A stretch of DNA of 64,000 bases from Singulisphaera sp. GP187 (GTDB lineage Bacteria > Planctomycetota > Phycisphaerae > Phycisphaerales > SM1A02): contig CAMBOV010000001.1 of NCBI GenBank assembly GCA_945869475.1, forward strand, positions 310,001-374,000, written 5' to 3'. The stretch's first letter is position 1. The number at the start of each line of letters is the position of its first letter. The position numbers and the translations under genes were made by a program. This document shows, one piece after another, positions 1 through 64,000 of this stretch. The notes beneath the pieces were generated by a model that was not told the origin of the DNA, did not search any database, and saw nothing but the letters and a program-made list of their open reading frames with translations.

Positions 1-120
1 TACCTGATCAGCAAGGGCATGGACAGCAAAATGATCTCGCTCTCAAGTTTCGGTCCAGATGCTCCGCTCGACACGAAGGCCAAGAGCCGACGTGTTGAGA
101 TCGTTGTCATCAGCGAGTGA
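1..120 (+). CDS. OmpA/MotB-type peptidoglycan-binding domain protein, C-terminal end (partial)
   Basis: Only the last 39 codons lie in the window, in frame 1, ending at TGA 118-120. The peptide has the closing pattern of an OmpA-like domain: a GM-containing turn, a 'FGPDAPL' stretch, then 'AKSRRVEIVV'. This matches the family's usual G.P....N...R..NRRVEI ending. Such domains bind peptidoglycan non-covalently and anchor outer-membrane or motor proteins. The rest of the protein is upstream of the window, so OmpA, Pal or MotB subtype cannot be decided. It runs convergent to mlaD with 29 bp between stops. Confidence 0.7.
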   Translation, partial: YLISKGMDSKMISLSSFGPDAPLDTKAKSRRVEIVVISE

Positions 121-149
121 CGCTTCAGTCTTGATGACGAAACTCGCCG

Positions 150-1064
150 CTAGAACTTGACACCAAGTCCTTCGGCGCGAATCTTCTGCATCAAGAGTTC
201 GACTTCGCCCAGTGCGCGTTTGAGACGCGCGGCCGAGTCAACAAGAGCGTTGTACAAATCAGGATTGTTCATCAGCTGACCGACGGTTCCAGTGCCGTCG
301 GTCGCTGTTTTTGTGAGCGTCTCAATCTGTGCAAGCGTCGTACTGAGTTGGTCGAGCACAGGTTGCAGCGACACCGTGAGCGTCTGCGCATTCCCTTGGA
401 TTCCCTTCGCCGCCTCGGTGAGCGCCATCATCGTTGCAGTTGCCTGCTCGATGAGATTCTGCGCCTTCCAAACGGCACTCTTCGCATCCGCGTGCAACTG
501 CTCATCGCCGAGCCATTTCTGCGCCTCCACGGCGAGTTTCTGCACATCGAGCGCAAGCGCGGTGACCGCGCGTGACGCGGTATCGAACCCGCCCAACTTC
601 TCGGTGATGATGCGCGCCATTCGCTCTTCGATCGCTTCGAACTGCGCCTCGATCACAGCACTGCCATTGCGCGCGAGCGTCGCACCACCCGTCACATAGC
701 CCTGTGGAATCGAAAGGTCGAGTCGCGCTGTCCCGCCGATGAGGCTGGTCGTGACCGACGCCTGCGCTCCCTCTGGAAGGTCAACCAAGCCGTTGATGCG
801 CGCCACCAATCGCACTGGCCGTGGATTCGACAGCGGATTCTCGAGCCGCACCGAGACACTCTCGATCGCTCCGACGGGAACCCCCACGAGGGTGACGGGA
901 CTTCCGTGGCGCAATCCAAGCGCCTGATTCGTGCGAATCTCAATGAGATAGTTCGTTTGCATCGAAAGGTTCAGATCTCCAAAGAGCAGCAGTAGCGCAG
1001 CAAAGCCAGTGAATGCGATGATCGCGACGATGCCTGTAACGAAGTTTCGAGTTGTTTCTTTCAT
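150..1064 (-). CDS. mlaD: MlaD/MCE-family substrate-binding protein of a lipid ABC transporter
   Basis: This is a 304-residue protein with one N-terminal membrane segment (about residues 9-29) and then an MCE domain (about 36-115). The MCE domain shows the family pattern 'LGLRHGSPVTLVGVPVGAIESV'. The remainder is a helical region typical of longer MCE proteins. MCE proteins sit on the periplasmic side of MlaFE-type transporters and move phospholipid between inner and outer membrane. It lies 5 bp downstream of the ATPase gene, so the two share a transcript. The usual permease gene (mlaE) is not between them or elsewhere in the window. Confidence 0.85.
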   Translation of the reverse strand: MKETTRNFVTGIVAIIAFTGFAALLLLFGDLNLSMQTNYLIEIRTNQALGLRHGSPVTLVGVPVGAIESVSVRLENPLSNPRPVRLVARINGLVDLPEGAQASVTTSLIGGTARLDLSIPQGYVTGGATLARNGSAVIEAQFEAIEERMARIITEKLGGFDTASRAVTALALDVQKLAVEAQKWLGDEQLHADAKSAVWKAQNLIEQATATMMALTEAAKGIQGNAQTLTVSLQPVLDQLSTTLAQIETLTKTATDGTGTVGQLMNNPDLYNALVDSAARLKRALGEVELLMQKIRAEGLGVKF

Positions 1065-1069
1065 GGGGG

Positions 1070-1870
1070 TCAGTTGTGGCGGGCGGGGACATCATCGCCG
1101 CTCTTGTGAATTCGTGCGAGGTCCTCTGCGGTGATCTCGCCGCGCAGAAACCGACCCGCGACCGGGTCGTTCGTTTCACGAAACTCTTCTGGAGAGCCTT
1201 CGAGCGCCACGCGTCCCTCGTGCAAGAGCACCATTCGGTCGGCAATTCGAAAAGCGCTCACGAGATCATGCGTCACGACGATGCTCGTGATACCCAGAGC
1301 ATCCGAGAGTTTCAGGATGAGTTGGTTGATGATCTCTGAACGGATTGGATCGAGGCCCGTCGTCGGCTCGTCATAGAGCACGACGCGCGGTTCGAGCACG
1401 ACTGCGCGCGCAAGTGCGACGCGTTTGCGTTGCCCGCCCGAGAGTTCGCTTGGCATTTGATCGACCGTCTCAGTCAATCCGACGAGTTCGAGCACGTGCA
1501 TCACTTTGTCGTTGATGAGTCGCTGCACGGTCATCCCATGCTCACACAACGGAAATGCGATGTTCTCGCGCACGGTGAGCGAATCAAAGAGGGCACTCTG
1601 CTGAAAGAGAAAGCCAATCTGTCGGCGCACGATGCCGAGTTCGCGCTCTGGAAGGTTGTCGATGCGGGTTGAGCCAGACCAGACTTCTCCCTTGTCTGGA
1701 CGAAGCAGTCCCACGAGGTGCTTGAGCATCACGCTCTTGCCGCAGCCTGACGCACCCATCACGACCGTGATCTGCCCCTTGGCAAACTCAAGAGTCACCC
1801 CGCGCAAGACTTCATTGCGAACGAAACGCTTGTGCAGATTCACGATTCGCATATCGATCTGACCGCTCAT
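1070..1870 (-). CDS. mlaF: MlaF-like ABC transporter ATP-binding protein
   Basis: The 266-residue ATPase has every ABC motif in order: Walker A GASGCGKS (39-46), a Q-loop, signature LSGGQ (143-147), Walker B VVLYDEP (163-169) and a switch histidine in 'VVTHD'. It most resembles MlaF/Ttg2A, the cytoplasmic ATPase that drives lipid exchange with the outer membrane; the MCE neighbour supports this. The start ATG (1870) lies 6 nt from a TAGGAT hexamer (1877-1882, minus), so the mRNA may be leaderless. The divergent Nudix gene has an overlapping TATGAT at 1881-1886. Confidence 0.87.
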   Translation of the reverse strand: MSGQIDMRIVNLHKRFVRNEVLRGVTLEFAKGQITVVMGASGCGKSVMLKHLVGLLRPDKGEVWSGSTRIDNLPERELGIVRRQIGFLFQQSALFDSLTVRENIAFPLCEHGMTVQRLINDKVMHVLELVGLTETVDQMPSELSGGQRKRVALARAVVLEPRVVLYDEPTTGLDPIRSEIINQLILKLSDALGITSIVVTHDLVSAFRIADRMVLLHEGRVALEGSPEEFRETNDPVAGRFLRGEITAEDLARIHKSGDDVPARHN

Positions 1871-1876
1871 CGTCTC

Positions 1877-1882
1877 ATCCTA
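1877..1882 (-). promoter_or_regulatory. -10 hexamer TAGGAT of mlaF
   Basis: TAGGAT reads on the minus strand 6 nt before the mlaF ATG. It overlaps a plus-strand TATGAT (1881-1886), 15 nt before the Nudix ATG, so the two divergent promoters share bases. Confidence 0.5.
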
Positions 1883-1901
1883 TGATCGAAAGTCACAAGC
1901 A

Positions 1902-2423
1902 ATGAGACCGTCGCCCAGAGAAATTGTTCTTCAGAGCAGCGTCTTCGCCGTCGAGAGGTTGACCGTCACCCTGCGCGGCGGCGAGGTCGCGCATCGCCAT
2001 ATTGTGCGCCACCCCGGCGCAGTCTGTGTCGTTGCGCTCTTGCCCGATGATCGGCTCGTGATGATTCGCAACTTTCGCATCGCAACGGGTCAGTGGATGA
2101 ACGAATTCTGTGCTGGAAAACTCGAGCCAGGTGAAGATCCACGCGCCGCCGCTTGCCGCGAACTTGTCGAAGAGACAGGCTACGACGCTGGATCAATCGA
2201 CTCGCTTGGCACGTTCTATACCTCACCCGGATTCACCGACGAATTGATGCACGCCTTCGTCGCGAGCGACCTGCGACCCTGCCCACTCGCGTTGCAACCC
2301 GATGAACGGATCGAAGTCGTGACTCGATCGATCGAAGAGTTCAAACAACTCGCGCGAAGTGGCGAGATCTGCGATGGCAAGACCCTCGCGACCTTTCTGC
2401 GCTGGCAACTCGCGCGCGCATGA
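1902..2423 (+). CDS. Nudix hydrolase, ADP-ribose pyrophosphatase-like
   Basis: The 173-residue protein carries a full Nudix box at about residues 72-94, following GX5EX7REUXEEXGU (G-KLEPG-E ... REL-V-EE-T-GY). The upstream 'RNFRIATGQWMNEFCAGKLEPGE' is typical of the ADP-ribose pyrophosphatase/GDP-mannose hydrolase branch. These enzymes cleave nucleoside-diphosphate-X substrates with Mg2+. The exact substrate cannot be read from sequence. It starts 32 nt from the divergent mlaF start and ends 27 nt before the rhomboid gene. Confidence 0.85.
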   Translation: MRPSPREIVLQSSVFAVERLTVTLRGGEVAHRHIVRHPGAVCVVALLPDDRLVMIRNFRIATGQWMNEFCAGKLEPGEDPRAAACRELVEETGYDAGSIDSLGTFYTSPGFTDELMHAFVASDLRPCPLALQPDERIEVVTRSIEEFKQLARSGEICDGKTLATFLRWQLARA

Positions 2424-2434
2424 ATTTCAGCGGG

Positions 2435-2440
2435 TAGTCT
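2435..2440 (+). promoter_or_regulatory. -10 hexamer TAGTCT of the rhomboid-tgt-yajC-secDF operon
   Basis: TAGTCT lies 10 nt before the rhomboid ATG at 2451. An identical TAGTCT precedes the 5-oxoprolinase gene (33640-33645). There is no Shine-Dalgarno sequence between hexamer and start. Confidence 0.5.
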
Positions 2441-2450
2441 CGCCGATCGA

Positions 2451-3587
2451 ATGGGCGCACATGACCGTGAGTATTTTCGAGAACAACCCTCGCGCACACG
2501 CGTGCTGAGTGGTGGATTCCGCTGGAGTGCCACAACGTGGATCATCGCCGCGTGCGTTGCAATCTTCGTGCTCGATGGATTTCTTCCAAAGCAGTGGGTC
2601 GTCGTCGGTTCACGATGGGAACCACTCGTTCCCGATGCGATCCAGCAACAGGTTCTGCAGGGCACCGTGCCGACGCTGATCGAGCGCGTCGAGGCTGATC
2701 CGTCGAAAAACCTCTCCGCAACGCAGCGCGTCTTCCTCACAAATTCACAGACTCCCTCGGCGTCGGCATTGGTCGCAACCAATCAACTGCAGTCGACGCC
2801 CTTTCTGCAGCGATGGCTTTACTTCTCGACCTCGACCGCGCTCTACTCGAGCATTCCCGGAATCGGCGTGAGTGGACTGCAAATCTGGCGCTTCATCGGC
2901 TTTCAGTTCTGCCACGCATCGCTCAATCACATTCTCTTCAACATGATGGGCCTCTTTTTCTTTGGACCGATTGTCGAGCGCTACCTCGGAGCGAAGCGAT
3001 TCGCCGCCTTCTATCTCTTGTGCGGCGTCGCTGGGGCGCTGCTCTATCTGCTCTTGAACTTAGGCGGTGTGCTCACCTCTTCGACCAACGGCCGAGTGTC
3101 CATTCCTGGATTCCTCTTCAACGATCCAGACATGCCACTCGTGGGTGCGAGCGCCGGCGTCTTTGGCATCATCATCGCCGCCGCGCGACTGATGCCCGAC
3201 GCGAAAGTGCTTCTCTTTTTCGTCGTTCCGATGAAGCTCAAGACCCTCGCCTACGGACTCGTTCTCGTCGCGATCGCGAGTCTGCTCTTCCAGTGGAACA
3301 ACGCAGGTGGTGAGGCGGCGCATCTCGGTGGAGCAATCGCTGGTTGGTACTTCATCCACAACCCTGACCGATTGCGCAGTTTTTTCGACTTTCTCGGTCG
3401 AGCCGACCCAACGAGTTCGTTTCACTCGGCGCGTCGTGTGCAACGCGCGGGCATCGGTGATCGGAGCGGTCCATCGACGACTGAAGTTGATCGAATTCTG
3501 GACAAGGTTCGCGCATCGGGGCTTGCATCACTCAACGAAATCGAGCGACGCACTCTTCGTGATGCGACCCGCCACGGCAATAAATAG
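2451..3587 (+). CDS. Rhomboid-family intramembrane serine protease
   Basis: The 378-residue multi-pass membrane protein has the rhomboid signatures: 'HASLNHILFNMMGLFFFG' (HxxxN region), the catalytic-serine motif GASAG near residue 233, and the catalytic histidine in 'AAHLGGAIAGW' near residue 290. The first membrane segment (about 27-45) is followed by an unusually long extramembrane loop before the core. A charged cytoplasmic tail of about 80 residues ends the protein. Rhomboids cleave single-pass membrane proteins; the substrate is unknown. It is the first gene of a tight run with tgt, yajC and secDF (2 bp to tgt). Confidence 0.87.
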   Translation: MGAHDREYFREQPSRTRVLSGGFRWSATTWIIAACVAIFVLDGFLPKQWVVVGSRWEPLVPDAIQQQVLQGTVPTLIERVEADPSKNLSATQRVFLTNSQTPSASALVATNQLQSTPFLQRWLYFSTSTALYSSIPGIGVSGLQIWRFIGFQFCHASLNHILFNMMGLFFFGPIVERYLGAKRFAAFYLLCGVAGALLYLLLNLGGVLTSSTNGRVSIPGFLFNDPDMPLVGASAGVFGIIIAAARLMPDAKVLLFFVVPMKLKTLAYGLVLVAIASLLFQWNNAGGEAAHLGGAIAGWYFIHNPDRLRSFFDFLGRADPTSSFHSARRVQRAGIGDRSGPSTTEVDRILDKVRASGLASLNEIERRTLRDATRHGNK

Positions 3588-3589
3588 CG

Positions 3590-4768
3590 ATGGCCGCAAG
3601 CGCTCTCCGGTTTGAAGTTCTGACGCAGCGTGCCGGTCAACACGCCCGGCGCGGTCGCGTGACGACTCCACACGGATCGTTCGACACGCCGGCGTTCATG
3701 CCCGTCGCGACCGCCGCCGCGATGAAGGGGCTCACTCCAACTCAAGTGCGTGCCACGGGCAGTCAGTGCATCCTCAACAATGCCTTTCACTTGCTCCTAC
3801 GACCAGGCCACGAGCGCGTTGCACAACTCGGCGGCGCACACACCTTCATGAGGTGGGAGGGTCCGATCCTCACCGATTCAGGGGGCTTTCAAGCCTTCTC
3901 GATGGCGCAGATCAATCGCATCAATGAAGATGGAGTCACCTTTCAATCGTTTGTGGATGGCAAGTCGATTCACCTCGGTCCTGAGTCGAGCATGTTGGTG
4001 CAGCAGGCGCTCGGCGCCGACATCGCGATGGCGTTCGATGACTGCCCTCCAGCGGGAGACGCGATCGCCGCGCCACTTCGCCGCGAGCGCACACTTCAAG
4101 CGAAAGATCGCACGCTTCGCTGGCTCGCGCGATGCGTTGCTGCGCACGCCCGCGCCGATCAGGCACTTTTTGGGATCGTCCAAGGTGGTACTGAACTCGA
4201 TCTGCGAACCGCATCCGTCGAGGCGACATGCGCGTTCGATCTCGCTGGCTATGCCATCGGCGGAGTCGCCGTGGGAGAGGGCAGCGACGCGATCGAAGCG
4301 GTTGTACGACACACTGCACCTCTGCTGCCGCGTGATCGCCCGCGCTACCTCATGGGAGTTGGTTATCCGCGCGACATCGTGATGGCGGTCGAGAGCGGCG
4401 TCGACATGTTCGACTGTGTCCTGCCCACACGCAATGGTCGTAACGGGATGGCATTCACCCGCGCGGGCGCGCTGCGCCTTCGCAATGCGGTGCACAGCGA
4501 CGACCCGCAACCGATCGAGAGGGACTGCGATTGTGAGTGCTGTGCGGGCGGTTTTTCGCGGGCGTACCTTCGTCATCTCTTCATGGCAGGGGAGATGCTC
4601 GGACCGACCCTCGTCTCCCTGCACAACATCCGTCTCTTTCAACGACTCCTACTAGACATTCGGCGCGCAATCGACGAAGATACGTGGCTTCACTTCCGCC
4701 GCGCATGGCCCTGCACTGAGCGGGTTCAATGCGGCTCGCTCGACCTCAACGGAGTATCGGATGACTGA
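3590..4768 (+). CDS. tgt: tRNA-guanine transglycosylase (queuosine biosynthesis)
   Basis: Tgt exchanges guanine-34 of GUN-anticodon tRNAs for preQ1. The 392-residue protein has 'ILTDSGGFQ' with the active-site aspartate, 'FDDCPP', 'GYAIGGVAVGE', 'MGVGYPRDI', 'FDCVLPTRNGRNG', and the zinc site CxCxxC plus downstream His ('CDCECC ... SLHN'), all family hallmarks at normal spacing and length. Its last 8 bases overlap yajC. The tgt-yajC-secDF order is common in bacteria. Confidence 0.95.
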   Translation: MAASALRFEVLTQRAGQHARRGRVTTPHGSFDTPAFMPVATAAAMKGLTPTQVRATGSQCILNNAFHLLLRPGHERVAQLGGAHTFMRWEGPILTDSGGFQAFSMAQINRINEDGVTFQSFVDGKSIHLGPESSMLVQQALGADIAMAFDDCPPAGDAIAAPLRRERTLQAKDRTLRWLARCVAAHARADQALFGIVQGGTELDLRTASVEATCAFDLAGYAIGGVAVGEGSDAIEAVVRHTAPLLPRDRPRYLMGVGYPRDIVMAVESGVDMFDCVLPTRNGRNGMAFTRAGALRLRNAVHSDDPQPIERDCDCECCAGGFSRAYLRHLFMAGEMLGPTLVSLHNIRLFQRLLLDIRRAIDEDTWLHFRRAWPCTERVQCGSLDLNGVSDD

Positions 4769-5204
4769 TTTCGCCCGCCCATCACCTCTGCTCGCAACAT
4801 CCTTCGCACTGCCACAAGATGCGCCGCCACTCGCGGGCGCACCCGTGGCTACCACGACCGCGGCAACAGGCGAGGCTGGTGCAACGCCAGTCGGTGGTGC
4901 ACGACCTGCAGGCGATCCATTTGGAATGATCTGGATGCTCATTCCATTTGTGGTGATCATGGTCTTGGTCTCAGTCATGGGACAACGCCGCGAGAAGAAG
5001 AAGCGCAACGCACTCATGTCGTCGATCAAAAAGCACGACTCGGTGCAAACTGCCGGCGGCATCATCGGCGCCGTCGTCGAAATCAAAGACGACACAATCA
5101 TCTTGAAGATCGATGAAAACTCCAACGTGCGAATGACCTTCGCCAAGAGTTCCATCATTCAAGTTCTTGCATCAGGTTCCGAATCACAAGGCATCCGTTC
5201 ATGA
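4761..5204 (+). CDS. yajC: Preprotein translocase subunit YajC
   Basis: YajC is the small accessory subunit of the SecDF-YajC complex. The 147-residue protein has a low-complexity Ala/Gly/Pro N-terminal region of about 50 residues. One membrane span follows ('IWMLIPFVVIMVLVSVMGQRR'), then the conserved 'KKHDSVQTAGGIIGAVVEIKDDTIILKIDENSNVRMTFAKSSI' fold. The N-terminal extension before the membrane span is longer than in most YajC. It overlaps tgt by 8 bp and secDF by ATGA. Confidence 0.92.
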   Translation: MTDFARPSPLLATSFALPQDAPPLAGAPVATTTAATGEAGATPVGGARPAGDPFGMIWMLIPFVVIMVLVSVMGQRREKKKRNALMSSIKKHDSVQTAGGIIGAVVEIKDDTIILKIDENSNVRMTFAKSSIIQVLASGSESQGIRS

Positions 5205-8200
5205 ACATTCGAATTCTCCCTCGTCTCATTTTCGCCATTCTCGTCATCGGGTTTTGCGTCTGGCAACTCTTCCCGCTCGAGAAGAGCGTGCGACTCGGCA
5301 AGGATCTGCGCGGTGGTGTGAGCATGGTCTATTCCGTCGCGATGCCCGAGCAGGGTGATTCGCAACGAGTACTTGCGCAGGTCGTTGACTCACTCAAGCG
5401 TCGCGTGAATCCGCAGGGTGTGCTCGACATCTCGCTGCAGCCTCAGGGACTCGACCGCATCGAAGTCGTCATGCCGTTGCCATCCGCTGACGTTCGTGCA
5501 CTCGGTGATGCCTACCGCGGTGAATTGCAGAGACTCGGCAGCTCGCTCACGATCTCTGGTCGCGAACTCGACGCAGCGCTTGCGACGGGCACCGCTGTTT
5601 CGTTGGCTCCAACCATGCAGGGGGCAACAACTGAACCAACTGCACCGGGTGGATCGCGCCGCGATGCTCTCACGCGGCTTCAACAAGCCTTCAACGATGC
5701 AACCGCTGCACGCACCGAATATCAAGCGGCGCTTGCGCAGAGCGCGCCACCCGCTCAGACTGAAGCCCTCGAACTTCGCATCGCGCAGAGCGAACTCACT
5801 GAGCGCGAAGTTCGCGCGTCGATCAGCGCGAGCAACATCGACGAGTCGCGACTCAAACGCACCTTCGAGCTCTCGGCTGAAATCCCTTTCGCACGTGACG
5901 CCGCTGGGCGAATCAAGACCTCGGCGGATGGAACTCGGCAACGTATGCCCAGCCCTCGTGATGTTGAGCTCGCGCAACTCAAGACGCAGATTCCAGATGC
6001 CGCCGCGCAAATTGATGCGCTCGCCGCGACGCAGAGCGCCTACGCGAGCAAGGTCACTGGCTACGACGATCCAGAAGATCTCAAGAGACTTCTGCGTGGA
6101 GCAGGCGTGCTTGAGTTTCACATCTCAGTCAGCGCGTCAGCAGCCGAGGGTGTCAACCCAGACGAGATGCGCAAGCAATTGGTCGAGCGCGGTCCAGATG
6201 GAACCGACTCAACGATTGCCCGTTGGTTCCCGATCAACGATCCAAAGCAATGGGCTGACACGCCCGCAGCGATGGAATCATTCTTGAGTGATCCAACGAC
6301 CTATCTGCGAGCCCGTGACCTCGTTGCGACGAAGTACAACGGCACTCCATACGTCTTGCTTTATGTCACGCAAGCGATGAGTCTCGATCACCTCGGTGGT
6401 CGGCAGTGGGCGATGAAGAATGTCTTTCCGAGCCAGGACGAGATGGGACGTACCTCCGTCGCCTTCCAACTCGATCCCGCAGGAGGAATGCTCATGGGTC
6501 AACTCACCGGCGCGAACGTTGGTCGCCCGATGGGAATTGTGCTCGACGGGCAACTTTTTTCTGCCCCAAACTTGCAGACGCAGATCTCAAACAACGGTCA
6601 GATCACTGGATCGTTCAGTCCAGACGAAATCGGCTACCTGATCCGCGTGCTTCAGGGTGGTGAACTCGAAGCAAAGTTGCAGCCCGAGCCGATCTCAGTG
6701 AGCATCCTTGGTCCAGCTCTGGGCACTGAGAATCTCACGCGTGGCCTCTGGGCCGTCGTCATCGCCAGTTGTGGAACAGCAGTCATGATGCTGCTCTATT
6801 ACTTCGGCGCTGGACTCATCGCCACCTTTGCGATTCTGCTCAACGTGGCAATGATCTTCGGCATCATGGCGGGTATTGACGGCGCATTCACTCTGCCAGG
6901 ACTCGCGGGCATCGCGCTCAGCGTTGGAATGGCAGTCGATGCCAACGTGCTCATCTATGAGCGCACGCGTGAAGAGTTGGTCGACCACGGTGAACCGCTC
7001 AAGACCGCCATCGATCTTGGATTCTCTCGCGCCTTCGCCGCCATCGTCGACGGCAACGTGACCAATCTCATCGCGTGCGTCGTGCTCTACAAGACGGCAG
7101 CGACCGAAGTCAAGGGTTTCGCACTCACGATGACCATCGGTGTGCTCACGACGCTCTTCACGGCGCTCTTCTGCACTCGAATCATCTTTGCGATCCTCAT
7201 CAATTGGTTCGGGATGAAGCGACTACCGATGTTGCCAACCGTCTTCCCAGGAGTCATGAAATTGCTGCGACCAAACATCGACTGGCTCGGACAGCGATGG
7301 GTCTGGTGGACGGCCGCCATTGGACTCTCCGTCGCGTCGACGGTGCTGGTTGTCTCGGTCGGCCGCGAGATTCTCGAAACTGAGTTTCGCGGTGGTGTGA
7401 CGATGACGCTGATGACTCGAAAGGCTGCGCCCGGTGAGCCGACTTCAGCGAGCGGACGCCTTCTCGTCGCGCGCGAGACGATCGAATCGACTCTTCACAC
7501 TTTGGGAGAAGCCTCGACCAACCCGACGATCCGCGAGTTGCGTTCAGCGAACGTCCTGACCGTGGGTGAGATGACTCCGCAGGGGGCTTCGACTGGATTC
7601 CAAGTCAAAGTCGGCAATCCAGCAACTCTCACTTCAGACCAGATTGGGACTGACGCTCTCGTCGCTGCAGTTTCAGGAGCCTTTGCGCAGTCACTCGACA
7701 CGGTGCAGCCAGTGCAGTTTGCTGGATCAGACGATCCCGAAGGAGCGCTCTTCACCAAAGCAATCACCGACGAGAGCGTCGGAGCAGCAATCGGTCGTCC
7801 CGAGATCAAGGATTCCGCCAGCGACTTCGTCGGCGGAGTCGTTGTCATGCTCACCGATCTGCAGCCTCCGATCTCGATCGAGGACGCCGAGGCCCGCATC
7901 GCCCGCATGGGCAAGCAGCCTGATTTCTCGTCGATTAGTTCACGACCCCTTCAAGTCGTTGGAGTGCAGCTTGCCGATGCGACGAACCCATCCAAGGGAT
8001 ATTCGTCGCTCGCGGTGATGATCACCGAACCGACGGCGCTGCTCTCGAAGGTCGATGCGGCGACGTGGGAACGCGTCGTTGCCAAGCCGAGTTGGAAACT
8101 CATTCAGGCGGCCTTCACCTCGAAGATGAGCCTCGATCAAGTCAACAGTTTCTCGCCAAAAGTCGCTGAAAACCTCGCGGCAAGTGCAATCGTGGCGATC

Positions 8201-8764
8201 GTGGTCAGTCTCTTTGGGATGATCCTCTACATCTGGCTGCGCTTCTCGAACCTGCGCTATTCGATGGCGACAATCACCGCGGTCTCGTTCAACGTGCTCG
8301 TCTGCCTCGGTGCGCTCGCGCTGAGCCTGCGCATCAGCGGCACCGACATCGCTCGGTTGACTGGCATCCAAGAGTTTCGCATAGATCTCAATGTTATTGC
8401 CGGTCTTTTGACGATCATTGGATACTCCTTGAACGACACGATTGTCATCCTCGACCGCATCCGAGAAAACAAGGGCAAACTTGCCCATGCCTCATGGAAT
8501 CACATCAACGGAGCGATCAATCAAACCTTTAGCCGTACCGTCATGACAGGTGGTAGCACCTTTCTGAGTGCGGTCGTTCTCTACTACTGGGGCGGACCTG
8601 CGATCCAACCCTTCGCCTTTACTTTCATTGTTGGTCTGATCGCGGGAACGATCAGTTCAGTGGTGATCGCTGCACCGATGACATACGTCGCTCAGCAGCA
8701 TCGCCCCTCAACTGGACTCGCGCGAACGGACTCCGGAGAGGTCGTCAACCCGACTCCGGTCTAA
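5201..8764 (+). CDS. secDF: Fused protein-export membrane protein SecDF
   Basis: A single 1187-residue chain carries SecD then SecF. SecD starts with one membrane span and 'LGKDLRGGVSM'. A large periplasmic domain with an Ala/Gln-rich helical insertion (about 150-270) follows. A membrane block holds the SecD signature 'GMAVDANVLIYERTREEL'. SecF restarts near residue 700 with 'EFRGGVTMTLM' and ends with a block holding 'GYSLNDTIVILDRIREN'. SecDF uses proton flow to pull secreted proteins across the inner membrane. The start overlaps yajC by 4 bp (ATGA), so translation is probably coupled. Confidence 0.95.
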   Translation: MNIRILPRLIFAILVIGFCVWQLFPLEKSVRLGKDLRGGVSMVYSVAMPEQGDSQRVLAQVVDSLKRRVNPQGVLDISLQPQGLDRIEVVMPLPSADVRALGDAYRGELQRLGSSLTISGRELDAALATGTAVSLAPTMQGATTEPTAPGGSRRDALTRLQQAFNDATAARTEYQAALAQSAPPAQTEALELRIAQSELTEREVRASISASNIDESRLKRTFELSAEIPFARDAAGRIKTSADGTRQRMPSPRDVELAQLKTQIPDAAAQIDALAATQSAYASKVTGYDDPEDLKRLLRGAGVLEFHISVSASAAEGVNPDEMRKQLVERGPDGTDSTIARWFPINDPKQWADTPAAMESFLSDPTTYLRARDLVATKYNGTPYVLLYVTQAMSLDHLGGRQWAMKNVFPSQDEMGRTSVAFQLDPAGGMLMGQLTGANVGRPMGIVLDGQLFSAPNLQTQISNNGQITGSFSPDEIGYLIRVLQGGELEAKLQPEPISVSILGPALGTENLTRGLWAVVIASCGTAVMMLLYYFGAGLIATFAILLNVAMIFGIMAGIDGAFTLPGLAGIALSVGMAVDANVLIYERTREELVDHGEPLKTAIDLGFSRAFAAIVDGNVTNLIACVVLYKTAATEVKGFALTMTIGVLTTLFTALFCTRIIFAILINWFGMKRLPMLPTVFPGVMKLLRPNIDWLGQRWVWWTAAIGLSVASTVLVVSVGREILETEFRGGVTMTLMTRKAAPGEPTSASGRLLVARETIESTLHTLGEASTNPTIRELRSANVLTVGEMTPQGASTGFQVKVGNPATLTSDQIGTDALVAAVSGAFAQSLDTVQPVQFAGSDDPEGALFTKAITDESVGAAIGRPEIKDSASDFVGGVVVMLTDLQPPISIEDAEARIARMGKQPDFSSISSRPLQVVGVQLADATNPSKGYSSLAVMITEPTALLSKVDAATWERVVAKPSWKLIQAAFTSKMSLDQVNSFSPKVAENLAASAIVAIVVSLFGMILYIWLRFSNLRYSMATITAVSFNVLVCLGALALSLRISGTDIARLTGIQEFRIDLNVIAGLLTIIGYSLNDTIVILDRIRENKGKLAHASWNHINGAINQTFSRTVMTGGSTFLSAVVLYYWGGPAIQPFAFTFIVGLIAGTISSVVIAAPMTYVAQQHRPSTGLARTDSGEVVNPTPV

Positions 8765-8808
8765 CGATCACGGACGGTTCTTTTCACACACGGACATGGA
8801 GGTCCACA

Positions 8809-9669
8809 ATGACTCGCGGAGCTAAGATTGTCGTTTTTTCTATCGTAGGTTTGTTCCTTTTGGCTGGGATGTACTTCACATTCTTCGCGCCACCGGTTCC
8901 AACCGAAACCCTCGCAGACACAACGCCGACGGTGAGTGAGAGCTCAACGCTCACGCTTGCCCCTAGTCTTCCAGACGGGGCCCCTAGTCTTCAAGACGGG
9001 GCGCTTGGTCTTCCAGACGTCGCGCCAATGGGAATGTCTGGTTTCCCCGCAAGCAATGACCCAGCGTTCGCGACGTCGACGATGTCTGCCCCAATGGTGC
9101 CGGTGATTCCAACAGATCCAACGGGATTCAACCAACCTCTCGTTGCACCTGCTGCGCCGACCCTCACGATGGATACGACGACGCCAGCGGCAATGCCAGC
9201 GCCAGTCATCGTGGCCCCAGAGCCAAAAGTCGCATCGAAGCCAGCAGTCAGCAACAACTACACCTCGTACACAGTCGTCTCAGGTGACACTCTCAGCAGC
9301 ATCGCGGGTGTCTGGTTTCGCGATACCTCGAAGTGGAAGTCGATCGCTGACATCAATCCAGGTCTCAAGCCGACGACGCTGAAGGTCGGTCAGAAGATCA
9401 ACCTTCCAGCCAAGAGTGTGGCAAGCAAGTCGGGCAAGTCAGCTCTGAAGACCGCATCTGCGTCAGCGGGGTCAGCGGGTGCCGCGACACCAACGGCAGC
9501 GAATGAGCACGTCGTTTCATCAGGCGAAACGCTCGCCTCGATCTCCGACAAGGCCTACGGAAACCGCAGCAACTGGAAGCGCATCTATGAGGCCAACAAG
9601 GGCGTGATCGGAAGCGATCCAAGCCGCTTGAAGGTCGGAATGAAGCTGACGATTCCAGCCAAAAGCTAA
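8809..9669 (+). CDS. Secreted or membrane-anchored protein with two LysM domains
   Basis: The 286-residue protein has an N-terminal membrane or signal segment ('IVVFSIVGLFLLAGMYFTFF'), a Pro/Thr/Ala-rich linker to about residue 145, and two LysM modules. The first has 'YTVVSGDTLSSIAG' and the second 'HVVSSGETLASIS', each ending in 'LKVGQKINLPA' or 'LKVGMKLTIPA'. LysM domains bind N-acetylglucosamine polymers such as peptidoglycan. The linker holds three 21-bp direct repeats. A good Shine-Dalgarno (TGGAGG) precedes the ATG, and a terminator follows at 9698. It sits 44 bp behind secDF and may be part of that transcript. Confidence 0.85.
   Translation: MTRGAKIVVFSIVGLFLLAGMYFTFFAPPVPTETLADTTPTVSESSTLTLAPSLPDGAPSLQDGALGLPDVAPMGMSGFPASNDPAFATSTMSAPMVPVIPTDPTGFNQPLVAPAAPTLTMDTTTPAAMPAPVIVAPEPKVASKPAVSNNYTSYTVVSGDTLSSIAGVWFRDTSKWKSIADINPGLKPTTLKVGQKINLPAKSVASKSGKSALKTASASAGSAGAATPTAANEHVVSSGETLASISDKAYGNRSNWKRIYEANKGVIGSDPSRLKVGMKLTIPAKS
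8959..9021 (+). repeat. Three in-frame 21-bp tandem repeats in the LysM protein linker
   Basis: Units 8959-8979, 8980-9000 and 9001-9021 encode APSLPDG, APSLQDG and ALGLPDV. The first two differ by one base; the third is diverged. Confidence 0.85.
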
Positions 9670-9697
9670 ATCGCGCTACGTATCCTCGATCTCTCCA

Positions 9698-9733
9698 ACT
9701 CCCAGCCGACGCGCGTCTGCTGGGAGTTTTTCA
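9698..9733 (+). terminator. Rho-independent terminator after the LysM gene
   Basis: ACTCCCAGC (9698-9706) pairs perfectly with GCTGGGAGT (9719-9727). A self-complementary GACGCGCGTC sits in the loop and a T-run follows. Confidence 0.88.
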
Positions 9734-9751
9734 TTGGGTCTCAAGGACTGC

Positions 9752-9757
9752 TATCGT
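9752..9757 (+). promoter_or_regulatory. -10 hexamer TATCGT of the isocitrate dehydrogenase gene
   Basis: TATCGT lies 10 nt before the ATG at 9768, directly downstream of the preceding terminator. No Shine-Dalgarno sequence is visible. Confidence 0.5.
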
Positions 9758-9767
9758 CACGACCCAC

Positions 9768-10814
9768 ATGAAATACACCGTTGTGCTTGTTCCTGGTGAT
9801 GGGATCGGTCCCGAAGTTGCAGACGCGACGTGCAAGATCCTCGCCGCAGCAGACGCTCCAATTGAATGGGTGCGCTGTCTCGCGGGAGTTGCCGCACTCG
9901 AGGCGGGCGAGAAAGAATTGCTGCCCACCGCAACCATAGCCGCGATTCGTGACCACAAAGTTGCCCTCAAAGGACCCTGCACAACCCCGGTGGGCGGAGG
10001 TTTTTCGTCGGTCAACGTTGCGATGCGCAAAACCCTCGACCTCTACGGAGCGGTGCGTCCTGTGCGATCACTCGCAGGTGTGAAGACCCGCTTCGAAGAC
10101 GTCGATCTCGTCGTCGTTCGCGAGAACACCGAAGGTCTCTACGCCGGAATCGAGAACGAAATCACCAAGGGAGTCGTGACCAGCGTGAAGGTTGCAACCC
10201 GCGATGCCTGTCTGCGCATCGCCGACTTTGCCTTTCGCTACGCAGTGCATCGCAACCGCAAGAAGGTCTCGGTTTTTCACAAGGCGAACATCATGAAGCT
10301 CTCGGATGGGATGTTCATCAAGTGCGCGCGTGAAGTGCACGACGCCAAGTATCCCAACATCGTGTACGAAGAGCTCATCATCGACGCAGCGTGCATGCGC
10401 CTCGTGCAAGACCCCACGCGTTTCGATGTGCTGCTCATGGAAAACCTCTACGGCGATGTCATCAGCGATCTCTGCGCTGGACTCGTCGGTGGTCTCGGGG
10501 TCGTGCCTGGCGCGAATCTCGGCGAGAACGCAGCGATCTTCGAGGCAGTCCACGGAAGTGCTCCAGATATCGCTGGAAAGGGCATCGCCAATCCGCTCGC
10601 GCTCACGATGAGCGCAGTCATGATGCTGAATTACATCTCAGAGATGCACAACGACCTCGCACTCGCCGCGACAGCGACGCGCATCCGCACCGCGTACGAC
10701 CTCGCACTTCGTGATGGATGCAAGACTCGTGATCTCGGCGGCGAGATGACAACCGCACAGTTCGCCGACGCGATCATCGCGCGGTTTGCGTCGCCTACCG
10801 ATCAAGAAACTTGA
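9768..10814 (+). CDS. NAD-type isocitrate dehydrogenase (isocitrate/isopropylmalate dehydrogenase family)
   Basis: The 348-residue enzyme belongs to the beta-decarboxylating dehydrogenases. Visible motifs are 'VPGDGIGPEV', substrate loop 'SSVNVAMRKTLDLY', 'VRENTEGLYAGIEN', 'HKANIMKLSDGMF', 'DVLLMENLYGDVISDL' and 'AVHGSAPDIAGKGIANP'. The 'S..N..LRK...LY..VRP' loop and ENTEG motif favour the short NAD-dependent isocitrate dehydrogenase over 3-isopropylmalate dehydrogenase, but homoisocitrate dehydrogenase cannot be fully excluded. It would convert isocitrate to 2-oxoglutarate in the TCA cycle. Its last 20 bases overlap the convergent hydrolase gene. Confidence 0.85.
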   Translation: MKYTVVLVPGDGIGPEVADATCKILAAADAPIEWVRCLAGVAALEAGEKELLPTATIAAIRDHKVALKGPCTTPVGGGFSSVNVAMRKTLDLYGAVRPVRSLAGVKTRFEDVDLVVVRENTEGLYAGIENEITKGVVTSVKVATRDACLRIADFAFRYAVHRNRKKVSVFHKANIMKLSDGMFIKCAREVHDAKYPNIVYEELIIDAACMRLVQDPTRFDVLLMENLYGDVISDLCAGLVGGLGVVPGANLGENAAIFEAVHGSAPDIAGKGIANPLALTMSAVMMLNYISEMHNDLALAATATRIRTAYDLALRDGCKTRDLGGEMTTAQFADAIIARFASPTDQET

Positions 10815-11781
10815 TGAGTGCCGCGCGAACTTCGCGCGGAGCGTCCGAAAATGCAACGTGACCGGCGCCTCGAATGAGAAGCGATTGCGATCCAGCGATG
10901 CCTTTCGAATAGACCTCGAGCATCGAGCAGTCGGTGATCTTGTCTTGGTCGCCATAGAGGATGAGCGTCGGTGCCGTGATCGAACTGAGCATGGGCTCGA
11001 CGCCGCTTACGAGGAAGGGTCCGAAGGTCGACAAGATCTCAGGATGACGAAGACACCGCTGCGCTGACTTGGCAACGAGATACTTTCGAATCGGCGCAGG
11101 CACGGGCGGCGGACGGACGAAGCAAAGTGCGAGCACGCGATCGAAGTCTGCTTTGTTGTGGATGTCGAGTGGATTTTCGCCACGCGCGATCGCCTCCATC
11201 ACTGCATTCTCGTGAGGTGGTCTCACCCCGGCAGGCGATTGCAAGACGAGTCGCCCAACTGCAGTTGGATAGGTCGCCGCGTATGCGGCGGCGAGTGCAC
11301 CGCCCATCGACTCCCCAACGAGATCGATCTGGTCGAGACTGGCGGCAATGCGAAACGCTTCAATCCACTGCACAAACTGTTCGCCGGTGAGTGGCGCTTC
11401 ACCCTCTTTGAGCGGGTTGTCGCCAAACCCTGGCAGATCCGGTGCAATCACCTCTCGCGTCTTCGAAAACCAGCGCATCTCTGCAAACATCGCCTCTTTG
11501 CTCGTGCCATATCCATGCAGAAAAAGGATCGGTGTCGCGTTCTCCTGCTCGCTGCTCATCAGTGTCGCAACCGGCGTGCCGTTCACGACGATCGACTCCA
11601 ATCGCACACCGCAGGCGATCCGTCCCAGAAAGGTCGAGAAGCCATAGAAGCCCGCGGGCCAGTTCCAGAGAATGGTGCCCGCCAGTGCAACCACCACGAC
11701 GAGTGCGGCGAGTCCAATCCCGACCCGCCGCGCGATCCGCCACACGGTCGATCGCTTCGCGGTGGTGGCAACGTCGTTCAT
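10795..11781 (-). CDS. Alpha/beta hydrolase with N-terminal membrane anchor
   Basis: The 328-residue protein has an N-terminal membrane segment ('VGIGLAALVVVVALAGTILW') and an alpha/beta-hydrolase fold. It shows the oxyanion region 'LFLHGYGTSKEAMF', nucleophile elbow GESMGG, acidic residue in 'LYGDQDKI' and histidine in 'GAGHVAFSD'. The substrate is unknown. ATG 11781 is chosen because it overlaps the upstream pseudouridine synthase stop as ATGA and has GGAGG upstream. A GTG 24 bp further up is the alternative. Its 3' end overlaps the isocitrate dehydrogenase gene by 20 bp on the opposite strand. Confidence 0.8.
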   Translation of the reverse strand: MNDVATTAKRSTVWRIARRVGIGLAALVVVVALAGTILWNWPAGFYGFSTFLGRIACGVRLESIVVNGTPVATLMSSEQENATPILFLHGYGTSKEAMFAEMRWFSKTREVIAPDLPGFGDNPLKEGEAPLTGEQFVQWIEAFRIAASLDQIDLVGESMGGALAAAYAATYPTAVGRLVLQSPAGVRPPHENAVMEAIARGENPLDIHNKADFDRVLALCFVRPPPVPAPIRKYLVAKSAQRCLRHPEILSTFGPFLVSGVEPMLSSITAPTLILYGDQDKITDCSMLEVYSKGIAGSQSLLIRGAGHVAFSDAPREVRAALIKFLDR

Positions 11782-12617
11782 GGTGTTGTCTTCTTCGCCT
11801 CCCACCAGCGGGTTCCCTGAATCAGTGCCGTGAGGCGAGCGAGCGCGGCGGCCGACGGCACGCTCGTCGCCGGCAGTCCCAGCGCAGGTGCAATCGCTTG
11901 CGCCATCGCCTGTGGAATCGGCGCGTCAATCTCGATGCGGGCACGGGTCACTGGATGCACAAACGCCAACCGCCACGCGTGCAGTCGAAGCGCTGGAGGT
12001 GCCGCGCGCTGATTCTCAGGAGGGCGACTCGTGTTGGGTGGAAGCAGCGATCGATAGATGCGGTCGCCCACAACTGGAGCTCCAAGCAACGCCATATGTG
12101 CCCTGATTTGATGCAGTTTTCCACTCTCGATCGCGCACGCAACCAGCAAATGATTCGCAGACGAGGCGATCGTCTTCCAGTAGGTGATCGCCGATTCGCC
12201 GCGCTGCGAAGCGACACTGACCTTCATGTCTCCACGGCGAATCTCACTGAGAGGTTGTTCGCAGACGCCCTCGACGCGGGGCAACCGTCCCTGCAAGACC
12301 GCGAAGTACGTCTTCTCGATCGTGCGATTCTCGAACTGTTTTCGAATCGCGTCGTACGCCCGCTCGGTGCGCGCGACAACCACCACGCCTGAAGTCTCTC
12401 GATCGAGTCGGTGCAACAATCCGAAGTCGCGCTCTGAACCGAGCCGTGTCTGCTGAACTCCTTCAACAGCAAAGAGACCATTCATCAAGCTGTCATCGCG
12501 ATGTCCCGCGCCAGGTTGCGTGACGGTGCCCGCAGGCTTGTCAAGCACGATCACTTCCTCATCTTGAAAGAGCACGTTGCAGATGACACGGGGATTGGCA
12601 CGGGGTGGAGGGGGCAC
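11778..12617 (-). CDS. RluA/RluD-family RNA pseudouridine synthase
   Basis: This 279-residue enzyme converts uridine to pseudouridine in rRNA or tRNA. The family signature HRLDRETSG holds the catalytic aspartate. 'LDKPAGTVTQPG' (early) and 'KLHQIRAHMALLGAPVVGDRIY' (late) are also present. No S4 domain is visible, so it is closer to RluA/TruC-size enzymes than full RluD; the target base is not predictable. The start is GTG (12617). It is followed by the hydrolase gene with an ATGA overlap. Confidence 0.88.
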   Translation of the reverse strand: MPPPPRANPRVICNVLFQDEEVIVLDKPAGTVTQPGAGHRDDSLMNGLFAVEGVQQTRLGSERDFGLLHRLDRETSGVVVVARTERAYDAIRKQFENRTIEKTYFAVLQGRLPRVEGVCEQPLSEIRRGDMKVSVASQRGESAITYWKTIASSANHLLVACAIESGKLHQIRAHMALLGAPVVGDRIYRSLLPPNTSRPPENQRAAPPALRLHAWRLAFVHPVTRARIEIDAPIPQAMAQAIAPALGLPATSVPSAAALARLTALIQGTRWWEAKKTTP

Positions 12618-12624
12618 AGTTTCC

Positions 12625-12630
12625 TATCAT
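12625..12630 (+). promoter_or_regulatory. -10 hexamer TATCAT of the polysaccharide deacetylase gene
   Basis: TATCAT lies 9 nt before GTG 12640. It supports that GTG as the real start, rather than an upstream ATG inside the divergent pseudouridine synthase gene. Confidence 0.5.
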
Positions 12631-12639
12631 CCCAGACTA

Positions 12640-13428
12640 GTGACAACTCTGCCCACAGCGCTCTTGTCTTTCGACGTTGAAGAGTTCGACTCACCAAACG
12701 AACATGGTGCAGGATGGCCGATCGCCAAGCAACTCGAGCAGGGGGCCATCGGATGGAGTCGCACGCTCGCGCTGCTCGAGTCGCTCGAGATTTCGGCAAC
12801 CTTCTTCACGACCGCCGCCATCGCGAACTTTTCACCACAATTGCTGCGAAAATCAGCGGCGAATCATGAGATCGCTTCGCATGGATTCAACCACGCGACC
12901 CTCGACGCTGGCGACCTCGCAGCGAGCCGACGTGCACTGCAGGCACTGAGTCATCAAGAAGTGCTCGGATTTCGCCGTGCGAAAATGCAACCCACCGACG
13001 CGACTGAGTTGCTCGCCGCGGGATATCAGTACGACAGTTCGATCCATCCTGTCTGGCTGCCAGGGCGATACAACAATCGATCGCTCCCGCGAACAATTCA
13101 CCGCCGGTCGACGCTCATCGAAGTTCCCGCATCGGCAACTCCTGCGCTGCGTCTTCCACTCTTCTGGCTTGCGTTCAAACACTATCCGCAGGGGCTCTAC
13201 CGAAGGTGCGTGCAACAATGCCTGCAACAGGACGGCTACGTGAACCTCTATTTTCATCCGTGGGAATTCATTGACCTCTCGCAGAGCAAACTCCCCAAGT
13301 ACATGCGCACACCATGCGGCGAAGAGCTCTGCGACCGAATGAGCGCATTCGTCGAGTGGCTGCGACCGCTCGCGAACATCACCACGTTCACTCACTTTCT
13401 TACGGCCAAGGGAATGCTCTCACGATGA
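12640..13428 (+). CDS. Polysaccharide deacetylase (NodB-type, carbohydrate esterase 4)
   Basis: The 262-residue protein shows NodB-fold motifs: motif 1 'LLSFDVEEFD' with catalytic/metal aspartates, 'ATFFTTAAIA', and motif 2 'EIASHGFNHATL' with metal histidines. A later 'GYQYDSSIHPVW' and a terminal 'YFHPWEF' resemble deacetylases linked to exopolysaccharide synthesis. Enzymes of this class remove N-acetyl groups from cell-wall or extracellular glycans. No signal peptide is seen, so a cytoplasmic step on a lipid-linked sugar is possible. GTG 12640 is chosen over ATG 12577 because the latter overlaps the divergent gene. The stop overlaps the aminotransferase start (ATGA). Confidence 0.82.
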   Translation: MTTLPTALLSFDVEEFDSPNEHGAGWPIAKQLEQGAIGWSRTLALLESLEISATFFTTAAIANFSPQLLRKSAANHEIASHGFNHATLDAGDLAASRRALQALSHQEVLGFRRAKMQPTDATELLAAGYQYDSSIHPVWLPGRYNNRSLPRTIHRRSTLIEVPASATPALRLPLFWLAFKHYPQGLYRRCVQQCLQQDGYVNLYFHPWEFIDLSQSKLPKYMRTPCGEELCDRMSAFVEWLRPLANITTFTHFLTAKGMLSR

Positions 13429-14621
13429 CGCAAGCCACACCACCATTCAACGCCCGACTCGCGCCATTTGGCGAATCCATTTTTTCAACGATGAGCCGAC
13501 TCGCAGTCGAGCACAATGCCGTCAATCTCGGGCAGGGGTTCCCAGACTTTGAACCGCCCGCCTTCGTTCAAGACGCTGCGACGCGCGCGGTGAGTGGCGG
13601 ATTCAGCCAGTATTCACGGGCCTTTGGACTTCCCAAGACGACTCACGCGATCGCTCGCTACGCGGAGCAGTCGATCGGATTCGCTGCCGATCCCGACACA
13701 GAGGTCACAGTCACCGCGGGTTGCACTGAAGCGATCGCAGCAGTGCTGCTGGGCATACTCAATGCGGGAGATGAGGTGGTGATTCTCGATCCCTCGTACG
13801 ACTCCTACGCAGCGTGCATCGCAATGGCGGGTGGCGTTGCGCGCCGAGTGCGACTTGAGGGTCCTGCATTTCGCATCACGCATGAGTTGCTACGCGGCGC
13901 ATTCTCTTCAAAGACGCGAGCGATCATTTTCAACTCGCCGCACAATCCAACGGGACGAATGTTCGACGAGGGCGAGTGCGCGGTCGTCGCAGGGCTCGCG
14001 CGTGAATTCGATTGTCTCGTGCTCTCGGACGAGGTCTACGACGAGATCACCTTCGCGCGACCACACACCTCGATCGCGCGCCTCGCTGGGATGCGCGAGC
14101 GCACCGTGATTCTTGGAAGTCTCGGCAAGACATTCTCATGCACTGGATGGAAAATCGGATGGGCGATCGCACCAGCAGGGATCACCCGTGCCATCCGTTG
14201 CGCCCATCAGTTTCTGACTTTCTGCGCGCCGACTCCATTTCAAAAGGCCGCAGCCGATGCGCTCGACTCGGTCTGCACCGACCGCTCCTACCTGCACGAA
14301 TTGCGCCGTGACTACACGACTCGCCGAGCGCGCATGCTCGGCATCCTGACTGGTATCGGTTTCGAGTGCGTGCCGCCTGAAGGGTCGTACTTCATACTCG
14401 CCAACGCTCAGGCGGCGGGATGGCCCGACGATGTGACGGCGGCCAAGGTGCTGGTCAAAGCAGGGGTGGCGACCATCCCAGCAAGTGCATTTTTCGACCC
14501 CGCCAACCCAGATCGACGGTGGTTGCGCTTCGCCTTCTGCAAGCAAGAGGCGACGATGGCGCTCGCGCAGCAGCGACTCAACGCCCTTCCTTTGCACGAG
14601 TTTGCGAAGTTGACGAATTGA
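13425..14621 (+). CDS. Class I/II PLP-dependent aminotransferase (methionine/kynurenine aminotransferase-like)
   Basis: This 398-residue fold-type I aminotransferase shows 'VNLGQGFPDFEPP', 'GCTEAI', 'FNSPHNPTGRMF', 'LSDEVYDEI' and the PLP-lysine motif 'LGSLGKTFSCTGWKIGW'. These match the YbdL/kynurenine-aminotransferase branch, which transaminates methionine and aromatic amino acids. A longer upstream reading (13314) is rejected because ATG 13425 forms an ATGA overlap with the deacetylase stop. Its TGA overlaps an ATG in frame with rplU, but rplU probably starts later at GTG 14639. Confidence 0.88.
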   Translation: MTQATPPFNARLAPFGESIFSTMSRLAVEHNAVNLGQGFPDFEPPAFVQDAATRAVSGGFSQYSRAFGLPKTTHAIARYAEQSIGFAADPDTEVTVTAGCTEAIAAVLLGILNAGDEVVILDPSYDSYAACIAMAGGVARRVRLEGPAFRITHELLRGAFSSKTRAIIFNSPHNPTGRMFDEGECAVVAGLAREFDCLVLSDEVYDEITFARPHTSIARLAGMRERTVILGSLGKTFSCTGWKIGWAIAPAGITRAIRCAHQFLTFCAPTPFQKAAADALDSVCTDRSYLHELRRDYTTRRARMLGILTGIGFECVPPEGSYFILANAQAAGWPDDVTAAKVLVKAGVATIPASAFFDPANPDRRWLRFAFCKQEATMALAQQRLNALPLHEFAKLTN

Positions 14622-14623
14622 TG

Positions 14624-14629
14624 TATAGT
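14624..14629 (+). promoter_or_regulatory. -10 hexamer TATAGT of rplU
   Basis: TATAGT lies 9 nt before GTG 14639. The following TCTCGCCCCGTG is nearly repeated upstream of lysC (TTCGCCCCGTG), suggesting the same leaderless promoter type. Confidence 0.55.
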
Positions 14630-14638
14630 TCTCGCCCC

Positions 14639-14959
14639 GTGTACGCAATTATCGAAGACAGTGGAACTCAGATCATGGTGCGCAAAGATGATGTCATTGA
14701 CATCGATCTGCGCGACATCCCCGTAGGCACAACCACACTCACCTTCGGCAAGGTTCTTGCCATCGGTCAAGAGGATGGAACGGTCGCCTCGCTTGGTGCT
14801 CCGTACCTCGCCAACGCAACGGTGACCGCAGAGGTCATCGGTGTGAAGCGCGGCGCGAAGACCACGCTGAACAAGTACAGCCGACGCAAGGGCTACCGAC
14901 GACACAAAGGTCATCGGCAGTCCTACGTCCAAGTCAAGATTTCAGCGATCGCCAGCTGA
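14639..14959 (+). CDS. rplU: Large-subunit ribosomal protein bL21
   Basis: bL21 binds 23S rRNA in the large subunit. The reading 'VYAIIEDSGTQIMVRKDDVIDID' and the C-terminal 'KRGAKTTLNKYSRRKGYRRHKGHRQSYVQVKI' are diagnostic. Starting at GTG 14639 gives 106 residues and the normal bL21 N-terminus. ATG 14621 would add six residues (MYSSRP) and overlap the aminotransferase stop. A TATAGT hexamer between the two candidates favours the GTG and a leaderless message. The usual partner rpmA does not follow. Confidence 0.9.
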   Translation: MYAIIEDSGTQIMVRKDDVIDIDLRDIPVGTTTLTFGKVLAIGQEDGTVASLGAPYLANATVTAEVIGVKRGAKTTLNKYSRRKGYRRHKGHRQSYVQVKISAIAS

Positions 14960-14984
14960 GCGACCTCTCGCCGCTCGTTTGCGG

Positions 14985-15992
14985 CTAGTTCGCGGCAAGA
15001 ATCTCTGCCAGTTTGAAAGGTGATTCCGCTTCGAGCGTGTACGCGCTCAGACACGCGGCTTCAACAAACGCTCGGCAGTGTGCTCCTTGATCGGGCGCGA
15101 GCGTCCGTCCCAATGCACTTCCAGTTCGCAGTGATGCCGCAGTCACCGAGGTGTGGCATGCGCCTTCCCACTCGCCTGGAGTTTGCGCGCCTCGATCAAC
15201 GATCGCGTTGTGCGCGTCTCGCCACTCGAGTGTCGCATCGTCAACGCGAACTGCGCCGAAGTCACCGCACGCGAGAGCACTGCGACTCCACGTTGGATGT
15301 TGGTTTGATGCCATGATCAATCCCGCGCGACCATCGGCGTATTGACAGGTGATCGCAAACGATCCGACCCATCGGCGAAATGAGCGGCTCGCAGCATCGG
15401 GTTGATCATCGCGCGTGCGGTGGCGGCGATCGCCACCGACGGCGGCACTCACGCGCTCAGGTGTCCCCATCCATCGAAGCAAGAATGACGCCGCGTCATG
15501 AATTCGCGCCAAGATCGATCCATGTTCGAGTGACCCAAGTGAGGTGATCTGCGAGATGCTCGGTGCTCCTGCTTGAGAAAAAATCTCGCTCGCGTGCGCA
15601 AGCCTTCCGTCGACGGGTGATCCTGGCAAGAGAATTTCGTAGGCGCCACTTCCGCTGGGCGAGTGATGGCCAAACCACGGCTCGGTTGTGAAAACCACGG
15701 GATGGTTTCGAGCGATCAGTGCGCGTGAGGCGGATGAGCCGAACCCAACGAAGAGCAGGGGTGTTCCGTGCGCACACGCTGAAAAACTGCGGAAATCCAA
15801 GAGTTCGTGAGCATCGGCACCGAAGGTGGTTCGCACGTCGCGACTCGGGCTCCCGACGCACATGACAACCCGCCGACTCTGGCGCACAGCACTTTGAATC
15901 CAGATGGGGATCGCACTCTCCGACCAAATGCAGAGCGGTCCACCGGATGGGTCACCCTTCGCCACAACGTCCTTTGGCATCTCGTTCGCCAC
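14985..15992 (-). CDS. Unrecognised 335-residue protein, weakly Gfo/Idh/MocA-like
   Basis: I do not recognise this protein with confidence. It has an N-terminal segment with alternating hydrophobic strands ('PLLFVGFGSSASRALIARNHPVVFTTEPWFG') that could be a degenerate nucleotide-binding fold. Its second half recalls the C-terminal domain of Gfo/Idh/MocA oxidoreductases: 'HDAASFLLRWMGTPERVSA', then 'CQYADGRAGLIMAS' and 'GDFGAVRVDDATLEW'. The canonical GxGxxG and EKP motifs are absent, so it may not be a working dehydrogenase. Codon use looks like the neighbours. The start lies about 25 bp from the rnpB 5' end, transcribed the other way. Confidence 0.55.
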   Translation of the reverse strand: MANEMPKDVVAKGDPSGGPLCIWSESAIPIWIQSAVRQSRRVVMCVGSPSRDVRTTFGADAHELLDFRSFSACAHGTPLLFVGFGSSASRALIARNHPVVFTTEPWFGHHSPSGSGAYEILLPGSPVDGRLAHASEIFSQAGAPSISQITSLGSLEHGSILARIHDAASFLLRWMGTPERVSAAVGGDRRHRTRDDQPDAASRSFRRWVGSFAITCQYADGRAGLIMASNQHPTWSRSALACGDFGAVRVDDATLEWRDAHNAIVDRGAQTPGEWEGACHTSVTAASLRTGSALGRTLAPDQGAHCRAFVEAACLSAYTLEAESPFKLAEILAAN

Positions 15993-16002
15993 AGCCGAAG
16001 TC

Positions 16003-16008
16003 TACGGT
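16003..16008 (+). promoter_or_regulatory. -10 hexamer TACGGT of rnpB
   Basis: TACGGT ends about 8-10 nt before the inferred 5' end of RNase P RNA. It agrees with the TANNNT hexamers of both tRNA-Val genes. Confidence 0.55.
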
Positions 16009-16015
16009 TACCCTT

Positions 16016-16388
16016 GGTGCGTGGTCAGACGATCGCCCCCAACATCTGTTGGGCGAGGAAAGTCCGAACACGGTAGGACACGGTGGTGGCTAATGACCAC
16101 CAGTTTTGACGCAAACTCGGGACAGTGCCACAGAAAAGAAACCGCCGGTGCAGCAATGCAACGGTAAGGGTGAAAAGGTGCGGTAAGAGCGCACCGCTCC
16201 TTCGGTGACGAAGGAGGCAAGGCAAACCCCACCGCGTGCAAGCGCAAGCAGTCCTCTGGCGGGTCCTCCGCCACCTGCTGTCCGTAGGTTGAGGACGGGT
16301 CGCGTGCTTCGAGGCCATCGGCAACGGTGGTCCAGAGAGAAATGATCGTCACCCGCAAGGGAACAGAATTCGGCTTATGACCACGCGC
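16016..16388 (+). ncRNA. rnpB: RNase P RNA, bacterial type A
   Basis: This is the catalytic RNA that trims tRNA 5' leaders. The universal 5' core GAGGAAAGTCCGAACAC lies near 16054-16070, and the 3' core ACAGAATTCGGCTTATGACC lies at 16363-16382. Helix P1 is visible as GCGTGGTCA (16019-16027) pairing with TGACCACGC (16378-16386). These fix the ends to within a few bases. The overall length (about 370 nt) fits type A. A strong terminator follows immediately. The ORFs on either strand across this stretch are not genes. Confidence 0.95.
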
Positions 16389-16391
16389 GTT

Positions 16392-16423
16392 GGGCGGATC
16401 CGAAAGGGTCCGCCCCTTTTTTT
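16392..16423 (+). terminator. Rho-independent terminator of rnpB
   Basis: GGGCGGATCC (16392-16401) pairs with GGGTCCGCCC (16406-16415) across a GAAA tetraloop. A run of seven T follows. Confidence 0.93.
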
Positions 16424-16484
16424 CTGCGGAATTTCCCACAGAACCAAATTTGAACAAAAGTGTTGAATTGTGTTGGGCGATCGC

Positions 16485-16490
16485 TACGAT
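16485..16490 (+). promoter_or_regulatory. -10 hexamer TACGAT of the DUF2617-like gene
   Basis: TACGAT lies 10 nt before ATG 16501. A possible -35 (TTGAAT, 16463-16468) is 16 bp upstream. This is one of the few start-proximal promoters here with a plausible -35. Confidence 0.55.
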
Positions 16491-16500
16491 CGAACCGCCC

Positions 16501-17082
16501 ATGAATCCAATTGCCAAGCCCAACAGCCTTCAGTCCTACACCATGCTCCTCTACCGCAAGGCGCTCCATCCAGAGTTCTTCGCGATCGACGGGCGCGCGC
16601 GTATCGAAAACGGCACACTCGAAGCCGAAGCGTGGATTTTCAAGGGTGGACATGCTGTTCGCTTTCAGCAGGACAAACTCTGTCTCTGCGAAGTTGTCAC
16701 CGACCATCCACACGCACTTCCAGAGCGGGGTCTCTCGACGAACGTCCCATGCGCGGGCGAGCACGATCACGAAGAAGAGGTCTCAGAAACGCTCACCTTC
16801 ATGACAACGGTGCAGACTGAAACACTCGCCGAGCATCTTTATCTCGGCACGTACAAAGAAATGCTCGCCCACGGTCGTGACAACGAATCACTCGTGAGCT
16901 CGTGGACGGATTCCGTCACGAACAAGCCCAATCTTTCGGTGGTCGACCTGCAGCGCTTCCGCACTGAGATTCACGTTCAGAGTTGGCACTTGCGCAGCGA
17001 CTGCGGTCTCGTGCTTCGAACACAATCGATGTTCCAACTTGAAGTGCCAGCGACCAAGCCCGAGAGTCGCAAGTCGAAGTAA
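16501..17082 (+). CDS. DUF2617-like conserved protein
   Basis: The 193-residue soluble protein looks like the bacterial DUF2617 family: 'LLYRKALHPEFFAIDGRARIENGTLEAEAWIFKGGHAVRF', a histidine/acid-rich centre, and 'AEHLYLGTYKEM'. The family has no established function. ATG 16501 is chosen because the preceding stretch is the rnpB terminator and a promoter-like TACGAT. The 3' end overlaps, in another frame, the longest reading of the uracil-DNA glycosylase gene. Confidence 0.68.
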   Translation: MNPIAKPNSLQSYTMLLYRKALHPEFFAIDGRARIENGTLEAEAWIFKGGHAVRFQQDKLCLCEVVTDHPHALPERGLSTNVPCAGEHDHEEEVSETLTFMTTVQTETLAEHLYLGTYKEMLAHGRDNESLVSSWTDSVTNKPNLSVVDLQRFRTEIHVQSWHLRSDCGLVLRTQSMFQLEVPATKPESRKSK

Positions 17083-17143
17083 ACCTGTGAGCAGGTTCGC
17101 GAGGCAATCGGTCGAGAGTGATTGTGCGCTCGGAGCGATCGAG

Positions 17144-17887
17144 ATGCCAATCTCGAGCCGCGCTGTGGCGGCAGTTGCAGCGCCGCCAGCTGCAGTGCGG
17201 CCACTCGCAATTTCTCCAACCGCCTCCGTGACCACAGCGACTGCGAGTGCGCGCCCCGCCGTCGACCAGGCCAGTGCTGCGCGCACGGTGCAACTCGAAG
17301 AACTTCGTGAGCGCCATGATCGTGAGTGCCCGTTCTGCACGACCTCGCGCAACCACACGCAGACTGTGTTTGGAGAGGGCAATGCCTTCGCCGACGTCTT
17401 CTTCGTCGGCGAAGCGCCCGGTGACACTGAAGACACAACGGGCCGTCCATTCGTCGGTCGTGCTGGACAGAAACTCGACGAGATGATCCAAGCCATGGGA
17501 TTGCGCCGCGAAGACTGCTACATCGCCAACGTCCTCAAGAGTCGACCACTCGACAATCGAACGCCGCTGCCGAGTGAAGTCGCGTTGTGCGGTCCATATC
17601 TGGTCGAACAGATCTTGATCGTGCGTCCGAAAGTCCTGGTCTCACTGGGCGGACCCGCGACACAGTTGCTGCTGAATGTCGAGACTGGCATCACGAAGTT
17701 GCGCGGCATCTGGACGCAGTGGACTCCGCCGCAGGGCAGTGGGATGGCACCGATCCCAGTGATGCCAACATTCCATCCGGCGTATCTGCTGCGCAACTAC
17801 ACCGTGCAAACGCGCGGTGAAGTCTGGTCTGATCTCAAGGCCGTGATTCAGCGCATCGCCGAGTCGTCCTCGAATGCGTCGAGATAA
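17144..17887 (+). CDS. Family 4 (Fe-S) uracil-DNA glycosylase
   Basis: The enzyme removes uracil from DNA. The core shows an N-terminal CxxC ('CPFCTTSR'), motif 1 'FVGEAPGDTEDTTGRPFVGRAGQKLDEM', 'YIANVLKSRPLDNRTP', 'EVALCGPYL' and the late 'PTFHPAYLLRN'. Family 4 enzymes bind a 4Fe-4S cluster through four Cys; here the position usually Cys in NVxKCRP is Ser. The N-terminal 55 residues are Ala/Pro/Thr-rich and probably disordered. ATG 17144 (247 residues) is preferred; ATG 17039 (282 residues) would overlap the upstream gene by 44 bp and cannot be excluded. Confidence 0.85.
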   Translation: MPISSRAVAAVAAPPAAVRPLAISPTASVTTATASARPAVDQASAARTVQLEELRERHDRECPFCTTSRNHTQTVFGEGNAFADVFFVGEAPGDTEDTTGRPFVGRAGQKLDEMIQAMGLRREDCYIANVLKSRPLDNRTPLPSEVALCGPYLVEQILIVRPKVLVSLGGPATQLLLNVETGITKLRGIWTQWTPPQGSGMAPIPVMPTFHPAYLLRNYTVQTRGEVWSDLKAVIQRIAESSSNASR

Positions 17888-17986
17888 TGCCAACACTGCG
17901 CATCCTCGAGCGCGCGCGCTGCGTATGACTAGTGGAGGAAGGGAAAGCGAAACACGAGCGAGAGCAAGAACAATTGACCCCACGAG

Positions 17987-18035
17987 GAGCCTGTCGCGTC
18001 TTGGTTTATCCGAGTCGGCGACGGGCTCTTTTTTT
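17987..18035 (+). terminator. Rho-independent terminator after the uracil-DNA glycosylase gene
   Basis: GAGCCTGTCGC (17987-17997) pairs with GCGACGGGCTC (18018-18028) with one T-G wobble, then seven T. The 20-nt apex can form a second small helix (CTTGG with CCGAG). The rest of 17888-18136 shows no gene. Confidence 0.87.
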
Positions 18036-18136
18036 GGGGCCTTACACTCTCGCGCAGTAGAGGCAGCCTGTTCACGAAGCGCCCAGAGCGTCACTGCCTG
18101 ACTTCATGTACGAATGCTCGGTGCAAGGAGGCATGA

Positions 18137-18478
18137 ATGGCTGGACTCATCTACATCATCTGCATCGCGGCGTTGATCCTCGGGGTGGCATTGTTCTGCT
18201 TCCTGCCAAAGCGGCGCACACTGACTCTGCTGATACTCGCTCTTTCGTGGACTGGCTTTGTCGCAGTGCTCGGGTACTCACTGGGGATGGTCGTTTCAAC
18301 ATATCGCATGGGGAACGCTGCGCAGATCATTCGTATGTCCCATGAGATTCTCTGTGACGGAGAGTGCGAACGACTTCGAATCGCATTTTCTGAGGCGAAT
18401 CTCTACCTCCAGAATCCAGGATCCACCAACGAGGGTGCGATCCTGCTGCTGTACAAGCGCCTTGAGAACCCCAAGTGA
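18137..18478 (+). CDS. Small hypothetical membrane protein
   Basis: I do not recognise this 113-residue protein. Two adjacent membrane segments fill the N-terminal half (about residues 3-22 and 28-51), with 'PKRR' in the loop. A soluble tail of about 60 residues holds two Cys ('ILCDGECERL'). The Shine-Dalgarno AAGGAGG at 18126-18132 is among the strongest in the window, and the gene uses the family-neutral ATG 18137. It stands alone between a terminator and a decayed gene. Confidence 0.7.
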   Translation: MAGLIYIICIAALILGVALFCFLPKRRTLTLLILALSWTGFVAVLGYSLGMVVSTYRMGNAAQIIRMSHEILCDGECERLRIAFSEANLYLQNPGSTNEGAILLLYKRLENPK

Positions 18479-18518
18479 CTCCGTGCACACTTGCGCCTGA
18501 TGCCGCGTCGAAGTTTTC

Positions 18519-18902
18519 GTGACCGCTGCGAGTTCGCTCGCTCCACTCGCGACGGCAGAGCGCATTCAAGGCGTCGACGGGTCTTCTCACGCGACCCCGA
18601 ATCCATCGCACTCCTGCGCACAGTGACGGTCTTGGGTCTTGGGCTGGGAGTTCCCCTTGGCGCGAACGTGGCGCATGGCACTGACCGCGTACATCGGCAC
18701 CAGCTTGCTCGCGACCTTCATCGCCGAGTGGTGGGGGCTCGGATGATTCGCTCGGTTGACCTTCCCGCAGGGGATTGCAGTGATGGTGATTCTGTGGTGC
18801 GTCGTCGTGGTGCTTAGCGATCGGTGGCTCGATCGTTTTCAACTCGGTCCACTCGAGTGGCTGTGGCGATGGTTGGAGTATGGCCGCGTGAATCCAGCGT
18901 GA
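18519..18902 (+). pseudogene. Remnant of a DUF418 (YeiB-like) membrane protein gene
   Basis: Three pieces of a DUF418 protein survive in order. From GTG 18519, 'SLAPLATAERIQGVD' resembles the N-terminus. In another frame, 'ALLRTVTVLGLGLGVPLGANVA' resembles an internal membrane segment. From about 18651, 'WRMALTAYIGTSLLATFIAEWWGLG' then TGA (18744) then, in the same frame, 'FARLTFPQGIAVMVILW ... GPLEWLWRWLEYG' to the stop at 18902 give the conserved C-terminus. A working gene would be about 1.2 kb, so most of the middle is deleted, with at least one frameshift and one nonsense codon. Its tail overlaps dtd on the other strand. Confidence 0.72.
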
Positions 18903-19323
18903 TCGTCACTGGTCCGTCATTCTCGAGCGAAACCAACATGTCCGCGCCGAAGACTCCGCGGGCCGTCGGAATGCCCATCGCTTCGATCGCCCTTGCGACG
19001 GATTCGCATCGTTCGCGTGCGAGCTGCGGAACTTCTGCGCCAGAGAACCCAGGTCGATTGCCACTCGAAACGTCCGCAAGCAGGGTGAATTGGCTGATGA
19101 GCAGCACCGAGCCGTGAACCTGTTGAACGTCGCAGTTCATCTTTCCTGCACCGTCCGCGAAGATGCGCAAGTGGGTGATTCGCTTGACCATCCACGCACT
19201 GTCTGACGCGTCGTCCCCCTTGGCGATTCCTAGCAGCACGAGCAACCCATGTTCGATCGATCCAACCGTTTCGCCGTCGACGTCGACGCGAGCGCGCGCG
19301 ACCCGTTGAATCACGGCGATCAT
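18814..19323 (-). CDS. dtd: D-aminoacyl-tRNA deacylase
   Basis: Dtd hydrolyses D-amino acids wrongly loaded on tRNA. Both signature motifs are present: SQFTL (about residue 77) and NDGPVT (about residue 134), with the usual N-terminus 'MIAVIQRVARARVDVDGE'. The family normally ends just after 'NxGPVTIxLDS'. This 169-residue protein continues for about 25 charged residues, a tail encoded opposite the decayed DUF418 gene. It follows memo on the minus strand with a 20-bp gap. Confidence 0.93.
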   Translation of the reverse strand: MIAVIQRVARARVDVDGETVGSIEHGLLVLLGIAKGDDASDSAWMVKRITHLRIFADGAGKMNCDVQQVHGSVLLISQFTLLADVSSGNRPGFSGAEVPQLARERCESVARAIEAMGIPTARGVFGADMLVSLENDGPVTITLDSRGHTPTIATATRVDRVENDRATDR

Positions 19324-19343
19324 GCGAGGAGGCTCGCCACAGT

Positions 19344-20558
19344 TCAGATCCGCACGAAGGCGAGAGCGGCGCTTGTCACGAGCGCATTGGCACCCGCCTC
19401 GCTCTCGAGAGGACCCTGTGAATACTCGAGCAGTTCAGGCATGCCGCCCGTCACGATTTTCGCAGCAGTCATGTTGCCCACGCTGCACCAGCGCTGGTGG
19501 TTCTGATCGTTCATGAGTTTCTTGATGAAGAGCTCTTCATCGCCCTCGAGAAAAACTGCGAGCAACGATCGGTCATACGCCTCGACCTGCTTTCGGATCT
19601 CACTTCCGATTGGAGTCTCATCGCCGAACTGTGGTCCGACGTGGCTGAGGTCAGCGCTCGACACGAACAAGGTCCGTCCTGGCGCCTCAGCAAGAACAGC
19701 GCGAAGTGCTGGAACGAACTCGTCATATGAAACGCGTGCGCCATCGTCGGCGAGCATCGGAACGAGCGGGCTCGGTACGAGCGCTGCGACGATTGGTACG
19801 TTGCCAAAGACTTCGTGAATCCACGGCAGTTGAATCTGAATTGAATGTTCGCCGAGATGATCGATCTCATCTTTGAAAAGCCGCGCCCCCAGAAGTGCCC
19901 CGAGTGCATCAACGACCGCAAGGTCGGCGTTGAAGATTCCAAAGGGAGTTTGAAATCCAAATCGACTCATGACCACTCCGTCGCCCGAACCAAAGTGGTT
20001 TGTGCCCAAGATGACAATTCGGTCGACCTTCGCGCCGGTGCCGAATGATTTGTACGCCGCGGCGTAGGTCGGTCCGCCTCGGCCGTAGTCGAGATGCGGC
20101 GCGACGATTCCGAGCAGTTCTCCCTCGAGTTCTGGATCGTCGGCCTTCGCGAGCAGGTCAGCGATGAATGCCTTCGCCGCAACGGGATCTTCGCCTGCCG
20201 CGATCGACGCTCCGAGTGGAAACGCATTCGCAGCAGCGACGCGAGCCATCGCTTCACGCTCAAGTCGTTCAGAATTCGGTCCCCACAAGAGCCCAGCTTC
20301 GTCAAGCACAGAAACGAGTTGAACAAGAAACTCCTTGGGAGCGCCCGTTCCCTCTGCGAGGTCGTCGAGCGATCGTTCGCCCTGCAAAAGCGAGAGCAGG
20401 GGAAGCCACTCAGGCGGAACCACTGGGCTGTTGCCATCCCCACGCAAATTGGCTGGATCGCGCAGCGCAACGAGAACCTTTTTCTCGGCATTTTGCACGC
20501 CAATTGGGGTGAAAGGGCGGATGTGCGGTCGGTCGCGGTGCTCTGGGAGTGGTTCCAT
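19344..20558 (-). CDS. Memo-family protein (AmmeMemoRadiSam system protein B-like)
   Basis: The 404-residue protein has a C-terminal Memo domain of about 270 residues after an N-terminal helical region of about 120. Memo landmarks are 'GIVAPHLDYGRGGPTYAAAY', 'ILGTNHFG', 'GEHSIQIQLPWI', 'FVSSADLSHVG' and a terminal 'ANALVTSAALAFV'. The conserved His and Asp residues fit the proposed metal site. Memo is related to extradiol dioxygenases; its bacterial role is unclear, and the usual AMMECR1 and radical-SAM partners are not nearby. ATG 20558 is chosen because a TACACT hexamer (20568-20573, minus) lies 9 nt upstream. An ATG at 20636 would add 26 residues of poor quality. Confidence 0.85.
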   Translation of the reverse strand: MEPLPEHRDRPHIRPFTPIGVQNAEKKVLVALRDPANLRGDGNSPVVPPEWLPLLSLLQGERSLDDLAEGTGAPKEFLVQLVSVLDEAGLLWGPNSERLEREAMARVAAANAFPLGASIAAGEDPVAAKAFIADLLAKADDPELEGELLGIVAPHLDYGRGGPTYAAAYKSFGTGAKVDRIVILGTNHFGSGDGVVMSRFGFQTPFGIFNADLAVVDALGALLGARLFKDEIDHLGEHSIQIQLPWIHEVFGNVPIVAALVPSPLVPMLADDGARVSYDEFVPALRAVLAEAPGRTLFVSSADLSHVGPQFGDETPIGSEIRKQVEAYDRSLLAVFLEGDEELFIKKLMNDQNHQRWCSVGNMTAAKIVTGGMPELLEYSQGPLESEAGANALVTSAALAFVRI

Positions 20559-20567
20559 CGGGTCAGA

Positions 20568-20573
20568 AGTGTA
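20568..20573 (-). promoter_or_regulatory. -10 hexamer TACACT of memo-dtd
   Basis: TACACT on the minus strand lies 9 nt before ATG 20558. The 175 bp between the memo and ankyrin genes otherwise hold only the divergent TATACT promoter. Confidence 0.5.
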
Positions 20574-20677
20574 GAGGCGAGATCGATGCTTATCTGCCAC
20601 AACGCAGGCAAATTTCTGAATTGCACTCGAGCGCACTCAACTCATCGGGCGAATAGCCGATAGTTCTCATCTGCTTC

Positions 20678-20683
20678 CTATAC
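20678..20683 (+). promoter_or_regulatory. -10 hexamer TATACT of the DUF1573-ankyrin gene
   Basis: TATACT lies 56 nt before ATG 20740. This gene therefore has a real leader, and AAGGA (20726-20730) acts as its Shine-Dalgarno. Confidence 0.5.
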
Positions 20684-20739
20684 TCGCCGATCTGCCTCTT
20701 ACTCGCACAACTCCTCAGGACTCACAAGGAACCATGCTC

Positions 20740-22548
20740 ATGACACGCTTTGTCGACCGTCGCCTTTTCGCAACACTTGCACTTGTTGGATCACTTTGTG
20801 GATCCATTTCGAGCGCAGGTCTCGCCCAGACTCCACCGCCAACGCAAGTCGCTCCACCGAGCGCCGCACCTCCAGCGCAGGCTCCTCCGGCGAAGCAGAA
20901 GCCAACGTCATCTACTTCTGATGGAATGCTCTCGCGGCAAAACAGTGCGGCGAACCGCGATCTGTCGGCCACACGAGCTCCAAGTGAAGCGATCACTGTT
21001 GGAGGTGCTCCGGGCGTAAAGCCGCCTGTTGACTCGACACCCGTTTCGACTGGGCCGGCGCCAATCGCGTTCGATCCGCCGATCCTCGACCTCGGTGAGA
21101 TGCAGGCCGACGTGCCGAAGACCGGCAAGTTGATGATCAGGAACATTTCTGACAAGCCTGTGACGATCGCTCGCGCGATTCCTGGTTGTGGTTGCACCAC
21201 GGCTAACGCCCCGAAAGATCCGATCCCGGTGGGTGGCTCGACCGAGATGGAAATCACTCTCAAGCCTGGACCAAAGCAAGGTGTGCGTCTTTCGAAGCGC
21301 GTGACCTTTCAGATCGACGGAGTTGCACCGATCGTGCTCACCGTTGAGGGAAATGTTGCTGCCTACGTCACTGTCACTCCCGACGTGATTGAGGGTGCAG
21401 CGAAGGTCGGCGATACGACAACCTCTGCTGACGGAAAACTCGTCGTCGCGGCCGCAGACGGACAAGCGTTCAAGATCACTGGCGTCAATCCGATGGTCGT
21501 CGCCTCCTTCAGCACAGACGCTGCGAAGGAACACATCGTCAACATCGACTGGGCCAAATGGGAAGAGCAGGGTCGTGCGATCAAACTCACGATCTCGACC
21601 GACCATCCAAAGGCATCTGCCGTGAGCGTGATGATCAAGCGACCCATGGTTGCGGGCGATCGCCCCTCGCCACCACCAGCGAATGCGCGAACGGTCCCTA
21701 CGCCATCGAGTGAACTCGTCATTGCAGCACAAAGTGGTGACCTCGAGAAGGTGAAGGCACTGCTTGCAGTTGCTGGAACGAACGTCAATCAAGTCGATCC
21801 CGAGACGGGTCGCACGGCGCTGCACTGGGCTGCGCGGGAGAATCGCGGAGAGATCGTCACTTTGCTCATCGAGTCGAAGGCAGACATCAATGCTCAGGAC
21901 CGCACTGGCAAGGGACCGATCACTGTCGCCGCTGAAACGGGAAGCGCAGACGCAACGCTGCGCCTCGCCAACGCTGGCGCAAGTCTGACCAATCGCGATT
22001 CGATCGGCGGAACGCCGCTGAGTTGGGCGTGCGGACTTGGAACTGCTGAGACAGTCGAGATCCTCCTCAACAAAGGTGCTGATGCGACGATCATCGATGT
22101 GAATGGTTTGAGTCCACTTATCTGGGCCGCTGGAATCGGCAAGCCAGAGAGCGTCGCGATTCTGCTCAAGCGAAATCCAAACCTTGATTTGAATTTGAAG
22201 GATGGCGTCACAGGCGACTCGGCGCTCATGCGTGCCGTGCGAAGCGGAAAGGTCGAGAGCGTTCGGTTGCTCATCGAGGCGAAGGCCGACGTGAACAGCG
22301 TGAACAAGCAGGGCTACTCGCCGATGCAACTCGCCGCACTCTCTGGAAGTCCAGACAAAGTGAAGCTGCTCATCGCGGCAAAGGCCGATCTCAATCTGAA
22401 GGATGCGACGGGTCGCACCGCGCTCGACCTTGCGCAGCGCCGCACAGATGCTTCGGGCGCGGAGATCGCCTCTCTGCTCATCGCAAGTGGTGCCGTCAGC
22501 GCGATTCCACTTCCAGCTCCAACGCCGCCGGCGGCGATCGCGAAGTAA
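20740..22548 (+). CDS. Exported DUF1573-ankyrin repeat fusion protein
   Basis: The 602-residue protein starts with a signal peptide ('RLFATLALVGSLCGSISSAGLAQ'), then a Pro/Ala-rich linker of about 75 residues. A DUF1573 domain (about 110-210) follows, with 'LDLGEMQADVPKTGKLMIRNISDKPVTI' and 'GCGCTTA'. A second beta-rich segment comes next, and the C-terminal 270 residues hold about seven ankyrin repeats ('GRTALHWAARENRGEIVTLLIESKADIN' and relatives). DUF1573 is an Ig-like periplasmic domain of unknown role; ankyrins bind proteins. ATG 20740 fits the Shine-Dalgarno AAGGA (9 nt) better than ATG 20734. A terminator follows. Confidence 0.87.
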   Translation: MTRFVDRRLFATLALVGSLCGSISSAGLAQTPPPTQVAPPSAAPPAQAPPAKQKPTSSTSDGMLSRQNSAANRDLSATRAPSEAITVGGAPGVKPPVDSTPVSTGPAPIAFDPPILDLGEMQADVPKTGKLMIRNISDKPVTIARAIPGCGCTTANAPKDPIPVGGSTEMEITLKPGPKQGVRLSKRVTFQIDGVAPIVLTVEGNVAAYVTVTPDVIEGAAKVGDTTTSADGKLVVAAADGQAFKITGVNPMVVASFSTDAAKEHIVNIDWAKWEEQGRAIKLTISTDHPKASAVSVMIKRPMVAGDRPSPPPANARTVPTPSSELVIAAQSGDLEKVKALLAVAGTNVNQVDPETGRTALHWAARENRGEIVTLLIESKADINAQDRTGKGPITVAAETGSADATLRLANAGASLTNRDSIGGTPLSWACGLGTAETVEILLNKGADATIIDVNGLSPLIWAAGIGKPESVAILLKRNPNLDLNLKDGVTGDSALMRAVRSGKVESVRLLIEAKADVNSVNKQGYSPMQLAALSGSPDKVKLLIAAKADLNLKDATGRTALDLAQRRTDASGAEIASLLIASGAVSAIPLPAPTPPAAIAK

Positions 22549-22583
22549 GTCAACCACAGAAGGAAGTCGATCTCACAGTCACA

Positions 22584-22613
22584 AGCCCTCCGCTCGCGCG
22601 GGGGGCTTTTTTT
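22584..22613 (+). terminator. Rho-independent terminator after the DUF1573-ankyrin gene
   Basis: AGCCCTCCGC (22584-22593) pairs with GCGGGGGGCT (22598-22607) across TCGC, with one T-G wobble. Seven T follow. Confidence 0.92.
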
Positions 22614-22675
22614 ATGGTGTGCGCGAGTGGAGTGCGACGGGAGCCGGCGCGCGAGGAACAGTTTCTTGAATCGAA

Positions 22676-22681
22676 TAACGT
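22676..22681 (+). promoter_or_regulatory. -10 hexamer TAACGT of the M32 carboxypeptidase gene
   Basis: TAACGT lies 6 nt before ATG 22688. The intervening AGGCGG could also act as a weak Shine-Dalgarno, so this case is ambiguous. Confidence 0.35.
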
Positions 22682-22687
22682 AGGCGG

Positions 22688-24241
22688 ATGACTCCAGCCA
22701 CTCTCCAATCGTCTACCCATTCGACGTCGACTCGTGAGGCCTACGAACAGCTCCTCGCGCACATTCGCGAGGCGGGGCTGATTGGGGGAGTTGGCGCCGT
22801 CCTCTCATGGGATCAGGAGACGATGATGCCAGACGGTGGCGTTGACTACCGCGGCAAGCAGTTCGCGCTTCTCGCGCGCATCGGACACCAGATGTCAACG
22901 ACGCCTCGCATCGGTGAGTGGCTCGCACAGTGCGAGAGTGACAAAGCGTTCATGAACGGTGGTTCTGCAGAGTGCGCGCAAGTGCGCGAGATTCGCCGCG
23001 ACTACGACCGCGAGACGAAGTTGCCAGAGACGCTCGTGAGCGAACTTGCCGAGATTTCGAGCAAAGCTCAACATGAGTGGGCCGAAGCACGCAAGGCAAA
23101 CGACTTTGCGCGATTTCGTCCATGGCTTGAGAAGTTGGTCACACTCAATCGGTCCAAGGCTTCGTGCCTGGGTGTTCCCAGTGGCGGCGAGCCATGGGAT
23201 GCACTCGCTGACACCTTTGAACCAGGATGCACTGCCGCGAGTGTGACGAAGGTCTTCACGCCACTTCGCGAACAACTTCGAAAGCTGCTTTGCGATCTTG
23301 CGGCAGGATCGAAAAAACCATCCAATCTCTTCAACGAGACGGCACTGCCAGTCGATGCGCAGATGAAGTTTTCACGCATGGTCGTGCAGGCGATCGGATT
23401 CGATTTTCAGCGCGGGCGTCTCGACACAAGCACCCATCCATTCTGCGGAGGGAGCCACTGCGGCGACGTGCGGCTGACGACGCGATTCACTGAAACATGT
23501 CTCAACGATGCGCTGGGATCGTCCATGCACGAGGCCGGTCACGGTATGTATGAGCAAGGGCTGCTCGCAGCATCGATCGGCACGCCGCTGGGAACTGCGG
23601 TCTCGCTTGGAATCCATGAGAGCCAAAGCCGACTCTGGGAGAATCAAGTTGGTCGGTCGCGCTCGTTTTGGAGTTGGTGCGCGCCGAAACTCAGTTCGTC
23701 CTTCGGCACTGCGACCGACTCATTCACGCTCGACGCTCTCTACGGTGCCGCAAACATCGTCGAGCCTGGGTTCATTCGAGTTGATGCCGACGAGGCGACT
23801 TACAACATGCACGTGATGGTGCGGTTCGAGCTTGAGCGGTTACTCATCGACGGATCGCTCGAACCCAAAGACCTTCCAGCAGAGTGGAATCGCCTCTACC
23901 GCGAGTACCTCAACATCATCGTGCCCGATGACCGCCGCGGATGCTTGCAAGACGTGCACTGGAGCATGGGAGCCTTTGGATATTTCCCCACGTACACACT
24001 CGGCACGCTCTATGCGGCTCAGTTTTTCGATGCCGCGAAACGCGCGATTCCCGGTCTTGAAGCGGGATTCGCGCACGGCGAGTTCAAGCCCTTGCTCGAG
24101 TGGCTCAACCGCGAGATCCACGCGCACGGTCGGCGATATCTGCCAGCAGAACTGTGTGAACGCGTCACGGGTTCGCCACTCTCATCGGAGTGCTACTTGA
24201 AGTACCTCGAGGGAAAGTTGCGACCGCTCTACGGAGCCTGA
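22688..24241 (+). CDS. M32-family metallocarboxypeptidase (carboxypeptidase Taq-like)
   Basis: The 517-residue enzyme has the M32 zinc motif HEAGH (about 281-285, in 'SSMHEAGHGMYEQGL') and the family motifs 'VLSWDQETMMPDGG', 'HPFCGG', 'GIHESQSRLWENQVGRS' and 'QDVHWSMGAFGYFPTYTLGTLYAAQ'. It removes C-terminal amino acids from peptides, with broad specificity and no activity after proline; it is probably cytoplasmic, as no signal peptide is seen. Its last 13 bp overlap a convergent small membrane protein gene. Confidence 0.93.
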   Translation: MTPATLQSSTHSTSTREAYEQLLAHIREAGLIGGVGAVLSWDQETMMPDGGVDYRGKQFALLARIGHQMSTTPRIGEWLAQCESDKAFMNGGSAECAQVREIRRDYDRETKLPETLVSELAEISSKAQHEWAEARKANDFARFRPWLEKLVTLNRSKASCLGVPSGGEPWDALADTFEPGCTAASVTKVFTPLREQLRKLLCDLAAGSKKPSNLFNETALPVDAQMKFSRMVVQAIGFDFQRGRLDTSTHPFCGGSHCGDVRLTTRFTETCLNDALGSSMHEAGHGMYEQGLLAASIGTPLGTAVSLGIHESQSRLWENQVGRSRSFWSWCAPKLSSSFGTATDSFTLDALYGAANIVEPGFIRVDADEATYNMHVMVRFELERLLIDGSLEPKDLPAEWNRLYREYLNIIVPDDRRGCLQDVHWSMGAFGYFPTYTLGTLYAAQFFDAAKRAIPGLEAGFAHGEFKPLLEWLNREIHAHGRRYLPAELCERVTGSPLSSECYLKYLEGKLRPLYGA

Positions 24242-24570
24242 TGATTCGGCGGCAGCGTCTTGCGAGCCATCGCTGCGGGGAGTCGCCCAGTGAACGCGAG
24301 CACCGCCACGACGATCGTCCAGAGGGGGACCATCCCGACACCTGGGATCGCCTCGGCGAGAAAGACCATGAACATGAGTACGGGACGGCCGAGTGCCCAC
24401 CAGATCAGCACAGCGGTGGCTACATCAACGCCGATCACGAGGGGTGCCGTCGGCAACAGCGCAGATGTGAAGAAACTAAACGTGTCAGAAGCCACGGCGA
24501 TGGCACAGGCGATGGCGATGCGCAACCACGAGGGAGATTTCCAAGATTCTGGTGGCGTTTGATCGGGCAT
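24229..24570 (-). CDS. Small hypothetical integral membrane protein
   Basis: The 113-residue protein has three probable membrane segments ('LRIAIACAIAVASDTFSFFTSAL', 'PLVIGVDVATAVLIWWAL', 'VPLWTIVVAVLAFTGRL'). I do not recognise the family with certainty. Acidic residues in the first two segments (VASD, IGVD) are a possible functional mark. ATG 24570 is chosen because it leaves 33 bp to the divergent typA start and fits the hydrophobic N-terminus. The longer reading from 24660 runs antisense into typA. Confidence 0.65.
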   Translation of the reverse strand: MPDQTPPESWKSPSWLRIAIACAIAVASDTFSFFTSALLPTAPLVIGVDVATAVLIWWALGRPVLMFMVFLAEAIPGVGMVPLWTIVVAVLAFTGRLPAAMARKTLPPNHQAP

Positions 24571-24603
24571 TCGAGTAGCGTTGCGTTGCTCATCGAAAAT
24601 ACC

Positions 24604-26484
24604 ATGGAATACGACCAAAGCATCCTCCGAAATGTCGCCATCATCGCTCACGTCGATCACGGAAAGACGACGCTCGTCGACGCCATGTTGCGCGCCTCGA
24701 GTGCCGCAACCGAAGTCGAGAAGGATGCAGAATGCGTCCTCGATTCAAATCCGCTCGAACGCGAGCGCGGCATCACGATCTTGGCGAAGAACTGCGCCGT
24801 GGATTACACGATTCAGCATGGTGCAACCAAGGGTCGCGCACTTCGCGTGAACATCATTGATACTCCAGGCCACGCCGACTTCGGTGGCGAGGTTGAGCGT
24901 GTGCTTCGAATGGCCGACGGCTGTCTCTTGCTCGTCGATGCGATGGAAGGACCGATGCCGCAGACGCGCTTCGTTCTTTCGAAGGCACTTGAGCTCGGAC
25001 TCAAGCCGATCGTTGTTGTGAACAAGTGCGACCGTCCCGATGCGCGCCCTGATGAAGTCGTCAACGAAGTCTTCGATCTGCTGATCGATCTTGGTGCCGA
25101 CGAACTCGCACTCGACTTCACAGTGATCTGGGCATCGGGTCGAGACGGATGGGCGAGCAACGACCGCAACGATCGTTCACGCGGCGTCGATGATCTGTTC
25201 GCCGCGATCGAGGCGAAAGTTCCAGCACCCAAGAGCGACATCACTGCGCCGCTGCAATACCTCGTTGTCAATCTCGGGTCAAATGACTACGTCGGACGGC
25301 TCGGCATCGGTCGCGTTTTTCAAGGGATTCTGAAGGCGAATTCGTCGGTGATTGTCTGCAAGGCAGATGGCACGATGCAACGCGCAAAGATTCAAGGGGT
25401 CAAGCGATTCGAAGGTCTTGCTCGGCAAGCGGTCGATTCGATCAGCGCAGGAGATCTCTGCGCGATCGAAGGCATCACCGACATTGAAGTTGGCGATACG
25501 GTGTGTTCGCCTGACAATCCAGTGGCAATGGTCCGCGTCAAGGTTGACGAACCGACGCTGCACATGATTTTCAGAATCAACGACGGACCACTCGGTGGAC
25601 GTGAAGGAAAGTTTGTGACGAGTCGGCAGATTTCAGAGCGACTTGAACGCGAACTTCGCGCCAATGTCGCGTTGCGCGTCAGTCCCGGCGACAGCGCCGA
25701 AGAGTTTCACGTCTCTGGACGCGGTCTCTTGCACCTTGGCGTGCTTCTCGAAACGATGCGCCGTGAAGGCTTCGAGTTGACCGTCGGCAAGCCCGAAGTC
25801 ATCGAGCGCGAGATCGACGGAGTGAAGCACGAGCCCTACGAGAAGCTCGCGCTCGATGTCGCGCAGAACGTCATGGGTGGAGCGCTCGAACTGCTCGGAC
25901 AGCGCGGCGCTGAAATCACCAAAGTCGACATGCGCGGCACTCGCTGCCACGTCGAAGCTGACATCCCCGCGCGAAGTCTCATTGGATTGCGCACCCGCAT
26001 CCTCAATGCCACTGGCGGCGAGGCGGTGATGCACCATTCATTCTGCGACTATCGACAGATTCGTGTCGCTCCGCGAAAGCGCATCAACGGTGTCATGATC
26101 GGCGTCGACGCTGGAACTGCGACCACATTCTCACTCTTGAACCTCGCTGAACGAGGCGTTATGTTCGTCAGCCACGGCGATGTCGTCTATGAGGGGATGG
26201 TCGTCGGCGAGCACAACCGCGACCGAGACTTGCATGTGAATGTGGTGAAGGCGAAGCCGATGTCGAACGTTCGTGAGTCGAACAAAGAAGCGACCGTTGT
26301 CTTGAAGGCGCCTCGTCCGCTGACCCTTGAGAGTGCGCTTGAGTACCTCGAAGGCGATGAGTACGTCGAAATCACTCCGACTGCGATTCGCATTCGCAAA
26401 AAAATCCTGAAAGAGAACGATCGCAAGAAGATCGTCCGTCAGCAGAAGGATCGCGAAGCAGCCCTGCAGGGCGCGGATGACTGA
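24604..26484 (+). CDS. typA: Translational GTPase TypA/BipA
   Basis: TypA is a ribosome-associated GTPase needed for large-subunit assembly under stress. This 626-residue protein opens with 'NVAIIAHVDHGKTTLVDAML' (G1), then 'ERERGITI' (G2), 'NIIDTPGHADFGGEVERVL' (G3) and 'VVNKCDRPDARP' (G4). The TypA C-terminal domain ends with 'ALEYLEGDEYVEITPTAIRIRKKIL'. ATG 24604 gives the canonical N-terminus; a 764-residue reading from 24190 reads through the opposite-strand small gene and is rejected. Between G4 and domain II there is a typical 'IWASGRDGWAS' G5 region. Confidence 0.96.
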   Translation: MEYDQSILRNVAIIAHVDHGKTTLVDAMLRASSAATEVEKDAECVLDSNPLERERGITILAKNCAVDYTIQHGATKGRALRVNIIDTPGHADFGGEVERVLRMADGCLLLVDAMEGPMPQTRFVLSKALELGLKPIVVVNKCDRPDARPDEVVNEVFDLLIDLGADELALDFTVIWASGRDGWASNDRNDRSRGVDDLFAAIEAKVPAPKSDITAPLQYLVVNLGSNDYVGRLGIGRVFQGILKANSSVIVCKADGTMQRAKIQGVKRFEGLARQAVDSISAGDLCAIEGITDIEVGDTVCSPDNPVAMVRVKVDEPTLHMIFRINDGPLGGREGKFVTSRQISERLERELRANVALRVSPGDSAEEFHVSGRGLLHLGVLLETMRREGFELTVGKPEVIEREIDGVKHEPYEKLALDVAQNVMGGALELLGQRGAEITKVDMRGTRCHVEADIPARSLIGLRTRILNATGGEAVMHHSFCDYRQIRVAPRKRINGVMIGVDAGTATTFSLLNLAERGVMFVSHGDVVYEGMVVGEHNRDRDLHVNVVKAKPMSNVRESNKEATVVLKAPRPLTLESALEYLEGDEYVEITPTAIRIRKKILKENDRKKIVRQQKDREAALQGADD

Positions 26485-26521
26485 ACCGAACCGAGCCTGC
26501 GAAACCTGTTGAATTCTGCCG

Positions 26522-26527
26522 TAGTAT
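26522..26527 (+). promoter_or_regulatory. -10 hexamer TAGTAT of lysC and the Ser/Thr kinase
   Basis: TAGTAT lies 7 nt before GTG 26535. The TTCGCCCCGTG that links hexamer and start is almost the same as at rplU. Confidence 0.55.
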
Positions 26528-26534
26528 TCGCCCC

Positions 26535-27803
26535 GTGCCGGTGATCGTTCAAAAATTCGGTGGCACGAGCATCGCCGATGCTCCCCGTATTCGCCGTGCT
26601 GCGCAGCGTGTTGCGGATGCGCGGGCCGCAGGGTTCGATGTCGTCGTCGTCGCCAGCGCGATGGGGCAGACCACCGACGAACTGATCGCACTTGCTGAAC
26701 AAGTTTCGCCCGTTCCTGATCGAAGAGAACTCGACATGTTGCTCGCGACGGGCGAACAGGTCACCGTTGGATTGCTCGCGATGGCACTGCGCGAACTCGG
26801 CTGCCCTGCGAGCAGTCTCACGGGCGGTCAAGCTGGTCTTCGAACCGACGGCGTGCATGGTCGCGCCCGCATCACCCGCATCGAGTGTGGGCGGCTTGAG
26901 CGTTTGCTCTCACGCGGCGAGATTCCAGTGGTTGCGGGGTTTCAGGGCACAAGCGATGAGGGAGAGATCACAACACTCGGTCGTGGAGGAAGCGATACCA
27001 CGGCCGTGGCGATTGCAGCTGCGCTGCGCGTCGCAGATGGTGGCGGATACTGCGAGATCTTTACGGACGTCGACGGGGTCTACACCGCTGATCCAAGACT
27101 CGTTCGCAGCGCCGTCAAATTGCCGCGCATCTCGTACGAAGAAATGCTCGAACTCGCGACACTTGGCGCTGGGGTCATGCACCCGCGAGCGGTGCTCTTC
27201 GGCGAGAAGTTCGGTGTTCCAATTCACGTTCGTCACAGTCAAAAACCAGATCATGGCACGATGATCTCGAGGGAGAATTTAGACATGGAAGAACTTGCGG
27301 TTGTCGGTTGCGCACTCAAAGAAGAACTTGGTCGCGTGAGCATTCGCCAGATCAAGAACGCGGTGGGGCTCCAGGGGAAGATTTTCACAGCGCTCGCTTC
27401 ATCGAACATCGTTGTGGATGACATCATGCAAACCGAGCAGGGTTCAGCGACGATGATTGCATTCACAGTCGACCACGGCGACCTTGCAGAGGCGAAGCAG
27501 ATCGTTGCCAAGACTCTTGCAGAGTTAGGTGAGGGCGAAATGTCGATCGACGTGGGACTCGCGAAGGTCTCTGTGGTGGGAGTCGGGATGAAAATGCACG
27601 CAGGAGTGGCAAGCCGCATGTTTCGCGCGCTCGGTGAAGTCGGGGTGCCGATCCACAACATCACCACCAGTGAAATCAAGATTAGTTGCATCATCGACAC
27701 CGCCAATGGTCAGCGCGCACTTGAGACGGTGCACGCAGCGTTCGGACTTGGACTCGGCAATAACGCCACCATCGCGATGCAAACCGATTCACAGCGCGTA
27801 TGA
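26535..27803 (+). CDS. lysC: Aspartate kinase with ACT domains
   Basis: This enzyme phosphorylates aspartate, the first step to lysine/diaminopimelate, threonine and methionine. Motifs are 'VQKFGGTSIADAPRI' at the N-terminus, 'VVVASAMGQTTDEL', 'GFQGTSDEGEITTLGRGGSDTTAVAIAAAL', 'CEIFTDVDGVYTADPR' and 'MLELATLGAGVMHPRAV'. Two ACT domains fill the last 160 residues ('VSVVGVGMKMHAGVASRMFRAL', 'HNITTSEIKISCII') and predict feedback control. The start is GTG 26535, 7 nt after a TAGTAT hexamer. The stop overlaps the Ser/Thr kinase start (ATGA). Confidence 0.95.
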   Translation: MPVIVQKFGGTSIADAPRIRRAAQRVADARAAGFDVVVVASAMGQTTDELIALAEQVSPVPDRRELDMLLATGEQVTVGLLAMALRELGCPASSLTGGQAGLRTDGVHGRARITRIECGRLERLLSRGEIPVVAGFQGTSDEGEITTLGRGGSDTTAVAIAAALRVADGGGYCEIFTDVDGVYTADPRLVRSAVKLPRISYEEMLELATLGAGVMHPRAVLFGEKFGVPIHVRHSQKPDHGTMISRENLDMEELAVVGCALKEELGRVSIRQIKNAVGLQGKIFTALASSNIVVDDIMQTEQGSATMIAFTVDHGDLAEAKQIVAKTLAELGEGEMSIDVGLAKVSVVGVGMKMHAGVASRMFRALGEVGVPIHNITTSEIKISCIIDTANGQRALETVHAAFGLGLGNNATIAMQTDSQRV

Positions 27804-30397
27804 CCATCGATCACAGCCAGAATCTGTGGAAGTCGAGCGATCCCGCGCCCAACGCGCCCCAGCCGCCGGTGCTTCCAGGATTGCGTGTGATTCGCTTGCT
27901 CGGCGCGGGGGGGTTCGGTGCGGTGTGGCTCTGTGAGCAGAGCGAACCACTCGAGCGCCAGGTCGCCGTCAAAGTCATGCGCACCGTCATCGCGGGTCCG
28001 CGACTTCGACAGCGGTTTGAAGCGGAGCGTCGACTGCTTGCGCGGATGGATCATCCTGGCATTGCGCATGTCTTCGATGCAGGAGAAGCGCAGGACGGCA
28101 GTCTCTATTTCATCATGGAGTTAGTCAGTGGTGAACCATTGCTCGAGTGGTGCGATCGACAACGCCTCTCGATTGAAGCGCGGCTCGTGCTCGCTCGCCA
28201 AGTCTGCGCGGCTGTGCAACACGCGCACACCAAGGGAGTGATTCACCTCGATCTCAAGTCAGCGAACATCTTGGTGCGCGATGTCGATGGTGCTGCCGTG
28301 GTCAAGGTCATCGACTTTGGAGTTGCGCAGCTCGCAGACGACCCAGATGCCGTGCGAACAATGGTGGGGGAGGCGCAGGGACCCGTCGGAACCCTCGAGT
28401 ACATGGCGCCAGAGCAACTCACGGGCACGAAGCAACTCGACACTCGCGCAGACATCTATTCGCTTGGAGTGACGATCTATCAATTGCTGTGTGGACTTTT
28501 GCCCTTCGACTCGCGCGAACTGCGCGCAGCGGGCACGATCGAGGCGCAGAAAATCATTCGCGAGTGCGAACCAGATGCGCCAAGCGAACGCTTCAGCCGG
28601 CTGATGGCACTCGAACCTGCCGAGTCCGCGCAGCGCGCGGCAAGCCGGCAACTCGATGGACGACGTCTTTTACAGAAGATTCGTGGACAGCTCGACGCGG
28701 TCGTCTTGCACTGTCTCGAGAAGGACCCGAGCAACCGGTACGGAACCTGCGATGCGCTCTGCGACGACCTCGCTCGGTGGCTTGCGTTCGAACCAGTCGT
28801 CGCGCGACCAGCGTCGAAAGCATTGCGGTTGAGAAAGTTCGCGCGGCGCCATCGGGTTGGGCTTTCAGCAGCGACGATCGTCGCGCTCGCGGTCGCCGCC
28901 GGAGGAATCACGGCGACCTACGGATGGATCGAAGCAAATAGGCAACTCGCGCGGGCCGAGCGATTGCACGACTTCAACAATGACATGCTCGCAGCGGTGA
29001 CCCCAGAGATTGCCAAAGGGATGGATACCACACTTGTTCGAATGATCTTCGACAAGTCGATGGGTTCGATCGACACACAGTTCATCGATGACCCTGAACT
29101 CGCGGCAGACGCGCACCGAACAGCAGGCGTCGCGTATCGCGCGATTGGTGAGTATGAGCTCGCGCTGACCCATCTCGCTTCGCAGGAGAGGCTCCTTCGT
29201 GCGCTGCACGATCCCGACGATCTCGAACTGCTGAGTGCTCAAAACGATCTTGGAAATGGACTGATGCTGACGAATCGTGTCGACGAGGCGGCGGTGCTGC
29301 TCGAGCGTGTCGTTGAGCGACGAACGGCCATCCTTGGCGCAGAGAACCCCGACACTCTCAAGTCACTCCACAACATCGCGTGGCTTCGAGACGCGCAAGC
29401 TCGACCGAAAGAAGCGCTTGTGCTCTATCAAGACGTCGTCGAGCGCAAGCGCCGAGTGCTCGGACCCGACGACGACAGCACGCTGCAGTCGCTCAATTTT
29501 CTCGGCGAGATTCAGCGCAGGCTTGGCGACTATCCCGCGGCGCGCGGGACCTTTGAAGATGTCATCGCGAGGCGAACGGCGCTTGCTGGCGCAGACTCGA
29601 CCGATGCGCTGATCGCTCGCAACAACTACGTCGTCGTCTTGCGTGCGATGGGCGAAGCGAAGACGGCTGAACCGCTGCTTCGAGAACTCATCAGCGATAT
29701 GACGGTCGTTTTCGGCAGCGATCACCAGATGACGCTCATCGCCCAGAACAATTTGGCAGCGATCTTGCGCGATTCAAATCGGGTCGCCGACGCAGAGGCG
29801 ATCTATCGAGAGATTTGGCCGAAATTCGAAGGGCGACTCGGTCCCAACCACCAATTCGTACTCACCTCCATGGGCAACCTTGCCTTGTCCCTTGAGATGC
29901 AAGAGAAACTGGATGAAGCACAAGCGCTGTATCTCGAGACCCTCACACGCAAGCGCGCCTCGCTCGCACCCAAAGCGACTTCGACGCTCATCACGCTTCT
30001 GAATCTCGGATCGCTCTACTGGCAGCGCGAGCGATTCGCTGATGCGCATGCACTCTGGACGGAGTCGTCTGCAGGATTTCACGAGACCCTGGGAGCGCGC
30101 CATCCACACACTATTCGATCGGATGTTCGACTCGCACAATCGCACCTCAAATTCGGCACCCCAGCGCAGGTACTTGAGCTCATTCGCGTCGCGCTCGGAA
30201 GTGACGATCCGAGACTCTCACCTGATCTCGAGATGATCATCAAACAGGTCACTGGGCAGGCGCTCGCGCTGCAAGGCGATCGGCAGGGAGCGATCGAGTC
30301 ACTCGAGAAGGCGCATGAGATCGCGCTGAGCATCACGAAGGAAAAGGTCGCGCTCGAGATCGCAGCGCAGATCGCCATATTGAAGGGATCGCCGTAA
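27800..30397 (+). CDS. Membrane Ser/Thr protein kinase with C-terminal TPR domain
   Basis: The 865-residue protein has a Hanks-type kinase domain (about 30-340): glycine loop 'LGAGGFGAVW', 'VAVKVM' lysine, catalytic 'HLDLKSANIL' (HLD instead of the common HRD), 'DFGVAQL' and 'GTLEYMAPEQL'. One membrane span ('VGLSAATIVALAVAAGGITATYGWI') comes near residue 360. About 450 residues of kinesin-light-chain-type TPR repeats follow ('LGAENPDTLKSLHNIAWLRDAQARPKEAL'). This is the usual planctomycete layout, with a cytoplasmic kinase and an outward-facing protein-binding region. It overlaps lysC by 4 bp, so the two are co-translated. Confidence 0.93.
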   Translation: MTIDHSQNLWKSSDPAPNAPQPPVLPGLRVIRLLGAGGFGAVWLCEQSEPLERQVAVKVMRTVIAGPRLRQRFEAERRLLARMDHPGIAHVFDAGEAQDGSLYFIMELVSGEPLLEWCDRQRLSIEARLVLARQVCAAVQHAHTKGVIHLDLKSANILVRDVDGAAVVKVIDFGVAQLADDPDAVRTMVGEAQGPVGTLEYMAPEQLTGTKQLDTRADIYSLGVTIYQLLCGLLPFDSRELRAAGTIEAQKIIRECEPDAPSERFSRLMALEPAESAQRAASRQLDGRRLLQKIRGQLDAVVLHCLEKDPSNRYGTCDALCDDLARWLAFEPVVARPASKALRLRKFARRHRVGLSAATIVALAVAAGGITATYGWIEANRQLARAERLHDFNNDMLAAVTPEIAKGMDTTLVRMIFDKSMGSIDTQFIDDPELAADAHRTAGVAYRAIGEYELALTHLASQERLLRALHDPDDLELLSAQNDLGNGLMLTNRVDEAAVLLERVVERRTAILGAENPDTLKSLHNIAWLRDAQARPKEALVLYQDVVERKRRVLGPDDDSTLQSLNFLGEIQRRLGDYPAARGTFEDVIARRTALAGADSTDALIARNNYVVVLRAMGEAKTAEPLLRELISDMTVVFGSDHQMTLIAQNNLAAILRDSNRVADAEAIYREIWPKFEGRLGPNHQFVLTSMGNLALSLEMQEKLDEAQALYLETLTRKRASLAPKATSTLITLLNLGSLYWQRERFADAHALWTESSAGFHETLGARHPHTIRSDVRLAQSHLKFGTPAQVLELIRVALGSDDPRLSPDLEMIIKQVTGQALALQGDRQGAIESLEKAHEIALSITKEKVALEIAAQIAILKGSP

Positions 30398-30503
30398 GAT
30401 CACAGCAGAAACGACGGCGTTCATAGGCAAAGATACGATTTAACAGAACATATATTATCGGACTTTCGGCATCTTCGAGGTCTTTCGGCGACACTCCGTC
30501 TTA
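30398..30503 (+). promoter_or_regulatory. AT-rich upstream region of the Fur-like gene with possible operator
   Basis: Within a GC-rich neighbourhood, 30424-30463 is AT-rich and contains TATATT (about 30452). GATACGAT and ATATTATC form an imperfect dyad around it. Fur-family genes are often self-regulated, so this may be operator plus promoter. No sharp consensus Fur box is present. Confidence 0.35.
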
Positions 30504-30980
30504 GTGAAGAATCCGATCACCGAGAGCCCCAAGAAACAACCGACGGCACCGCTCTGTTCTGTCTTTCGGCGCTTCCTGAAGTCAAAGGGTTTGAAGTACA
30601 CGATCGAACGAGCCGACGTGCTCGACGCAATCATCGCTCGCGACGGTCTCTTTGAAGCTGAGGAGTTGTTGCTCGAGTTGCGCCGCCGGGGGCATCGAGT
30701 CTCGAAGGCAACGACCTACCGAACAATTCATTTGCTTCAGGATGCCGGCATCATTGTGCAGGCGCTTTTCGATTCGAAGCAAGCGCACTACCAGTTGATC
30801 TACGGCAAGGAACCGCGCGACCACATGGTCTGCATGAAGACCGGTCGACTGGTTGAGTTTCAGAGCGGTGAGTTGACACAACTTCGGGATCGGATCTGCA
30901 AGCAGCTTGGATGGACTCCCATCGGACACCGATTTCAAATCTACGCCGTGAGCCCCGAAGGTCAACAGCCCGAGCGCTGA
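30504..30980 (+). CDS. Fur-family metal-responsive transcriptional regulator
   Basis: The 158-residue regulator has the Fur winged-helix DNA-binding domain ('LKYTIERADVLDAIIARDGLFEAEELLLELRRRGHRVSKATTYRTIHLLQDAGII') and the dimerisation domain ('YQLIYGKEPRDHMVCMKTGRLVEF'). The CxxC of the structural zinc site is reduced to one Cys (CMKT), and the second C-terminal CxxC is absent. The regulatory metal (Fe, Zn, Mn) cannot be assigned. The start is GTG 30504. The 3' end overlaps convergent tsaE by 19 bp. Confidence 0.88.
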   Translation: MKNPITESPKKQPTAPLCSVFRRFLKSKGLKYTIERADVLDAIIARDGLFEAEELLLELRRRGHRVSKATTYRTIHLLQDAGIIVQALFDSKQAHYQLIYGKEPRDHMVCMKTGRLVEFQSGELTQLRDRICKQLGWTPIGHRFQIYAVSPEGQQPER

Positions 30981-31396
30981 TCGGTGATCTCGATCGTTCG
31001 GCCCTCGCCTGAGAAGTCAATTCGAATATCGATGCGTTGCGCTGGCAGCGCTGCTCGAATGCGACTCGCCCACTCAACAACGATGACGCCGCGTGCGGTC
31101 GCGAGCAACTCATCCCAGCCGAGCGTTTCGAGGTCGTCGCAGGTGCGCATTCTCCAGAGGTCAATGTGTGTCAGTGACAACCGCCCACCTTCGTAGCTTT
31201 GCATCGTGACAAATGTCGGACTCGCAACCAACTGCGAGTCGATCGCGAGTCCGCGCGCGAGACCACGAACAAATGAGGTCTTGCCTGCACCGAGTTCACC
31301 ATCGATTCCTATGAAATCGCCTGCGTTGAGCGAGCGTGCGAGCATCTCGCCCGCGCGTTCAGTGGCGGCCTCATCGATGAGTTCACTTGCTGCCAT
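30962..31396 (-). CDS. tsaE: tRNA threonylcarbamoyladenosine biosynthesis ATPase TsaE
   Basis: TsaE works with TsaB and TsaD to make t6A37 on ANN-decoding tRNAs. The 144-residue protein has the family P-loop GELGAGKTS (33-41), 'SPTFVTMQSYEG', 'LTHIDLWRM' and 'VVEWASRI'. ATG 31396 is chosen because it gives family length and a 14-bp overlap with thiL; longer readings go deep into thiL. It is last in the overlapping waaA-thiL-tsaE operon. Confidence 0.9.
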   Translation of the reverse strand: MAASELIDEAATERAGEMLARSLNAGDFIGIDGELGAGKTSFVRGLARGLAIDSQLVASPTFVTMQSYEGGRLSLTHIDLWRMRTCDDLETLGWDELLATARGVIVVEWASRIRAALPAQRIDIRIDFSGEGRTIEITDQRSGC

Positions 31397-32321
31397 GAGT
31401 CCATCCAAGCTGTGTTGCATCTTCGCACTCATCGCCGATGAGCACCACCGCCAGTCGCGGGTCGCTCTCTGCGCGAGCGACGACCTGACCGACCACGGTG
31501 AATCCACTCGGAGCCGCCGCGCGCCCATCGATCGCTGCGAGCAACTCATAGTCTTCGCCGTCGCCGAGTGCGCAAGACAACGTCACCCCACACTGACACG
31601 GGATCTGTTCAGCGAGAAATTGTGCTTGCAGCGCACAGCCACCCTTCTGCGATGAAGCATGCATCATCCGACCAGAGTCGACCCCGAGTCCATCGCTGAG
31701 GTCCATCATCGCGTGCACGCGCGTTCCGAGTGCATCGATCAACGTCTGCGCCGCTCGCACGCGCGGGGTGAATGTGAGATGTCGTCCAAGGCCCTCTTCG
31801 CCGAACGATCCGCCGAGCGCGCCGCTCACAATCAAGAGATCGCCAACACAGGCACCGCTGCGTGTCACGACAATTCCATCCGTTCGCGGTGTCGCCAGAA
31901 CCGTGATCGAAAGCACCAGCGGCGCTGCGACATCTGTGTGGATGGTCGTGTCGCCTCCGATGAGCGGCGCACCGAATTCGCGACCCCACTGCCGCACCGA
32001 TGCCAACAATTCATGCGCGGCTTCTTGGGTCATCGCCACAGGCAACGTCGCGCAGGCGAGGATTGCGACTGGGAGCGCTCCCATCGCCGCAACGTCGCTG
32101 AGATTGCGCGCAACGGCCTTTCGCGCGATCAGTTCGATTGGCGTTGAAGTCGTGACATGCACACCGACAACCACCTGATCGACCGCGCAAAGCAGTCGAT
32201 TCGATGGCCACTCGAGAAGAGCCATGTCGTCTCCTGGTCGAATCAAGACCGTGGACGGCAACCGACCGTTGTCCGCCGCGACGGCGTTGAGAATCATCTC
32301 TTCATTGAGCGGAACCATCAC
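31383..32321 (-). CDS. thiL: Thiamine-monophosphate kinase
   Basis: ThiL phosphorylates thiamine monophosphate to the cofactor thiamine pyrophosphate. The 312-residue protein has the metal-binding 'GDDMALLE', 'AVDQVVVGVHV', 'ARKAVARNLSDVAAMGALP', 'GGDTTI', 'MDLSDGLGVDSGRMMHAS' and 'GDGEDYELL', all in family order. No other thiamine gene is near. It overlaps waaA (20 bp upstream) and tsaE (14 bp downstream). Confidence 0.93.
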   Translation of the reverse strand: MMVPLNEEMILNAVAADNGRLPSTVLIRPGDDMALLEWPSNRLLCAVDQVVVGVHVTTSTPIELIARKAVARNLSDVAAMGALPVAILACATLPVAMTQEAAHELLASVRQWGREFGAPLIGGDTTIHTDVAAPLVLSITVLATPRTDGIVVTRSGACVGDLLIVSGALGGSFGEEGLGRHLTFTPRVRAAQTLIDALGTRVHAMMDLSDGLGVDSGRMMHASSQKGGCALQAQFLAEQIPCQCGVTLSCALGDGEDYELLAAIDGRAAAPSGFTVVGQVVARAESDPRLAVVLIGDECEDATQLGWTHGSK

Positions 32322-33591
32322 AACGCGATCCTAGCGGTGCAAGCAATCGTTCGGCCACGCGCGCATTCGCAGCCGAAGCACCCTGTTCACGGGCGACGAC
32401 TTCGCGGGCTGCCGCTGCGATCGTGCGCCGGCGATCCGGTGCCGCCAAGAGTTCTGCGATCGTTGTCGCCACGTCTTGCGCTGAACACTGCACAAGTCCT
32501 CCAGCCGCGAGCAGCGCATCAGCGGTCGTTTGAAAATCATCGACGCGTGGACCGACGATGACAACTTTTCCGAGCGCGGCGGGCTCCATCATGTCTGAAC
32601 CGTGCAGCGTGCCAAACGTGCGGCCCAGTACCACGAGATCAGCGAGTGCGTATGCCTTGCGCAGTTCGCCGATGGTGTCGAGAACGAATCGTCCAGTTGC
32701 ACTCCCCTGCCGTCCTTCACTGCGACGCACCGCACCCGGAAGCGCCGCGGCGGCCTGCGCGAACCACTCTGGCTTGCGCGGTGCACAGAGCAACTGCACT
32801 CGATCGCCGACTGCTGCGTGGATGAGTGCCTCCTCGCCTGGTGCCGTCGAGCCAGCGACCACGAGGGGTTTCGCACGGTCGATTCCCATCTCGCGCGCGA
32901 GCGCGTCGGCGCCATCGACTGAGTCGGCGATCTCGGCAGTATCCCACTTCATCGTGCCCGTCACAGTGATTCTCGCTGGATCCACTCCCATCGCTGCGAA
33001 CCGTTCTGCGTACGTGCGGTCTTGCGCACAGACGTGCGTGAGCCGGCGAAACATCGGCGAGAGCAACCAGCGAACGCGCTTCGAGCGGGCAAAACTGCGA
33101 GCGCTCAGTCGTCCGTTCACGACGGCGACCGGAATGCATCGTTTCTCGCAGAGGCTGGTGAAATTCGGCCAGAGTTCGAGCTCCATCAAGAGCACAAGGT
33201 CAGGGTGCACGGCGGCAAGAAATCGTTGCGTGCCCCACGAAAGATCAAACGGAGCACGCACGACGGTGTGACGCGCATCAAAGAGAGAGTGTGCTCTGGC
33301 GATTCCCGTGTTCGTTGTCACGCTGATGATGATCTCTGCGCGCAGCGCGCCGCTCGCGAGCTCATCCACGAGATATCGGATCGCATTGACCTCTCCGACT
33401 GAGACGGCATGAATCAAGATTCGTGGCCTGGTCACTGTTCCTGTCATTCGCGGCGAAAGCGCGGGCACACGCACGCCGAGGCGAGCTGCCCAATCCGTGA
33501 AGATTTTGCCGCTCTTCACGAGCGAAACAAGCCAGATCGGAAGTGTCAACAGTGCTGTGACGAGGTACGCGAGATCGACAACAAAGCGCAT
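32302..33591 (-). CDS. waaA: 3-deoxy-D-manno-octulosonic acid (Kdo) transferase
   Basis: WaaA adds Kdo to lipid A precursor at the inner face of the inner membrane, so the organism should make LPS. The 429-residue glycosyltransferase has an N-terminal membrane segment ('LVTALLTLPIWLVSLVKSG'), then 'ILIHAVSVGEVNAIRYLV', 'HPDLVLLMELELWPNF', 'VNGRLSARSFARSKR', 'GSTAPGEEALI', 'VLGRTFGTLHGSDMMEPAALGKVVIVGP' and a C-terminal helix. It is first in an overlapping operon with thiL and tsaE. A TACCCT hexamer lies 9 nt before the ATG. Confidence 0.93.
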   Translation of the reverse strand: MRFVVDLAYLVTALLTLPIWLVSLVKSGKIFTDWAARLGVRVPALSPRMTGTVTRPRILIHAVSVGEVNAIRYLVDELASGALRAEIIISVTTNTGIARAHSLFDARHTVVRAPFDLSWGTQRFLAAVHPDLVLLMELELWPNFTSLCEKRCIPVAVVNGRLSARSFARSKRVRWLLSPMFRRLTHVCAQDRTYAERFAAMGVDPARITVTGTMKWDTAEIADSVDGADALAREMGIDRAKPLVVAGSTAPGEEALIHAAVGDRVQLLCAPRKPEWFAQAAAALPGAVRRSEGRQGSATGRFVLDTIGELRKAYALADLVVLGRTFGTLHGSDMMEPAALGKVVIVGPRVDDFQTTADALLAAGGLVQCSAQDVATTIAELLAAPDRRRTIAAAAREVVAREQGASAANARVAERLLAPLGSRCDGSAQ

Positions 33592-33600
33592 GGCGGCGCG

Positions 33601-33606
33601 AGGGTA
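33601..33606 (-). promoter_or_regulatory. -10 hexamer TACCCT of waaA-thiL-tsaE
   Basis: TACCCT on the minus strand lies 9 nt before ATG 33591, with no Shine-Dalgarno sequence. Confidence 0.5.
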
Positions 33607-33639
33607 TCGGATGGATCACCTGGCTAATGGCGTGCCCGA

Positions 33640-33645
33640 TAGTCT
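33640..33645 (+). promoter_or_regulatory. -10 hexamer TAGTCT of the 5-oxoprolinase gene
   Basis: TAGTCT lies 7 nt before ATG 33653 and matches the rhomboid operon hexamer. It argues for 33653 over ATG 33611 as the start. Confidence 0.5.
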
Positions 33646-33652
33646 CGCAGGG

Positions 33653-36600
33653 ATGGATTCAGTTGGGCACGATGACCGAGAGCGGCCTTCCCGATTCTGC
33701 TGGGAGATTGGCGTCGACACCGGTGGCACCTTCACCGATTGCATCGCGCACTCGAGCGATGGGCGCATTGCGCGCGCGAAGGTGCTCAGCACATCTGCGT
33801 TGCGCGGCACCGTGGTCGCCGCGGCACCCGACACCATCTTCATCGCACTCGCCATGACGCCGTCCGCTGCGACTGCAGATGCATTCTTTCGAGGGTTTTC
33901 GCTCTGCACTGTTGTCACCGAGTCACTCTCACGGGTGATCGGGCTGATCTGCTCTGCGCGACTCGCCTCAACAGGATGCATCGCGGTCACCCTTGCAGCA
34001 CACGAGAATCTGCGGGGTGACTGTCAAATTCTTGTTGGTGCCATCGTCGACCTCGTCGCTCCATTCGAGCCGCCGATTCTTGCCGCGCGGCTGGCCATCG
34101 ATCGCCCCCATCCCGAATCACTCGCTGATTGCCGAATCGCGATTGGAACAACACGGGGAACCAACGCGCTGCTCGAAGGACAGGTGAGCGATGTCACCTT
34201 CTTCGTCAACGAAGGTCTCCAAGACATCCTGCGCATTGGAGATCAACGTCGCCGCGATATCTTCGCGCGCTCTCCGTCGCGAGCGACAGCCCTGCACCAC
34301 GGCTCGAGCGGCGTGACGGGGCGGATGAACTCGGAGGGCGTCGAGATCGAGCCGCTCAACGAGTCACTCCTTCGCACGCATGCACGACTCGCCCTCTCGC
34401 GTGGTTCGAGTGCGGCCGCAGTCGCGCTCTTGCACGGTGGACGCAACGCCGCCCACGAAGTTCGCGTTGAGGCGATCCTTCGCCATGAGGGTTTTTCGTG
34501 GGTTTCTTCGGCGAACCGGTGCGGTTCGACAAGTCGCTTCGAACCCCGCGCTCGCGCTGCCGTCGTCGATGCGTCGCTCTCGGGTCCTGTGGGTGAGTTT
34601 GTCGCAGCCATCGGTCGTGCCGCGGCTGGAGCCGAACTGCTCATGATGACGAGTGCCGGTGGGCTCGTTCCAGCTGCTGCATTCCAACCTCGTGAGAGTT
34701 TGCTCTCTGGACCGGCTGGCGGCGTCGCAGGTGCCGCCTCGATCGCGCGCGCGTGCGGATTCAATCAGTGTGTCACGCTCGATATGGGAGGGACGAGCGC
34801 CGACGTCGCGCGCGTCGACGGAGAACCAGACATTCGCGACGAGACGACCGTCGGGTCAATCACGATCGCGTCACCGTCGATCGCGGTCGAGAGTGTCGCC
34901 GCCGGAGGTGGTTCAATCCTCTGGTGGGATGGCGACGCGATGCGCGTTGGTCCCAAGAGCGGCGGGGCCTCCCCTGGTCCTGCGTGCTATGGTCAAGGAG
35001 GCCCACTCACCCTCACCGATGCGCATCTCTTGCTCGGACGAATCGATCCACGTGGACTTCCCATTCCGACTCGACCCGCCTGCGCGCAGGCGCGAGCAGA
35101 CGAAGTGCACGAAGCGATCTGCGCCTCGGGCGGCACCCACCTCGATCTGCGCGAGATGCTCGCGTCGTTCGTGGCCATCGCAGACGAGGCGATGGCGAAT
35201 GCGATTCGTTCGGTGACGATTCGCCGCGGTGTCGATCCGATCGACCATGCGCTCATCACATTCGGCGGCGCGGGTGGACTGCACGCCTGCGCCGTCGCGC
35301 AGCGGTTGGGAATTCGCAGTGTGATCTTTCCGCCAGACGCGGGGCTTCTCTGCGCACGTGGAATTTCTCGTGCGCCAATCACGCGCATCGTCTCGTCACT
35401 CGTGCTCACCCCACTCGATGCGTTTTCACAGCAGTTCACCGAGCGACTCGCACAGCTCGAAGCCACAGCGCGAGAGGTCATCGCGAAACTCGGAGTCGAT
35501 CCCACTTCAGCAACGATTTCACGGCGCGTCGTGATGATGCGGCTCGCAGGACAAGAGGAGAGTCTTGATGTGGCGTGTGCCGGGTGCGCAGAAGAGCGCA
35601 ATCCGTGCGACCTGCTGCGCGAGCGATTTGCGCAGAACTACAGCGCAATCTACGGATTTCCACCCGACGTACATCGCACAATTGAGGTCGAGCGCATGCG
35701 GTTGCAGATTGAGTCTGCTCCGGCAGGCGCATCGCAAACCGCATCCGACGCAGCGGAAGCGAGTCCGCCGTCACCGATCACTGGCCCCTGCTCGATCATG
35801 CGCGCCGATTCGAGTTTTTACCTTCCACCTGGCTGGCACGCGACCGCGCACGCCACTGGCGCGCTGGTGTGCACGCGCGACGACGCGTGTGCGAATGACC
35901 TGAGTGCATGCGACGCTGCCCCGCGCGCAGAGTCCCACGAACTTGTCGCCGCTCAACTTGGCGCGATCGCAAGTGACATGGGCGAGCAGTTACGACGCAC
36001 CGCGCTCTCTGCAAACATCAAAGATCGCCTCGATTTCTCCTGCGGACTCCTTGATGCGCAGGGGTTTCTCGTCGTCAACGCCCCGCACATTCCGATTCAT
36101 CTCGGTGCACTCGGCCCGTGCGTGCGCGCTGTTCATGCGCACGGCACGCTCGTGGCGGGTGATGTCATCGCGGTGAACCATCCACGATTTGGTGGATCGC
36201 ACCTCCCCGATCTCACGGTGATCACTCCAGTGCACACGGCACAGGGCGAGCTGATCGGATTCGCAGCAAATCGCGCGCATCACGCAGAAATCGGAGGGAT
36301 GCGACCAGGATCGATGCCGCCTCGTGCGACGAATCTCGTGCAGGAGGGCGTCATCATCGAGCCGACGCACATCGTCAAAGGTGGGCGTGCGTGCTTCGAC
36401 TCGATCGAGAAACAGCTGCGCGGCGCGAAGTGGCCGAGCCGAATGGTCGACGACAATCTCGCTGACCTGCGCGCACAAGTTGCCGCAAACGAACTTGCCG
36501 CTCAACGCCTTCGCGCGCTCTTCGTGCACAACGGCGCCGCGCGAATGCAGCACTCATATGCAGCGTTGCGCAGCGCCGCACGACGAGCAAGCGAGCGCGC

Positions 36601-37498
36601 GATTGCAACACTTCCCGCCGAGATTGCGAAGATCGAGGAACGACTCGATGATGGCACGCGCCTCGCCGTGGCGATGAGTCGACGACTCGACCCCCCACAT
36701 CTCACCATTGATTTCACCTCCACCTCGGCGCAGCATCCGGGCAATCTCAACGCGCCGATCGCCGTCACACGCGCCGCAGTCATGTATTCCATTCGTGTTC
36801 TCGTCGGTCTCGACCTCGGGGGTGACGGTCCAGCGTTTCCGATGAATGAGGGATTGCTCGATCCCGTCGAGATCATTCTTCCCGCAGGCACGGTGCTTTC
36901 ACCAGATTTTTCGCCACCGCCCGATGAATGTCCAGCCTGCGCGATCGGGCAAACTGAGACCAGTCAACGTTTGGTCGACCTGCTCTGGCGAGCCTTCAAT
37001 CTCGCAGCGTGCAGCCAAGGAACGATCAACAATCTGCTCTTTGGCAATGAACAATTCGGCTTCTATGAAACGATCGCCGGTGGCGCAGGCGCATCGCGCG
37101 ACCGTCACGGCGAGAGTGGCGTGCACACGCACATCAGCAACACGCGCATCACCGATGCCGAAGTGCTCGAGCGGCGCTATCCAGTGCGACTCGAAGAGTT
37201 CGCAATTCGCGCAGGATCCGGCGGCGCAGGCGAGATGCGCGGTGGTGATGGACTCATCCGGCGCATCCGTTTTCTTCAACAGGTCGAGCTCTCCTTCTTG
37301 TCGCAACATCGCGTCGAGAGCCCCTATGGACTCGCGGGCGGAGGCGCCGGCACGCGCGGAATGCAGCGTGTCATTCGTATGAACCGCGTCCCTGAAGAAG
37401 TCGATGGCATCATCGAACTCTCGATGAATCCCGGCGATGCCTTCGAAATCGAAACTCCTGGCGGCGGCGGGTACGGGCGAGAAATAATCACCGCGTAA
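33653..37498 (+). CDS. 5-oxoprolinase / hydantoinase A-B fusion
   Basis: The 1281-residue ATP-dependent enzyme joins hydantoinase A and B halves in one chain, the size of 5-oxoprolinase, which opens 5-oxo-L-proline to glutamate. The A half shows '[14 protein letters not shown]', '[13 protein letters not shown]', '[18 protein letters not shown]', '[11 protein letters not shown]' and '[15 protein letters not shown]'. The B half starts near residue 760 with '[37 protein letters not shown]', then '[15 protein letters not shown]' and the C-terminal 'GGGAGTRG' and 'TPGGGGYG'. Hydantoin substrates are possible. The start is set by a TAGTCT hexamer. The 3' end overlaps convergent ymdB by 11 bp. Confidence 0.9.
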
Positions 37499-38318
37499 AC
37501 GGTGGTCGCTTGAGATCCGCTTCGATATCGATGCGCGAAATCGAGCGAGCCTTTCCAGAAATCGGATCGATCTCAATCACACATCCGCAGGCACGCTCGC
37601 CGCCTTCACCCATTTCGAAGTTGGTGTGCACACCCGTTGTCATCGCACGCAGCACTCCAACAGGATCTCGACCAATGACACTTGAATATGGACCGCACAT
37701 CCCCACATCGGTAATGAACGCCGTTCCGCCACGCATGATTCGCGCATCGGCGGTCGGAATGTGCGTATGCGATCCAATCACTGCCGCGACTCGTCCGTCG
37801 AGATAGTGTGCGAGCGCCGCTTTTTCTGAAGTTGCCTCCATGTGTGCTTCGACAATCACGATCGGCGAGGTCTCAGGCAACAATGCGAGCACCGCATCGA
37901 CGCATGCAAACGGATCGTCTGCATGCAGGTTCATGAACACTCTGCCGAGCACCGTCACAACAAAGATGTCCCGTGGACGCGCGGCTGACTTCGCAATGCG
38001 AATCCAACGCTTTCCTGGGGCTTTCGCCGAAAGATTCGCCGGTCGGGCGATCGGCTCTGCAGGGTCTTCAAGCACCGGAGTGATGCGGGGATCGCGAAAC
38101 GCGTGATCGCCAAGCGTCACCGCGTCAACGCCGAGTTCGCGCAGTCCCTTGTACAGGTCTGGGGTGATTCCCGATCCGTTGCGCAGATTCTCGCCGTTGA
38201 CAATGATCAGATCGGGGCTCGACTCTGCTCGAACTTGTGGGATCGCCTGCGCAAGCACTCGCCTGCCAGGCTGACCGACACAATCTCCAAAAAAAGCACT
38301 CACAATTCCGCGCTGCAT
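37488..38318 (-). CDS. ymdB: YmdB-family metallophosphoesterase
   Basis: The 276-residue protein matches the YmdB/TIGR00282 family, metal-dependent cyclic-nucleotide phosphodiesterases. Landmarks are 'FFGDCVGQPGRRVL', 'LIIVNGENLRNGSGIT', 'GVDAVTLGDHAFRD' (most members have GNH here), 'VIVEAHMEATSEKAALAHYLDGRVAAVIGSHTHIPTADARI' and 'FITDVGMCGPYSSVIG'. The metal-binding His, Asp, Glu and Asn are otherwise intact. The start ATG lies 6 nt from a minus-strand TAGAGT that overlaps the divergent TACACT promoter. Confidence 0.9.
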   Translation of the reverse strand: MQRGIVSAFFGDCVGQPGRRVLAQAIPQVRAESSPDLIIVNGENLRNGSGITPDLYKGLRELGVDAVTLGDHAFRDPRITPVLEDPAEPIARPANLSAKAPGKRWIRIAKSAARPRDIFVVTVLGRVFMNLHADDPFACVDAVLALLPETSPIVIVEAHMEATSEKAALAHYLDGRVAAVIGSHTHIPTADARIMRGGTAFITDVGMCGPYSSVIGRDPVGVLRAMTTGVHTNFEMGEGGERACGCVIEIDPISGKARSISRIDIEADLKRPPFTR

Positions 38319-38321
38319 CGT

Positions 38322-38330
38322 TACACTCTA
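38322..38330. promoter_or_regulatory. Overlapping divergent -10 hexamers of ymdB and the DUF3553 gene
   Basis: The plus strand has TACACT at 38322-38327, 10 nt before mini-ORF ATG 38338. The minus strand has TAGAGT at 38325-38330, 6 nt before ymdB ATG 38318. The whole divergent control region is 19 bp between the two ATGs. Confidence 0.5.
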
Positions 38331-38337
38331 CAAGGCG

Positions 38338-38349
38338 ATGCGCGGATGA
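38338..38349 (+). CDS. Leader mini-ORF 1 (MRG)
   Basis: ATG CGC GGA TGA is the first ATG after the TACACT hexamer. Its stop overlaps the ATG of mini-ORF 2 (ATGA). It is proposed as the entry point of a leaderless mRNA and not as a functional peptide. Confidence 0.35.
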   Translation: MRG

Positions 38350-38381
38350 CCGATCTGGTGATTGCGCTCGCCACCGCATGA
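38346..38381 (+). CDS. Leader mini-ORF 2 (MTDLVIALATA)
   Basis: This is an 11-residue ORF whose TGA overlaps the ATG of the DUF3553 gene (ATGA at 38378-38381). With mini-ORF 1 it forms a two-step stop-restart chain into the main gene. The peptide is hydrophobic and has no run of one codon like an attenuator leader. Confidence 0.4.
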   Translation: MTDLVIALATA

Positions 38382-39010
38382 TTGAAGCCACATACAAGAA
38401 GGGTGATCGTGTTCGGCATCCATCTCGCCCGGAGTGGGGCGTTGGTGTCGTCAACAAGATCGAAGTCGTCACACGCGACGCGTCGACAGATTTGCGCGTC
38501 TGGGTTCGTTTTCCCTCGGTCGGCGACAAGACTTTGCTCGCAAGTGTTGCTGCGCTCGAGATCATCGATGACCAGGGTTTTGGCAGCGGAATTCACGCCC
38601 GTCCAACCGTCACAGATCTCGATCTCGCCAAGGGTGGCGGATGGCTCGGCGCCATTTCAAAGCAATCTGCTGACAACGTCATGACCGCCCTCGCTGGGGA
38701 GGCGACCGATCCATTTGCGAGTCTGCGTCGTCGATTTGAGTATTCCGTGCAGCTCTACCGGTTCGACGGCTCGCCAACGCGACTTGTTGAGTGGTCGATC
38801 GCTCAGAGTGGGCTCGATGATCCGATGGCACGGTTCAATCGCCAAGAACTCGAACAGCTCTACAAGCGCTGGCTCTTCAATCTCGACGCGCACGTGCTGA
38901 AACTGCTCGGCGAACTGCGACGCGAGAAGTCGATCATCGATCAGGTGCTGCTCACTGCCCCACCCCTTGCCACCAGAACTATTCGCCGCCTTCAGGGTAT
39001 GGTGAAGTAG
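38378..39010 (+). CDS. DUF3553-domain protein (CarD-like N-terminal fold)
   Basis: The 210-residue protein opens with 'YKKGDRVRHPSRPEWGVGVVNKIE', the DUF3553 pattern. This beta-barrel resembles the CarD/UvrD C-terminal Tudor-like domains that bind RNA polymerase or nucleic acid. The rest is a helical domain of about 110 residues with 'FDGSPTRLVEWSIAQSGLDDPMARFNRQELEQLYKRW', unrecognised. ATG 38378 is used because it overlaps mini-ORF 2 as ATGA and gives the canonical N-terminus; a 257-residue reading from 38237 runs antisense into ymdB. It is followed 4 bp later by the TPR protein. Confidence 0.8.
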   Translation: MIEATYKKGDRVRHPSRPEWGVGVVNKIEVVTRDASTDLRVWVRFPSVGDKTLLASVAALEIIDDQGFGSGIHARPTVTDLDLAKGGGWLGAISKQSADNVMTALAGEATDPFASLRRRFEYSVQLYRFDGSPTRLVEWSIAQSGLDDPMARFNRQELEQLYKRWLFNLDAHVLKLLGELRREKSIIDQVLLTAPPLATRTIRRLQGMVK

Positions 39011-39014
39011 CGGT

Positions 39015-40799
39015 ATGAAGAGACCCACAGCGCATCCGCGCGGATCACTGACGAGAGGCACTTATCGAGTCATCGCATTGTCAGTTGCGGCCGTGATGTT
39101 TCTCTCGGTGCTCGCGATCTGTTGGTCAAGCGATCGCGATCGGGCAGAACAACTCGCAGTCGCACTTGAGGAGTGTGGCAAGTCGATGCAGCAAGAGCAC
39201 GACGGACGGATGGCTGCCGAGATGAAAGTCATCGATCTGGTGAAGGCAGCGCTCGCTGCAAAGGAAGCCTCCGGTCAAGCGATTGCAGCAGCGAATGCTC
39301 GAGCAGACCTCGCGCAGAAAACGATCGTCGTACCTCCACCAGCGCCAGTCGCCACCGCGCCATCGGCAGAACAACTTGCTGCAGAGCGACAGTTGGTCGA
39401 ATCGAAAGCGATGATCGCGTCGCTCGAGTCAGCACTGCAAACGGCGATCGAGCACGCCGCGCGTGACCAACTTCGGGCACAGCGACTTGTGAACTTCATC
39501 GAAGGATCCTTTCACGCCTTTGCTCCCGCCGGCGTCGCGCCCACCGACGCAACCATCGCATCCGTGATGATCGCAGCGAGTCGCGAGTTGAAGGGCGGAG
39601 CACTCGCGGACGATCCTGCCGCACACGCGCAGGCGCAGGAACTCGTTGGGACACTCCTCGTCAATAGCGGAAACAGCGCTCACGCGACCGAACTTCTCGA
39701 ACAGGCGCTCGCATTTCAACGCGCGGCGAGCCCGCTCGATGTTCGCGAGGTGGCCGATTCTGCGAGTGACCTCGCGCTTGCTCACCTTTCCGTCGGAACA
39801 CTCCCATCTGCGCAGACTCTCGCGCAAGAGGCACTCACACTCGAGCAAGCAATCTCGATTGACTCGCTCTCGCTCGCACGCGCGCGAAGTGTGTTGGCGC
39901 AGGTCCTGGTTGCGCGCGGAGACCTTGCGCAAGCGACTCTTCAGAGCGAGACAGCGCTTGCGATCTACCGAAAACTGCTCCCAGGAAACACGACAATACT
40001 TGCCGAGCAGATCAATCAACTCGGTGAGATCCTCGATCAGAGCGGCCGATTCGCGGATGCCGAGCGGCTCTATCACGAAGCCGTCACGATGAAGGCGAAT
40101 CTCTACGAGGGCGACCATCCCAATGTTGCGCGTGGTCTCAAGAATCTCGCAGGAATTCGCCAAGAACTTGGTCGATCTGCAGAGGCGGAGCCTCTTGCGG
40201 TTGCAGCGCTTGAGATGCAGCGACGCATCTACACGGGTGACACGGTCTTCGTCGCCGACGGCATCAACACACTCGCGAGCATCCGCCGGTCACTCGGCGA
40301 CACCGCCGGCTCCGAAATCTTGTTTCGTCAATCCCTCGCAATGCGCGAGCGCATCTACAAGGGAGATCATCCTTCGATCGCCAGTTCACTCACAAGCCTC
40401 GCGTGGGTTGAGCAAGCGCTCGGAAAGAGTTCGCTTGCTGAACCGATGCTCGTGCGAGCGCTCGAGATGCGAAAGCGCCTGTCGAGCGGCGATGACGCAC
40501 GCGTCGCCCGCGCGCTCAACAGCCTTGCGTGGGTTCGCTTCGATCTCGCAGAGACTGCGCAAGCGGCACAGAATGTTGCGGATTCAGTTGCGATGTATGA
40601 GCGACTCTTTCCGGCAGGCGACGCAGGTCGCGCGGTCGCGATCGCGACACAGGCACGAATCGCCAAGAAACTTGGGCAAGCCGAACTCGCCGCTTCGCTC
40701 ATTCTGCAAGCCGAAACGATGGTGCTCGCAACAGAGTCCCCCGCCGCGGCCAACACGCAGGCTGTACTCGATCTCAAGCGTGAAATCGCGACGCACTGA
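39015..40799 (+). CDS. Membrane-anchored TPR repeat protein
   Basis: The 594-residue protein has one N-terminal membrane span ('VIALSVAAVMFLSVLAICW'), a coiled-coil (about 40-155) broken by a Pro-rich piece, then about eight TPR units of the 42-residue kinesin-light-chain type ('GDHPNVARGLKNLAGIRQELGRSAEAEPLAVAALEMQRRIY'). The repeat type matches the tail of the Ser/Thr kinase at 27800. TPRs are protein-binding scaffolds; the partner is unknown. It lies 4 bp after the DUF3553 gene and is probably co-transcribed. Confidence 0.85.
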   Translation: MKRPTAHPRGSLTRGTYRVIALSVAAVMFLSVLAICWSSDRDRAEQLAVALEECGKSMQQEHDGRMAAEMKVIDLVKAALAAKEASGQAIAAANARADLAQKTIVVPPPAPVATAPSAEQLAAERQLVESKAMIASLESALQTAIEHAARDQLRAQRLVNFIEGSFHAFAPAGVAPTDATIASVMIAASRELKGGALADDPAAHAQAQELVGTLLVNSGNSAHATELLEQALAFQRAASPLDVREVADSASDLALAHLSVGTLPSAQTLAQEALTLEQAISIDSLSLARARSVLAQVLVARGDLAQATLQSETALAIYRKLLPGNTTILAEQINQLGEILDQSGRFADAERLYHEAVTMKANLYEGDHPNVARGLKNLAGIRQELGRSAEAEPLAVAALEMQRRIYTGDTVFVADGINTLASIRRSLGDTAGSEILFRQSLAMRERIYKGDHPSIASSLTSLAWVEQALGKSSLAEPMLVRALEMRKRLSSGDDARVARALNSLAWVRFDLAETAQAAQNVADSVAMYERLFPAGDAGRAVAIATQARIAKKLGQAELAASLILQAETMVLATESPAAANTQAVLDLKREIATH

Positions 40800-40820
40800 T
40801 CGGTTCGTGCGCAGTCCCAA

Positions 40821-41729
40821 TCAATCCTTTTCCGCCATCAACTGTGCGCGCGCATCGTGCAATTCAGCGATGCGCTTCGCGTCAACCGTTGGGTAGTGCA
40901 GGTCGAGCCCGCTCAGTGTGTCGATGATCACCGAGGCGACTGCCAGTCGCGTGTACCACTTGTTATCAGCAGGAATCACATGCCACGGCGCCTCTGGGCT
41001 CGAGGTCTCTTGAATCATCTTCTCGTACGCGGCCATGTACGCATCCCAGTGCTGGCGCTCTCGCACGTCTGCTGCTGAGAATTTCCAGTGCTTCTCTGCA
41101 TCATCGATGCGCTCGAGAAAGCGCTTGCGCTGCTCCTTCTTCGAGACATTCAAGAAGAACTTGCGGATGACCGTGCCATTGCGCGACAAAAAACGCTCGT
41201 ACCTGCGGATATCGGTGTACCGCTGATCGAAGATGTCCTTTGTCACAAGTTGCGCCGGAAGTTTCTGATTTTTCAGGATCTCAGGGTGCACCCGCACGAC
41301 GAGCACCTCTTCGTAGTAGGAGCGATTGAAGATGCCAATCGTGCCGCGTGGAGGCGCCCGTCGCATCGCTCGCCACATGTAGTCGTGGTCGATCTCCTCA
41401 CTCGACGGCGCTTTGAAAGAATGCACCTCACACCCCTGCGGATTGATTCCCGACATGACCTGCTTGATCACGCCATCCTTTCCTGCTGCGTCCATCGCTT
41501 GAAAGATCAGCAGAATCGCCCAGTGATCTTGCGCGTAGAGCTTCGATTGCAACTCTGCCATCACCGCGATGCCCTCTTCGAGCAACTCCCTCGCCCCATC
41601 TTTGGTGACTCCATCCACTGATCCGCACTCCTGTGGATCGCATCGGTCAAGTCGAAACCCCTCGCCGTTCGTCACGGAATGCTTGTGCGAGAGAGCACGG
41701 GCACCACGGATCAACTCTTCAGTCTTCAT
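40821..41729 (-). CDS. ppk2: Polyphosphate kinase 2 family protein
   Basis: PPK2 enzymes move phosphate between polyphosphate and nucleotides. The 302-residue, single-domain protein has the P-loop 'QAMDAAGKDGVIK' (about 78-90), 'FNRSYYEEVLVVRVHPE' with the Walker B region, a lid 'RYERFLSRNGTVIRKFFLNVSKKEQRKRFLERI', and 'WHVIPADNKWYTRLAVASVI'. The size and 'SGINPQGCEVHSFKAPSSEE' motif fit the PPK2 group that phosphorylates AMP/ADP or NMPs/NDPs; the class cannot be fixed by eye. Confidence 0.92.
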   Translation of the reverse strand: MKTEELIRGARALSHKHSVTNGEGFRLDRCDPQECGSVDGVTKDGARELLEEGIAVMAELQSKLYAQDHWAILLIFQAMDAAGKDGVIKQVMSGINPQGCEVHSFKAPSSEEIDHDYMWRAMRRAPPRGTIGIFNRSYYEEVLVVRVHPEILKNQKLPAQLVTKDIFDQRYTDIRRYERFLSRNGTVIRKFFLNVSKKEQRKRFLERIDDAEKHWKFSAADVRERQHWDAYMAAYEKMIQETSSPEAPWHVIPADNKWYTRLAVASVIIDTLSGLDLHYPTVDAKRIAELHDARAQLMAEKD

Positions 41730-41943
41730 GTCGGTGTTGTATCAGCCTCCAACCCTTCGAATTCGCTTGTATTTGCCAGAGCCGACACCATACTGCGAGC
41801 ACGTGAGAGCCTCCCCGCGACTTCGACGATTGACCACTCGATGCTCTGGTCTGACCGATGGTCAAGACCTCACCGCGATCTTTTCGGGATGGGGGAACTG
41901 TTCCTAAACCCCCCTTTCCTACCTGCCGCGCCACGAAACTCAA
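41730..41943. other. Intergenic region between ppk2 and tRNA-Val(GAC)
   Basis: No gene is seen. A run GGGGG (41893) faces CCCCCC (41911) and could form a hairpin, but there is no T-run for a terminator in the tRNA direction. Confidence 0.5.
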
Positions 41944-42017
41944 TGAACCGTACTGGGCTCGAACCAGTGACCTCCTCCGTGTCATGGAGGCGCGCTAGCC
42001 AACTGCGCCAACGGTCC
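41944..42017 (-). tRNA. tRNA-Val (anticodon GAC)
   Basis: The minus strand folds as a complete cloverleaf. The acceptor is GGACCGT with ACGGTTC (one G-T pair) and discriminator A. The anticodon stem is CCTCC/GGAGG with loop ATGACAC, giving anticodon GAC. The T arm is ACTGG-TTCGAGC-CCAGT. CCA is not encoded. TAGGAT (42028-42033, minus) ends exactly 10 nt before the 5' end. Confidence 0.95.
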
Positions 42018-42027
42018 GTGGATATGC

Positions 42028-42033
42028 ATCCTA
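42028..42033 (-). promoter_or_regulatory. -10 hexamer TAGGAT of tRNA-Val(GAC)
   Basis: It lies 10 nt before the mature tRNA 5' end on the minus strand, the same spacing as for tRNA-Val(TAC). Confidence 0.6.
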
Positions 42034-42090
42034 GTCGCCTCTTCGAAAATCAGCAAGACGCGAACCGCACGATCACAGCGAGCAACTTCT

Positions 42091-43746
42091 TCACAGCGAG
42101 GCGAGGCAACGATCGATGCGTCGCAGTGAACTCGCCTTTCCGAGAATGGCAAGTGTGTCGTAGATCGGCGGACTCACGCTCTCACCGCTGACTGCGACAC
42201 GCAGCGGCTGGGCGATCTTTCCGACATTCCCCAGCGATTGCGCGAAGGGCTTGAGCGCGCTCTCGAGCGAAGCAACTGACCAATCGCTGCATCCGGCGAG
42301 AATCGCTCGTGCCGCAGCGAGATGCACGGCACCCGTGGGTTCTCCTCCTCGCAGATGCTTACTGATCGCCTTCTCATCCCACGTCAGCGCGTCGTCGGCC
42401 GTGATAATGAACGTATTGGCGCGAAAGAGCTCATCAAGCGTCTTGCTGCGCTCGTGGCTTGCGTCGCAGAGTGATCGAAACTGCGCATCGGTGAGCTTGG
42501 ACATGAATTCGGGGTGCATTTCACGCCCGTGGCTGCTGACTCGAGCGATGAAATCGTCGCGACTCATCGCTTGGATCGCATCGAGGTTGAAGGCCAAGAG
42601 TTTCGTTCGGTCAAACTTTGCCGCAGTCTTTACGACACGCGAAAGGTCAAAGTGCTTCTTAAGGAATTCAGTGTCAAACTTCTCGAGGTCACCGCCAGGG
42701 CTCCACCCATTGAGCGAGAGAAAGTTGCAGATGACTTCTGGCAGGTAGCCAGACTTCCGAAAGTCGTCGACGTTGATTTCAGGCAACACGGCGCCGATTG
42801 CCAATGCCAACGACTGCGCCGCCTCGAGATCGAGTTGGGTGTTCTTGTCCTTCAACCAGGCAGAAAAGACCAGCGGATCGACTGTGCCCACTGGTGGCGA
42901 AGTCAGTCCCTTCTCGGCGACAGCCTTACGCAGCACCTTGTCCTTGTCGCGCTTGGACATCTTCGATCCGTCTGGATTGAAGATCAGCGGCAAGTGCCCA
43001 TAGATCGGACGACGAAACTTCAGAGCATCTTGCAGCACGATGTGCTTCGCCGAGTTGTTGAAATGCTCCTGTGCGCGAAGGACGTGCGTCACTCCCATCA
43101 GTTCATCGTCAACAACCACTGCGAAGTGATAGGTCGGAAATCCATCGGCCTTTCGGATCACAAAGTCATCAACCTCACCCTCTGGCAACGTCGCATCGCC
43201 AAGAATCTCATCGTGAATCGTGATCGCTCCAGCGCGCGTGTGAAATCGAATGACCGCTGCTTCACCGCCATCGAGTCGACGCTGCACCTCTGCAGGTGCC
43301 CTCGCGCGGGCGCTCTCGCCTGTGTATCGAAAGGGCTGGTTCTTGCCCTTTGCTTCTGCTCGAAGTGCTGTGAGTTCGTCGGCACTCTCGAAGGCGTAGT
43401 AGGCATCGCCACTCGCGAGCAGCATCTCGAAGTACCGCTGATAGATGTCGAGTCGCTGCGCTTGAAAGTAGGGTCCGTTCGCGCCGCCCCCCTGCCCCTG
43501 ATACTCCGGTCCTTCATCAAATCCGATGCCGAGCCAGAGCAGATCTTTCACAAATCCGATACTCGCAGCGTCGCTCGAGCGCTTCTGATCTGTGTCTTCG
43601 ATGCGCAAGACGAATGTCCCGGCGTGCCCCTTCGCAAACGCCCAGCAGAAGAGCGCGGTGCGCGCCCCTCCGACATGCAGATGTCCCGATGGACTTGGAG
43701 CGAATCGAGTCACGACGGCTGAAGCAGAATGGTCGGATGGTGTCAT
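42091..43746 (-). CDS. gltX: Glutamyl-tRNA synthetase
   Basis: GltX charges tRNA-Glu (and possibly tRNA-Gln). The 551-residue class I synthetase has the HIGH-type motif in 'FAPSPSGHLHVGGART' (about 15-30), 'RIEDTDQKRS' and the KMSKS-type 'GSKMSKRDKDK', then an alpha-helical anticodon-binding domain. It is longer than the typical 470-490 residues because of an insert after KMSKR and before 'GYLPEVICNFLSLNGWSPG'. ATG 43746 is chosen; the longer reading from 43917 runs antisense into the divergent phosphoesterase gene. Confidence 0.93.
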   Translation of the reverse strand: MTPSDHSASAVVTRFAPSPSGHLHVGGARTALFCWAFAKGHAGTFVLRIEDTDQKRSSDAASIGFVKDLLWLGIGFDEGPEYQGQGGGANGPYFQAQRLDIYQRYFEMLLASGDAYYAFESADELTALRAEAKGKNQPFRYTGESARARAPAEVQRRLDGGEAAVIRFHTRAGAITIHDEILGDATLPEGEVDDFVIRKADGFPTYHFAVVVDDELMGVTHVLRAQEHFNNSAKHIVLQDALKFRRPIYGHLPLIFNPDGSKMSKRDKDKVLRKAVAEKGLTSPPVGTVDPLVFSAWLKDKNTQLDLEAAQSLALAIGAVLPEINVDDFRKSGYLPEVICNFLSLNGWSPGGDLEKFDTEFLKKHFDLSRVVKTAAKFDRTKLLAFNLDAIQAMSRDDFIARVSSHGREMHPEFMSKLTDAQFRSLCDASHERSKTLDELFRANTFIITADDALTWDEKAISKHLRGGEPTGAVHLAAARAILAGCSDWSVASLESALKPFAQSLGNVGKIAQPLRVAVSGESVSPPIYDTLAILGKASSLRRIDRCLASL

Positions 43747-43767
43747 GGGTGTGTGGGTGCGCGTGCG

Positions 43768-43773
43768 TACCCT
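43768..43773 (+). promoter_or_regulatory. -10 hexamer TACCCT of the YfcE-like gene
   Basis: TACCCT lies 6 nt before GTG 43780, in the 33-bp gap to divergent gltX. Confidence 0.45.
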
Positions 43774-43779
43774 TCCTCT

Positions 43780-44301
43780 GTGAAATCTAGCAGGAGCGAG
43801 GCAAGCAAATCTTCCGCCACGTGCATCGGCCTGTTGAGCGATAGCCACGGCGAGTTCGCACGAACGCAGCGCGCAGTCGAGCGTCTCGTTGCACGCGGCG
43901 CAACATGCTTCATCCACTGTGGCGATCTTGAAGATCCCAGGTGCCTCGATTCACTCGCGGGACTCAACGCCCATATCTGCTGTGGCAATTGCGACGAACC
44001 GAGCGATTTCGAGGGATATGCGCAGTCGCTCGACATTCACTTCTATCACCGCACCGGCCTGCTCACCATTGACGGGGCGCGAATCGCATTTATGCATGGA
44101 GATGATTCCGCCGCATTCGAGTTGCAGATCGCTGCGAACGTGGGCTGGCTCTTTCATGGGCACTCGCACCTCGCACGCGACGTGGTCATCAGAGGTACGC
44201 GGGTGGTGAATCCCGGAGCCCTCTACCGTGCGAAACCATTTTCAGTCGCGCTTGTCACCCCAGCGCATGGCGATGTGGAGTTTTTGACAATTGGGGAGTA
44301 A
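43780..44301 (+). CDS. YfcE/MJ0936-type metallophosphoesterase
   Basis: The 173-residue calcineurin-like phosphoesterase has the family metal ligands in order: 'LLSDSHGE' (DxH), 'FIHCGDLED' (GD), 'CCGNCDEP' (GNCD) and 'MHGDD', then 'LFHGHSHLARDVVIRGTRVVNPGAL' (GHSH). YfcE-type enzymes hydrolyse phosphodiesters; the natural substrate is unclear. GTG 43780 is chosen over ATG 43729, which overlaps gltX, and because TACCCT lies 6 nt upstream. Confidence 0.87.
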   Translation: MKSSRSEASKSSATCIGLLSDSHGEFARTQRAVERLVARGATCFIHCGDLEDPRCLDSLAGLNAHICCGNCDEPSDFEGYAQSLDIHFYHRTGLLTIDGARIAFMHGDDSAAFELQIAANVGWLFHGHSHLARDVVIRGTRVVNPGALYRAKPFSVALVTPAHGDVEFLTIGE

Positions 44302-44307
44302 AGTGAT

Positions 44308-45411
44308 GTGATGAGTCGACGCCGTCCTCGCCGCCGCGTTCATCCTGTGGGTGCCGTCCCGGGCGCGCTCGAATCCTCACAATCACACGTGCCTTTGAAC
44401 GCCGAACTGTTTGCGTTTGGTCCCGACCGTTGTGTCGAGAAGTCGCTCACATCTCTCGACGAGATTCCAAAGTTGCGCGAAGGGCTCCCGGTGCTCTGGC
44501 TCAACTTCGACGGCACCCCCGATGGTGCGACGCTCGAGCAACTTCGTACTCAGTTCAACCTGCATCCGCTCGCACTCGAGGATGTCCTTCACCCGACCCA
44601 GCGCGCAAAGGTCGAGCCGTTTGCTTCCGCGTTGTTTCTTGTGATCCCGATGCCGATCGCGCGAGAGGGTCCATTCGAAACTGAGCAACTCGCCATCTTC
44701 CTCGGCGCCGATTTCGTCATTTCGATTCAGCAGCAACCCGAAGGCGATTGCCTCGACTGTGTTCGAGAGCGCATCCGCCAGCGCTCGGGTCGCGTGCGAG
44801 AGAAGGGTGCTGCCTATCTCACGTTCGCCTTGATCGACGCGGTGATCGATCACTACTTTCCACTCGTGAATGCACTCGGCGAGCGAGTTGACGCGATCGA
44901 AGATGCCGTCGTGGGAGCAAACGCACCGCCAGACATGTTCGCAATTCGCGACGCAAAGCATGAACTTGCAAAGATGCGTCAGGCAGTCTGGCCGATGCGC
45001 GATGCCCTCACGGCGTTGACAACGATGGAAGCGTGGTTTGACCTCGAGCATCGAGTTTTTCTTCGCAACGCCCTCGACCACGTCATTCGATTGATCGACA
45101 TGCTCGATTCAGATCGGATGCTCGCGTCCGACTTGATGGAACTTGCCATTGCAATCGCCAACGCGCGCTTAGGAGAAGTGACAAAGATCCTCACGATGAT
45201 CGCGACGATTTTCATTCCCCTCACATTCATTGCGGGGGTCTACGGAATGAACTTCGAGTTCATGCCAGAACTTGCGTGGCGCTACGGCTATCTCTTCGCG
45301 TTGATCGGAATGCTCGCAATCGCTCTTGGTTTGCTCGTGCTCTTCTGGCGGCGAGGATGGTTCGCACCGTCGGTGTTCAACGCAGCGCGCCGTCGCGCGA
45401 AAACTCTCTGA
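44308..45411 (+). CDS. corA: CorA-family magnesium/cobalt transporter
   Basis: CorA forms a pentameric Mg2+ channel in the inner membrane. The 367-residue protein has the large cytoplasmic funnel domain ('[21 protein letters not shown]'), a long stalk helix ('[46 protein letters not shown]') and the selectivity motif GMN (about 313-315). A second membrane helix ('[20 protein letters not shown]') and a basic tail follow. GTG 44308 and ATG 44311 are adjacent in-frame starts; GGGGAG at 44293-44298 fits the GTG. No Mg2+ riboswitch is seen in the 6-bp gap upstream. Confidence 0.94.
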
Positions 45412-45454
45412 TTTGCGGCGAACTCGCCACTTGCGATCCACGTCTGAATCTCCG

Positions 45455-47632
45455 ATGATGTTGCTAATGCCCAACCCATACACCCTTCCAATGGACTCCG
45501 AAATGCCAATCCGCGCCTCCGATTACTTCGGATCTCTCACCTTCAGCGGCGATGTGATGCTCAAGCGGCTTCCACCGGATGTGTTCATGAATTTGCAGCA
45601 GACGATGGAGCGTGGATTGCCGCTCGACCCATCCATTGCCAATACGGTTGCCGCAGCGATCAAGGAGTGGGCCATTGAGCATGGCGCGACCCATTACTGC
45701 CACTGGTTTCAGCCACTCACCGGACTCACCGCTGAGAAGCACGATGCGTTTCTCTCCCCAACCGACGACGGAGGTGCACTCGAGAAGTTTTCCGGCAACG
45801 CACTGATTCAAGGCGAACCAGACGCTTCGAGTTTTCCATCGGGTGGAATTCGCGATACCTACGAAGCCCGTGGCTACACCGCATGGGATGCCACAAGCCC
45901 AGTCTTCTTGCTTCGCGGTCAAGACGGTCAGAAGACACTGTGCATTCCAACCGCATTCGTCTCATGGACTGGCGAGGCCCTCGACAAGAAGACGCCGCTG
46001 CTGCGCTCGATCGAAGCAGTCACGAAGCACGCGCTTCGAATGGTGCGGTTCTTGGGCGATCAGAAGACCGCCTACGTCACCGCCACGCTCGGCTGCGAAC
46101 AAGAGTATTTCTTGATTGACCGCGACCTCTTTCTCGAGCGCCTCGACTTGGTGGTGTGCGGTCGAACACTCATCGGAACACCTCCGCCCAAGGGACAGCA
46201 ACTCGAAGACCATTACTTCGGCGCGATTCCTGAAAATGTCTTGGCGTATATGACTGAGTGCGAACAGCGGTTGTTTGAGTTGGGAATCCCGGTCAAGACT
46301 CGCCACAACGAGGTTGCTCCAGGACAGTACGAATTGGCTCCGACGTTTGAAATTTCGAATGTTGCCGTCGACCACCAGATGACAACGATGCACATTCTTC
46401 GCTCGGTCGCTCATCGCCACGGATTCGAGTGTCTGCTGCACGAAAAGCCTTTCGCGGGAGTCAATGGATCGGGCAAGCACAACAATTGGTCACTCTCGAC
46501 CAACACGGGGGTCAATCTGCTTGACCCACGTGACGACACCCATCCCAACATGCAGTTTCTGCTCTTTCTCGCCGCGGTCATTCGCGCCATTGACATCCAC
46601 GCAGACTTGCTGCGCGCTTCGATTGCGAGCGCGCACAACGATCATCGACTCGGAGCCAATGAAGCACCGCCCGCGATCATGTCGATCTATCTCGGCGAGA
46701 TGCTCACTGGCATTCTGGATCACCTCGAGCGCGGTGAGACGAAGAAAGCCTCAAAGGGCGGCGCATCCACCGCCGCGATGGATCTCGGCGCTCGCACACT
46801 TCCGCAGATTCCCCGCCACTCGAGCGACCGAAATCGCACGAGCCCGTTCGCCTTCACTGGCAACAAATTTGAGTTTCGCGCGGTTGGATCGTCGCAATCG
46901 GTCGCGTGGCCAAACACGGTGCTGAACACGATCGTCGCGGAAAGTCTCGACGTCATCGCGACCGAACTCGAGAAAAAGGCCGGCAAGAATCCAACACCCG
47001 CGAAACTCGAAGCGACTGTTCGAGCACTTCTCAAGGATCTCATCGCCACCCATCGTCGCGTCTGCTTCGATGGCAATGGGTACAGCCCCCAATGGCACGC
47101 AGAAGCGGCGAAGCGCGGACTTCCAAACTTCCCATCCACTGCCGACGCACTCCATGCCATGGTGACTAAAAAGGCAGAGAAGGTTTTCGCCACCTACGGC
47201 GTGCTTTCACACCGAGAGTTGCACGCGCGCTTCGAGATTCAAATGGAGCAGTACTGCAAGATTGTGCAAATCGAAGGGCGGACTCTTGGCCAGATGGTTG
47301 CCACGCAGATCATTCCGGCGGCACTTCGGGCGCAAGGTGAACTTGCCGATGTCGTCGCGAGCACGCAGCACGCCGGAGTGCCCTGCCCCGAGAGCGAAGC
47401 TGCCCTGCGAACCCTCGCGAAGCAAGTGACGATGTTGCGAACGGCCGCCGAAGAACTTGCCACAGCAACTGCCAAGGATGTGCCACATTCTGAGCGGCGG
47501 GTGCGCCACTTTCGCGATGTGGTGGTTCCTGCGATGAGCAAAGTGCGCGAATGCAGCGATGCGCTCGAGCGAGTTGTTCCCGCTGACCTCTGGCCACTTC
47601 CCGACTATGCGACGATGCTTTTAGTGCGGTAA
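45455..47632 (+). CDS. glnN: Type III glutamine synthetase
   Basis: GlnN makes glutamine from glutamate and ammonia. Its length (725 residues) and motifs are those of type III, not type I: '[29 protein letters not shown]', '[16 protein letters not shown]', '[12 protein letters not shown]', '[17 protein letters not shown]', '[23 protein letters not shown]', '[18 protein letters not shown]' and '[25 protein letters not shown]'. ATG 45455 is taken; ATG 45467 is equally plausible, while 45326 runs into corA. A terminator follows. Confidence 0.94.
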
Positions 47633-47665
47633 GCCTTCCCGTTCACTCGAAAAGGAAAATCACGC

Positions 47666-47695
47666 GACCCCGGTGCGAAACTGGGGTCTTTCTTT
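47666..47695 (+). terminator. Terminator after glutamine synthetase, abutting the tig promoter
   Basis: GACCCCGG (47666-47673) pairs with CTGGGGTC (47681-47688) with one G-T wobble, followed by TTTCTTT. The final T begins the TATACT hexamer of the tig promoter. Confidence 0.8.
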
Positions 47696-47700
47696 ATACT
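47695..47700 (+). promoter_or_regulatory. -10 hexamer TATACT of tig
   Basis: TATACT lies 29 nt before ATG 47730. This operon has a short conventional leader with GAAAG near the start. Confidence 0.5.
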
Positions 47701-47729
47701 CATCGACTCACCCCAATCGAAAGAAACCC

Positions 47730-49169
47730 ATGAGCACCGCAACAACCGTTGAAAACACAGTCACAGTCTCGGACGCTGGTCCCGCACTCAAGCGCATCGA
47801 CATCTCGATTCCTGCTGCGAAGGTTTCGCAACAGATCGACAGCGCCTACGCAGGACTCGCCGCCGATGCCGTCATCCCAGGATTTCGAAAGGGACACGTG
47901 CCTCGCAGCCTTCTTGAGAAGCGATTCGGCAATGAGCTCCTGCAAGAAGCGCGACAGCGGCTTGTTGCGCAGTCGTATCAAGAGGCACTCGAGAGCAACA
48001 AGATCCGTCCAATCGGGCAGCCCGAGATCGCCTCAGGGTCGACCGAACCAGAATTCGCACGCGGCAAGGACTTCTCGATGTCGCTCGAAGTCGAAGTGAT
48101 GCCCGAGTTCGAACTTCCCCAGTGGGAGGGAATCGCGCTGCGCCGTCCCATGCTTGAGATTGAAGCCAAGCACATCGAAGAAGAGATTGAACGCCTCTCC
48201 TACCGTCTGGGAACTCCAGCGCAGATTCAGGGTCCATTTGAACCGCTCGACCGGATGGTTGGCAAGGCCGTGGTGCGACTCGTCGGTGAAGACAAGGCAT
48301 TCTTCGAGACCGAGAGCGCCCTCGCCGTTGTTCCTGCTGAAGCGGACGCAGGACAAGGTCCATTCTTGGGACTGCTTGTCGATGGGCTCGACAAGATTCT
48401 GCTCGGCAAGAAGGTCGGTGACGTCGTGGCGATTCAGATGGTGGGCCCAGAGAGCCACGAGATTGTCGAAGTGCGCGGCAAGCCGCTCGACGTTCAATTC
48501 ACGATCACTGCAGCCGAGCGCATCGCTCCAGCAACGCGCGACGAAATCGCTCTCAAGATTGGGATGGAGTCAACCGATCTTCTCAACGAAAACATCAAGG
48601 GTGTTCTCGAACGTCGGCGCGACGACGAACAGCGCAGCGCACTGCGAGATCAGGTCTTTGAACAACTCGCTGAGAAGGTCGACTTCGAATTGCCAACACG
48701 ACTCTCCGAAGCGCAGGTCGGTCGCGAACTTGAACGCCAGCGGCTCGAGATGCTCTACCGCGGCGTCGACGCCGAAGTCGTTGAGGCGCGTTTGGCTGAA
48801 ACCCGCGCCGGGAGCACCCACGAGACGCGACGCAAGTTGAAACTCTTCTTCATCCTCGCGAAATTGGCCGAGACGCTTGGCGTCGAAGCGACTGAGGGCG
48901 AGGTGAACGGTCGCATCGCAGCAATCGCTCGAAGCCGCGGCATGCGTCCAGACGCAATGCGCGCAGAACTCGAGAAGAGCAATCGCGTCAGTGAAATCGC
49001 GCTGCAGGTGCGCGAGCACAAATCGGCCGACAGAGTGATCTCGAAGGCAACAATCAGCGACGTCGCTGCAGAGGAGTGGAACAAAGAAGCGAAGCTTAAG
49101 GCTGACACCAAGACGCTTGGCGGTGCGGCGAGTGCGCCAAAAGCCGCGAAGGGAAAAGCGAAGAGTTGA
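47730..49169 (+). CDS. tig: Trigger factor
   Basis: Trigger factor is the ribosome-bound chaperone for new chains. The 479-residue protein has the ribosome-binding domain with signature 'GFRKGHVPRSLLEKRFGNELLQEA' (about 55-78), a divergent FKBP-like domain (about 160-250), and the helical C-terminal arms ('LRDQVFEQLAEKVDFELPTRL', 'LFFILAKLAETLGVEATEGEVNGRIAAIA'). ATG 47730 is chosen over 47673, which starts inside the upstream terminator. Its TGA overlaps the next ATG by one base. clpX follows one gene later, the common tig-clp grouping without clpP. Confidence 0.92.
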   Translation: MSTATTVENTVTVSDAGPALKRIDISIPAAKVSQQIDSAYAGLAADAVIPGFRKGHVPRSLLEKRFGNELLQEARQRLVAQSYQEALESNKIRPIGQPEIASGSTEPEFARGKDFSMSLEVEVMPEFELPQWEGIALRRPMLEIEAKHIEEEIERLSYRLGTPAQIQGPFEPLDRMVGKAVVRLVGEDKAFFETESALAVVPAEADAGQGPFLGLLVDGLDKILLGKKVGDVVAIQMVGPESHEIVEVRGKPLDVQFTITAAERIAPATRDEIALKIGMESTDLLNENIKGVLERRRDDEQRSALRDQVFEQLAEKVDFELPTRLSEAQVGRELERQRLEMLYRGVDAEVVEARLAETRAGSTHETRRKLKLFFILAKLAETLGVEATEGEVNGRIAAIARSRGMRPDAMRAELEKSNRVSEIALQVREHKSADRVISKATISDVAAEEWNKEAKLKADTKTLGGAASAPKAAKGKAKS

Positions 49170-49462
49170 TGGTCGGAGTCGATCCACCATCGCCATCATC
49201 CGTCCCGGCCACCGTCGGCGACATTTTTCCGCTTCTCTTGATGCTCGCTGGGATCGTGATCGCTGTCATCATCGTTGGCGCACTCCTCAAGCGGTGGTGG
49301 CGACGGCCTGACGAGCAACCCGTCGGATTCTCACTCTCGGATCTTCGCGAGATGCATGCGGCGGGCGACCTCACTGACGTTGAATTTCGATCAGCCCGTG
49401 ACGCGATGGTCTCGAGCTTGAAACGACAGATGAAGGCAAGCTCGAAAGACACCACGAAGTAG
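49169..49462 (+). CDS. Small membrane protein with SHOCT-like C-terminal motif
   Basis: The 97-residue protein has one membrane span ('[22 protein letters not shown]') then '[26 protein letters not shown]', which resembles the short SHOCT oligomerisation motif (LxxLxxLxxxGxITxEEFxxxK). It sits between tig and clpX and overlaps tig as TGATG, so it is co-translated. Its function is unknown. Confidence 0.72.
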
Positions 49463-49481
49463 ACTCGATCGCAGAACACAC

Positions 49482-50927
49482 ATGAACCCCCAGCGAAACG
49501 AACGTTCGATTTTCAGAGCAGCAACCACAGGCGGAGGCGGTCGACGGGGTAGCCCTCGCGATGGAAACGCGATGGGACCAAGTGGGCCATCCTCAGGCGG
49601 CGGCTCGGGCGGCAGTGGGCGTGGTGGAAGTGGCGGTGGCACCGGTCCGGGGAGTGGCGATGGCGGCTTTCGTGGTCGCAAGGTCACGACTTGCAGTTTC
49701 TGCGGCAAAACGAGCCGCGAAGTTGGTCCGATGGTTGAGGGACCAAACGACGTCTATGTCTGTGCGAATTGCACAGACCTCTGCCAGAACATTTTCAAAC
49801 AGGAGAAGCGACGGGTCACGGGCGCGGCGCCTGCGCTCACGCAGATTCCATCGCCTCGGCAGATCAAGGAGTATCTCGATCAGTATGTGATCGATCAAAG
49901 CCGTGCGAAGAAGTCGCTCGCGGTCGCGGTGCACAACCACTACAAGCGGCTGACGCAGATCGACAACCAAGATGCGCCGGTCGAGCTCGACAAGAGCAAC
50001 GTGCTGCTCGTGGGACCAACGGGAACCGGAAAGACACTGCTTGCCCGCACGCTCGCGCGGATTCTCAACGTGCCGTTCGCAATCGGTGATGCCACGACCC
50101 TGACCGAGGCTGGCTACGTCGGCGAAGATGTCGAAAACCTCTTGCTGAAACTGCTTCAAGCAGCAGACTTCGATGTTGAGGCAGCTCAACGCGGCATCAT
50201 CTACATCGATGAGATCGACAAGATTGGCAAGACCAGCGGAAACATTTCGATCACGCGCGATGTCTCGGGCGAGGGCGTGCAACAATCCCTGCTCAAGATG
50301 CTCGAAGGTACGGTTGCGAATGTTCCTCCTCAGGGTGGACGCAAGCATCCCGAGCAGCAATACATTCAGTTTGACACGACGCACATCCTTTTTATCTGCG
50401 GAGGCTCGTTCGTCGGCATCGAAGACATCGTTCGACGACGACTCGGCAAGCGACGAATCGGCTTCTCGACCGACGGCACCTTGACGATCACAAAGGCTGA
50501 AGATGATCGCGCGATGCTCGAGCAGATTCAACCCGAGGATTTGCTCGAATTCGGCTTGATTCCTGAGTTGATCGGCCGCCTGCCCGTGCTTTGCTCGCTG
50601 CTCCCTCTCACCCGTGCTGCGATGATGCAGATTCTCACTGAACCCAAGAACGCACTCGTCAAGCAATACCAACATCTCTTTCGGCTCGAGAACACCGAGC
50701 TTGAATTCACGCAGGGAGCACTCGAGGCGATCGCCGACCGGGCACTGACGCGTGAGACTGGCGCTCGCGGTCTTCGTGCTGTCATGGACGAATTGATGAC
50801 CGACCTCATGTACCAACTGCCCGAACTCGACAACTCGAATGTGACCTACGTGATCAATGAGGCTGCCGCACGAGATGGTCAGATCTCGATCGAGGACGCC
50901 CGTCAACGCAAGCGTGAGACCGCCTGA
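49482..50927 (+). CDS. clpX: ClpX ATPase subunit with Gly/Ser-rich N-terminal extension
   Basis: ClpX unfolds proteins and feeds ClpP. The 481-residue protein has a zinc-binding domain with CSFC (about 71-74) and CANCTDLC (about 94), Walker A GPTGTGKT (about 178-185), Walker B 'IIYIDEID' and the pore loop 'GYVGED', then sensor motifs and '[28 protein letters not shown]'. Unlike the usual about 420-residue ClpX, about 65 residues precede the zinc domain and most of 17-64 is Gly/Ser-rich. No clpP is in the window. Confidence 0.95.
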
Positions 50928-50933
50928 CTTTGA

Positions 50934-51443
50934 ATGGCGAGCGGATGGCATGGGAATGAACTCGTGAAGCTTTGCGACGAGCACCTGCTTGCGAGCGCGC
51001 AGAAGATCGCCACTCGATGGGAGCACCGGCAGGAGCGCATGTCTGCACTCGTCGATCTCTTGTGGGAGACCTTTTCGTCCGACGGTTTATCGTGGGTCGG
51101 CTTCTATCTCGACGGTGGCGACACAACCAGCGATTCGAGGCTCGTTCTGGGTCCCCGCCGCGACACACCGGCGTGCAGCCCCATTGGGATGCATGGCGCG
51201 TGCGGCAGGTGTTTTTTGTCTGGACACCCCCTGATCGTCTCTGATGTGCGCGACTTGGGTGACCGGTACATCGCGTGCGATCCAAGAGATCAGAGCGAAT
51301 TGGTCATTCCGTGTTTCGAGCCATCGGGGAGTGTCTGGGGGGTTCTTGACCTCGACAGTCATCGGATTGGCTACTTCGGCGAGCGATCGGCGATCGACCT
51401 CGAACGCATGGTTGTCCTCGCTGGAATCTCGCGGCGTGAGTGA
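50934..51443 (+). CDS. GAF-domain protein, free methionine-(R)-sulfoxide reductase-like
   Basis: The 169-residue GAF protein resembles fRMsr, which reduces free methionine-R-sulfoxide. It shows 'LSWVGFYLDGG', 'LVLGPRRDTPACSPIGMHGACGRCFLSG', 'LIVSDVRDLGDRYIACDPRDQSELVIPCFE' and 'GVLDLDSHRIGYF'. The Cys of 'PAC', 'GACG' and 'IACD' match the catalytic and resolving positions. The usual GVCG is GACG here. It lies 6 bp after clpX. Confidence 0.82.
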   Translation: MASGWHGNELVKLCDEHLLASAQKIATRWEHRQERMSALVDLLWETFSSDGLSWVGFYLDGGDTTSDSRLVLGPRRDTPACSPIGMHGACGRCFLSGHPLIVSDVRDLGDRYIACDPRDQSELVIPCFEPSGSVWGVLDLDSHRIGYFGERSAIDLERMVVLAGISRRE

Positions 51444-51504
51444 TCCACTTGCTTTTTTCAACAAGCCTGTGTAACCTCCCCGACCCCTCGGAGAGAACCT
51501 AACT

Positions 51505-51792
51505 ATGCCACGCATTTGCTTTTTTACTGGAGCCCGCACCGCAACTGGTCACCGCATTACTCGTCGCGGAAAGGCGAAGTACCTCGGAGGGGTTGGTATC
51601 AAGACGACAAGCATCACCAAGCGAAAGTTCAAGCCCAACTTGCAGCGGGTGAAAGCACTTATTGACGGCGCACCAGTGCGAATTCTTGCCAGTACACGGG
51701 CGATTCGCACGGGATTGGTTGTCAAGCCGATTCGGCGCAAGTTTGCGTACACGCGAAAACTCGCAGCAGCTGCAGCGGTTGCTGCGGCGTAA
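51505..51792 (+). CDS. rpmB: Large-subunit ribosomal protein bL28
   Basis: bL28 is a 50S ribosomal protein. The N-terminal 'RICFFTGARTATGHRITRRG' and 'KRKFKPNLQRVKALIDG' are the family pattern, and 'RAIRTGLVVKP' completes it. Length is 95 residues; the last 12 are almost pure alanine ([11 protein letters not shown]), which is unusual for bL28 and resembles a degron-like Ala tail. Confidence 0.93.
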   Translation: MPRICFFTGARTATGHRITRRGKAKYLGGVGIKTTSITKRKFKPNLQRVKALIDGAPVRILASTRAIRTGLVVKPIRRKFAYTRKLAAAAAVAAA

Positions 51793-51893
51793 GTCGCGGT
51801 CGACAACACGCTTCGTCCGTCCACTCTCGTGCCGATCTCGTTGCCGCTCTAGCAACATTTCAATCGAGCGTGCAAGTTTTTGTGCCAATTTTG

Positions 51894-51899
51894 TATAAT
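51894..51899 (+). promoter_or_regulatory. -10 hexamer TATAAT upstream of dnaG
   Basis: It is a perfect consensus hexamer in an AT-rich patch. The -35 position has no clear TTGACA. Confidence 0.6.
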
Positions 51900-51907
51900 T
51901 TTCTTGA

Positions 51908-52068
51908 CCGAATTCATTTTCGGCGTACCATCTGGTAGTTCGCATGGACTCCAGGCTCTGTAGTCACATCGGATGCCAAACTTGGCATTCCGAGACTCGA
52001 GCAAAAACCTCCCTGCGCGGCCGGATTCCCGGTGACATTGATTCGGATGGTCCGTCGCTTCGGTGGCG
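51908..52068 (+). ncRNA. Candidate structured leader RNA or small RNA upstream of dnaG
   Basis: Successive hairpins can be drawn: CCGAA/TTCGG (51908-51923); GACTCCAG/CTGTAGTC (51947-51965, one mismatch); CGGATGCCA/TGGCATTCCG (51970-51992, one bulge); CCGG/CCGG (52021-52032); and CGTCGC-UUCG-GUGGCG (52053-52068). ACCATC (51927-51932) can pair with GATGGT (52046-52051) to close the middle ones. It does not match RNase P, tmRNA, SRP or 6S RNA by eye. Confidence 0.45.
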
Positions 52069-52203
52069 CCTCAGTCTGAATCGTCAGTTTTCGTGATTGG
52101 ATCCAGCTTTTTGGTTTTTGGATCAGCAGTACTCCTCAGGGGTTTCACCTTCTGCTTCGCGGCAGTTGCGGGTGTTCGCTTTTGGAGTTGGTCTGTTGGC
52201 GCG

Positions 52204-52255
52204 TTGTCGCAGGTTGTCGCAGGTTGTCGCAGGGTTGTCGCAGGTTGTCGCAGGG
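52204..52255 (+). repeat. Five tandem TTGTCGCAGG decamers upstream of dnaG
   Basis: Units of 10, 10, 11, 10 and 11 bp (an extra G in units 3 and 5) run head to tail, ending 89 bp before the dnaG ATG. Unit length is close to one helical turn. Confidence 0.9.
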
Positions 52256-52344
52256 TTGTGGTGTTCTTCGTCTGTCTTTCTTTTCAGAGCGAGTTTTTTC
52301 GCTGGTTCTCGCTTGCTTTCGCTTTCGCATCGGCTTGTTCAAAC

Positions 52345-54267
52345 ATGATTCCCCAACGTTCTAGTTCCTCCGATCGAGACCGCGTTCTCGAATCAACTGA
52401 CCTCGTCGCCCTCGTTGGCGAGTCGGTGGCGCTGCGTCCAAAGGGTCGCGAGCACGTTGGACTCTGCCCATTTCACGAAGATCACAAACCGTCCTTCTCG
52501 GTTGTCACGCACAAGGCGAATGCTTTTTACAACTGTTTTTCGTGTGGTGCGAGCGGCAACGCAATTGACTTCATGATCAACTTTCACAGGATGGACTTCC
52601 CTGAAGCCCTTCAGTTTCTCGCCCATCGCGCAGGATTCGAGTTGCAAGGACGGTCGACCGACTCTCCTCGGGCGAGTGATCCCGATGGTCCAGCGGCGCT
52701 CCGTCGCGCCAACGATGCGGCGCTTCGGTTTTTCCAACGTTCCTTGGCCGATGCGGTCATCGGGACCGACGCCCGCGAGGCGCTCGCGGTGCGCCAGATC
52801 GATGCGAACTCCATCGCTGCGTTCACACTCGGCGCGGCGCCTCCCTCGGGCGACGCGTTGGTGCAGTACGTCGAGAAACTCATTGCGAATCAGCCACACG
52901 ACGGCCCGGATCGCGTCGAGCCCGCATCGATCCGTGCCTCCTTTGAGGCCGCGGGATTGGTGCGTCGACGCGGCGGCGCAGTCGACGGATTTCGCAATCG
53001 GATCATCTTTCCAATCGCCGACGAGCTCGGTCGTTGCATCGCCTTCGGAGCGCGTGCGATCGACCCGGAGGATCAGCCCAAGTACCTCAACAGCCCAGAG
53101 ACGGCGCTCTTTCACAAGTCCAAGTCGCTCTACGGAATTCATCTCGCGAAGCGTGCGATCATCCAGTCACGAACTGCGATCATCACCGAGGGGTACACCG
53201 ACGTGATCGCCTGCCATCGCGCCGGTGTCGAGAATGTGGTCGCGACACTCGGCACTGCGTTGACTCGTGAACACGCCCGCGTTCTGCAACGGCTCTGCGA
53301 CACGATCGTGCTGCTCTTCGACGGCGACTCGGCTGGACAGCGTGCCGCCGATCGCGCGCTCGAAATCTTCTTCGCTGCGCCGGTCGATCTCAAGATCTGC
53401 ACACTTCCAGATCAGCTCGATCCCGACGAACTCTTGCGACAGCCCAATGGTCGCGAACGCTTTGACGGCGCGATTGCCGCGAGCGAGGATGCACTCACGC
53501 ACCTCGTGAGTGGATTCCGAAAAGAGCTCGACGCGCGTCCAGGACTCTCAGCCCGACAACGAACGCTTGAGGCGATGCTCACCAAGTTGCTTTCGCTCGG
53601 CCTGGGATCGATCGACGGTATCCGTCGACGATTCGTCATTGATTCAATCGCGCAAACGAGCGGAGTCCCCGCGATTGAGATCGAGCGCATCCTCATGGCG
53701 AGCCGACGCGCACAGCCCCAGCCGACAGCCGGCGAGAGTGACTTCGCTCCGATCGTGATCCCCTCGATCAGTTGCAGCGCTGTGGGTGGTCCTGGACGAG
53801 GACGCGCCGAGCGTGACCTCTTGTCGATTCTGCTCGCGTGGCCCTCTGCGAGCACAGTGCGAATTGCGACGGATGATGGCGACGCGGCGCCGCTCTCCGA
53901 ATTCATCCTGCCCTCATCGATCGAAGATTCGGCAGCTCGAGCGATCTATGAACCGATCTTTCACTGGCTCGAAGAGGGAAAGTCATTTGCCATGCAAGAT
54001 CTGCTTGCGGAGCTCGTTGACCCATCTCTGAAAGCGCTCGCAATCGAACTCTATGGGCAAGGCACGAATCGCTTTGCTCAAGAAGTTGATGCCCGCGCGG
54101 GTCTCAAAATTGCTGCGACAGCACTCGACAAACTGAGCCGACGGCTTCAGCTCGCGAGCGCTCCCGCTGCCACAACACCGGAGGAATTTGCACAGCGTTT
54201 GGATCAGATCCGTGCTGCTGGGCCGAGACCTTCTGCAATCGCCAGGACGGCGAGGAGTGCGCCATGA
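52345..54267 (+). CDS. dnaG: DNA primase
   Basis: DnaG makes RNA primers at the replication fork. The 640-residue protein has the CHC2-type zinc finger (C41, H44, C64, C67), '[26 protein letters not shown]' and the RNA-polymerase domain '[25 protein letters not shown]'. The TOPRIM motifs '[17 protein letters not shown]' and '[18 protein letters not shown]' follow, then a helical C-terminal domain for helicase contact. ATG 52345 is chosen because the upstream reading lacks family similarity. rpoD follows, so this is a reduced macromolecular-synthesis operon without rpsU. Confidence 0.94.
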
Positions 54268-54305
54268 TGGTGCATGTGATTTCGTGTTCTTCTACCCCCA
54301 ATACC

Positions 54306-54329
54306 GGTCGGGAATTACCGACCAAGGAG
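54306..54329 (+). promoter_or_regulatory. Hairpin directly before the rpoD Shine-Dalgarno
   Basis: GGTCGG (54306-54311) pairs with CCGACC (54318-54323) across GAATTA. The Shine-Dalgarno AAGGAG starts at the next base (54324), 8 nt before GTG 54338. The helix could affect ribosome access or mRNA processing between dnaG and rpoD. Confidence 0.55.
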
Positions 54330-54337
54330 TATTGACC

Positions 54338-56260
54338 GTGAGCCTACTACTTCAAGAGTTGCATCCTGTCCTTCGTTCCCTCGTCCACGCTGGCCGCAAG
54401 CGCGGTTGGATCAGTTACGAGGAGTTGAATACGTGTATCCCCGATGATTTCGTCGATCCGTACCCGCTCGATGAACTGCTCGTCTTGCTCTCACAACTCA
54501 AGATCGTTCTGATCGATGAGAACGAGATGCGCACGGCGCAGCATCGTGCCTTCCCAGCGCAGTTGCAAACCGATCTTCGCTTCCTGCGCGATACCGACAA
54601 GAAGCCAAAGCGCGGTCAATCCGCCGTCTCTTCGCGCGATTCTTCGTCCGCCGTTCCAGTGACTCCAGCAGTCCGACGTCCACTCGTTGGCGCCGCCGCT
54701 GCCGCTGTGGCCGCAGCGCGAACGAAGATGCACCAGCAAGACACCGGAGCAAAGGGCGCCGACGCGTCGCCGTTCGATGATGATGGACTCGACGATGATG
54801 TGCAGAGTTCGCTTGAGTTGGCAATCGCAGAGCCGACGCCGATTCGCATTGATGATCCAATTCGTATGTACCTGACGCAGATGGGATCGATTCCCCTCTT
54901 GACGCGCGAAGAAGAAATTCGACTTGCCAAGAAGATCGAAATGAGTCGTTACATCTTTCGTCGCATGGTGCTTGAGAGCGATTACTGCGCCCGTCAAGCG
55001 GTCGAGACCTTGCAGCAAGTGCACGAAGGCACGCTGCCGTTCGACCGCACGATGCGTATCTCCACGGCTGAATCGAATGCGAAGGATCGCATCGCCGCTC
55101 GTATTCCGTACAACCTCGCGACCGTTCGCACCAAACTCGATCAGAACAATGAGATCTGGGCGCAACTCGATGCCGGCACACTGACTCCAGAGCGCGTCGA
55201 GTCGTTGCGCCAGAAACTCTGGGCAAATCGTCGCCGCATCGCAACACTTCTTGAAGAGTGCTGCCTGCGCACAGGTCGCATTCAACCGCTCATGCGCAAG
55301 CTGAGTTCGGTGAATCGCAAGTGCGTCGAGTTGTTGACGCTTCTCGAACGGGCGAACAAGAATCCCGAGCGCTACGACGCAGAAGATCTCCATGTCATGC
55401 GCGAAGAGTTGGATGGACTTCGCAATCTCGTGCTCGAGGATCCAACCGACCTCGCGCGACGGGTGCGTGCCATTTCATGCATCTTTGTTGAGCATGAGTT
55501 GGCCAAGCGCGCGCTCTCGGGCGGGAACCTTCGACTCGTCGTCTCGATCGCCAAGAAGTATCGCAACCGCGGTCTCCCATTCCTCGACATCATCCAGGAA
55601 GGCAACACCGGACTCATGCGTGCCGTCGACAAGTACGAGTACAAGCGTGGCTATAAGTTCTCAACCTATGCGACCTGGTGGATTCGTCAGGCGATCACCC
55701 GTGCCATCGCCGATCACGCACGAACGATTCGCGTGCCGGTGCACATGATCGAGACGATGTCGAAGTTGCGCAATATCCAGAAGCACCTCTTGCAGGAGCT
55801 GGGACATGAGCCCAACCACGATGAGATCGCGGCGAAGGCCAAGATGCCCGTCGAAGAGGTGAAGCGCGTGTTGAAGATTTCGCGCCATCCAATTTCACTC
55901 GACCGACCCGTCGGCGAGAGCGAAGACTCGCACTTCGGCGACTTCATCGAAGACGAACGGCAAGAGGCTCCGAGCATCTCGGCTGGAAGCGAAATGCTGC
56001 GGACACGCATCAACGACGTCTTGAAGACCCTCACCTATCGCGAACGCGAGATCTTGAAACTGCGCTACGGAATCGGCGACGGATACACCTACACCCTCGA
56101 AGAGGTCGGTCGCATTTTCAAGGTGACTCGCGAGCGCGTCCGCCAAGTCGAGAGCAAAGCACTTCGCAAACTGCAGCACCCCGTGCGTCGTCAGCGACTC
56201 ACGAGCTTCATGCAGAGCGAGGATGGCAGCGAAGCTGAGATCCCAACCGTCATGGAGTGA
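54338..56260 (+). CDS. rpoD: RNA polymerase primary sigma factor
   Basis: The 640-residue sigma-70 has region 1.1 at the start ('[27 protein letters not shown]') and an Ala-rich linker (about 105-150). Region 1.2 is '[30 protein letters not shown]'; a long non-conserved region follows. Region 2 is '[58 protein letters not shown]', with region 3 '[10 protein letters not shown]' after it. Region 4 is '[48 protein letters not shown]'. The start GTG has a good AAGGAG. It recognises housekeeping promoters. Confidence 0.95.
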
Positions 56261-56347
56261 CGCACACACACGGTCGGTGTCACGAAGGCGTGGCGGTTTT
56301 GTCAGAGCTCTCACGGGCCAGTACCGTGGCGGCTTCGATAAGACCGC

Positions 56348-56353
56348 TACACT
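56348..56353 (+). promoter_or_regulatory. -10 hexamer TACACT of the WXG100 gene
   Basis: TACACT lies 6 nt before ATG 56360. The same TACACT plus 6 nt arrangement occurs at the ftsK-like gene of this module. Confidence 0.5.
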
Positions 56354-56359
56354 TCGTTT

Positions 56360-56632
56360 ATGGCTAAGGCGGTCGTCGATCCCAATGAACTGCGGCGATT
56401 TGCAGGTGACTTGCGCAAGTTCAATCAAGACTTGCAGTCGGGCATCTCGACCATCGGCGGCCGAATGAACACGCTCTCGCAGACGTGGCGCGATCAGGAG
56501 CAGCAGAAGTTCGCCGAGGAGTTCGACCAGACGCTCAAAGTGTTGCAGCGGCTCATGAAGTCGAGTGAAGAGCACATCCCGTTCCTATTGCGCAAGGCCG
56601 ATCGGATCGACGAATACCTGCAACAGCGGTAA
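56360..56632 (+). CDS. WXG100-family (ESAT-6-like) small protein
   Basis: The 90-residue all-helical protein fits WXG100 size and layout: helix, central turn with Trp, helix. The turn reads 'LSQTWRDQEQQKFAEEF', so the usual WXG is WRD; the downstream 'FAEEF' spacing matches the family. No signal peptide is present. WXG100 proteins are dimeric substrates of type VII (ESX/Ess) secretion. The neighbouring FtsK/SpoIIIE ATPase with two membrane spans supports this. It starts the module just after rpoD. Confidence 0.83.
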   Translation: MAKAVVDPNELRRFAGDLRKFNQDLQSGISTIGGRMNTLSQTWRDQEQQKFAEEFDQTLKVLQRLMKSSEEHIPFLLRKADRIDEYLQQR

Positions 56633-56658
56633 TCGTGACGACGAGATGAGATTCGCCG

Positions 56659-57291
56659 ATGGATGCAGGTGCAAATCTTCGCGACGCCCGAACGTTGATG
56701 GCCGCCAAGGCGATCTTGGTGAAAGCGGGTCGATCGTTTGCGACGGCAATCGAAGAGGCGCAATCCGATGCCGAACGGTTTGGGATGTGGCTCGATGGTG
56801 AAGGACAAGCGCACTGGGATCGCCAGCGCCGACTTCGCACCGAAAAACTGAATATCGACAAATCGGCGCTTTTTCGCAAGCAGATTCAGCCGACAGCCGA
56901 TGGTCGACCGCCATCGGTGATCGACGAGAAGCGTGCGGTCGCACGCTCCGAAGTGGCGCTTCAACACGCCGAATCCTGCCTGCGCAATCTCAAGCGCTGG
57001 CGGGGTGAGTATCAACGACTGCTCGCGCAGTTTCGTGCGGGGATGAATCCCCTCTCGCACTATGTCGATCAGGTTGTTCCCACGGCGACCGCTTCGCTGA
57101 ACCGGATGGCGCAAGCGATCGACGCGTACCTCGCAACAACGGTGAAGCGCACCGATGCCGGCGAGAGCGAATCGTTGACGCAGATGCCCCGCGATTCGAG
57201 TGCGTCGGGCGGTCTGGGATCGATTCGCCGTGGAACCGATGAACCAACTGGTCCGGTGCGTGAACCAGAGAGTGAACCTCCCCAGTCATGA
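56659..57291 (+). CDS. Coiled-coil protein of the WXG100/FtsK module
   Basis: This 210-residue protein is not recognised. It is mainly long charged helices ('DEKRAVARSEVALQHAESCLRNLKRWRGEYQRLLAQFRAGMNPL'), then a Ser/Gly/Pro-rich tail of about 45 residues. A single 'LKRWRGEYQRLLAQF' stretch carries a W-R-G that resembles a WXG turn, so it may be an elongated ESX substrate or chaperone. There is no signal peptide or membrane span. It lies between the WXG100 gene (26 bp) and a third small gene (ATGA overlap). Confidence 0.6.
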   Translation: MDAGANLRDARTLMAAKAILVKAGRSFATAIEEAQSDAERFGMWLDGEGQAHWDRQRRLRTEKLNIDKSALFRKQIQPTADGRPPSVIDEKRAVARSEVALQHAESCLRNLKRWRGEYQRLLAQFRAGMNPLSHYVDQVVPTATASLNRMAQAIDAYLATTVKRTDAGESESLTQMPRDSSASGGLGSIRRGTDEPTGPVREPESEPPQS

Positions 57292-57512
57292 GCGACGCGA
57301 GCAGCAAAGCGAAGATAAAGGAGACATTGCGCACGATGCACGAGCAGTGGAATGGTCTCAAGAGCGAGTGGCGCGACTCGGCGTGTGAGGCGATGCAACG
57401 TGAGGCCGTCGAGAGCGCCGACGACGCGGTTCGTATGGCCATTCTCGCCCTCGAGCAGATTGGCGAGGCGATCGCACGAGCTCGCCAAGAGTGTGGTGCA
57501 AATGAGAGCTGA
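57288..57512 (+). CDS. Second small WXG-like helical protein
   Basis: The 74-residue protein is helical with a central 'LKSEWRDSACEAMQREAVESA', again a W-R-D turn like the WXG100 protein at 56360. It is shorter than typical WXG100 proteins, with a short first helix. It starts by ATGA overlap with the coiled-coil gene and ends 33 bp before the FtsK-like gene. It may form a heterodimer with one of the two upstream proteins, as EsxA/EsxB do. Confidence 0.65.
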   Translation: MSDASSKAKIKETLRTMHEQWNGLKSEWRDSACEAMQREAVESADDAVRMAILALEQIGEAIARARQECGANES

Positions 57513-57533
57513 CATCCGCGCGCAACGACTCCA

Positions 57534-57539
57534 TACACT
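57534..57539 (+). promoter_or_regulatory. -10 hexamer TACACT of the FtsK-like gene
   Basis: TACACT lies 6 nt before ATG 57546 and just after the preceding stop, giving the ATPase its own start in addition to read-through. Confidence 0.5.
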
Positions 57540-57545
57540 TTGGGA

Positions 57546-60500
57546 ATGAGCCGCACTGCTGACGCAACGCCGACCTTGCGTGGGCAGGACCTTCGTACGC
57601 GGACACTTCGTGTCATGCGAACGCTGCTCTGTGCTCCGGCTGAGCGGGTCGAGGCTCTTGAGCGACTCAGGCTCGCGACGGCCGCTGCGCAAGAAACTGA
57701 AGCGAAACTGCATGCGAACAATTCCCAAGCGATTCACGACGAACGCGTGCGATCGCAGACCGTGGCGGTGACCACACTCGGGCGCGCTCGCGCGGAGTCG
57801 GACGAACGACTCGCGCGACAGATCGCCCGCATCGATACAAGCCTTGCCGAGGCGCAGAAAAGCGAGCAGCGCGATCACCTCAACAAGCTCGAGCAGATCG
57901 AACAGACTGCGCAAGAGGATGAATGGACCGCGGACGCAATGTTTGAATCACAAGAACCACGCCCGGGCGTCGAGTTCGAAGAACTTCGGGTCGCAACGGA
58001 TCGATTGCTCGCGACTGTCGCAGAACAGATCGAGGCGGCAGAGTCACTGCTCAATCGCGCGCACATGCGCCGTCCAGTGATCGACGAGGTCGCTCCGAGT
58101 GCGAGCGAACGCAGCGCAGCGTCGGTTCTTGCTGACCAAGCAGAGAGCGCGCGCAGAGTTGTCGAACAACTCCGCAGTGAGACACGCGCGCGCATGCTTC
58201 GATTGATCATGGTGCATCTCTGCGCGCTCGTCGCGTGGGGTGCAGTTGGTGGTTTTCTTGCCTTGTTGTGCGCTCAGTGGACGGGCGTCTCGTGGCCAAT
58301 GGGCGTCATCGCTGGAGTGGTCGTTGGAACAGTCGTCCAGGTGCTCTTGTTTCTCTGGGCGGGACGACGGCTTGGAAAGATCGCAGACAATCTCAGCGCT
58401 GTCGAGGTGATCGCTTCGAATGCGGCACGTATTGCGCTCGAGCAAGGGGTACAGCGCCGAGCCGATCATGAGAAGTTGATTCTTAGCCAACACCGGACTG
58501 AACGAGCAGACGCAAAGCGCCGAGTTCAACCTGCAAGCCGCGAACTCGATGCTCGTCACCTCAAGCAGCAGCAGCGAGTCAGCGAGGGAGCCGCAACCTT
58601 GCGGCGAAACTCGATCGCGCAGCACACGGCGACCGTGGCAACCGCCGAGCGCCTCTGCGCCGAGGCGCACACACAGTTGCACGCTGTCAACGATCACCGA
58701 GTCGGCTCAGAGTCGCAGCGCCACAACGAACGGGTGACCGAGATCCGCGCGCGTGATGCCGAGGTCGGCGCTGACATTGCATCGCGATGGATCGAGGCGC
58801 GTGACCAGACTGCACGCGACTACCACGAGATCTCACAGATTGATCGGGGGCTCTTCGCGCCATGGACCGATTCGAGTTGGAGGACATTTGACGGAGTGTC
58901 CTCATCACTCGCCGCGGCGAAAGTCGGCTCAGTTCGAGTGCGGCTCGATGCCATCCCTGGGGCGCTCCCCACAGAATCCGAACTTGCGTGGCCCGCAGGA
59001 TCGCCCACGCAACTGCTGCTGCCTGTGGTGTTGGCGTTGCCATCCCATGCCTCGATGCTGATCGAGACCGATCATGCAGGTCGCGCGGGTGGAATCGAAC
59101 TCCTCCAAGGGACGATGCTGCGCATTCTCACGGCGCTGCCTCCGGGATCCGCTCGCTTCACGATCATCGATCCCGTTGGACTCGGTGAGGGATTCGCGGC
59201 ATTCATGCATCTTGCGGACGACGCCGAGCACTTGATCGGTGAACGAGTCTGGACCGATGGGCGACACATTGAGCAGCGTCTCACCGACCTCTGCGACCAC
59301 ATGGAGACGGTCATCCAGAAGTTCTTGCGCAATGAGTTTTCGAACCTCGATGAGTACAACCAGCAGGCTGGCGAGATTGCCGAGCCCTACCGATTTCTCG
59401 TCTTCTGCGACTTTCCAGCCAACGTCTCCGAAGTCGCTGCGCGAAAGCTCGCGAGCATTGTCAATAGCGGCGCTCGATGCGGCGTCTTTACGATCATCCT
59501 GCGCGACACGCGACAACCGATCCCAGCGGGGGTCGATCTGCAGGACATTCGCAGCAAGTCGCTCTGTCTGCATTGGAAACACGACCGATTCGGAGTCGAT
59601 CACGATCCGGTCAATCAGTTCGAGTTCGCAACAGAGCCGCTGCCGAGCAACGAACAGACGATGGAGCTGCTTCGCGCAATCGCGCGAACGGCCAAGAAGG
59701 CGAAGCGGGTTGAAGTGCCCTTCTCAGCGATCGCTCCCCGCGATGATGCGATCTGGAGTGAGTCGGCGGCGCAGACGATTCAAGTGGCACTCGGGCGATC
59801 GGGAGCGATGCGACTTCAGCAGATCACGCTCGGAGTGGGAACGAGTCAACACGCGCTCATTGCGGGAAAGACAGGCTCAGGAAAGTCGACGCTCTTTCAT
59901 GCGTTGATCACAAATCTCGCCCTTCGTTATAGCCCCGACGAGGCCGAACTCTGGCTGATCGACTTCAAGAAGGGTGTGGAGTTTCGTACGTACGCAACCA
60001 ACAAACTCCCGCACGCTCGAGCCGTCGCCGTCGAGAGTGACCGTGAGTTTGGTCTCTCAGTCTTGCGGGGACTCGATGCCGAACTGCGCCGCCGCGGAGA
60101 GATTTTTCGCGAGAAGTCGGTGCAGGATCTCGCGGGCTATCGGCGACTCGGAGCCGCTGAAGTCATCCCGCGTTCGCTGCTCATCGTGGATGAGTTTCAA
60201 GAACTCTTCACCGAAGATGACAAGGTCTCCGAGGAGTCTGCGCTCTTGCTCGATCGCCTCGTGCGACAGGGTCGTGCCTTCGGAATGCACGTCATTCTTG
60301 GATCGCAAACACTCGGCGGCGCCTATTCAATTGCCCGCGCGACGATGGGTCAGATGGCGATCCGCATCGCTCTGCAATGCAATGAAGCAGATTCGCAGCT
60401 CATTCTCTCGGACGACAATGTCGCGGCACGCTTGCTCTCGCGCCCTGGCGAGGCGATCTACAACGACGCCGGCGGACTCGTCGAAGGAAACAATCCTTTT

Positions 60501-61451
60501 CAAGTCGTCTGGCTCCCGGATGATGAGCGCGATCGGGTGCTCGCGAAAGTGCGCGCACATTGCGCGCGGAATCCGCCGAAGCGGCAGTCTGAGATGATTC
60601 TTTTTGAGGGCAACGCTCCGGCAGAATTCGAGTCGAATCGGCTCATGCGCGCGGCGCGAGCCCGTCGAGAGAGGGCGACGATGAGCGGTCCACCACTGCT
60701 CTGGTTTGGCGATGCGATTTCGATCAAAGACCCCACTGCTGTTGCGCTTCGTCGACAGACTGGAACCAACATCATGCTCGTGGGACAGCGCGACGATGCA
60801 GCGCTCGCGATCGCTGCCGCATCGATGGTCTCGCTTGCTGCACAGATGAATCCCGCCCTTGCGCAGGTTGTCTTGCTTGACGGAACGCCACCGGACGATC
60901 CAACATTCGGTCACCTCGCCGCGCTGCACTCACAACTTGGACTTGGCGCAGAGACAGGCGGTCTTCGCGATTGTGAAACACTTCTCACTCGCGCCACTGC
61001 TGAACTCGTGCGCCGGCAGAGTGATCTAACTCTCTCGCCACCACCCTGCCTCGTGCTCGTCCATGCGATTCATCGTTTTCGAAGCCTTCGACGCGATGAG
61101 GATGACTACAGCTTCTCGTCGTCAAGCCAGACCGTTGCAACACCCGATCGACAACTCGCAACGTTGCTGCGTGAGGGCCCAACGCTCGGGATACACGTGC
61201 TGGTCACCTGCGATAGCGCAGCGAATCTCGCCCGCTCATTCGATCGCAATTCGATCCGCGAGTTCGAGTGGCGAATGCTTTTTCAGGTGAGCGCATCCGA
61301 TTCCAGCACTCTGATCGATTCTCCTGTCGCGAGCCGATTGGGTCCGCAACGGGTGCTCCTGCACAGCGAAGAAACAGGCACTCAGGAGAAGTTTCGACCG
61401 TATGCGTGGCCGACATCGCAGTGGCTGAGTGAATTCTTCGCGCGGGGCTGA
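57546..61451 (+). CDS. FtsK/SpoIIIE-family membrane ATPase, EccC/EssC-like
   Basis: The 1301-residue protein has an N-terminal coiled coil (about 1-215), two membrane spans ('LIMVHLCALVAWGAVGGFLALLC', 'GVIAGVVVGTVVQVLLFLWAG', about 218-275) and a second coiled coil (about 280-430). Three RecA-like modules follow. Module 1 (about 500-650) lacks a P-loop. Module 2 has Walker A GKTGSGKST (about 773) and Walker B 'SLLIVDEF' (about 878). Module 3 (about 1065-1280) has 'LVGQRDDAAL' in place of a P-loop. The spans plus tandem ATPases match the EccC/EssC motor that exports WXG100 proteins; FHA or EccB/D/E partners are absent. A DNA-pump role is less likely because no FtsK gamma domain is seen. Confidence 0.85.
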   Translation: MSRTADATPTLRGQDLRTRTLRVMRTLLCAPAERVEALERLRLATAAAQETEAKLHANNSQAIHDERVRSQTVAVTTLGRARAESDERLARQIARIDTSLAEAQKSEQRDHLNKLEQIEQTAQEDEWTADAMFESQEPRPGVEFEELRVATDRLLATVAEQIEAAESLLNRAHMRRPVIDEVAPSASERSAASVLADQAESARRVVEQLRSETRARMLRLIMVHLCALVAWGAVGGFLALLCAQWTGVSWPMGVIAGVVVGTVVQVLLFLWAGRRLGKIADNLSAVEVIASNAARIALEQGVQRRADHEKLILSQHRTERADAKRRVQPASRELDARHLKQQQRVSEGAATLRRNSIAQHTATVATAERLCAEAHTQLHAVNDHRVGSESQRHNERVTEIRARDAEVGADIASRWIEARDQTARDYHEISQIDRGLFAPWTDSSWRTFDGVSSSLAAAKVGSVRVRLDAIPGALPTESELAWPAGSPTQLLLPVVLALPSHASMLIETDHAGRAGGIELLQGTMLRILTALPPGSARFTIIDPVGLGEGFAAFMHLADDAEHLIGERVWTDGRHIEQRLTDLCDHMETVIQKFLRNEFSNLDEYNQQAGEIAEPYRFLVFCDFPANVSEVAARKLASIVNSGARCGVFTIILRDTRQPIPAGVDLQDIRSKSLCLHWKHDRFGVDHDPVNQFEFATEPLPSNEQTMELLRAIARTAKKAKRVEVPFSAIAPRDDAIWSESAAQTIQVALGRSGAMRLQQITLGVGTSQHALIAGKTGSGKSTLFHALITNLALRYSPDEAELWLIDFKKGVEFRTYATNKLPHARAVAVESDREFGLSVLRGLDAELRRRGEIFREKSVQDLAGYRRLGAAEVIPRSLLIVDEFQELFTEDDKVSEESALLLDRLVRQGRAFGMHVILGSQTLGGAYSIARATMGQMAIRIALQCNEADSQLILSDDNVAARLLSRPGEAIYNDAGGLVEGNNPFQVVWLPDDERDRVLAKVRAHCARNPPKRQSEMILFEGNAPAEFESNRLMRAARARRERATMSGPPLLWFGDAISIKDPTAVALRRQTGTNIMLVGQRDDAALAIAAASMVSLAAQMNPALAQVVLLDGTPPDDPTFGHLAALHSQLGLGAETGGLRDCETLLTRATAELVRRQSDLTLSPPPCLVLVHAIHRFRSLRRDEDDYSFSSSSQTVATPDRQLATLLREGPTLGIHVLVTCDSAANLARSFDRNSIREFEWRMLFQVSASDSSTLIDSPVASRLGPQRVLLHSEETGTQEKFRPYAWPTSQWLSEFFARG

Positions 61452-61457
61452 CCGCGC

Positions 61458-61463
61458 TATGCT
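61458..61463 (+). promoter_or_regulatory. -10 hexamer TATGCT of tRNA-Val(TAC)
   Basis: It lies exactly 10 nt before the mature tRNA 5' end and only 7 bp after the FtsK-like stop. Confidence 0.6.
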
Positions 61464-61473
61464 CCAAGGCTTC

Positions 61474-61547
61474 GGGCGCTTAGCTCAGCTGGCTAGAGCA
61501 CTGCCCTTACATGGCAGGTGTCGCGGGTTCGAATCCTGCAGCGCTCA
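61474..61547 (+). tRNA. tRNA-Val (anticodon TAC)
   Basis: The acceptor is GGGCGCT with AGCGCTC (one G-T pair) and discriminator A. The D arm is GCTCAGCTGGCTAGAGC. The anticodon stem is CTGCC/GGCAG with loop CTTACAT, giving anticodon TAC. The T arm is GCGGG-TTCGAAT-CCTGC. No encoded CCA. It sits inside the 5' part of a long open frame that continues into the FlgI-like gene; that part of the frame is not coding. Confidence 0.96.
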
Positions 61548-61581
61548 TTTCGACTTCGTTTCCCGTTGCCCTCACACTTCC

Positions 61582-63453
61582 ATGCGACACCTTCGAACCT
61601 GTCTCAACATCACACTCTTGGCGATGGTGACCTTCGGGGCATGCTCGAACATCGAGAAGGCTGATCCCTCGGTCGCGACCAAGCGCGCCACGCGACCGCC
61701 CATTCCCCTCGACGTTGATCCGATCATGCGTGGCACGGTCGCGAGCGAGACGGTGGTCACTGGCTACCAACCCGTTGTTGTGCGTGGCTATGGATTTGTC
61801 ACTGGACTCAAGGGCACCGGCAGCAAGACAGCCCCCGCCGAAGTTCGCCAATACATCTTGCGCGAGATGGCTCGACGCGGAGTTGGTGATCCAAACAATC
61901 AGGGGCAGAGTTGGCAGCCCGAGCAACTTCTCAGTTCAGAAGATTCTGCGATTGTCATCGTCGAGGCTCTGATTCCAGCAGGCGCACCCAAGAGCACGAA
62001 GTTCGATGTGCGTGTCTACGCCGCACCTGGCACGGCCACGACGAGTCTCGAAGGGGGAAATTTGTGGACGACCGACTTGCGCCCTGGCGTGTTGCTCGTG
62101 GGAAGCAAGGAGGCGCAGATGCTGGCTCAAGCGAAGGGACCGATCGTGATCAATCCATTCGCCGATGGAAGTGAAGCGAATAGTGCAACGATTAATCGGC
62201 TCAGCGGGCGCGTGCTCAATGGCGGAATCTCGACGAAGGAACTTCCGATCAAACTCGTCATGGCGACGCCGAGCCACTCGCGCGCTCGACTGATTGCGAG
62301 TGCGATCAATTCGAACTATCCGCGAGAGCCGACCCAGCGGGGCGAGACAGCGCAGGGAATGTCTGGCGAACTGATCAAAGTTTCAGTGCCTCCGTCGTGG
62401 AAGGATCGCTCCGATCACTTCGTCGATCTCTTGCGACACACATCCGTAAATGTTGGACCAATCGACGCAACGGCCGCTGGAATTGCCAAGGCTGTTGTGA
62501 ACAATCCAGGAGCAGCGAAGGCTGCCGCTATGCGCTGGGAGGCACTGGGGCGCAAGAGCATCTCTTCGATTCGACCGCTCTACGACTATCCAGAAGAACA
62601 GCCACGATTCGCAGCGCTCGAAGCCGGAGCGAACTTGGATGACGCGCTCGTCGTCCCTCATCTGCTCGCGATTGCGACCTCAGGCAGCGCAGAACTTCGC
62701 GCGCCGGCCATTAAGTTGCTGCAGCGGATGAGCATCAATCCGGCAGTCGATGTGGGACTGCGACCGATCCTCAATGACAGCGATATTGACGTTCGACTTG
62801 CGGCTTATGAGGTGCTTCGAAGTCGAGGGGATCCGATTATTCAGCGGCGCGCCGTCGGGAAAAAGTTCTACATCGACATCGTTCCGAGCACGATCCCGAT
62901 GATCTATGTGAAGCAGTCAGGCGAGCCAACGGTCGCCATCTTCGGTGAATCGTTTCAGGTCAAGATGCCTATGACGCTGAGAACCTGGAACGGGCGGCTG
63001 ATGTTCAAAGCCGACCCTGGCAAGAGTGAACTCGAGGTCTTCTTTCGCCCCACCGAAGGGGCGCAACCGCTCGTTGATGACGTGCAGCCAGACATCGCAG
63101 AAGTGGCACGTTTTCTTGGTCATTCCATGGATCCTGCCCACCCGGCTCCGGGCATGTCGATGACGTATAGCCAAGTCATCGGAGCACTGCATGCGCTCTG
63201 GGAAGGGGGCTTCATTCCAGGGGTTTTCAAGGTCGAGCAGGATCGAATTCTCGCAGCGATCGCGAAGGCTGGCGCAGAAGCCGAGCGAACCGATCGACCA
63301 GAGTTCATCGAAGACGAAACAGATCCAAACGCAGTCTCAGCGGCGACGGCTGGAGTGGTCGTTCCTGGCTTGACGCCGACGGTTCCTGCGCCGGCAAATT
63401 CGACCGGGCAACTTGATCCCAACGCGCCAAGACGCGATACTGTACCCCGCTAG
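61582..63453 (+). CDS. FlgI-like (flagellar P-ring family) putative lipoprotein
   Basis: The 623-residue protein has a signal peptide ending in 'FGAC', a loose lipobox, so it may be a lipoprotein. The next 250 residues resemble FlgI: 'QPVVVRGYGFVTGLKGTGSKTAPAEVRQYILREMARRGVG', 'EDSAIVIVEALIPAGAPKSTKFDVRVYAAPGTATTSLEGGNLWTTDLRPG' and 'KVSVPPSW'. The C-terminal half is unlike flagellar FlgI and has a HEAT-like segment ('LLAIATSGSAELRAPAIKLLQRM'). No other flagellar gene is nearby. ATG 61582 is chosen because upstream in-frame sequence contains tRNA-Val. Confidence 0.8.
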   Translation: MRHLRTCLNITLLAMVTFGACSNIEKADPSVATKRATRPPIPLDVDPIMRGTVASETVVTGYQPVVVRGYGFVTGLKGTGSKTAPAEVRQYILREMARRGVGDPNNQGQSWQPEQLLSSEDSAIVIVEALIPAGAPKSTKFDVRVYAAPGTATTSLEGGNLWTTDLRPGVLLVGSKEAQMLAQAKGPIVINPFADGSEANSATINRLSGRVLNGGISTKELPIKLVMATPSHSRARLIASAINSNYPREPTQRGETAQGMSGELIKVSVPPSWKDRSDHFVDLLRHTSVNVGPIDATAAGIAKAVVNNPGAAKAAAMRWEALGRKSISSIRPLYDYPEEQPRFAALEAGANLDDALVVPHLLAIATSGSAELRAPAIKLLQRMSINPAVDVGLRPILNDSDIDVRLAAYEVLRSRGDPIIQRRAVGKKFYIDIVPSTIPMIYVKQSGEPTVAIFGESFQVKMPMTLRTWNGRLMFKADPGKSELEVFFRPTEGAQPLVDDVQPDIAEVARFLGHSMDPAHPAPGMSMTYSQVIGALHALWEGGFIPGVFKVEQDRILAAIAKAGAEAERTDRPEFIEDETDPNAVSAATAGVVVPGLTPTVPAPANSTGQLDPNAPRRDTVPR

Positions 63454-63524
63454 CGTCGTGGTCCCTTCGGGAGAAGATAATCCACGGATGGTTCTTTTGT
63501 TCTGAGTTGCGACAGGAGGTCGGC

Positions 63525-64000
63525 GTGCGTCTATCAAAACTCGTATTGAGCGGTTTCAAGAGTTTCGCTGATCACACTGAATTTCGATTTGACGAACCGA
63601 TCATCGGAATCGTCGGTCCCAACGGTTGCGGCAAGAGCAATGTTGTCGACGCAATCAAATGGGTCTTGGGCGAGCGCAGTGCAAAGAGTCTGCGCGGGAG
63701 CGCAATGGTCGACGTCATTTTCGCTGGAAGTGCTGTGCGCAAGCCGATGGGCTGTGCAACGGTCTCGCTGGTTTTTTCGAATCCAATTCTTGCTGCGCCG
63801 CGCGCACAGATCATCCGCGCACCCGGGCGCGATTCGAATGAGAGCGCCGATGGCGAACTGCAATCGACACACGAGCCTCAGGAATCGAGCCTTGAAGAGC
63901 CGACGATCGTGCAACGCGCTCACGTTCGCCATCGCTCGCTGCCAGTCGATGCCGATGAGGTGGATGTCACCCGCCGCCTCTACAGCGATGGACGGTCGGA
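63525..64000 (+). CDS. smc: Chromosome segregation protein SMC, N-terminal part (runs off the window)
   Basis: The first 158 codons show the SMC head: 'LVLSGFKSFADHTEFRF', Walker A GPNGCGKSN and 'VVDAIKWVLGERSAKSLRGSAMVDVIFAGS'. SMC is the condensin-like ATPase that compacts and separates chromosomes. The start GTG 63525 has AGGAGGT 4 nt upstream. After the ATPase start there is an acidic insert of about 30 residues ('NESADGELQSTHEPQESSLE') before the 'RRLYSDGRS' strand, not found in typical SMC. The rest lies beyond base 64000. Confidence 0.93.
   Translation, partial: MRLSKLVLSGFKSFADHTEFRFDEPIIGIVGPNGCGKSNVVDAIKWVLGERSAKSLRGSAMVDVIFAGSAVRKPMGCATVSLVFSNPILAAPRAQIIRAPGRDSNESADGELQSTHEPQESSLEEPTIVQRAHVRHRSLPVDADEVDVTRRLYSDGRS

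What the first reader, a model, noticed from the sequence alone, without database searches (positions are those of the whole stretch)
56348..61451. Compact type VII secretion-like module next to rpoD
Four genes stand together: a WXG100 protein, a coiled-coil protein, a second small WRD-motif protein and an EccC/EssC-like ATPase with two membrane spans. No EccB, EccD, EccE, mycosin, EsaA/EsaB, YukD or FHA protein is present. If this secretes, it does so with a very reduced set, or with unknown partners in a cell that also has an outer membrane. The coiled-coil protein has no recognised family.
Basis: partly seen in the sequence, partly recalled or inferred. Interest (0 to 1): 0.75.

Follow-up and report, generated by a model that had tools for sequence, protein, structure and literature searches.

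The report
Toxin-free type VII-like four-gene module
Next to a sigma-factor gene, this planctomycete carries a conserved four-gene set that looks like a stripped-down, membrane-anchored relative of the type VII protein exporter, with a plain hairpin protein sitting where at least one related plasmid-borne set carries a toxin.

Summary
Window 56360-61451 encodes A (WXG100-type hairpin, WRD in the turn), B (long helical hairpin, no known family), C (small WXG-like protein, also WRD) and D (EccC/EssC-like ATPase, two membrane spans, three ATPase modules, only the middle one intact). A-B-C-D stands in order in 35 of 41 loci read from its class. A, C and D co-occur almost perfectly over 198 genomes; in four genomes the genes are scattered but all present. 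D's tree follows the bacterial families, so the set is mainly inherited. It also occurs elsewhere in Planctomycetota.

The kind is not new. A table note (Zhang 2012) names solo WXG plus a three-module ATPase with only the middle active, planctomycetes included. A similar cassette extends CoCoNuT restriction systems, and HP0062 of Helicobacter pylori is A's nearest solved relative. Not found described: the fixed four-gene make-up, B and C as families, the membrane anchor, the vertical inheritance, and a B without toxin. In one of four related plasmid loci the B slot holds a recognised nuclease toxin with an immunity gene. So B is most likely a type VII-style substrate without a toxin, sometimes with an Imm33-like domain. 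Export is untested.

The parts
56360..56632 (+). Gene A: WXG100-type helical hairpin protein, 90 aa (HP0062/EsxA-like), W-R-D at residues 43-45
   Evidence: Pfam WXG100 35.4 bits over cut-off 27.3; profile matches 3fx7 HP0062 E 5e-13, EsxB E 3e-9, EsxA E 3e-5; 30 aligned members, 68% mean column identity
56486..56494 (+). WRD motif of A at the place of W-x-G
   Evidence: W43 and D45 invariant in 30 of 30 aligned members
56659..57291 (+). Gene B: coiled-coil protein, 210 aa, predicted long antiparallel helical hairpin plus low-confidence tail; substrate-like
   Evidence: AlphaFold2 helices 10-76 and 88-166, mean pLDDT 86; no Pfam family for this member; 35 members aligned
56686..57156 (+). Helical hairpin region of B (residues 10-166), ending near invariant Tyr157
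57288..57512 (+). Gene C: small WXG-like protein, 74 aa, W-R-D at residues 28-30; start overlaps the end of B by 4 nt
   Evidence: Pfam WXG100 19.4 bits, below cut-off; 5 of 35 members match WXG100 at E <= 0.05, best 1.5e-6; W28 and D30 invariant in 35 of 35
57369..57377 (+). WRD motif of C
57546..61451 (+). Gene D: EccC/EssC-like ATPase, 1301 aa: coiled coil, two membrane spans, coiled coil, three ATPase modules (coiled coils by reading)
58218..58355 (+). Two hydrophobic spans of D (residues 225-243 and 252-270)
   Evidence: Kyte-Doolittle peaks 2.2 and 2.4; hydrophobic cover of 38 or more residues in the N-terminal part in 35 of 39 class members
58986..59705 (+). ATPase module 1 of D (about residues 481-720), no Walker A, strongly conserved
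   Evidence: alignment; AlphaFold2 model
59775..60500 (+). ATPase module 2 of D (residues 744-985), the only one with intact Walker motifs
   Evidence: Pfam FtsK_SpoIIIE 744-922; conserved columns
59865..59888 (+). Walker A GKTGSGKS (residues 774-781) of D
   Evidence: G774, T776-S781 invariant, K775 at least 90%
60177..60197 (+). Walker B region LLIVDEF (residues 878-884) of D
   Evidence: D882, E883, F884 invariant
60693..61448 (+). ATPase module 3 of D (about residues 1050-1301), degenerate
   Evidence: no Walker A in the alignment; best VIA-align rows over this region 6jd5_B and 6j18, titled ATPase, Z 21 and 20

Best explanation
A-B-C-D is a stand-alone, membrane-anchored translocase module built on type VII principles. 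D is the ATPase and probably a hexamer at the inner membrane (anatomy shown; hexamer inferred from the family). A is the EsxA/HP0062-like hairpin that D needs or moves. B with C is a substrate-like pair: B is the long targeting hairpin, as in LXG, PPE or EspB-type substrates, and C its small WXG-like partner, as Lap proteins are for LXG toxins. In at least one related plasmid locus B's position carries a toxin. In Planctomycetota B has no recognised toxin: it ends in a low-confidence tail or an Imm33-like domain. The set has therefore been kept as an inherited, mostly single-copy cellular function, probably moving B (with A and/or C) across the inner membrane. Shown: gene content, conservation, co-occurrence, domain anatomy, inheritance in this class. 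Inferred: that it exports, what it exports, and the fate at the outer membrane.
For: Order A-B-C-D in 35 of 41 loci and in 16 of 26 regions outside the class; co-occurrence, scattered cases included. D is closest to EccC by whole-chain Foldseek and has EccCa/EssC as best NCBIfam models, with a membrane hairpin. A's profile finds HP0062, EsxB and EsxA. A and C look homologous: the C profile hits A proteins (E 2e-4; E 4e-7 and 3e-5). B is a long hairpin. B-slot proteins of related loci: WHH and colicin-DNase domains followed by a SUKH immunity gene in a Helicobacter sp. plasmid; Rhodococcus B-slot matched by the B profile at E 9e-7; a weak, below-cut-off metallopeptidase match with HExxH in L050. 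Imm33-like match in 13 of 35 B proteins at E <= 0.1. D's tree follows families: 11 changes, least possible 10, shuffled mean 22.9.
Against: Export was not tested. The T7SS signal Y-x-x-x-[D/E] is absent: A 0 of 30, C 1 of 35 (Y or F), B 1 of 35 at its invariant Tyr. No channel partner is encoded in the module, and no outer-membrane route is known. Of four plasmid B-slot proteins only one carries a recognised toxin domain; three have no Pfam match at E <= 0.01, and the Deinococcus one looks like coiled coil to its end. The B profile matches only one of the four. C-slot equivalence is also mostly positional: the C profile matches the Deinococcus protein (E 1e-8) and the Rhodococcus one weakly (0.002), but not the Helicobacter (0.015) or Caballeronia (0.4) ones. 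The plasmid D proteins have no membrane hairpin. B found no close fold: no PDB match at E <= 0.001.
Confidence: 0.48

Rival explanations
1. A, B and C are permanent structural subunits of the D machine (channel lining, plug or scaffold), and the real cargo is encoded elsewhere or differs by species.
For: A is extremely conserved (68% mean column identity), more like a machine part than an effector; B has no recognised toxin domain; genes can be unlinked and still co-occur. In G012 one further WXG100-like stretch, below the cut-off (22.7 bits), lies in a 2271-residue frame elsewhere and could be cargo.
Against: A related plasmid locus puts a nuclease domain and an immunity gene around the B slot. 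In 19 of 20 genomes searched with WXG100 the only matches lie in the module (the second match of G155 is its C gene), so there is little WXG-type cargo elsewhere.
Confidence: 0.24
2. The module is not a secretion system but an intracellular conflict/defence device, as suggested for the CoCoNuT and TerY-P linked cassettes, acting on nucleic acid or on invaders at the membrane.
For: A plasmid cassette (Caballeronia, L154) sits between VWA genes with CARF, PP2C and kinase genes, like the CoCoNuT type III-A extension (PMC11090510 section 10); D's middle module matches the FtsK motor (Z 31, 282 residues). PADLOC hits of D to SspH and mad8 (E 3e-28, 3e-23) cover its active ATPase module.
Against: No flanking gene family has a copy outside A-D in more than 6 of 41 loci, apart from one chained cluster of minus-strand frames in part antisense to A and B (11 loci); so there is no fixed TerY, kinase or CARF partner, though flanks were not annotated one by one. 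D is membrane-anchored; inheritance is vertical and near-core in the family (A in 127 of 151 genomes), unusual for defence.
Confidence: 0.17
3. It is an ordinary T7SSb or T7SSa whose other parts lie elsewhere in the genome.
For: D and A are homologous to T7SS parts. One of 8 genomes (G048) has a YukD-like protein.
Against: No YukC/EssB in 8 of 8 and no YukD in 7 of 8 genomes, with B. subtilis as positive control; export motif missing. EccB search inconclusive.
Confidence: 0.04
4. It is a mobile element (mobile version of T7SS, as written in PMC3482391).
For: Related cassettes lie on plasmids; flanks differ between families.
Against: D's tree tracks families; one A match per genome in 64 of 65 A-positive class genomes (G073 has two); several flanking families recur in the same six loci of the window's family, and the sigma factor gene lies within 8 kb upstream of D's aligned start on the same strand in five of these; no integrase recognised by eye among the frames of 54-64 kb.
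Confidence: 0.05

Closest known systems
Solo WXG plus YueA-like ATPase with three HerA/FtsK domains, only the middle active (Zhang et al. 2012, PMC3482391, Table 1 note 6; passages seen)
   Same: Same ATPase plan, same solo WXG protein, planctomycetes named
[quoted passage not shown] Caballeronia plasmid L154)
   Same: Two WXG100-type proteins, coiled-coil protein, ATPase with N-terminal coiled coil and only the central module active
   Different: There the coiled-coil protein is fused to a D-ExK nuclease, the paper says the ATPase lacks membrane spans, and the cassette sits within VWA/kinase/CARF genes; here none of these was seen, and D has membrane spans
Helicobacter pylori HP0062 / HP0066 (PMC3397514 passages; PMC4978471 passages and section 17; PDB 3fx7, 2gts)
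   Same: HP0062 is the best PDB match of A and has WRD in the turn; clusters with an FtsK-type gene
   Different: The H. pylori locus itself was not compared; PMC4978471 lists an HNH/EndoVII nuclease in its WXG100 secretion system cluster, absent here
T7SSa / T7SSb and T7SSc-j (PMC11217815, passages seen)
   Same: EccC/EssC-type ATPase plus WXG100 protein as core; predicted substrates paired with small WXG-like partners
   Different: No EssB/YukC or YukD found, no Y-x-x-x-[D/E], diderm host (by phylum, not tested); PMC11217815 counts four ATPase domains in EccC/EssC, PMC11090510 three, D has three
LXG effector with Lap1/Lap2 partners (PMC9600955, passages seen)
   Same: Long helical targeting domain next to a small WXG-like partner gene
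   Different: No LXG family match in B; no toxin domain; one partner (C), with A as a second WXG-type protein

Membership tests
Type VII secretion system (T7SSa/T7SSb) | EccC/EssC-type FtsK ATPase with several ATPase modules | tested here: met
   NCBIfam EccCa/EssC best hits though far below cut-off; EccC 4nh0 top in Foldseek, E 3e-33
Type VII secretion system (T7SSa/T7SSb) | WXG100 protein encoded with the ATPase | tested here: met
   A over Pfam cut-off, but W-x-D in place of W-x-G in 37 of 37
Type VII secretion system (T7SSa/T7SSb) | EssB/YukC membrane partner (T7SSb) | tested here: not met
   0 of 8 genomes; B. subtilis control positive
Type VII secretion system (T7SSa/T7SSb) | Ubiquitin-like YukD/EsaB | tested here: not met
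   none in the window's genome; 1 of 8 genomes has one; control positive
Type VII secretion system (T7SSa/T7SSb) | EccB (T7SSa) | tested here: inconclusive
   0 of 8, but no control genome rang
Type VII secretion system (T7SSa/T7SSb) | EccD, EccE, mycosin, EsaA, FHA domains | not tested
   no genome search made; no FHA match in D by Pfam
Type VII secretion system (T7SSa/T7SSb) | C-terminal signal Y-x-x-x-[D/E] | tested here: not met
   A 0 of 30, C 1 of 35 (Y or F), B 1 of 35 at its invariant Tyr
Type VII secretion system (T7SSa/T7SSb) | Demonstrated export of the WXG100 protein | not testable with these tools
   needs an experiment
Solo WXG / three-module FtsK class (PMC3482391 note 6) | Three FtsK-type modules with only the middle one carrying Walker motifs | tested here: met
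   Walker A and B conserved only in module 2; three modules in the model
Solo WXG / three-module FtsK class (PMC3482391 note 6) | Solo WXG protein beside the ATPase | tested here: met
   D's tree follows families, 11 changes with 10 the least possible; holds for this class sample only
CoCoNuT type III-A WXG/EssC extension | Flanking TerY-like VWA genes and CoCoNuT core | tested here: not met
   none recognised by eye among the frames overlapping 54-64 kb of the window (no family search of the flanks)
CoCoNuT type III-A WXG/EssC extension | Coiled-coil protein fused to a D-ExK nuclease | tested here: not met
   window B ends in a low-confidence tail, no Pfam match at E <= 10
LXG polymorphic toxin (as B) | LXG domain and C-terminal toxin | tested here: not met
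   window B has no Pfam family at E <= 10; among the 25 families shown of 43 for 35 members, no LXG or toxin family

The most novel reading that the evidence does not exclude
Planctomycetota carry a vertically inherited, toxin-free, type VII-like exporter of the diderm inner membrane whose single dedicated cargo is B: a polymorphic-toxin delivery system converted to a housekeeping envelope function, with an Imm33-like domain standing, in some species, where the toxin used to be.
Probability: 0.33. Interest if true: 0.8.

Novelty: new variant of a known kind. Interest (0 to 1): 0.6.

Why it matters
Type VII secretion is treated as a system of Gram-positive phyla with phylum-specific partners. 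A four-gene, self-contained version that is inherited as a near-core trait in a planctomycete family would show what the minimal working unit is (ATPase, WXG-type hairpin, substrate pair) and would be a natural test of whether an EccC/EssC-type ATPase alone can make the path. It also suggests a toxin-delivery cassette turned to a cellular use.

Tried and rejected
Rejected: an ordinary T7SSb with scattered parts. Rejected: chance neighbours. Rejected as sole reading: mobile element. Led nowhere: fold search with B gave only generic coiled coils, no E at or under 0.001; PDB profile search with B gave nothing at E <= 1; NCBIfam and PADLOC add nothing for B (best NCBIfam E 0.19) and only a weak WXG100 match for C. 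Which EccC module D's active one corresponds to is unsettled: sequence favours the first EccC ATPase (85 vs 61 bits), while the whole-chain structural alignment to 4nh0 puts it in the middle (rmsd 14). T7SS parts not listed prove nothing. B length classes on D's tree: 7 changes, shuffled mean 11, lowest shuffle 6, so only weakly clustered; the Imm33-like domain seems gained or lost several times. Complexes could not be predicted (monomers only). H. pylori's own locus was not fetched. Anantharaman 2012 was not read; I know it from PMC4978471 and PMC11090510. Literature searches: (open library only). Of the papers I opened, only PMC3482391 names planctomycetes with solo WXG; PMC4631099 (listing) holds both words and was not opened. 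The export motif comes from PMC9600955 passages; HxxxD/ExxhxxxH from PMC3935865 passages is in 0 of 30 A proteins.

Selections and drops: 40 class regions plus the window were chosen by me from 66 D-positive genomes; D-positive is my cut (best E 6e-73 or better; next genome 2e-16). Rows left out of alignments: A 7 of 37 (six with longer start choices, and divergent L050), C 2 of 37 (L036, L050), B 1 of 36 (L036), D core 2 of 39, full D 8 of 39. The D tree (38 rows) lacks L045 (broken frame), L050 and L051. B was searched only in 11 genomes (7 positive), not over the 198. Outside the class I read 26 regions of the 44 non-class A-positive genomes, chosen by hand. L045 (in-frame stop in D) is among the 35; L051 (broken D at a contig end) is not. 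An earlier count said 36 of 41; the recount is 35.

Full report
What is there. Four genes on the + strand, A 56360-56632, B 56659-57291, C 57288-57512, D 57546-61451, follow a primary sigma factor gene and precede tRNA-Val (61474-61547) and a gene that I read as flgI (gene names by reading). A is a WXG100 protein by Pfam (35.4 bits, cut-off 27.3) and C a weak one (19.4 bits); B has no family; D is an FtsK/SpoIIIE-type ATPase whose best NCBIfam models are EccCa and EssC, far below their cut-offs. A is the only PF06013 match at E <= 0.001 in the genome.

How conserved. D was searched in 198 genomes of the class: 66 have a long relative at E 6e-73 or better (my cut; the next genome stands at 2e-16, and the weaker hits cover mostly residues of about 740-1000, which I take for FtsK). 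A is found in 65 and C in 64 of the same 198; 62 have all three and the union is 68. The six discordant genomes are 60-82% complete. Among genomes at least 90% complete and at most 5% contaminated, A and C are each in 47 of 155. I read 41 loci (window plus 40 of the other 65 D-positive genomes): 35 have A-B-C-D in this order. One more (L051) has A-B-C and a broken D at a contig end. In four loci (G084, G006, G055, G149) D stands alone, yet A, B and C are found elsewhere in each of these genomes; in G149, a two-contig genome, A, B-C and D lie at three places. One locus (G073, L050) is a divergent version. In the window's family A is in 127 of 151 genomes, 90 of 99 of good quality.

Beyond the class. 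A is in 60 of 392 genomes of the phylum, 44 of them outside the class. Of 26 such regions read, 16 show A-B-C-D in this order (in one, D is cut by the contig end), 3 show A-B-C, 2 A-B, 1 A and D, and 4 A alone; the 21 B frames are 166-235 residues long. In genome contigs 552 stretches encode relatives of A; the best 80 carry titles that are planctomycete or plain 'bacterium', with one labelled Chitinophaga that I take for a mislabel.

Inheritance. A tree of D's ATPase part (38 rows) needs 11 changes of family label, 10 being the least possible and 22.9 the shuffled mean. A sigma factor gene lies upstream on the same strand in the window and four more loci of the same family, and downstream on the other strand in a fifth. 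Flanking gene families that recur outside A-D do so in at most 6 of 41 loci, apart from one chained cluster of minus-strand frames in part antisense to A and B, which has copies outside in 11 loci. So in this class the set is mainly inherited and sometimes lost.

Anatomy. D: coiled coil, two hydrophobic spans (225-243, 252-270), coiled coil, three ATPase modules. Walker A (774-781) and Walker B (878-884) are conserved only in the middle module. 35 of 39 class D proteins and 13 of 15 others (one of the 15 is the odd L176) have 38 or more residues under hydrophobic windows in the N-terminal part (a crude test). The AlphaFold2 model of residues 440-1301 (mean pLDDT 88) finds EccC of Thermomonospora first by Foldseek; by VIA-align the FtsK motor scores highest over one module (Z 31, 282 residues, rmsd 2.8), while EccC 4nh0 aligns over all three (Z 27.8, 740 residues, rmsd 14). 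B is predicted as one long hairpin, helices 10-76 and 88-166, mean pLDDT 86, with a low-confidence tail. Most B lengths are of two kinds, 187-231 and 327-379 residues, one is 275; 13 of 35 match Pfam Imm33-like at E <= 0.1, best 5e-11. A and C carry W-x-D in 37 of 37 each. A's profile finds HP0062 of H. pylori (E 5e-13), then EsxB and EsxA; PMC3397514 notes WRD in HP0062 and a neighbouring FtsK gene. A and B end their second helix with an invariant Tyr, but the acid of Y-x-x-x-[D/E] is missing in 34 of 35 B and in 30 of 30 A.

The B slot. Four plasmid loci with D-like ATPases were read; by the D profile three match over all three modules and the Helicobacter one over modules 1 and 2. All have an A-like protein by profile (E 1e-24 to 4e-10 against these few proteins). 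Helicobacter sp.: A, a 340-residue protein with WHH/colicin-DNase domains, a SUKH protein, a 77-residue protein, D. Caballeronia: VWA, A, a 436-residue coiled-coil protein in which I see a D...E-x-K pattern by eye (no Pfam match), 113 and 76 residues, D, CARF, VWA, PP2C, kinase. Rhodococcus: D, a 314-residue protein matched by the B profile (E 9e-7), 73 residues, A, near TerD genes. Deinococcus: D, two WXG-type proteins, a 326-residue coiled-coil protein without recognised toxin, then a 144-residue protein matched by the C profile. None of these D proteins shows two hydrophobic peaks; two show one marginal peak. Within the class, L050 has a 353-residue B-slot protein with HExxH, a metallopeptidase match below cut-off. 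From this I infer that B is the targeting hairpin of a type VII-like substrate and C its partner, and that planctomycete B has no toxin. The inference rests on one profile match, one recognised toxin and position.

What is known. PMC3482391 (passages) states in a table note that lineages including planctomycetes have solo WXG domains with a YueA-like ATPase of three HerA/FtsK domains, only the middle active, 'mobile versions of T7SS'. PMC11090510 (section 10 read) describes a like cassette in CoCoNuT type III-A operons, with a nuclease fused to the coiled coil and no membrane spans. [quoted passage not shown] pylori. So the kind is known; the four-gene planctomycete form, its membrane anchor, its inheritance and the toxin-free B I did not find described.

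Mechanism. Best reading: D drives, at the inner membrane, movement of a B-C and/or A complex. Shown: parts, conservation, coupling, inheritance. Inferred: export and cargo. How anything would pass the outer membrane is unknown. The strongest rival is that A, B and C are fixed machine parts. Results against: no export signal, no partner subunits found, and B's link to toxin carriers is thin.

Noticed in passing
L176 (G097:C11), 4703-12060, - strand: A D-like ATPase of 1470 aa (D profile E 4e-136) stands with an M48 peptidase, a ThiF/E1-type protein and a Prok-JAB protein: a different gene set around the same kind of ATPase.
   Followed up: partly
L050 (G073:C31), 2277-10177, - strand: A divergent version in the same class: D, two A-like proteins, a B-slot protein with HExxH near its C-terminus, a C-like protein and a Sel1-repeat protein.
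   Followed up: partly
L153 (Deinococcus plasmid), 8168-8596: A 142-residue protein just upstream of a spanless D-like ATPase ends in a single membrane span, as if the anchor were a separate gene.
   Followed up: no
G048:C1:5777978-5778217: A YukD-like protein over the Pfam cut-off in one relative, far from its A-B-C-D genes.
   Followed up: no
G012:C293:16107-16325: A WXG100-like stretch below the cut-off (22.7 bits) inside a 2271-residue open frame, apart from the module: a possible large WXG-type cargo.
   Followed up: no
L184 (G084:C16), 4328-5545: The three small genes stand in the order B-C-A, about 180 kb from D on the same contig.
   Followed up: yes
L045 (G179:C3): D is interrupted by an in-frame TAG in an otherwise intact module; G079's D also has one TAG.
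   Followed up: no
control genome Thermotoga maritima: It rings for WXG100 in the family search together with B. subtilis, one of the two over the cut-off: a bacterium outside the usual T7SS phyla.
   Followed up: no
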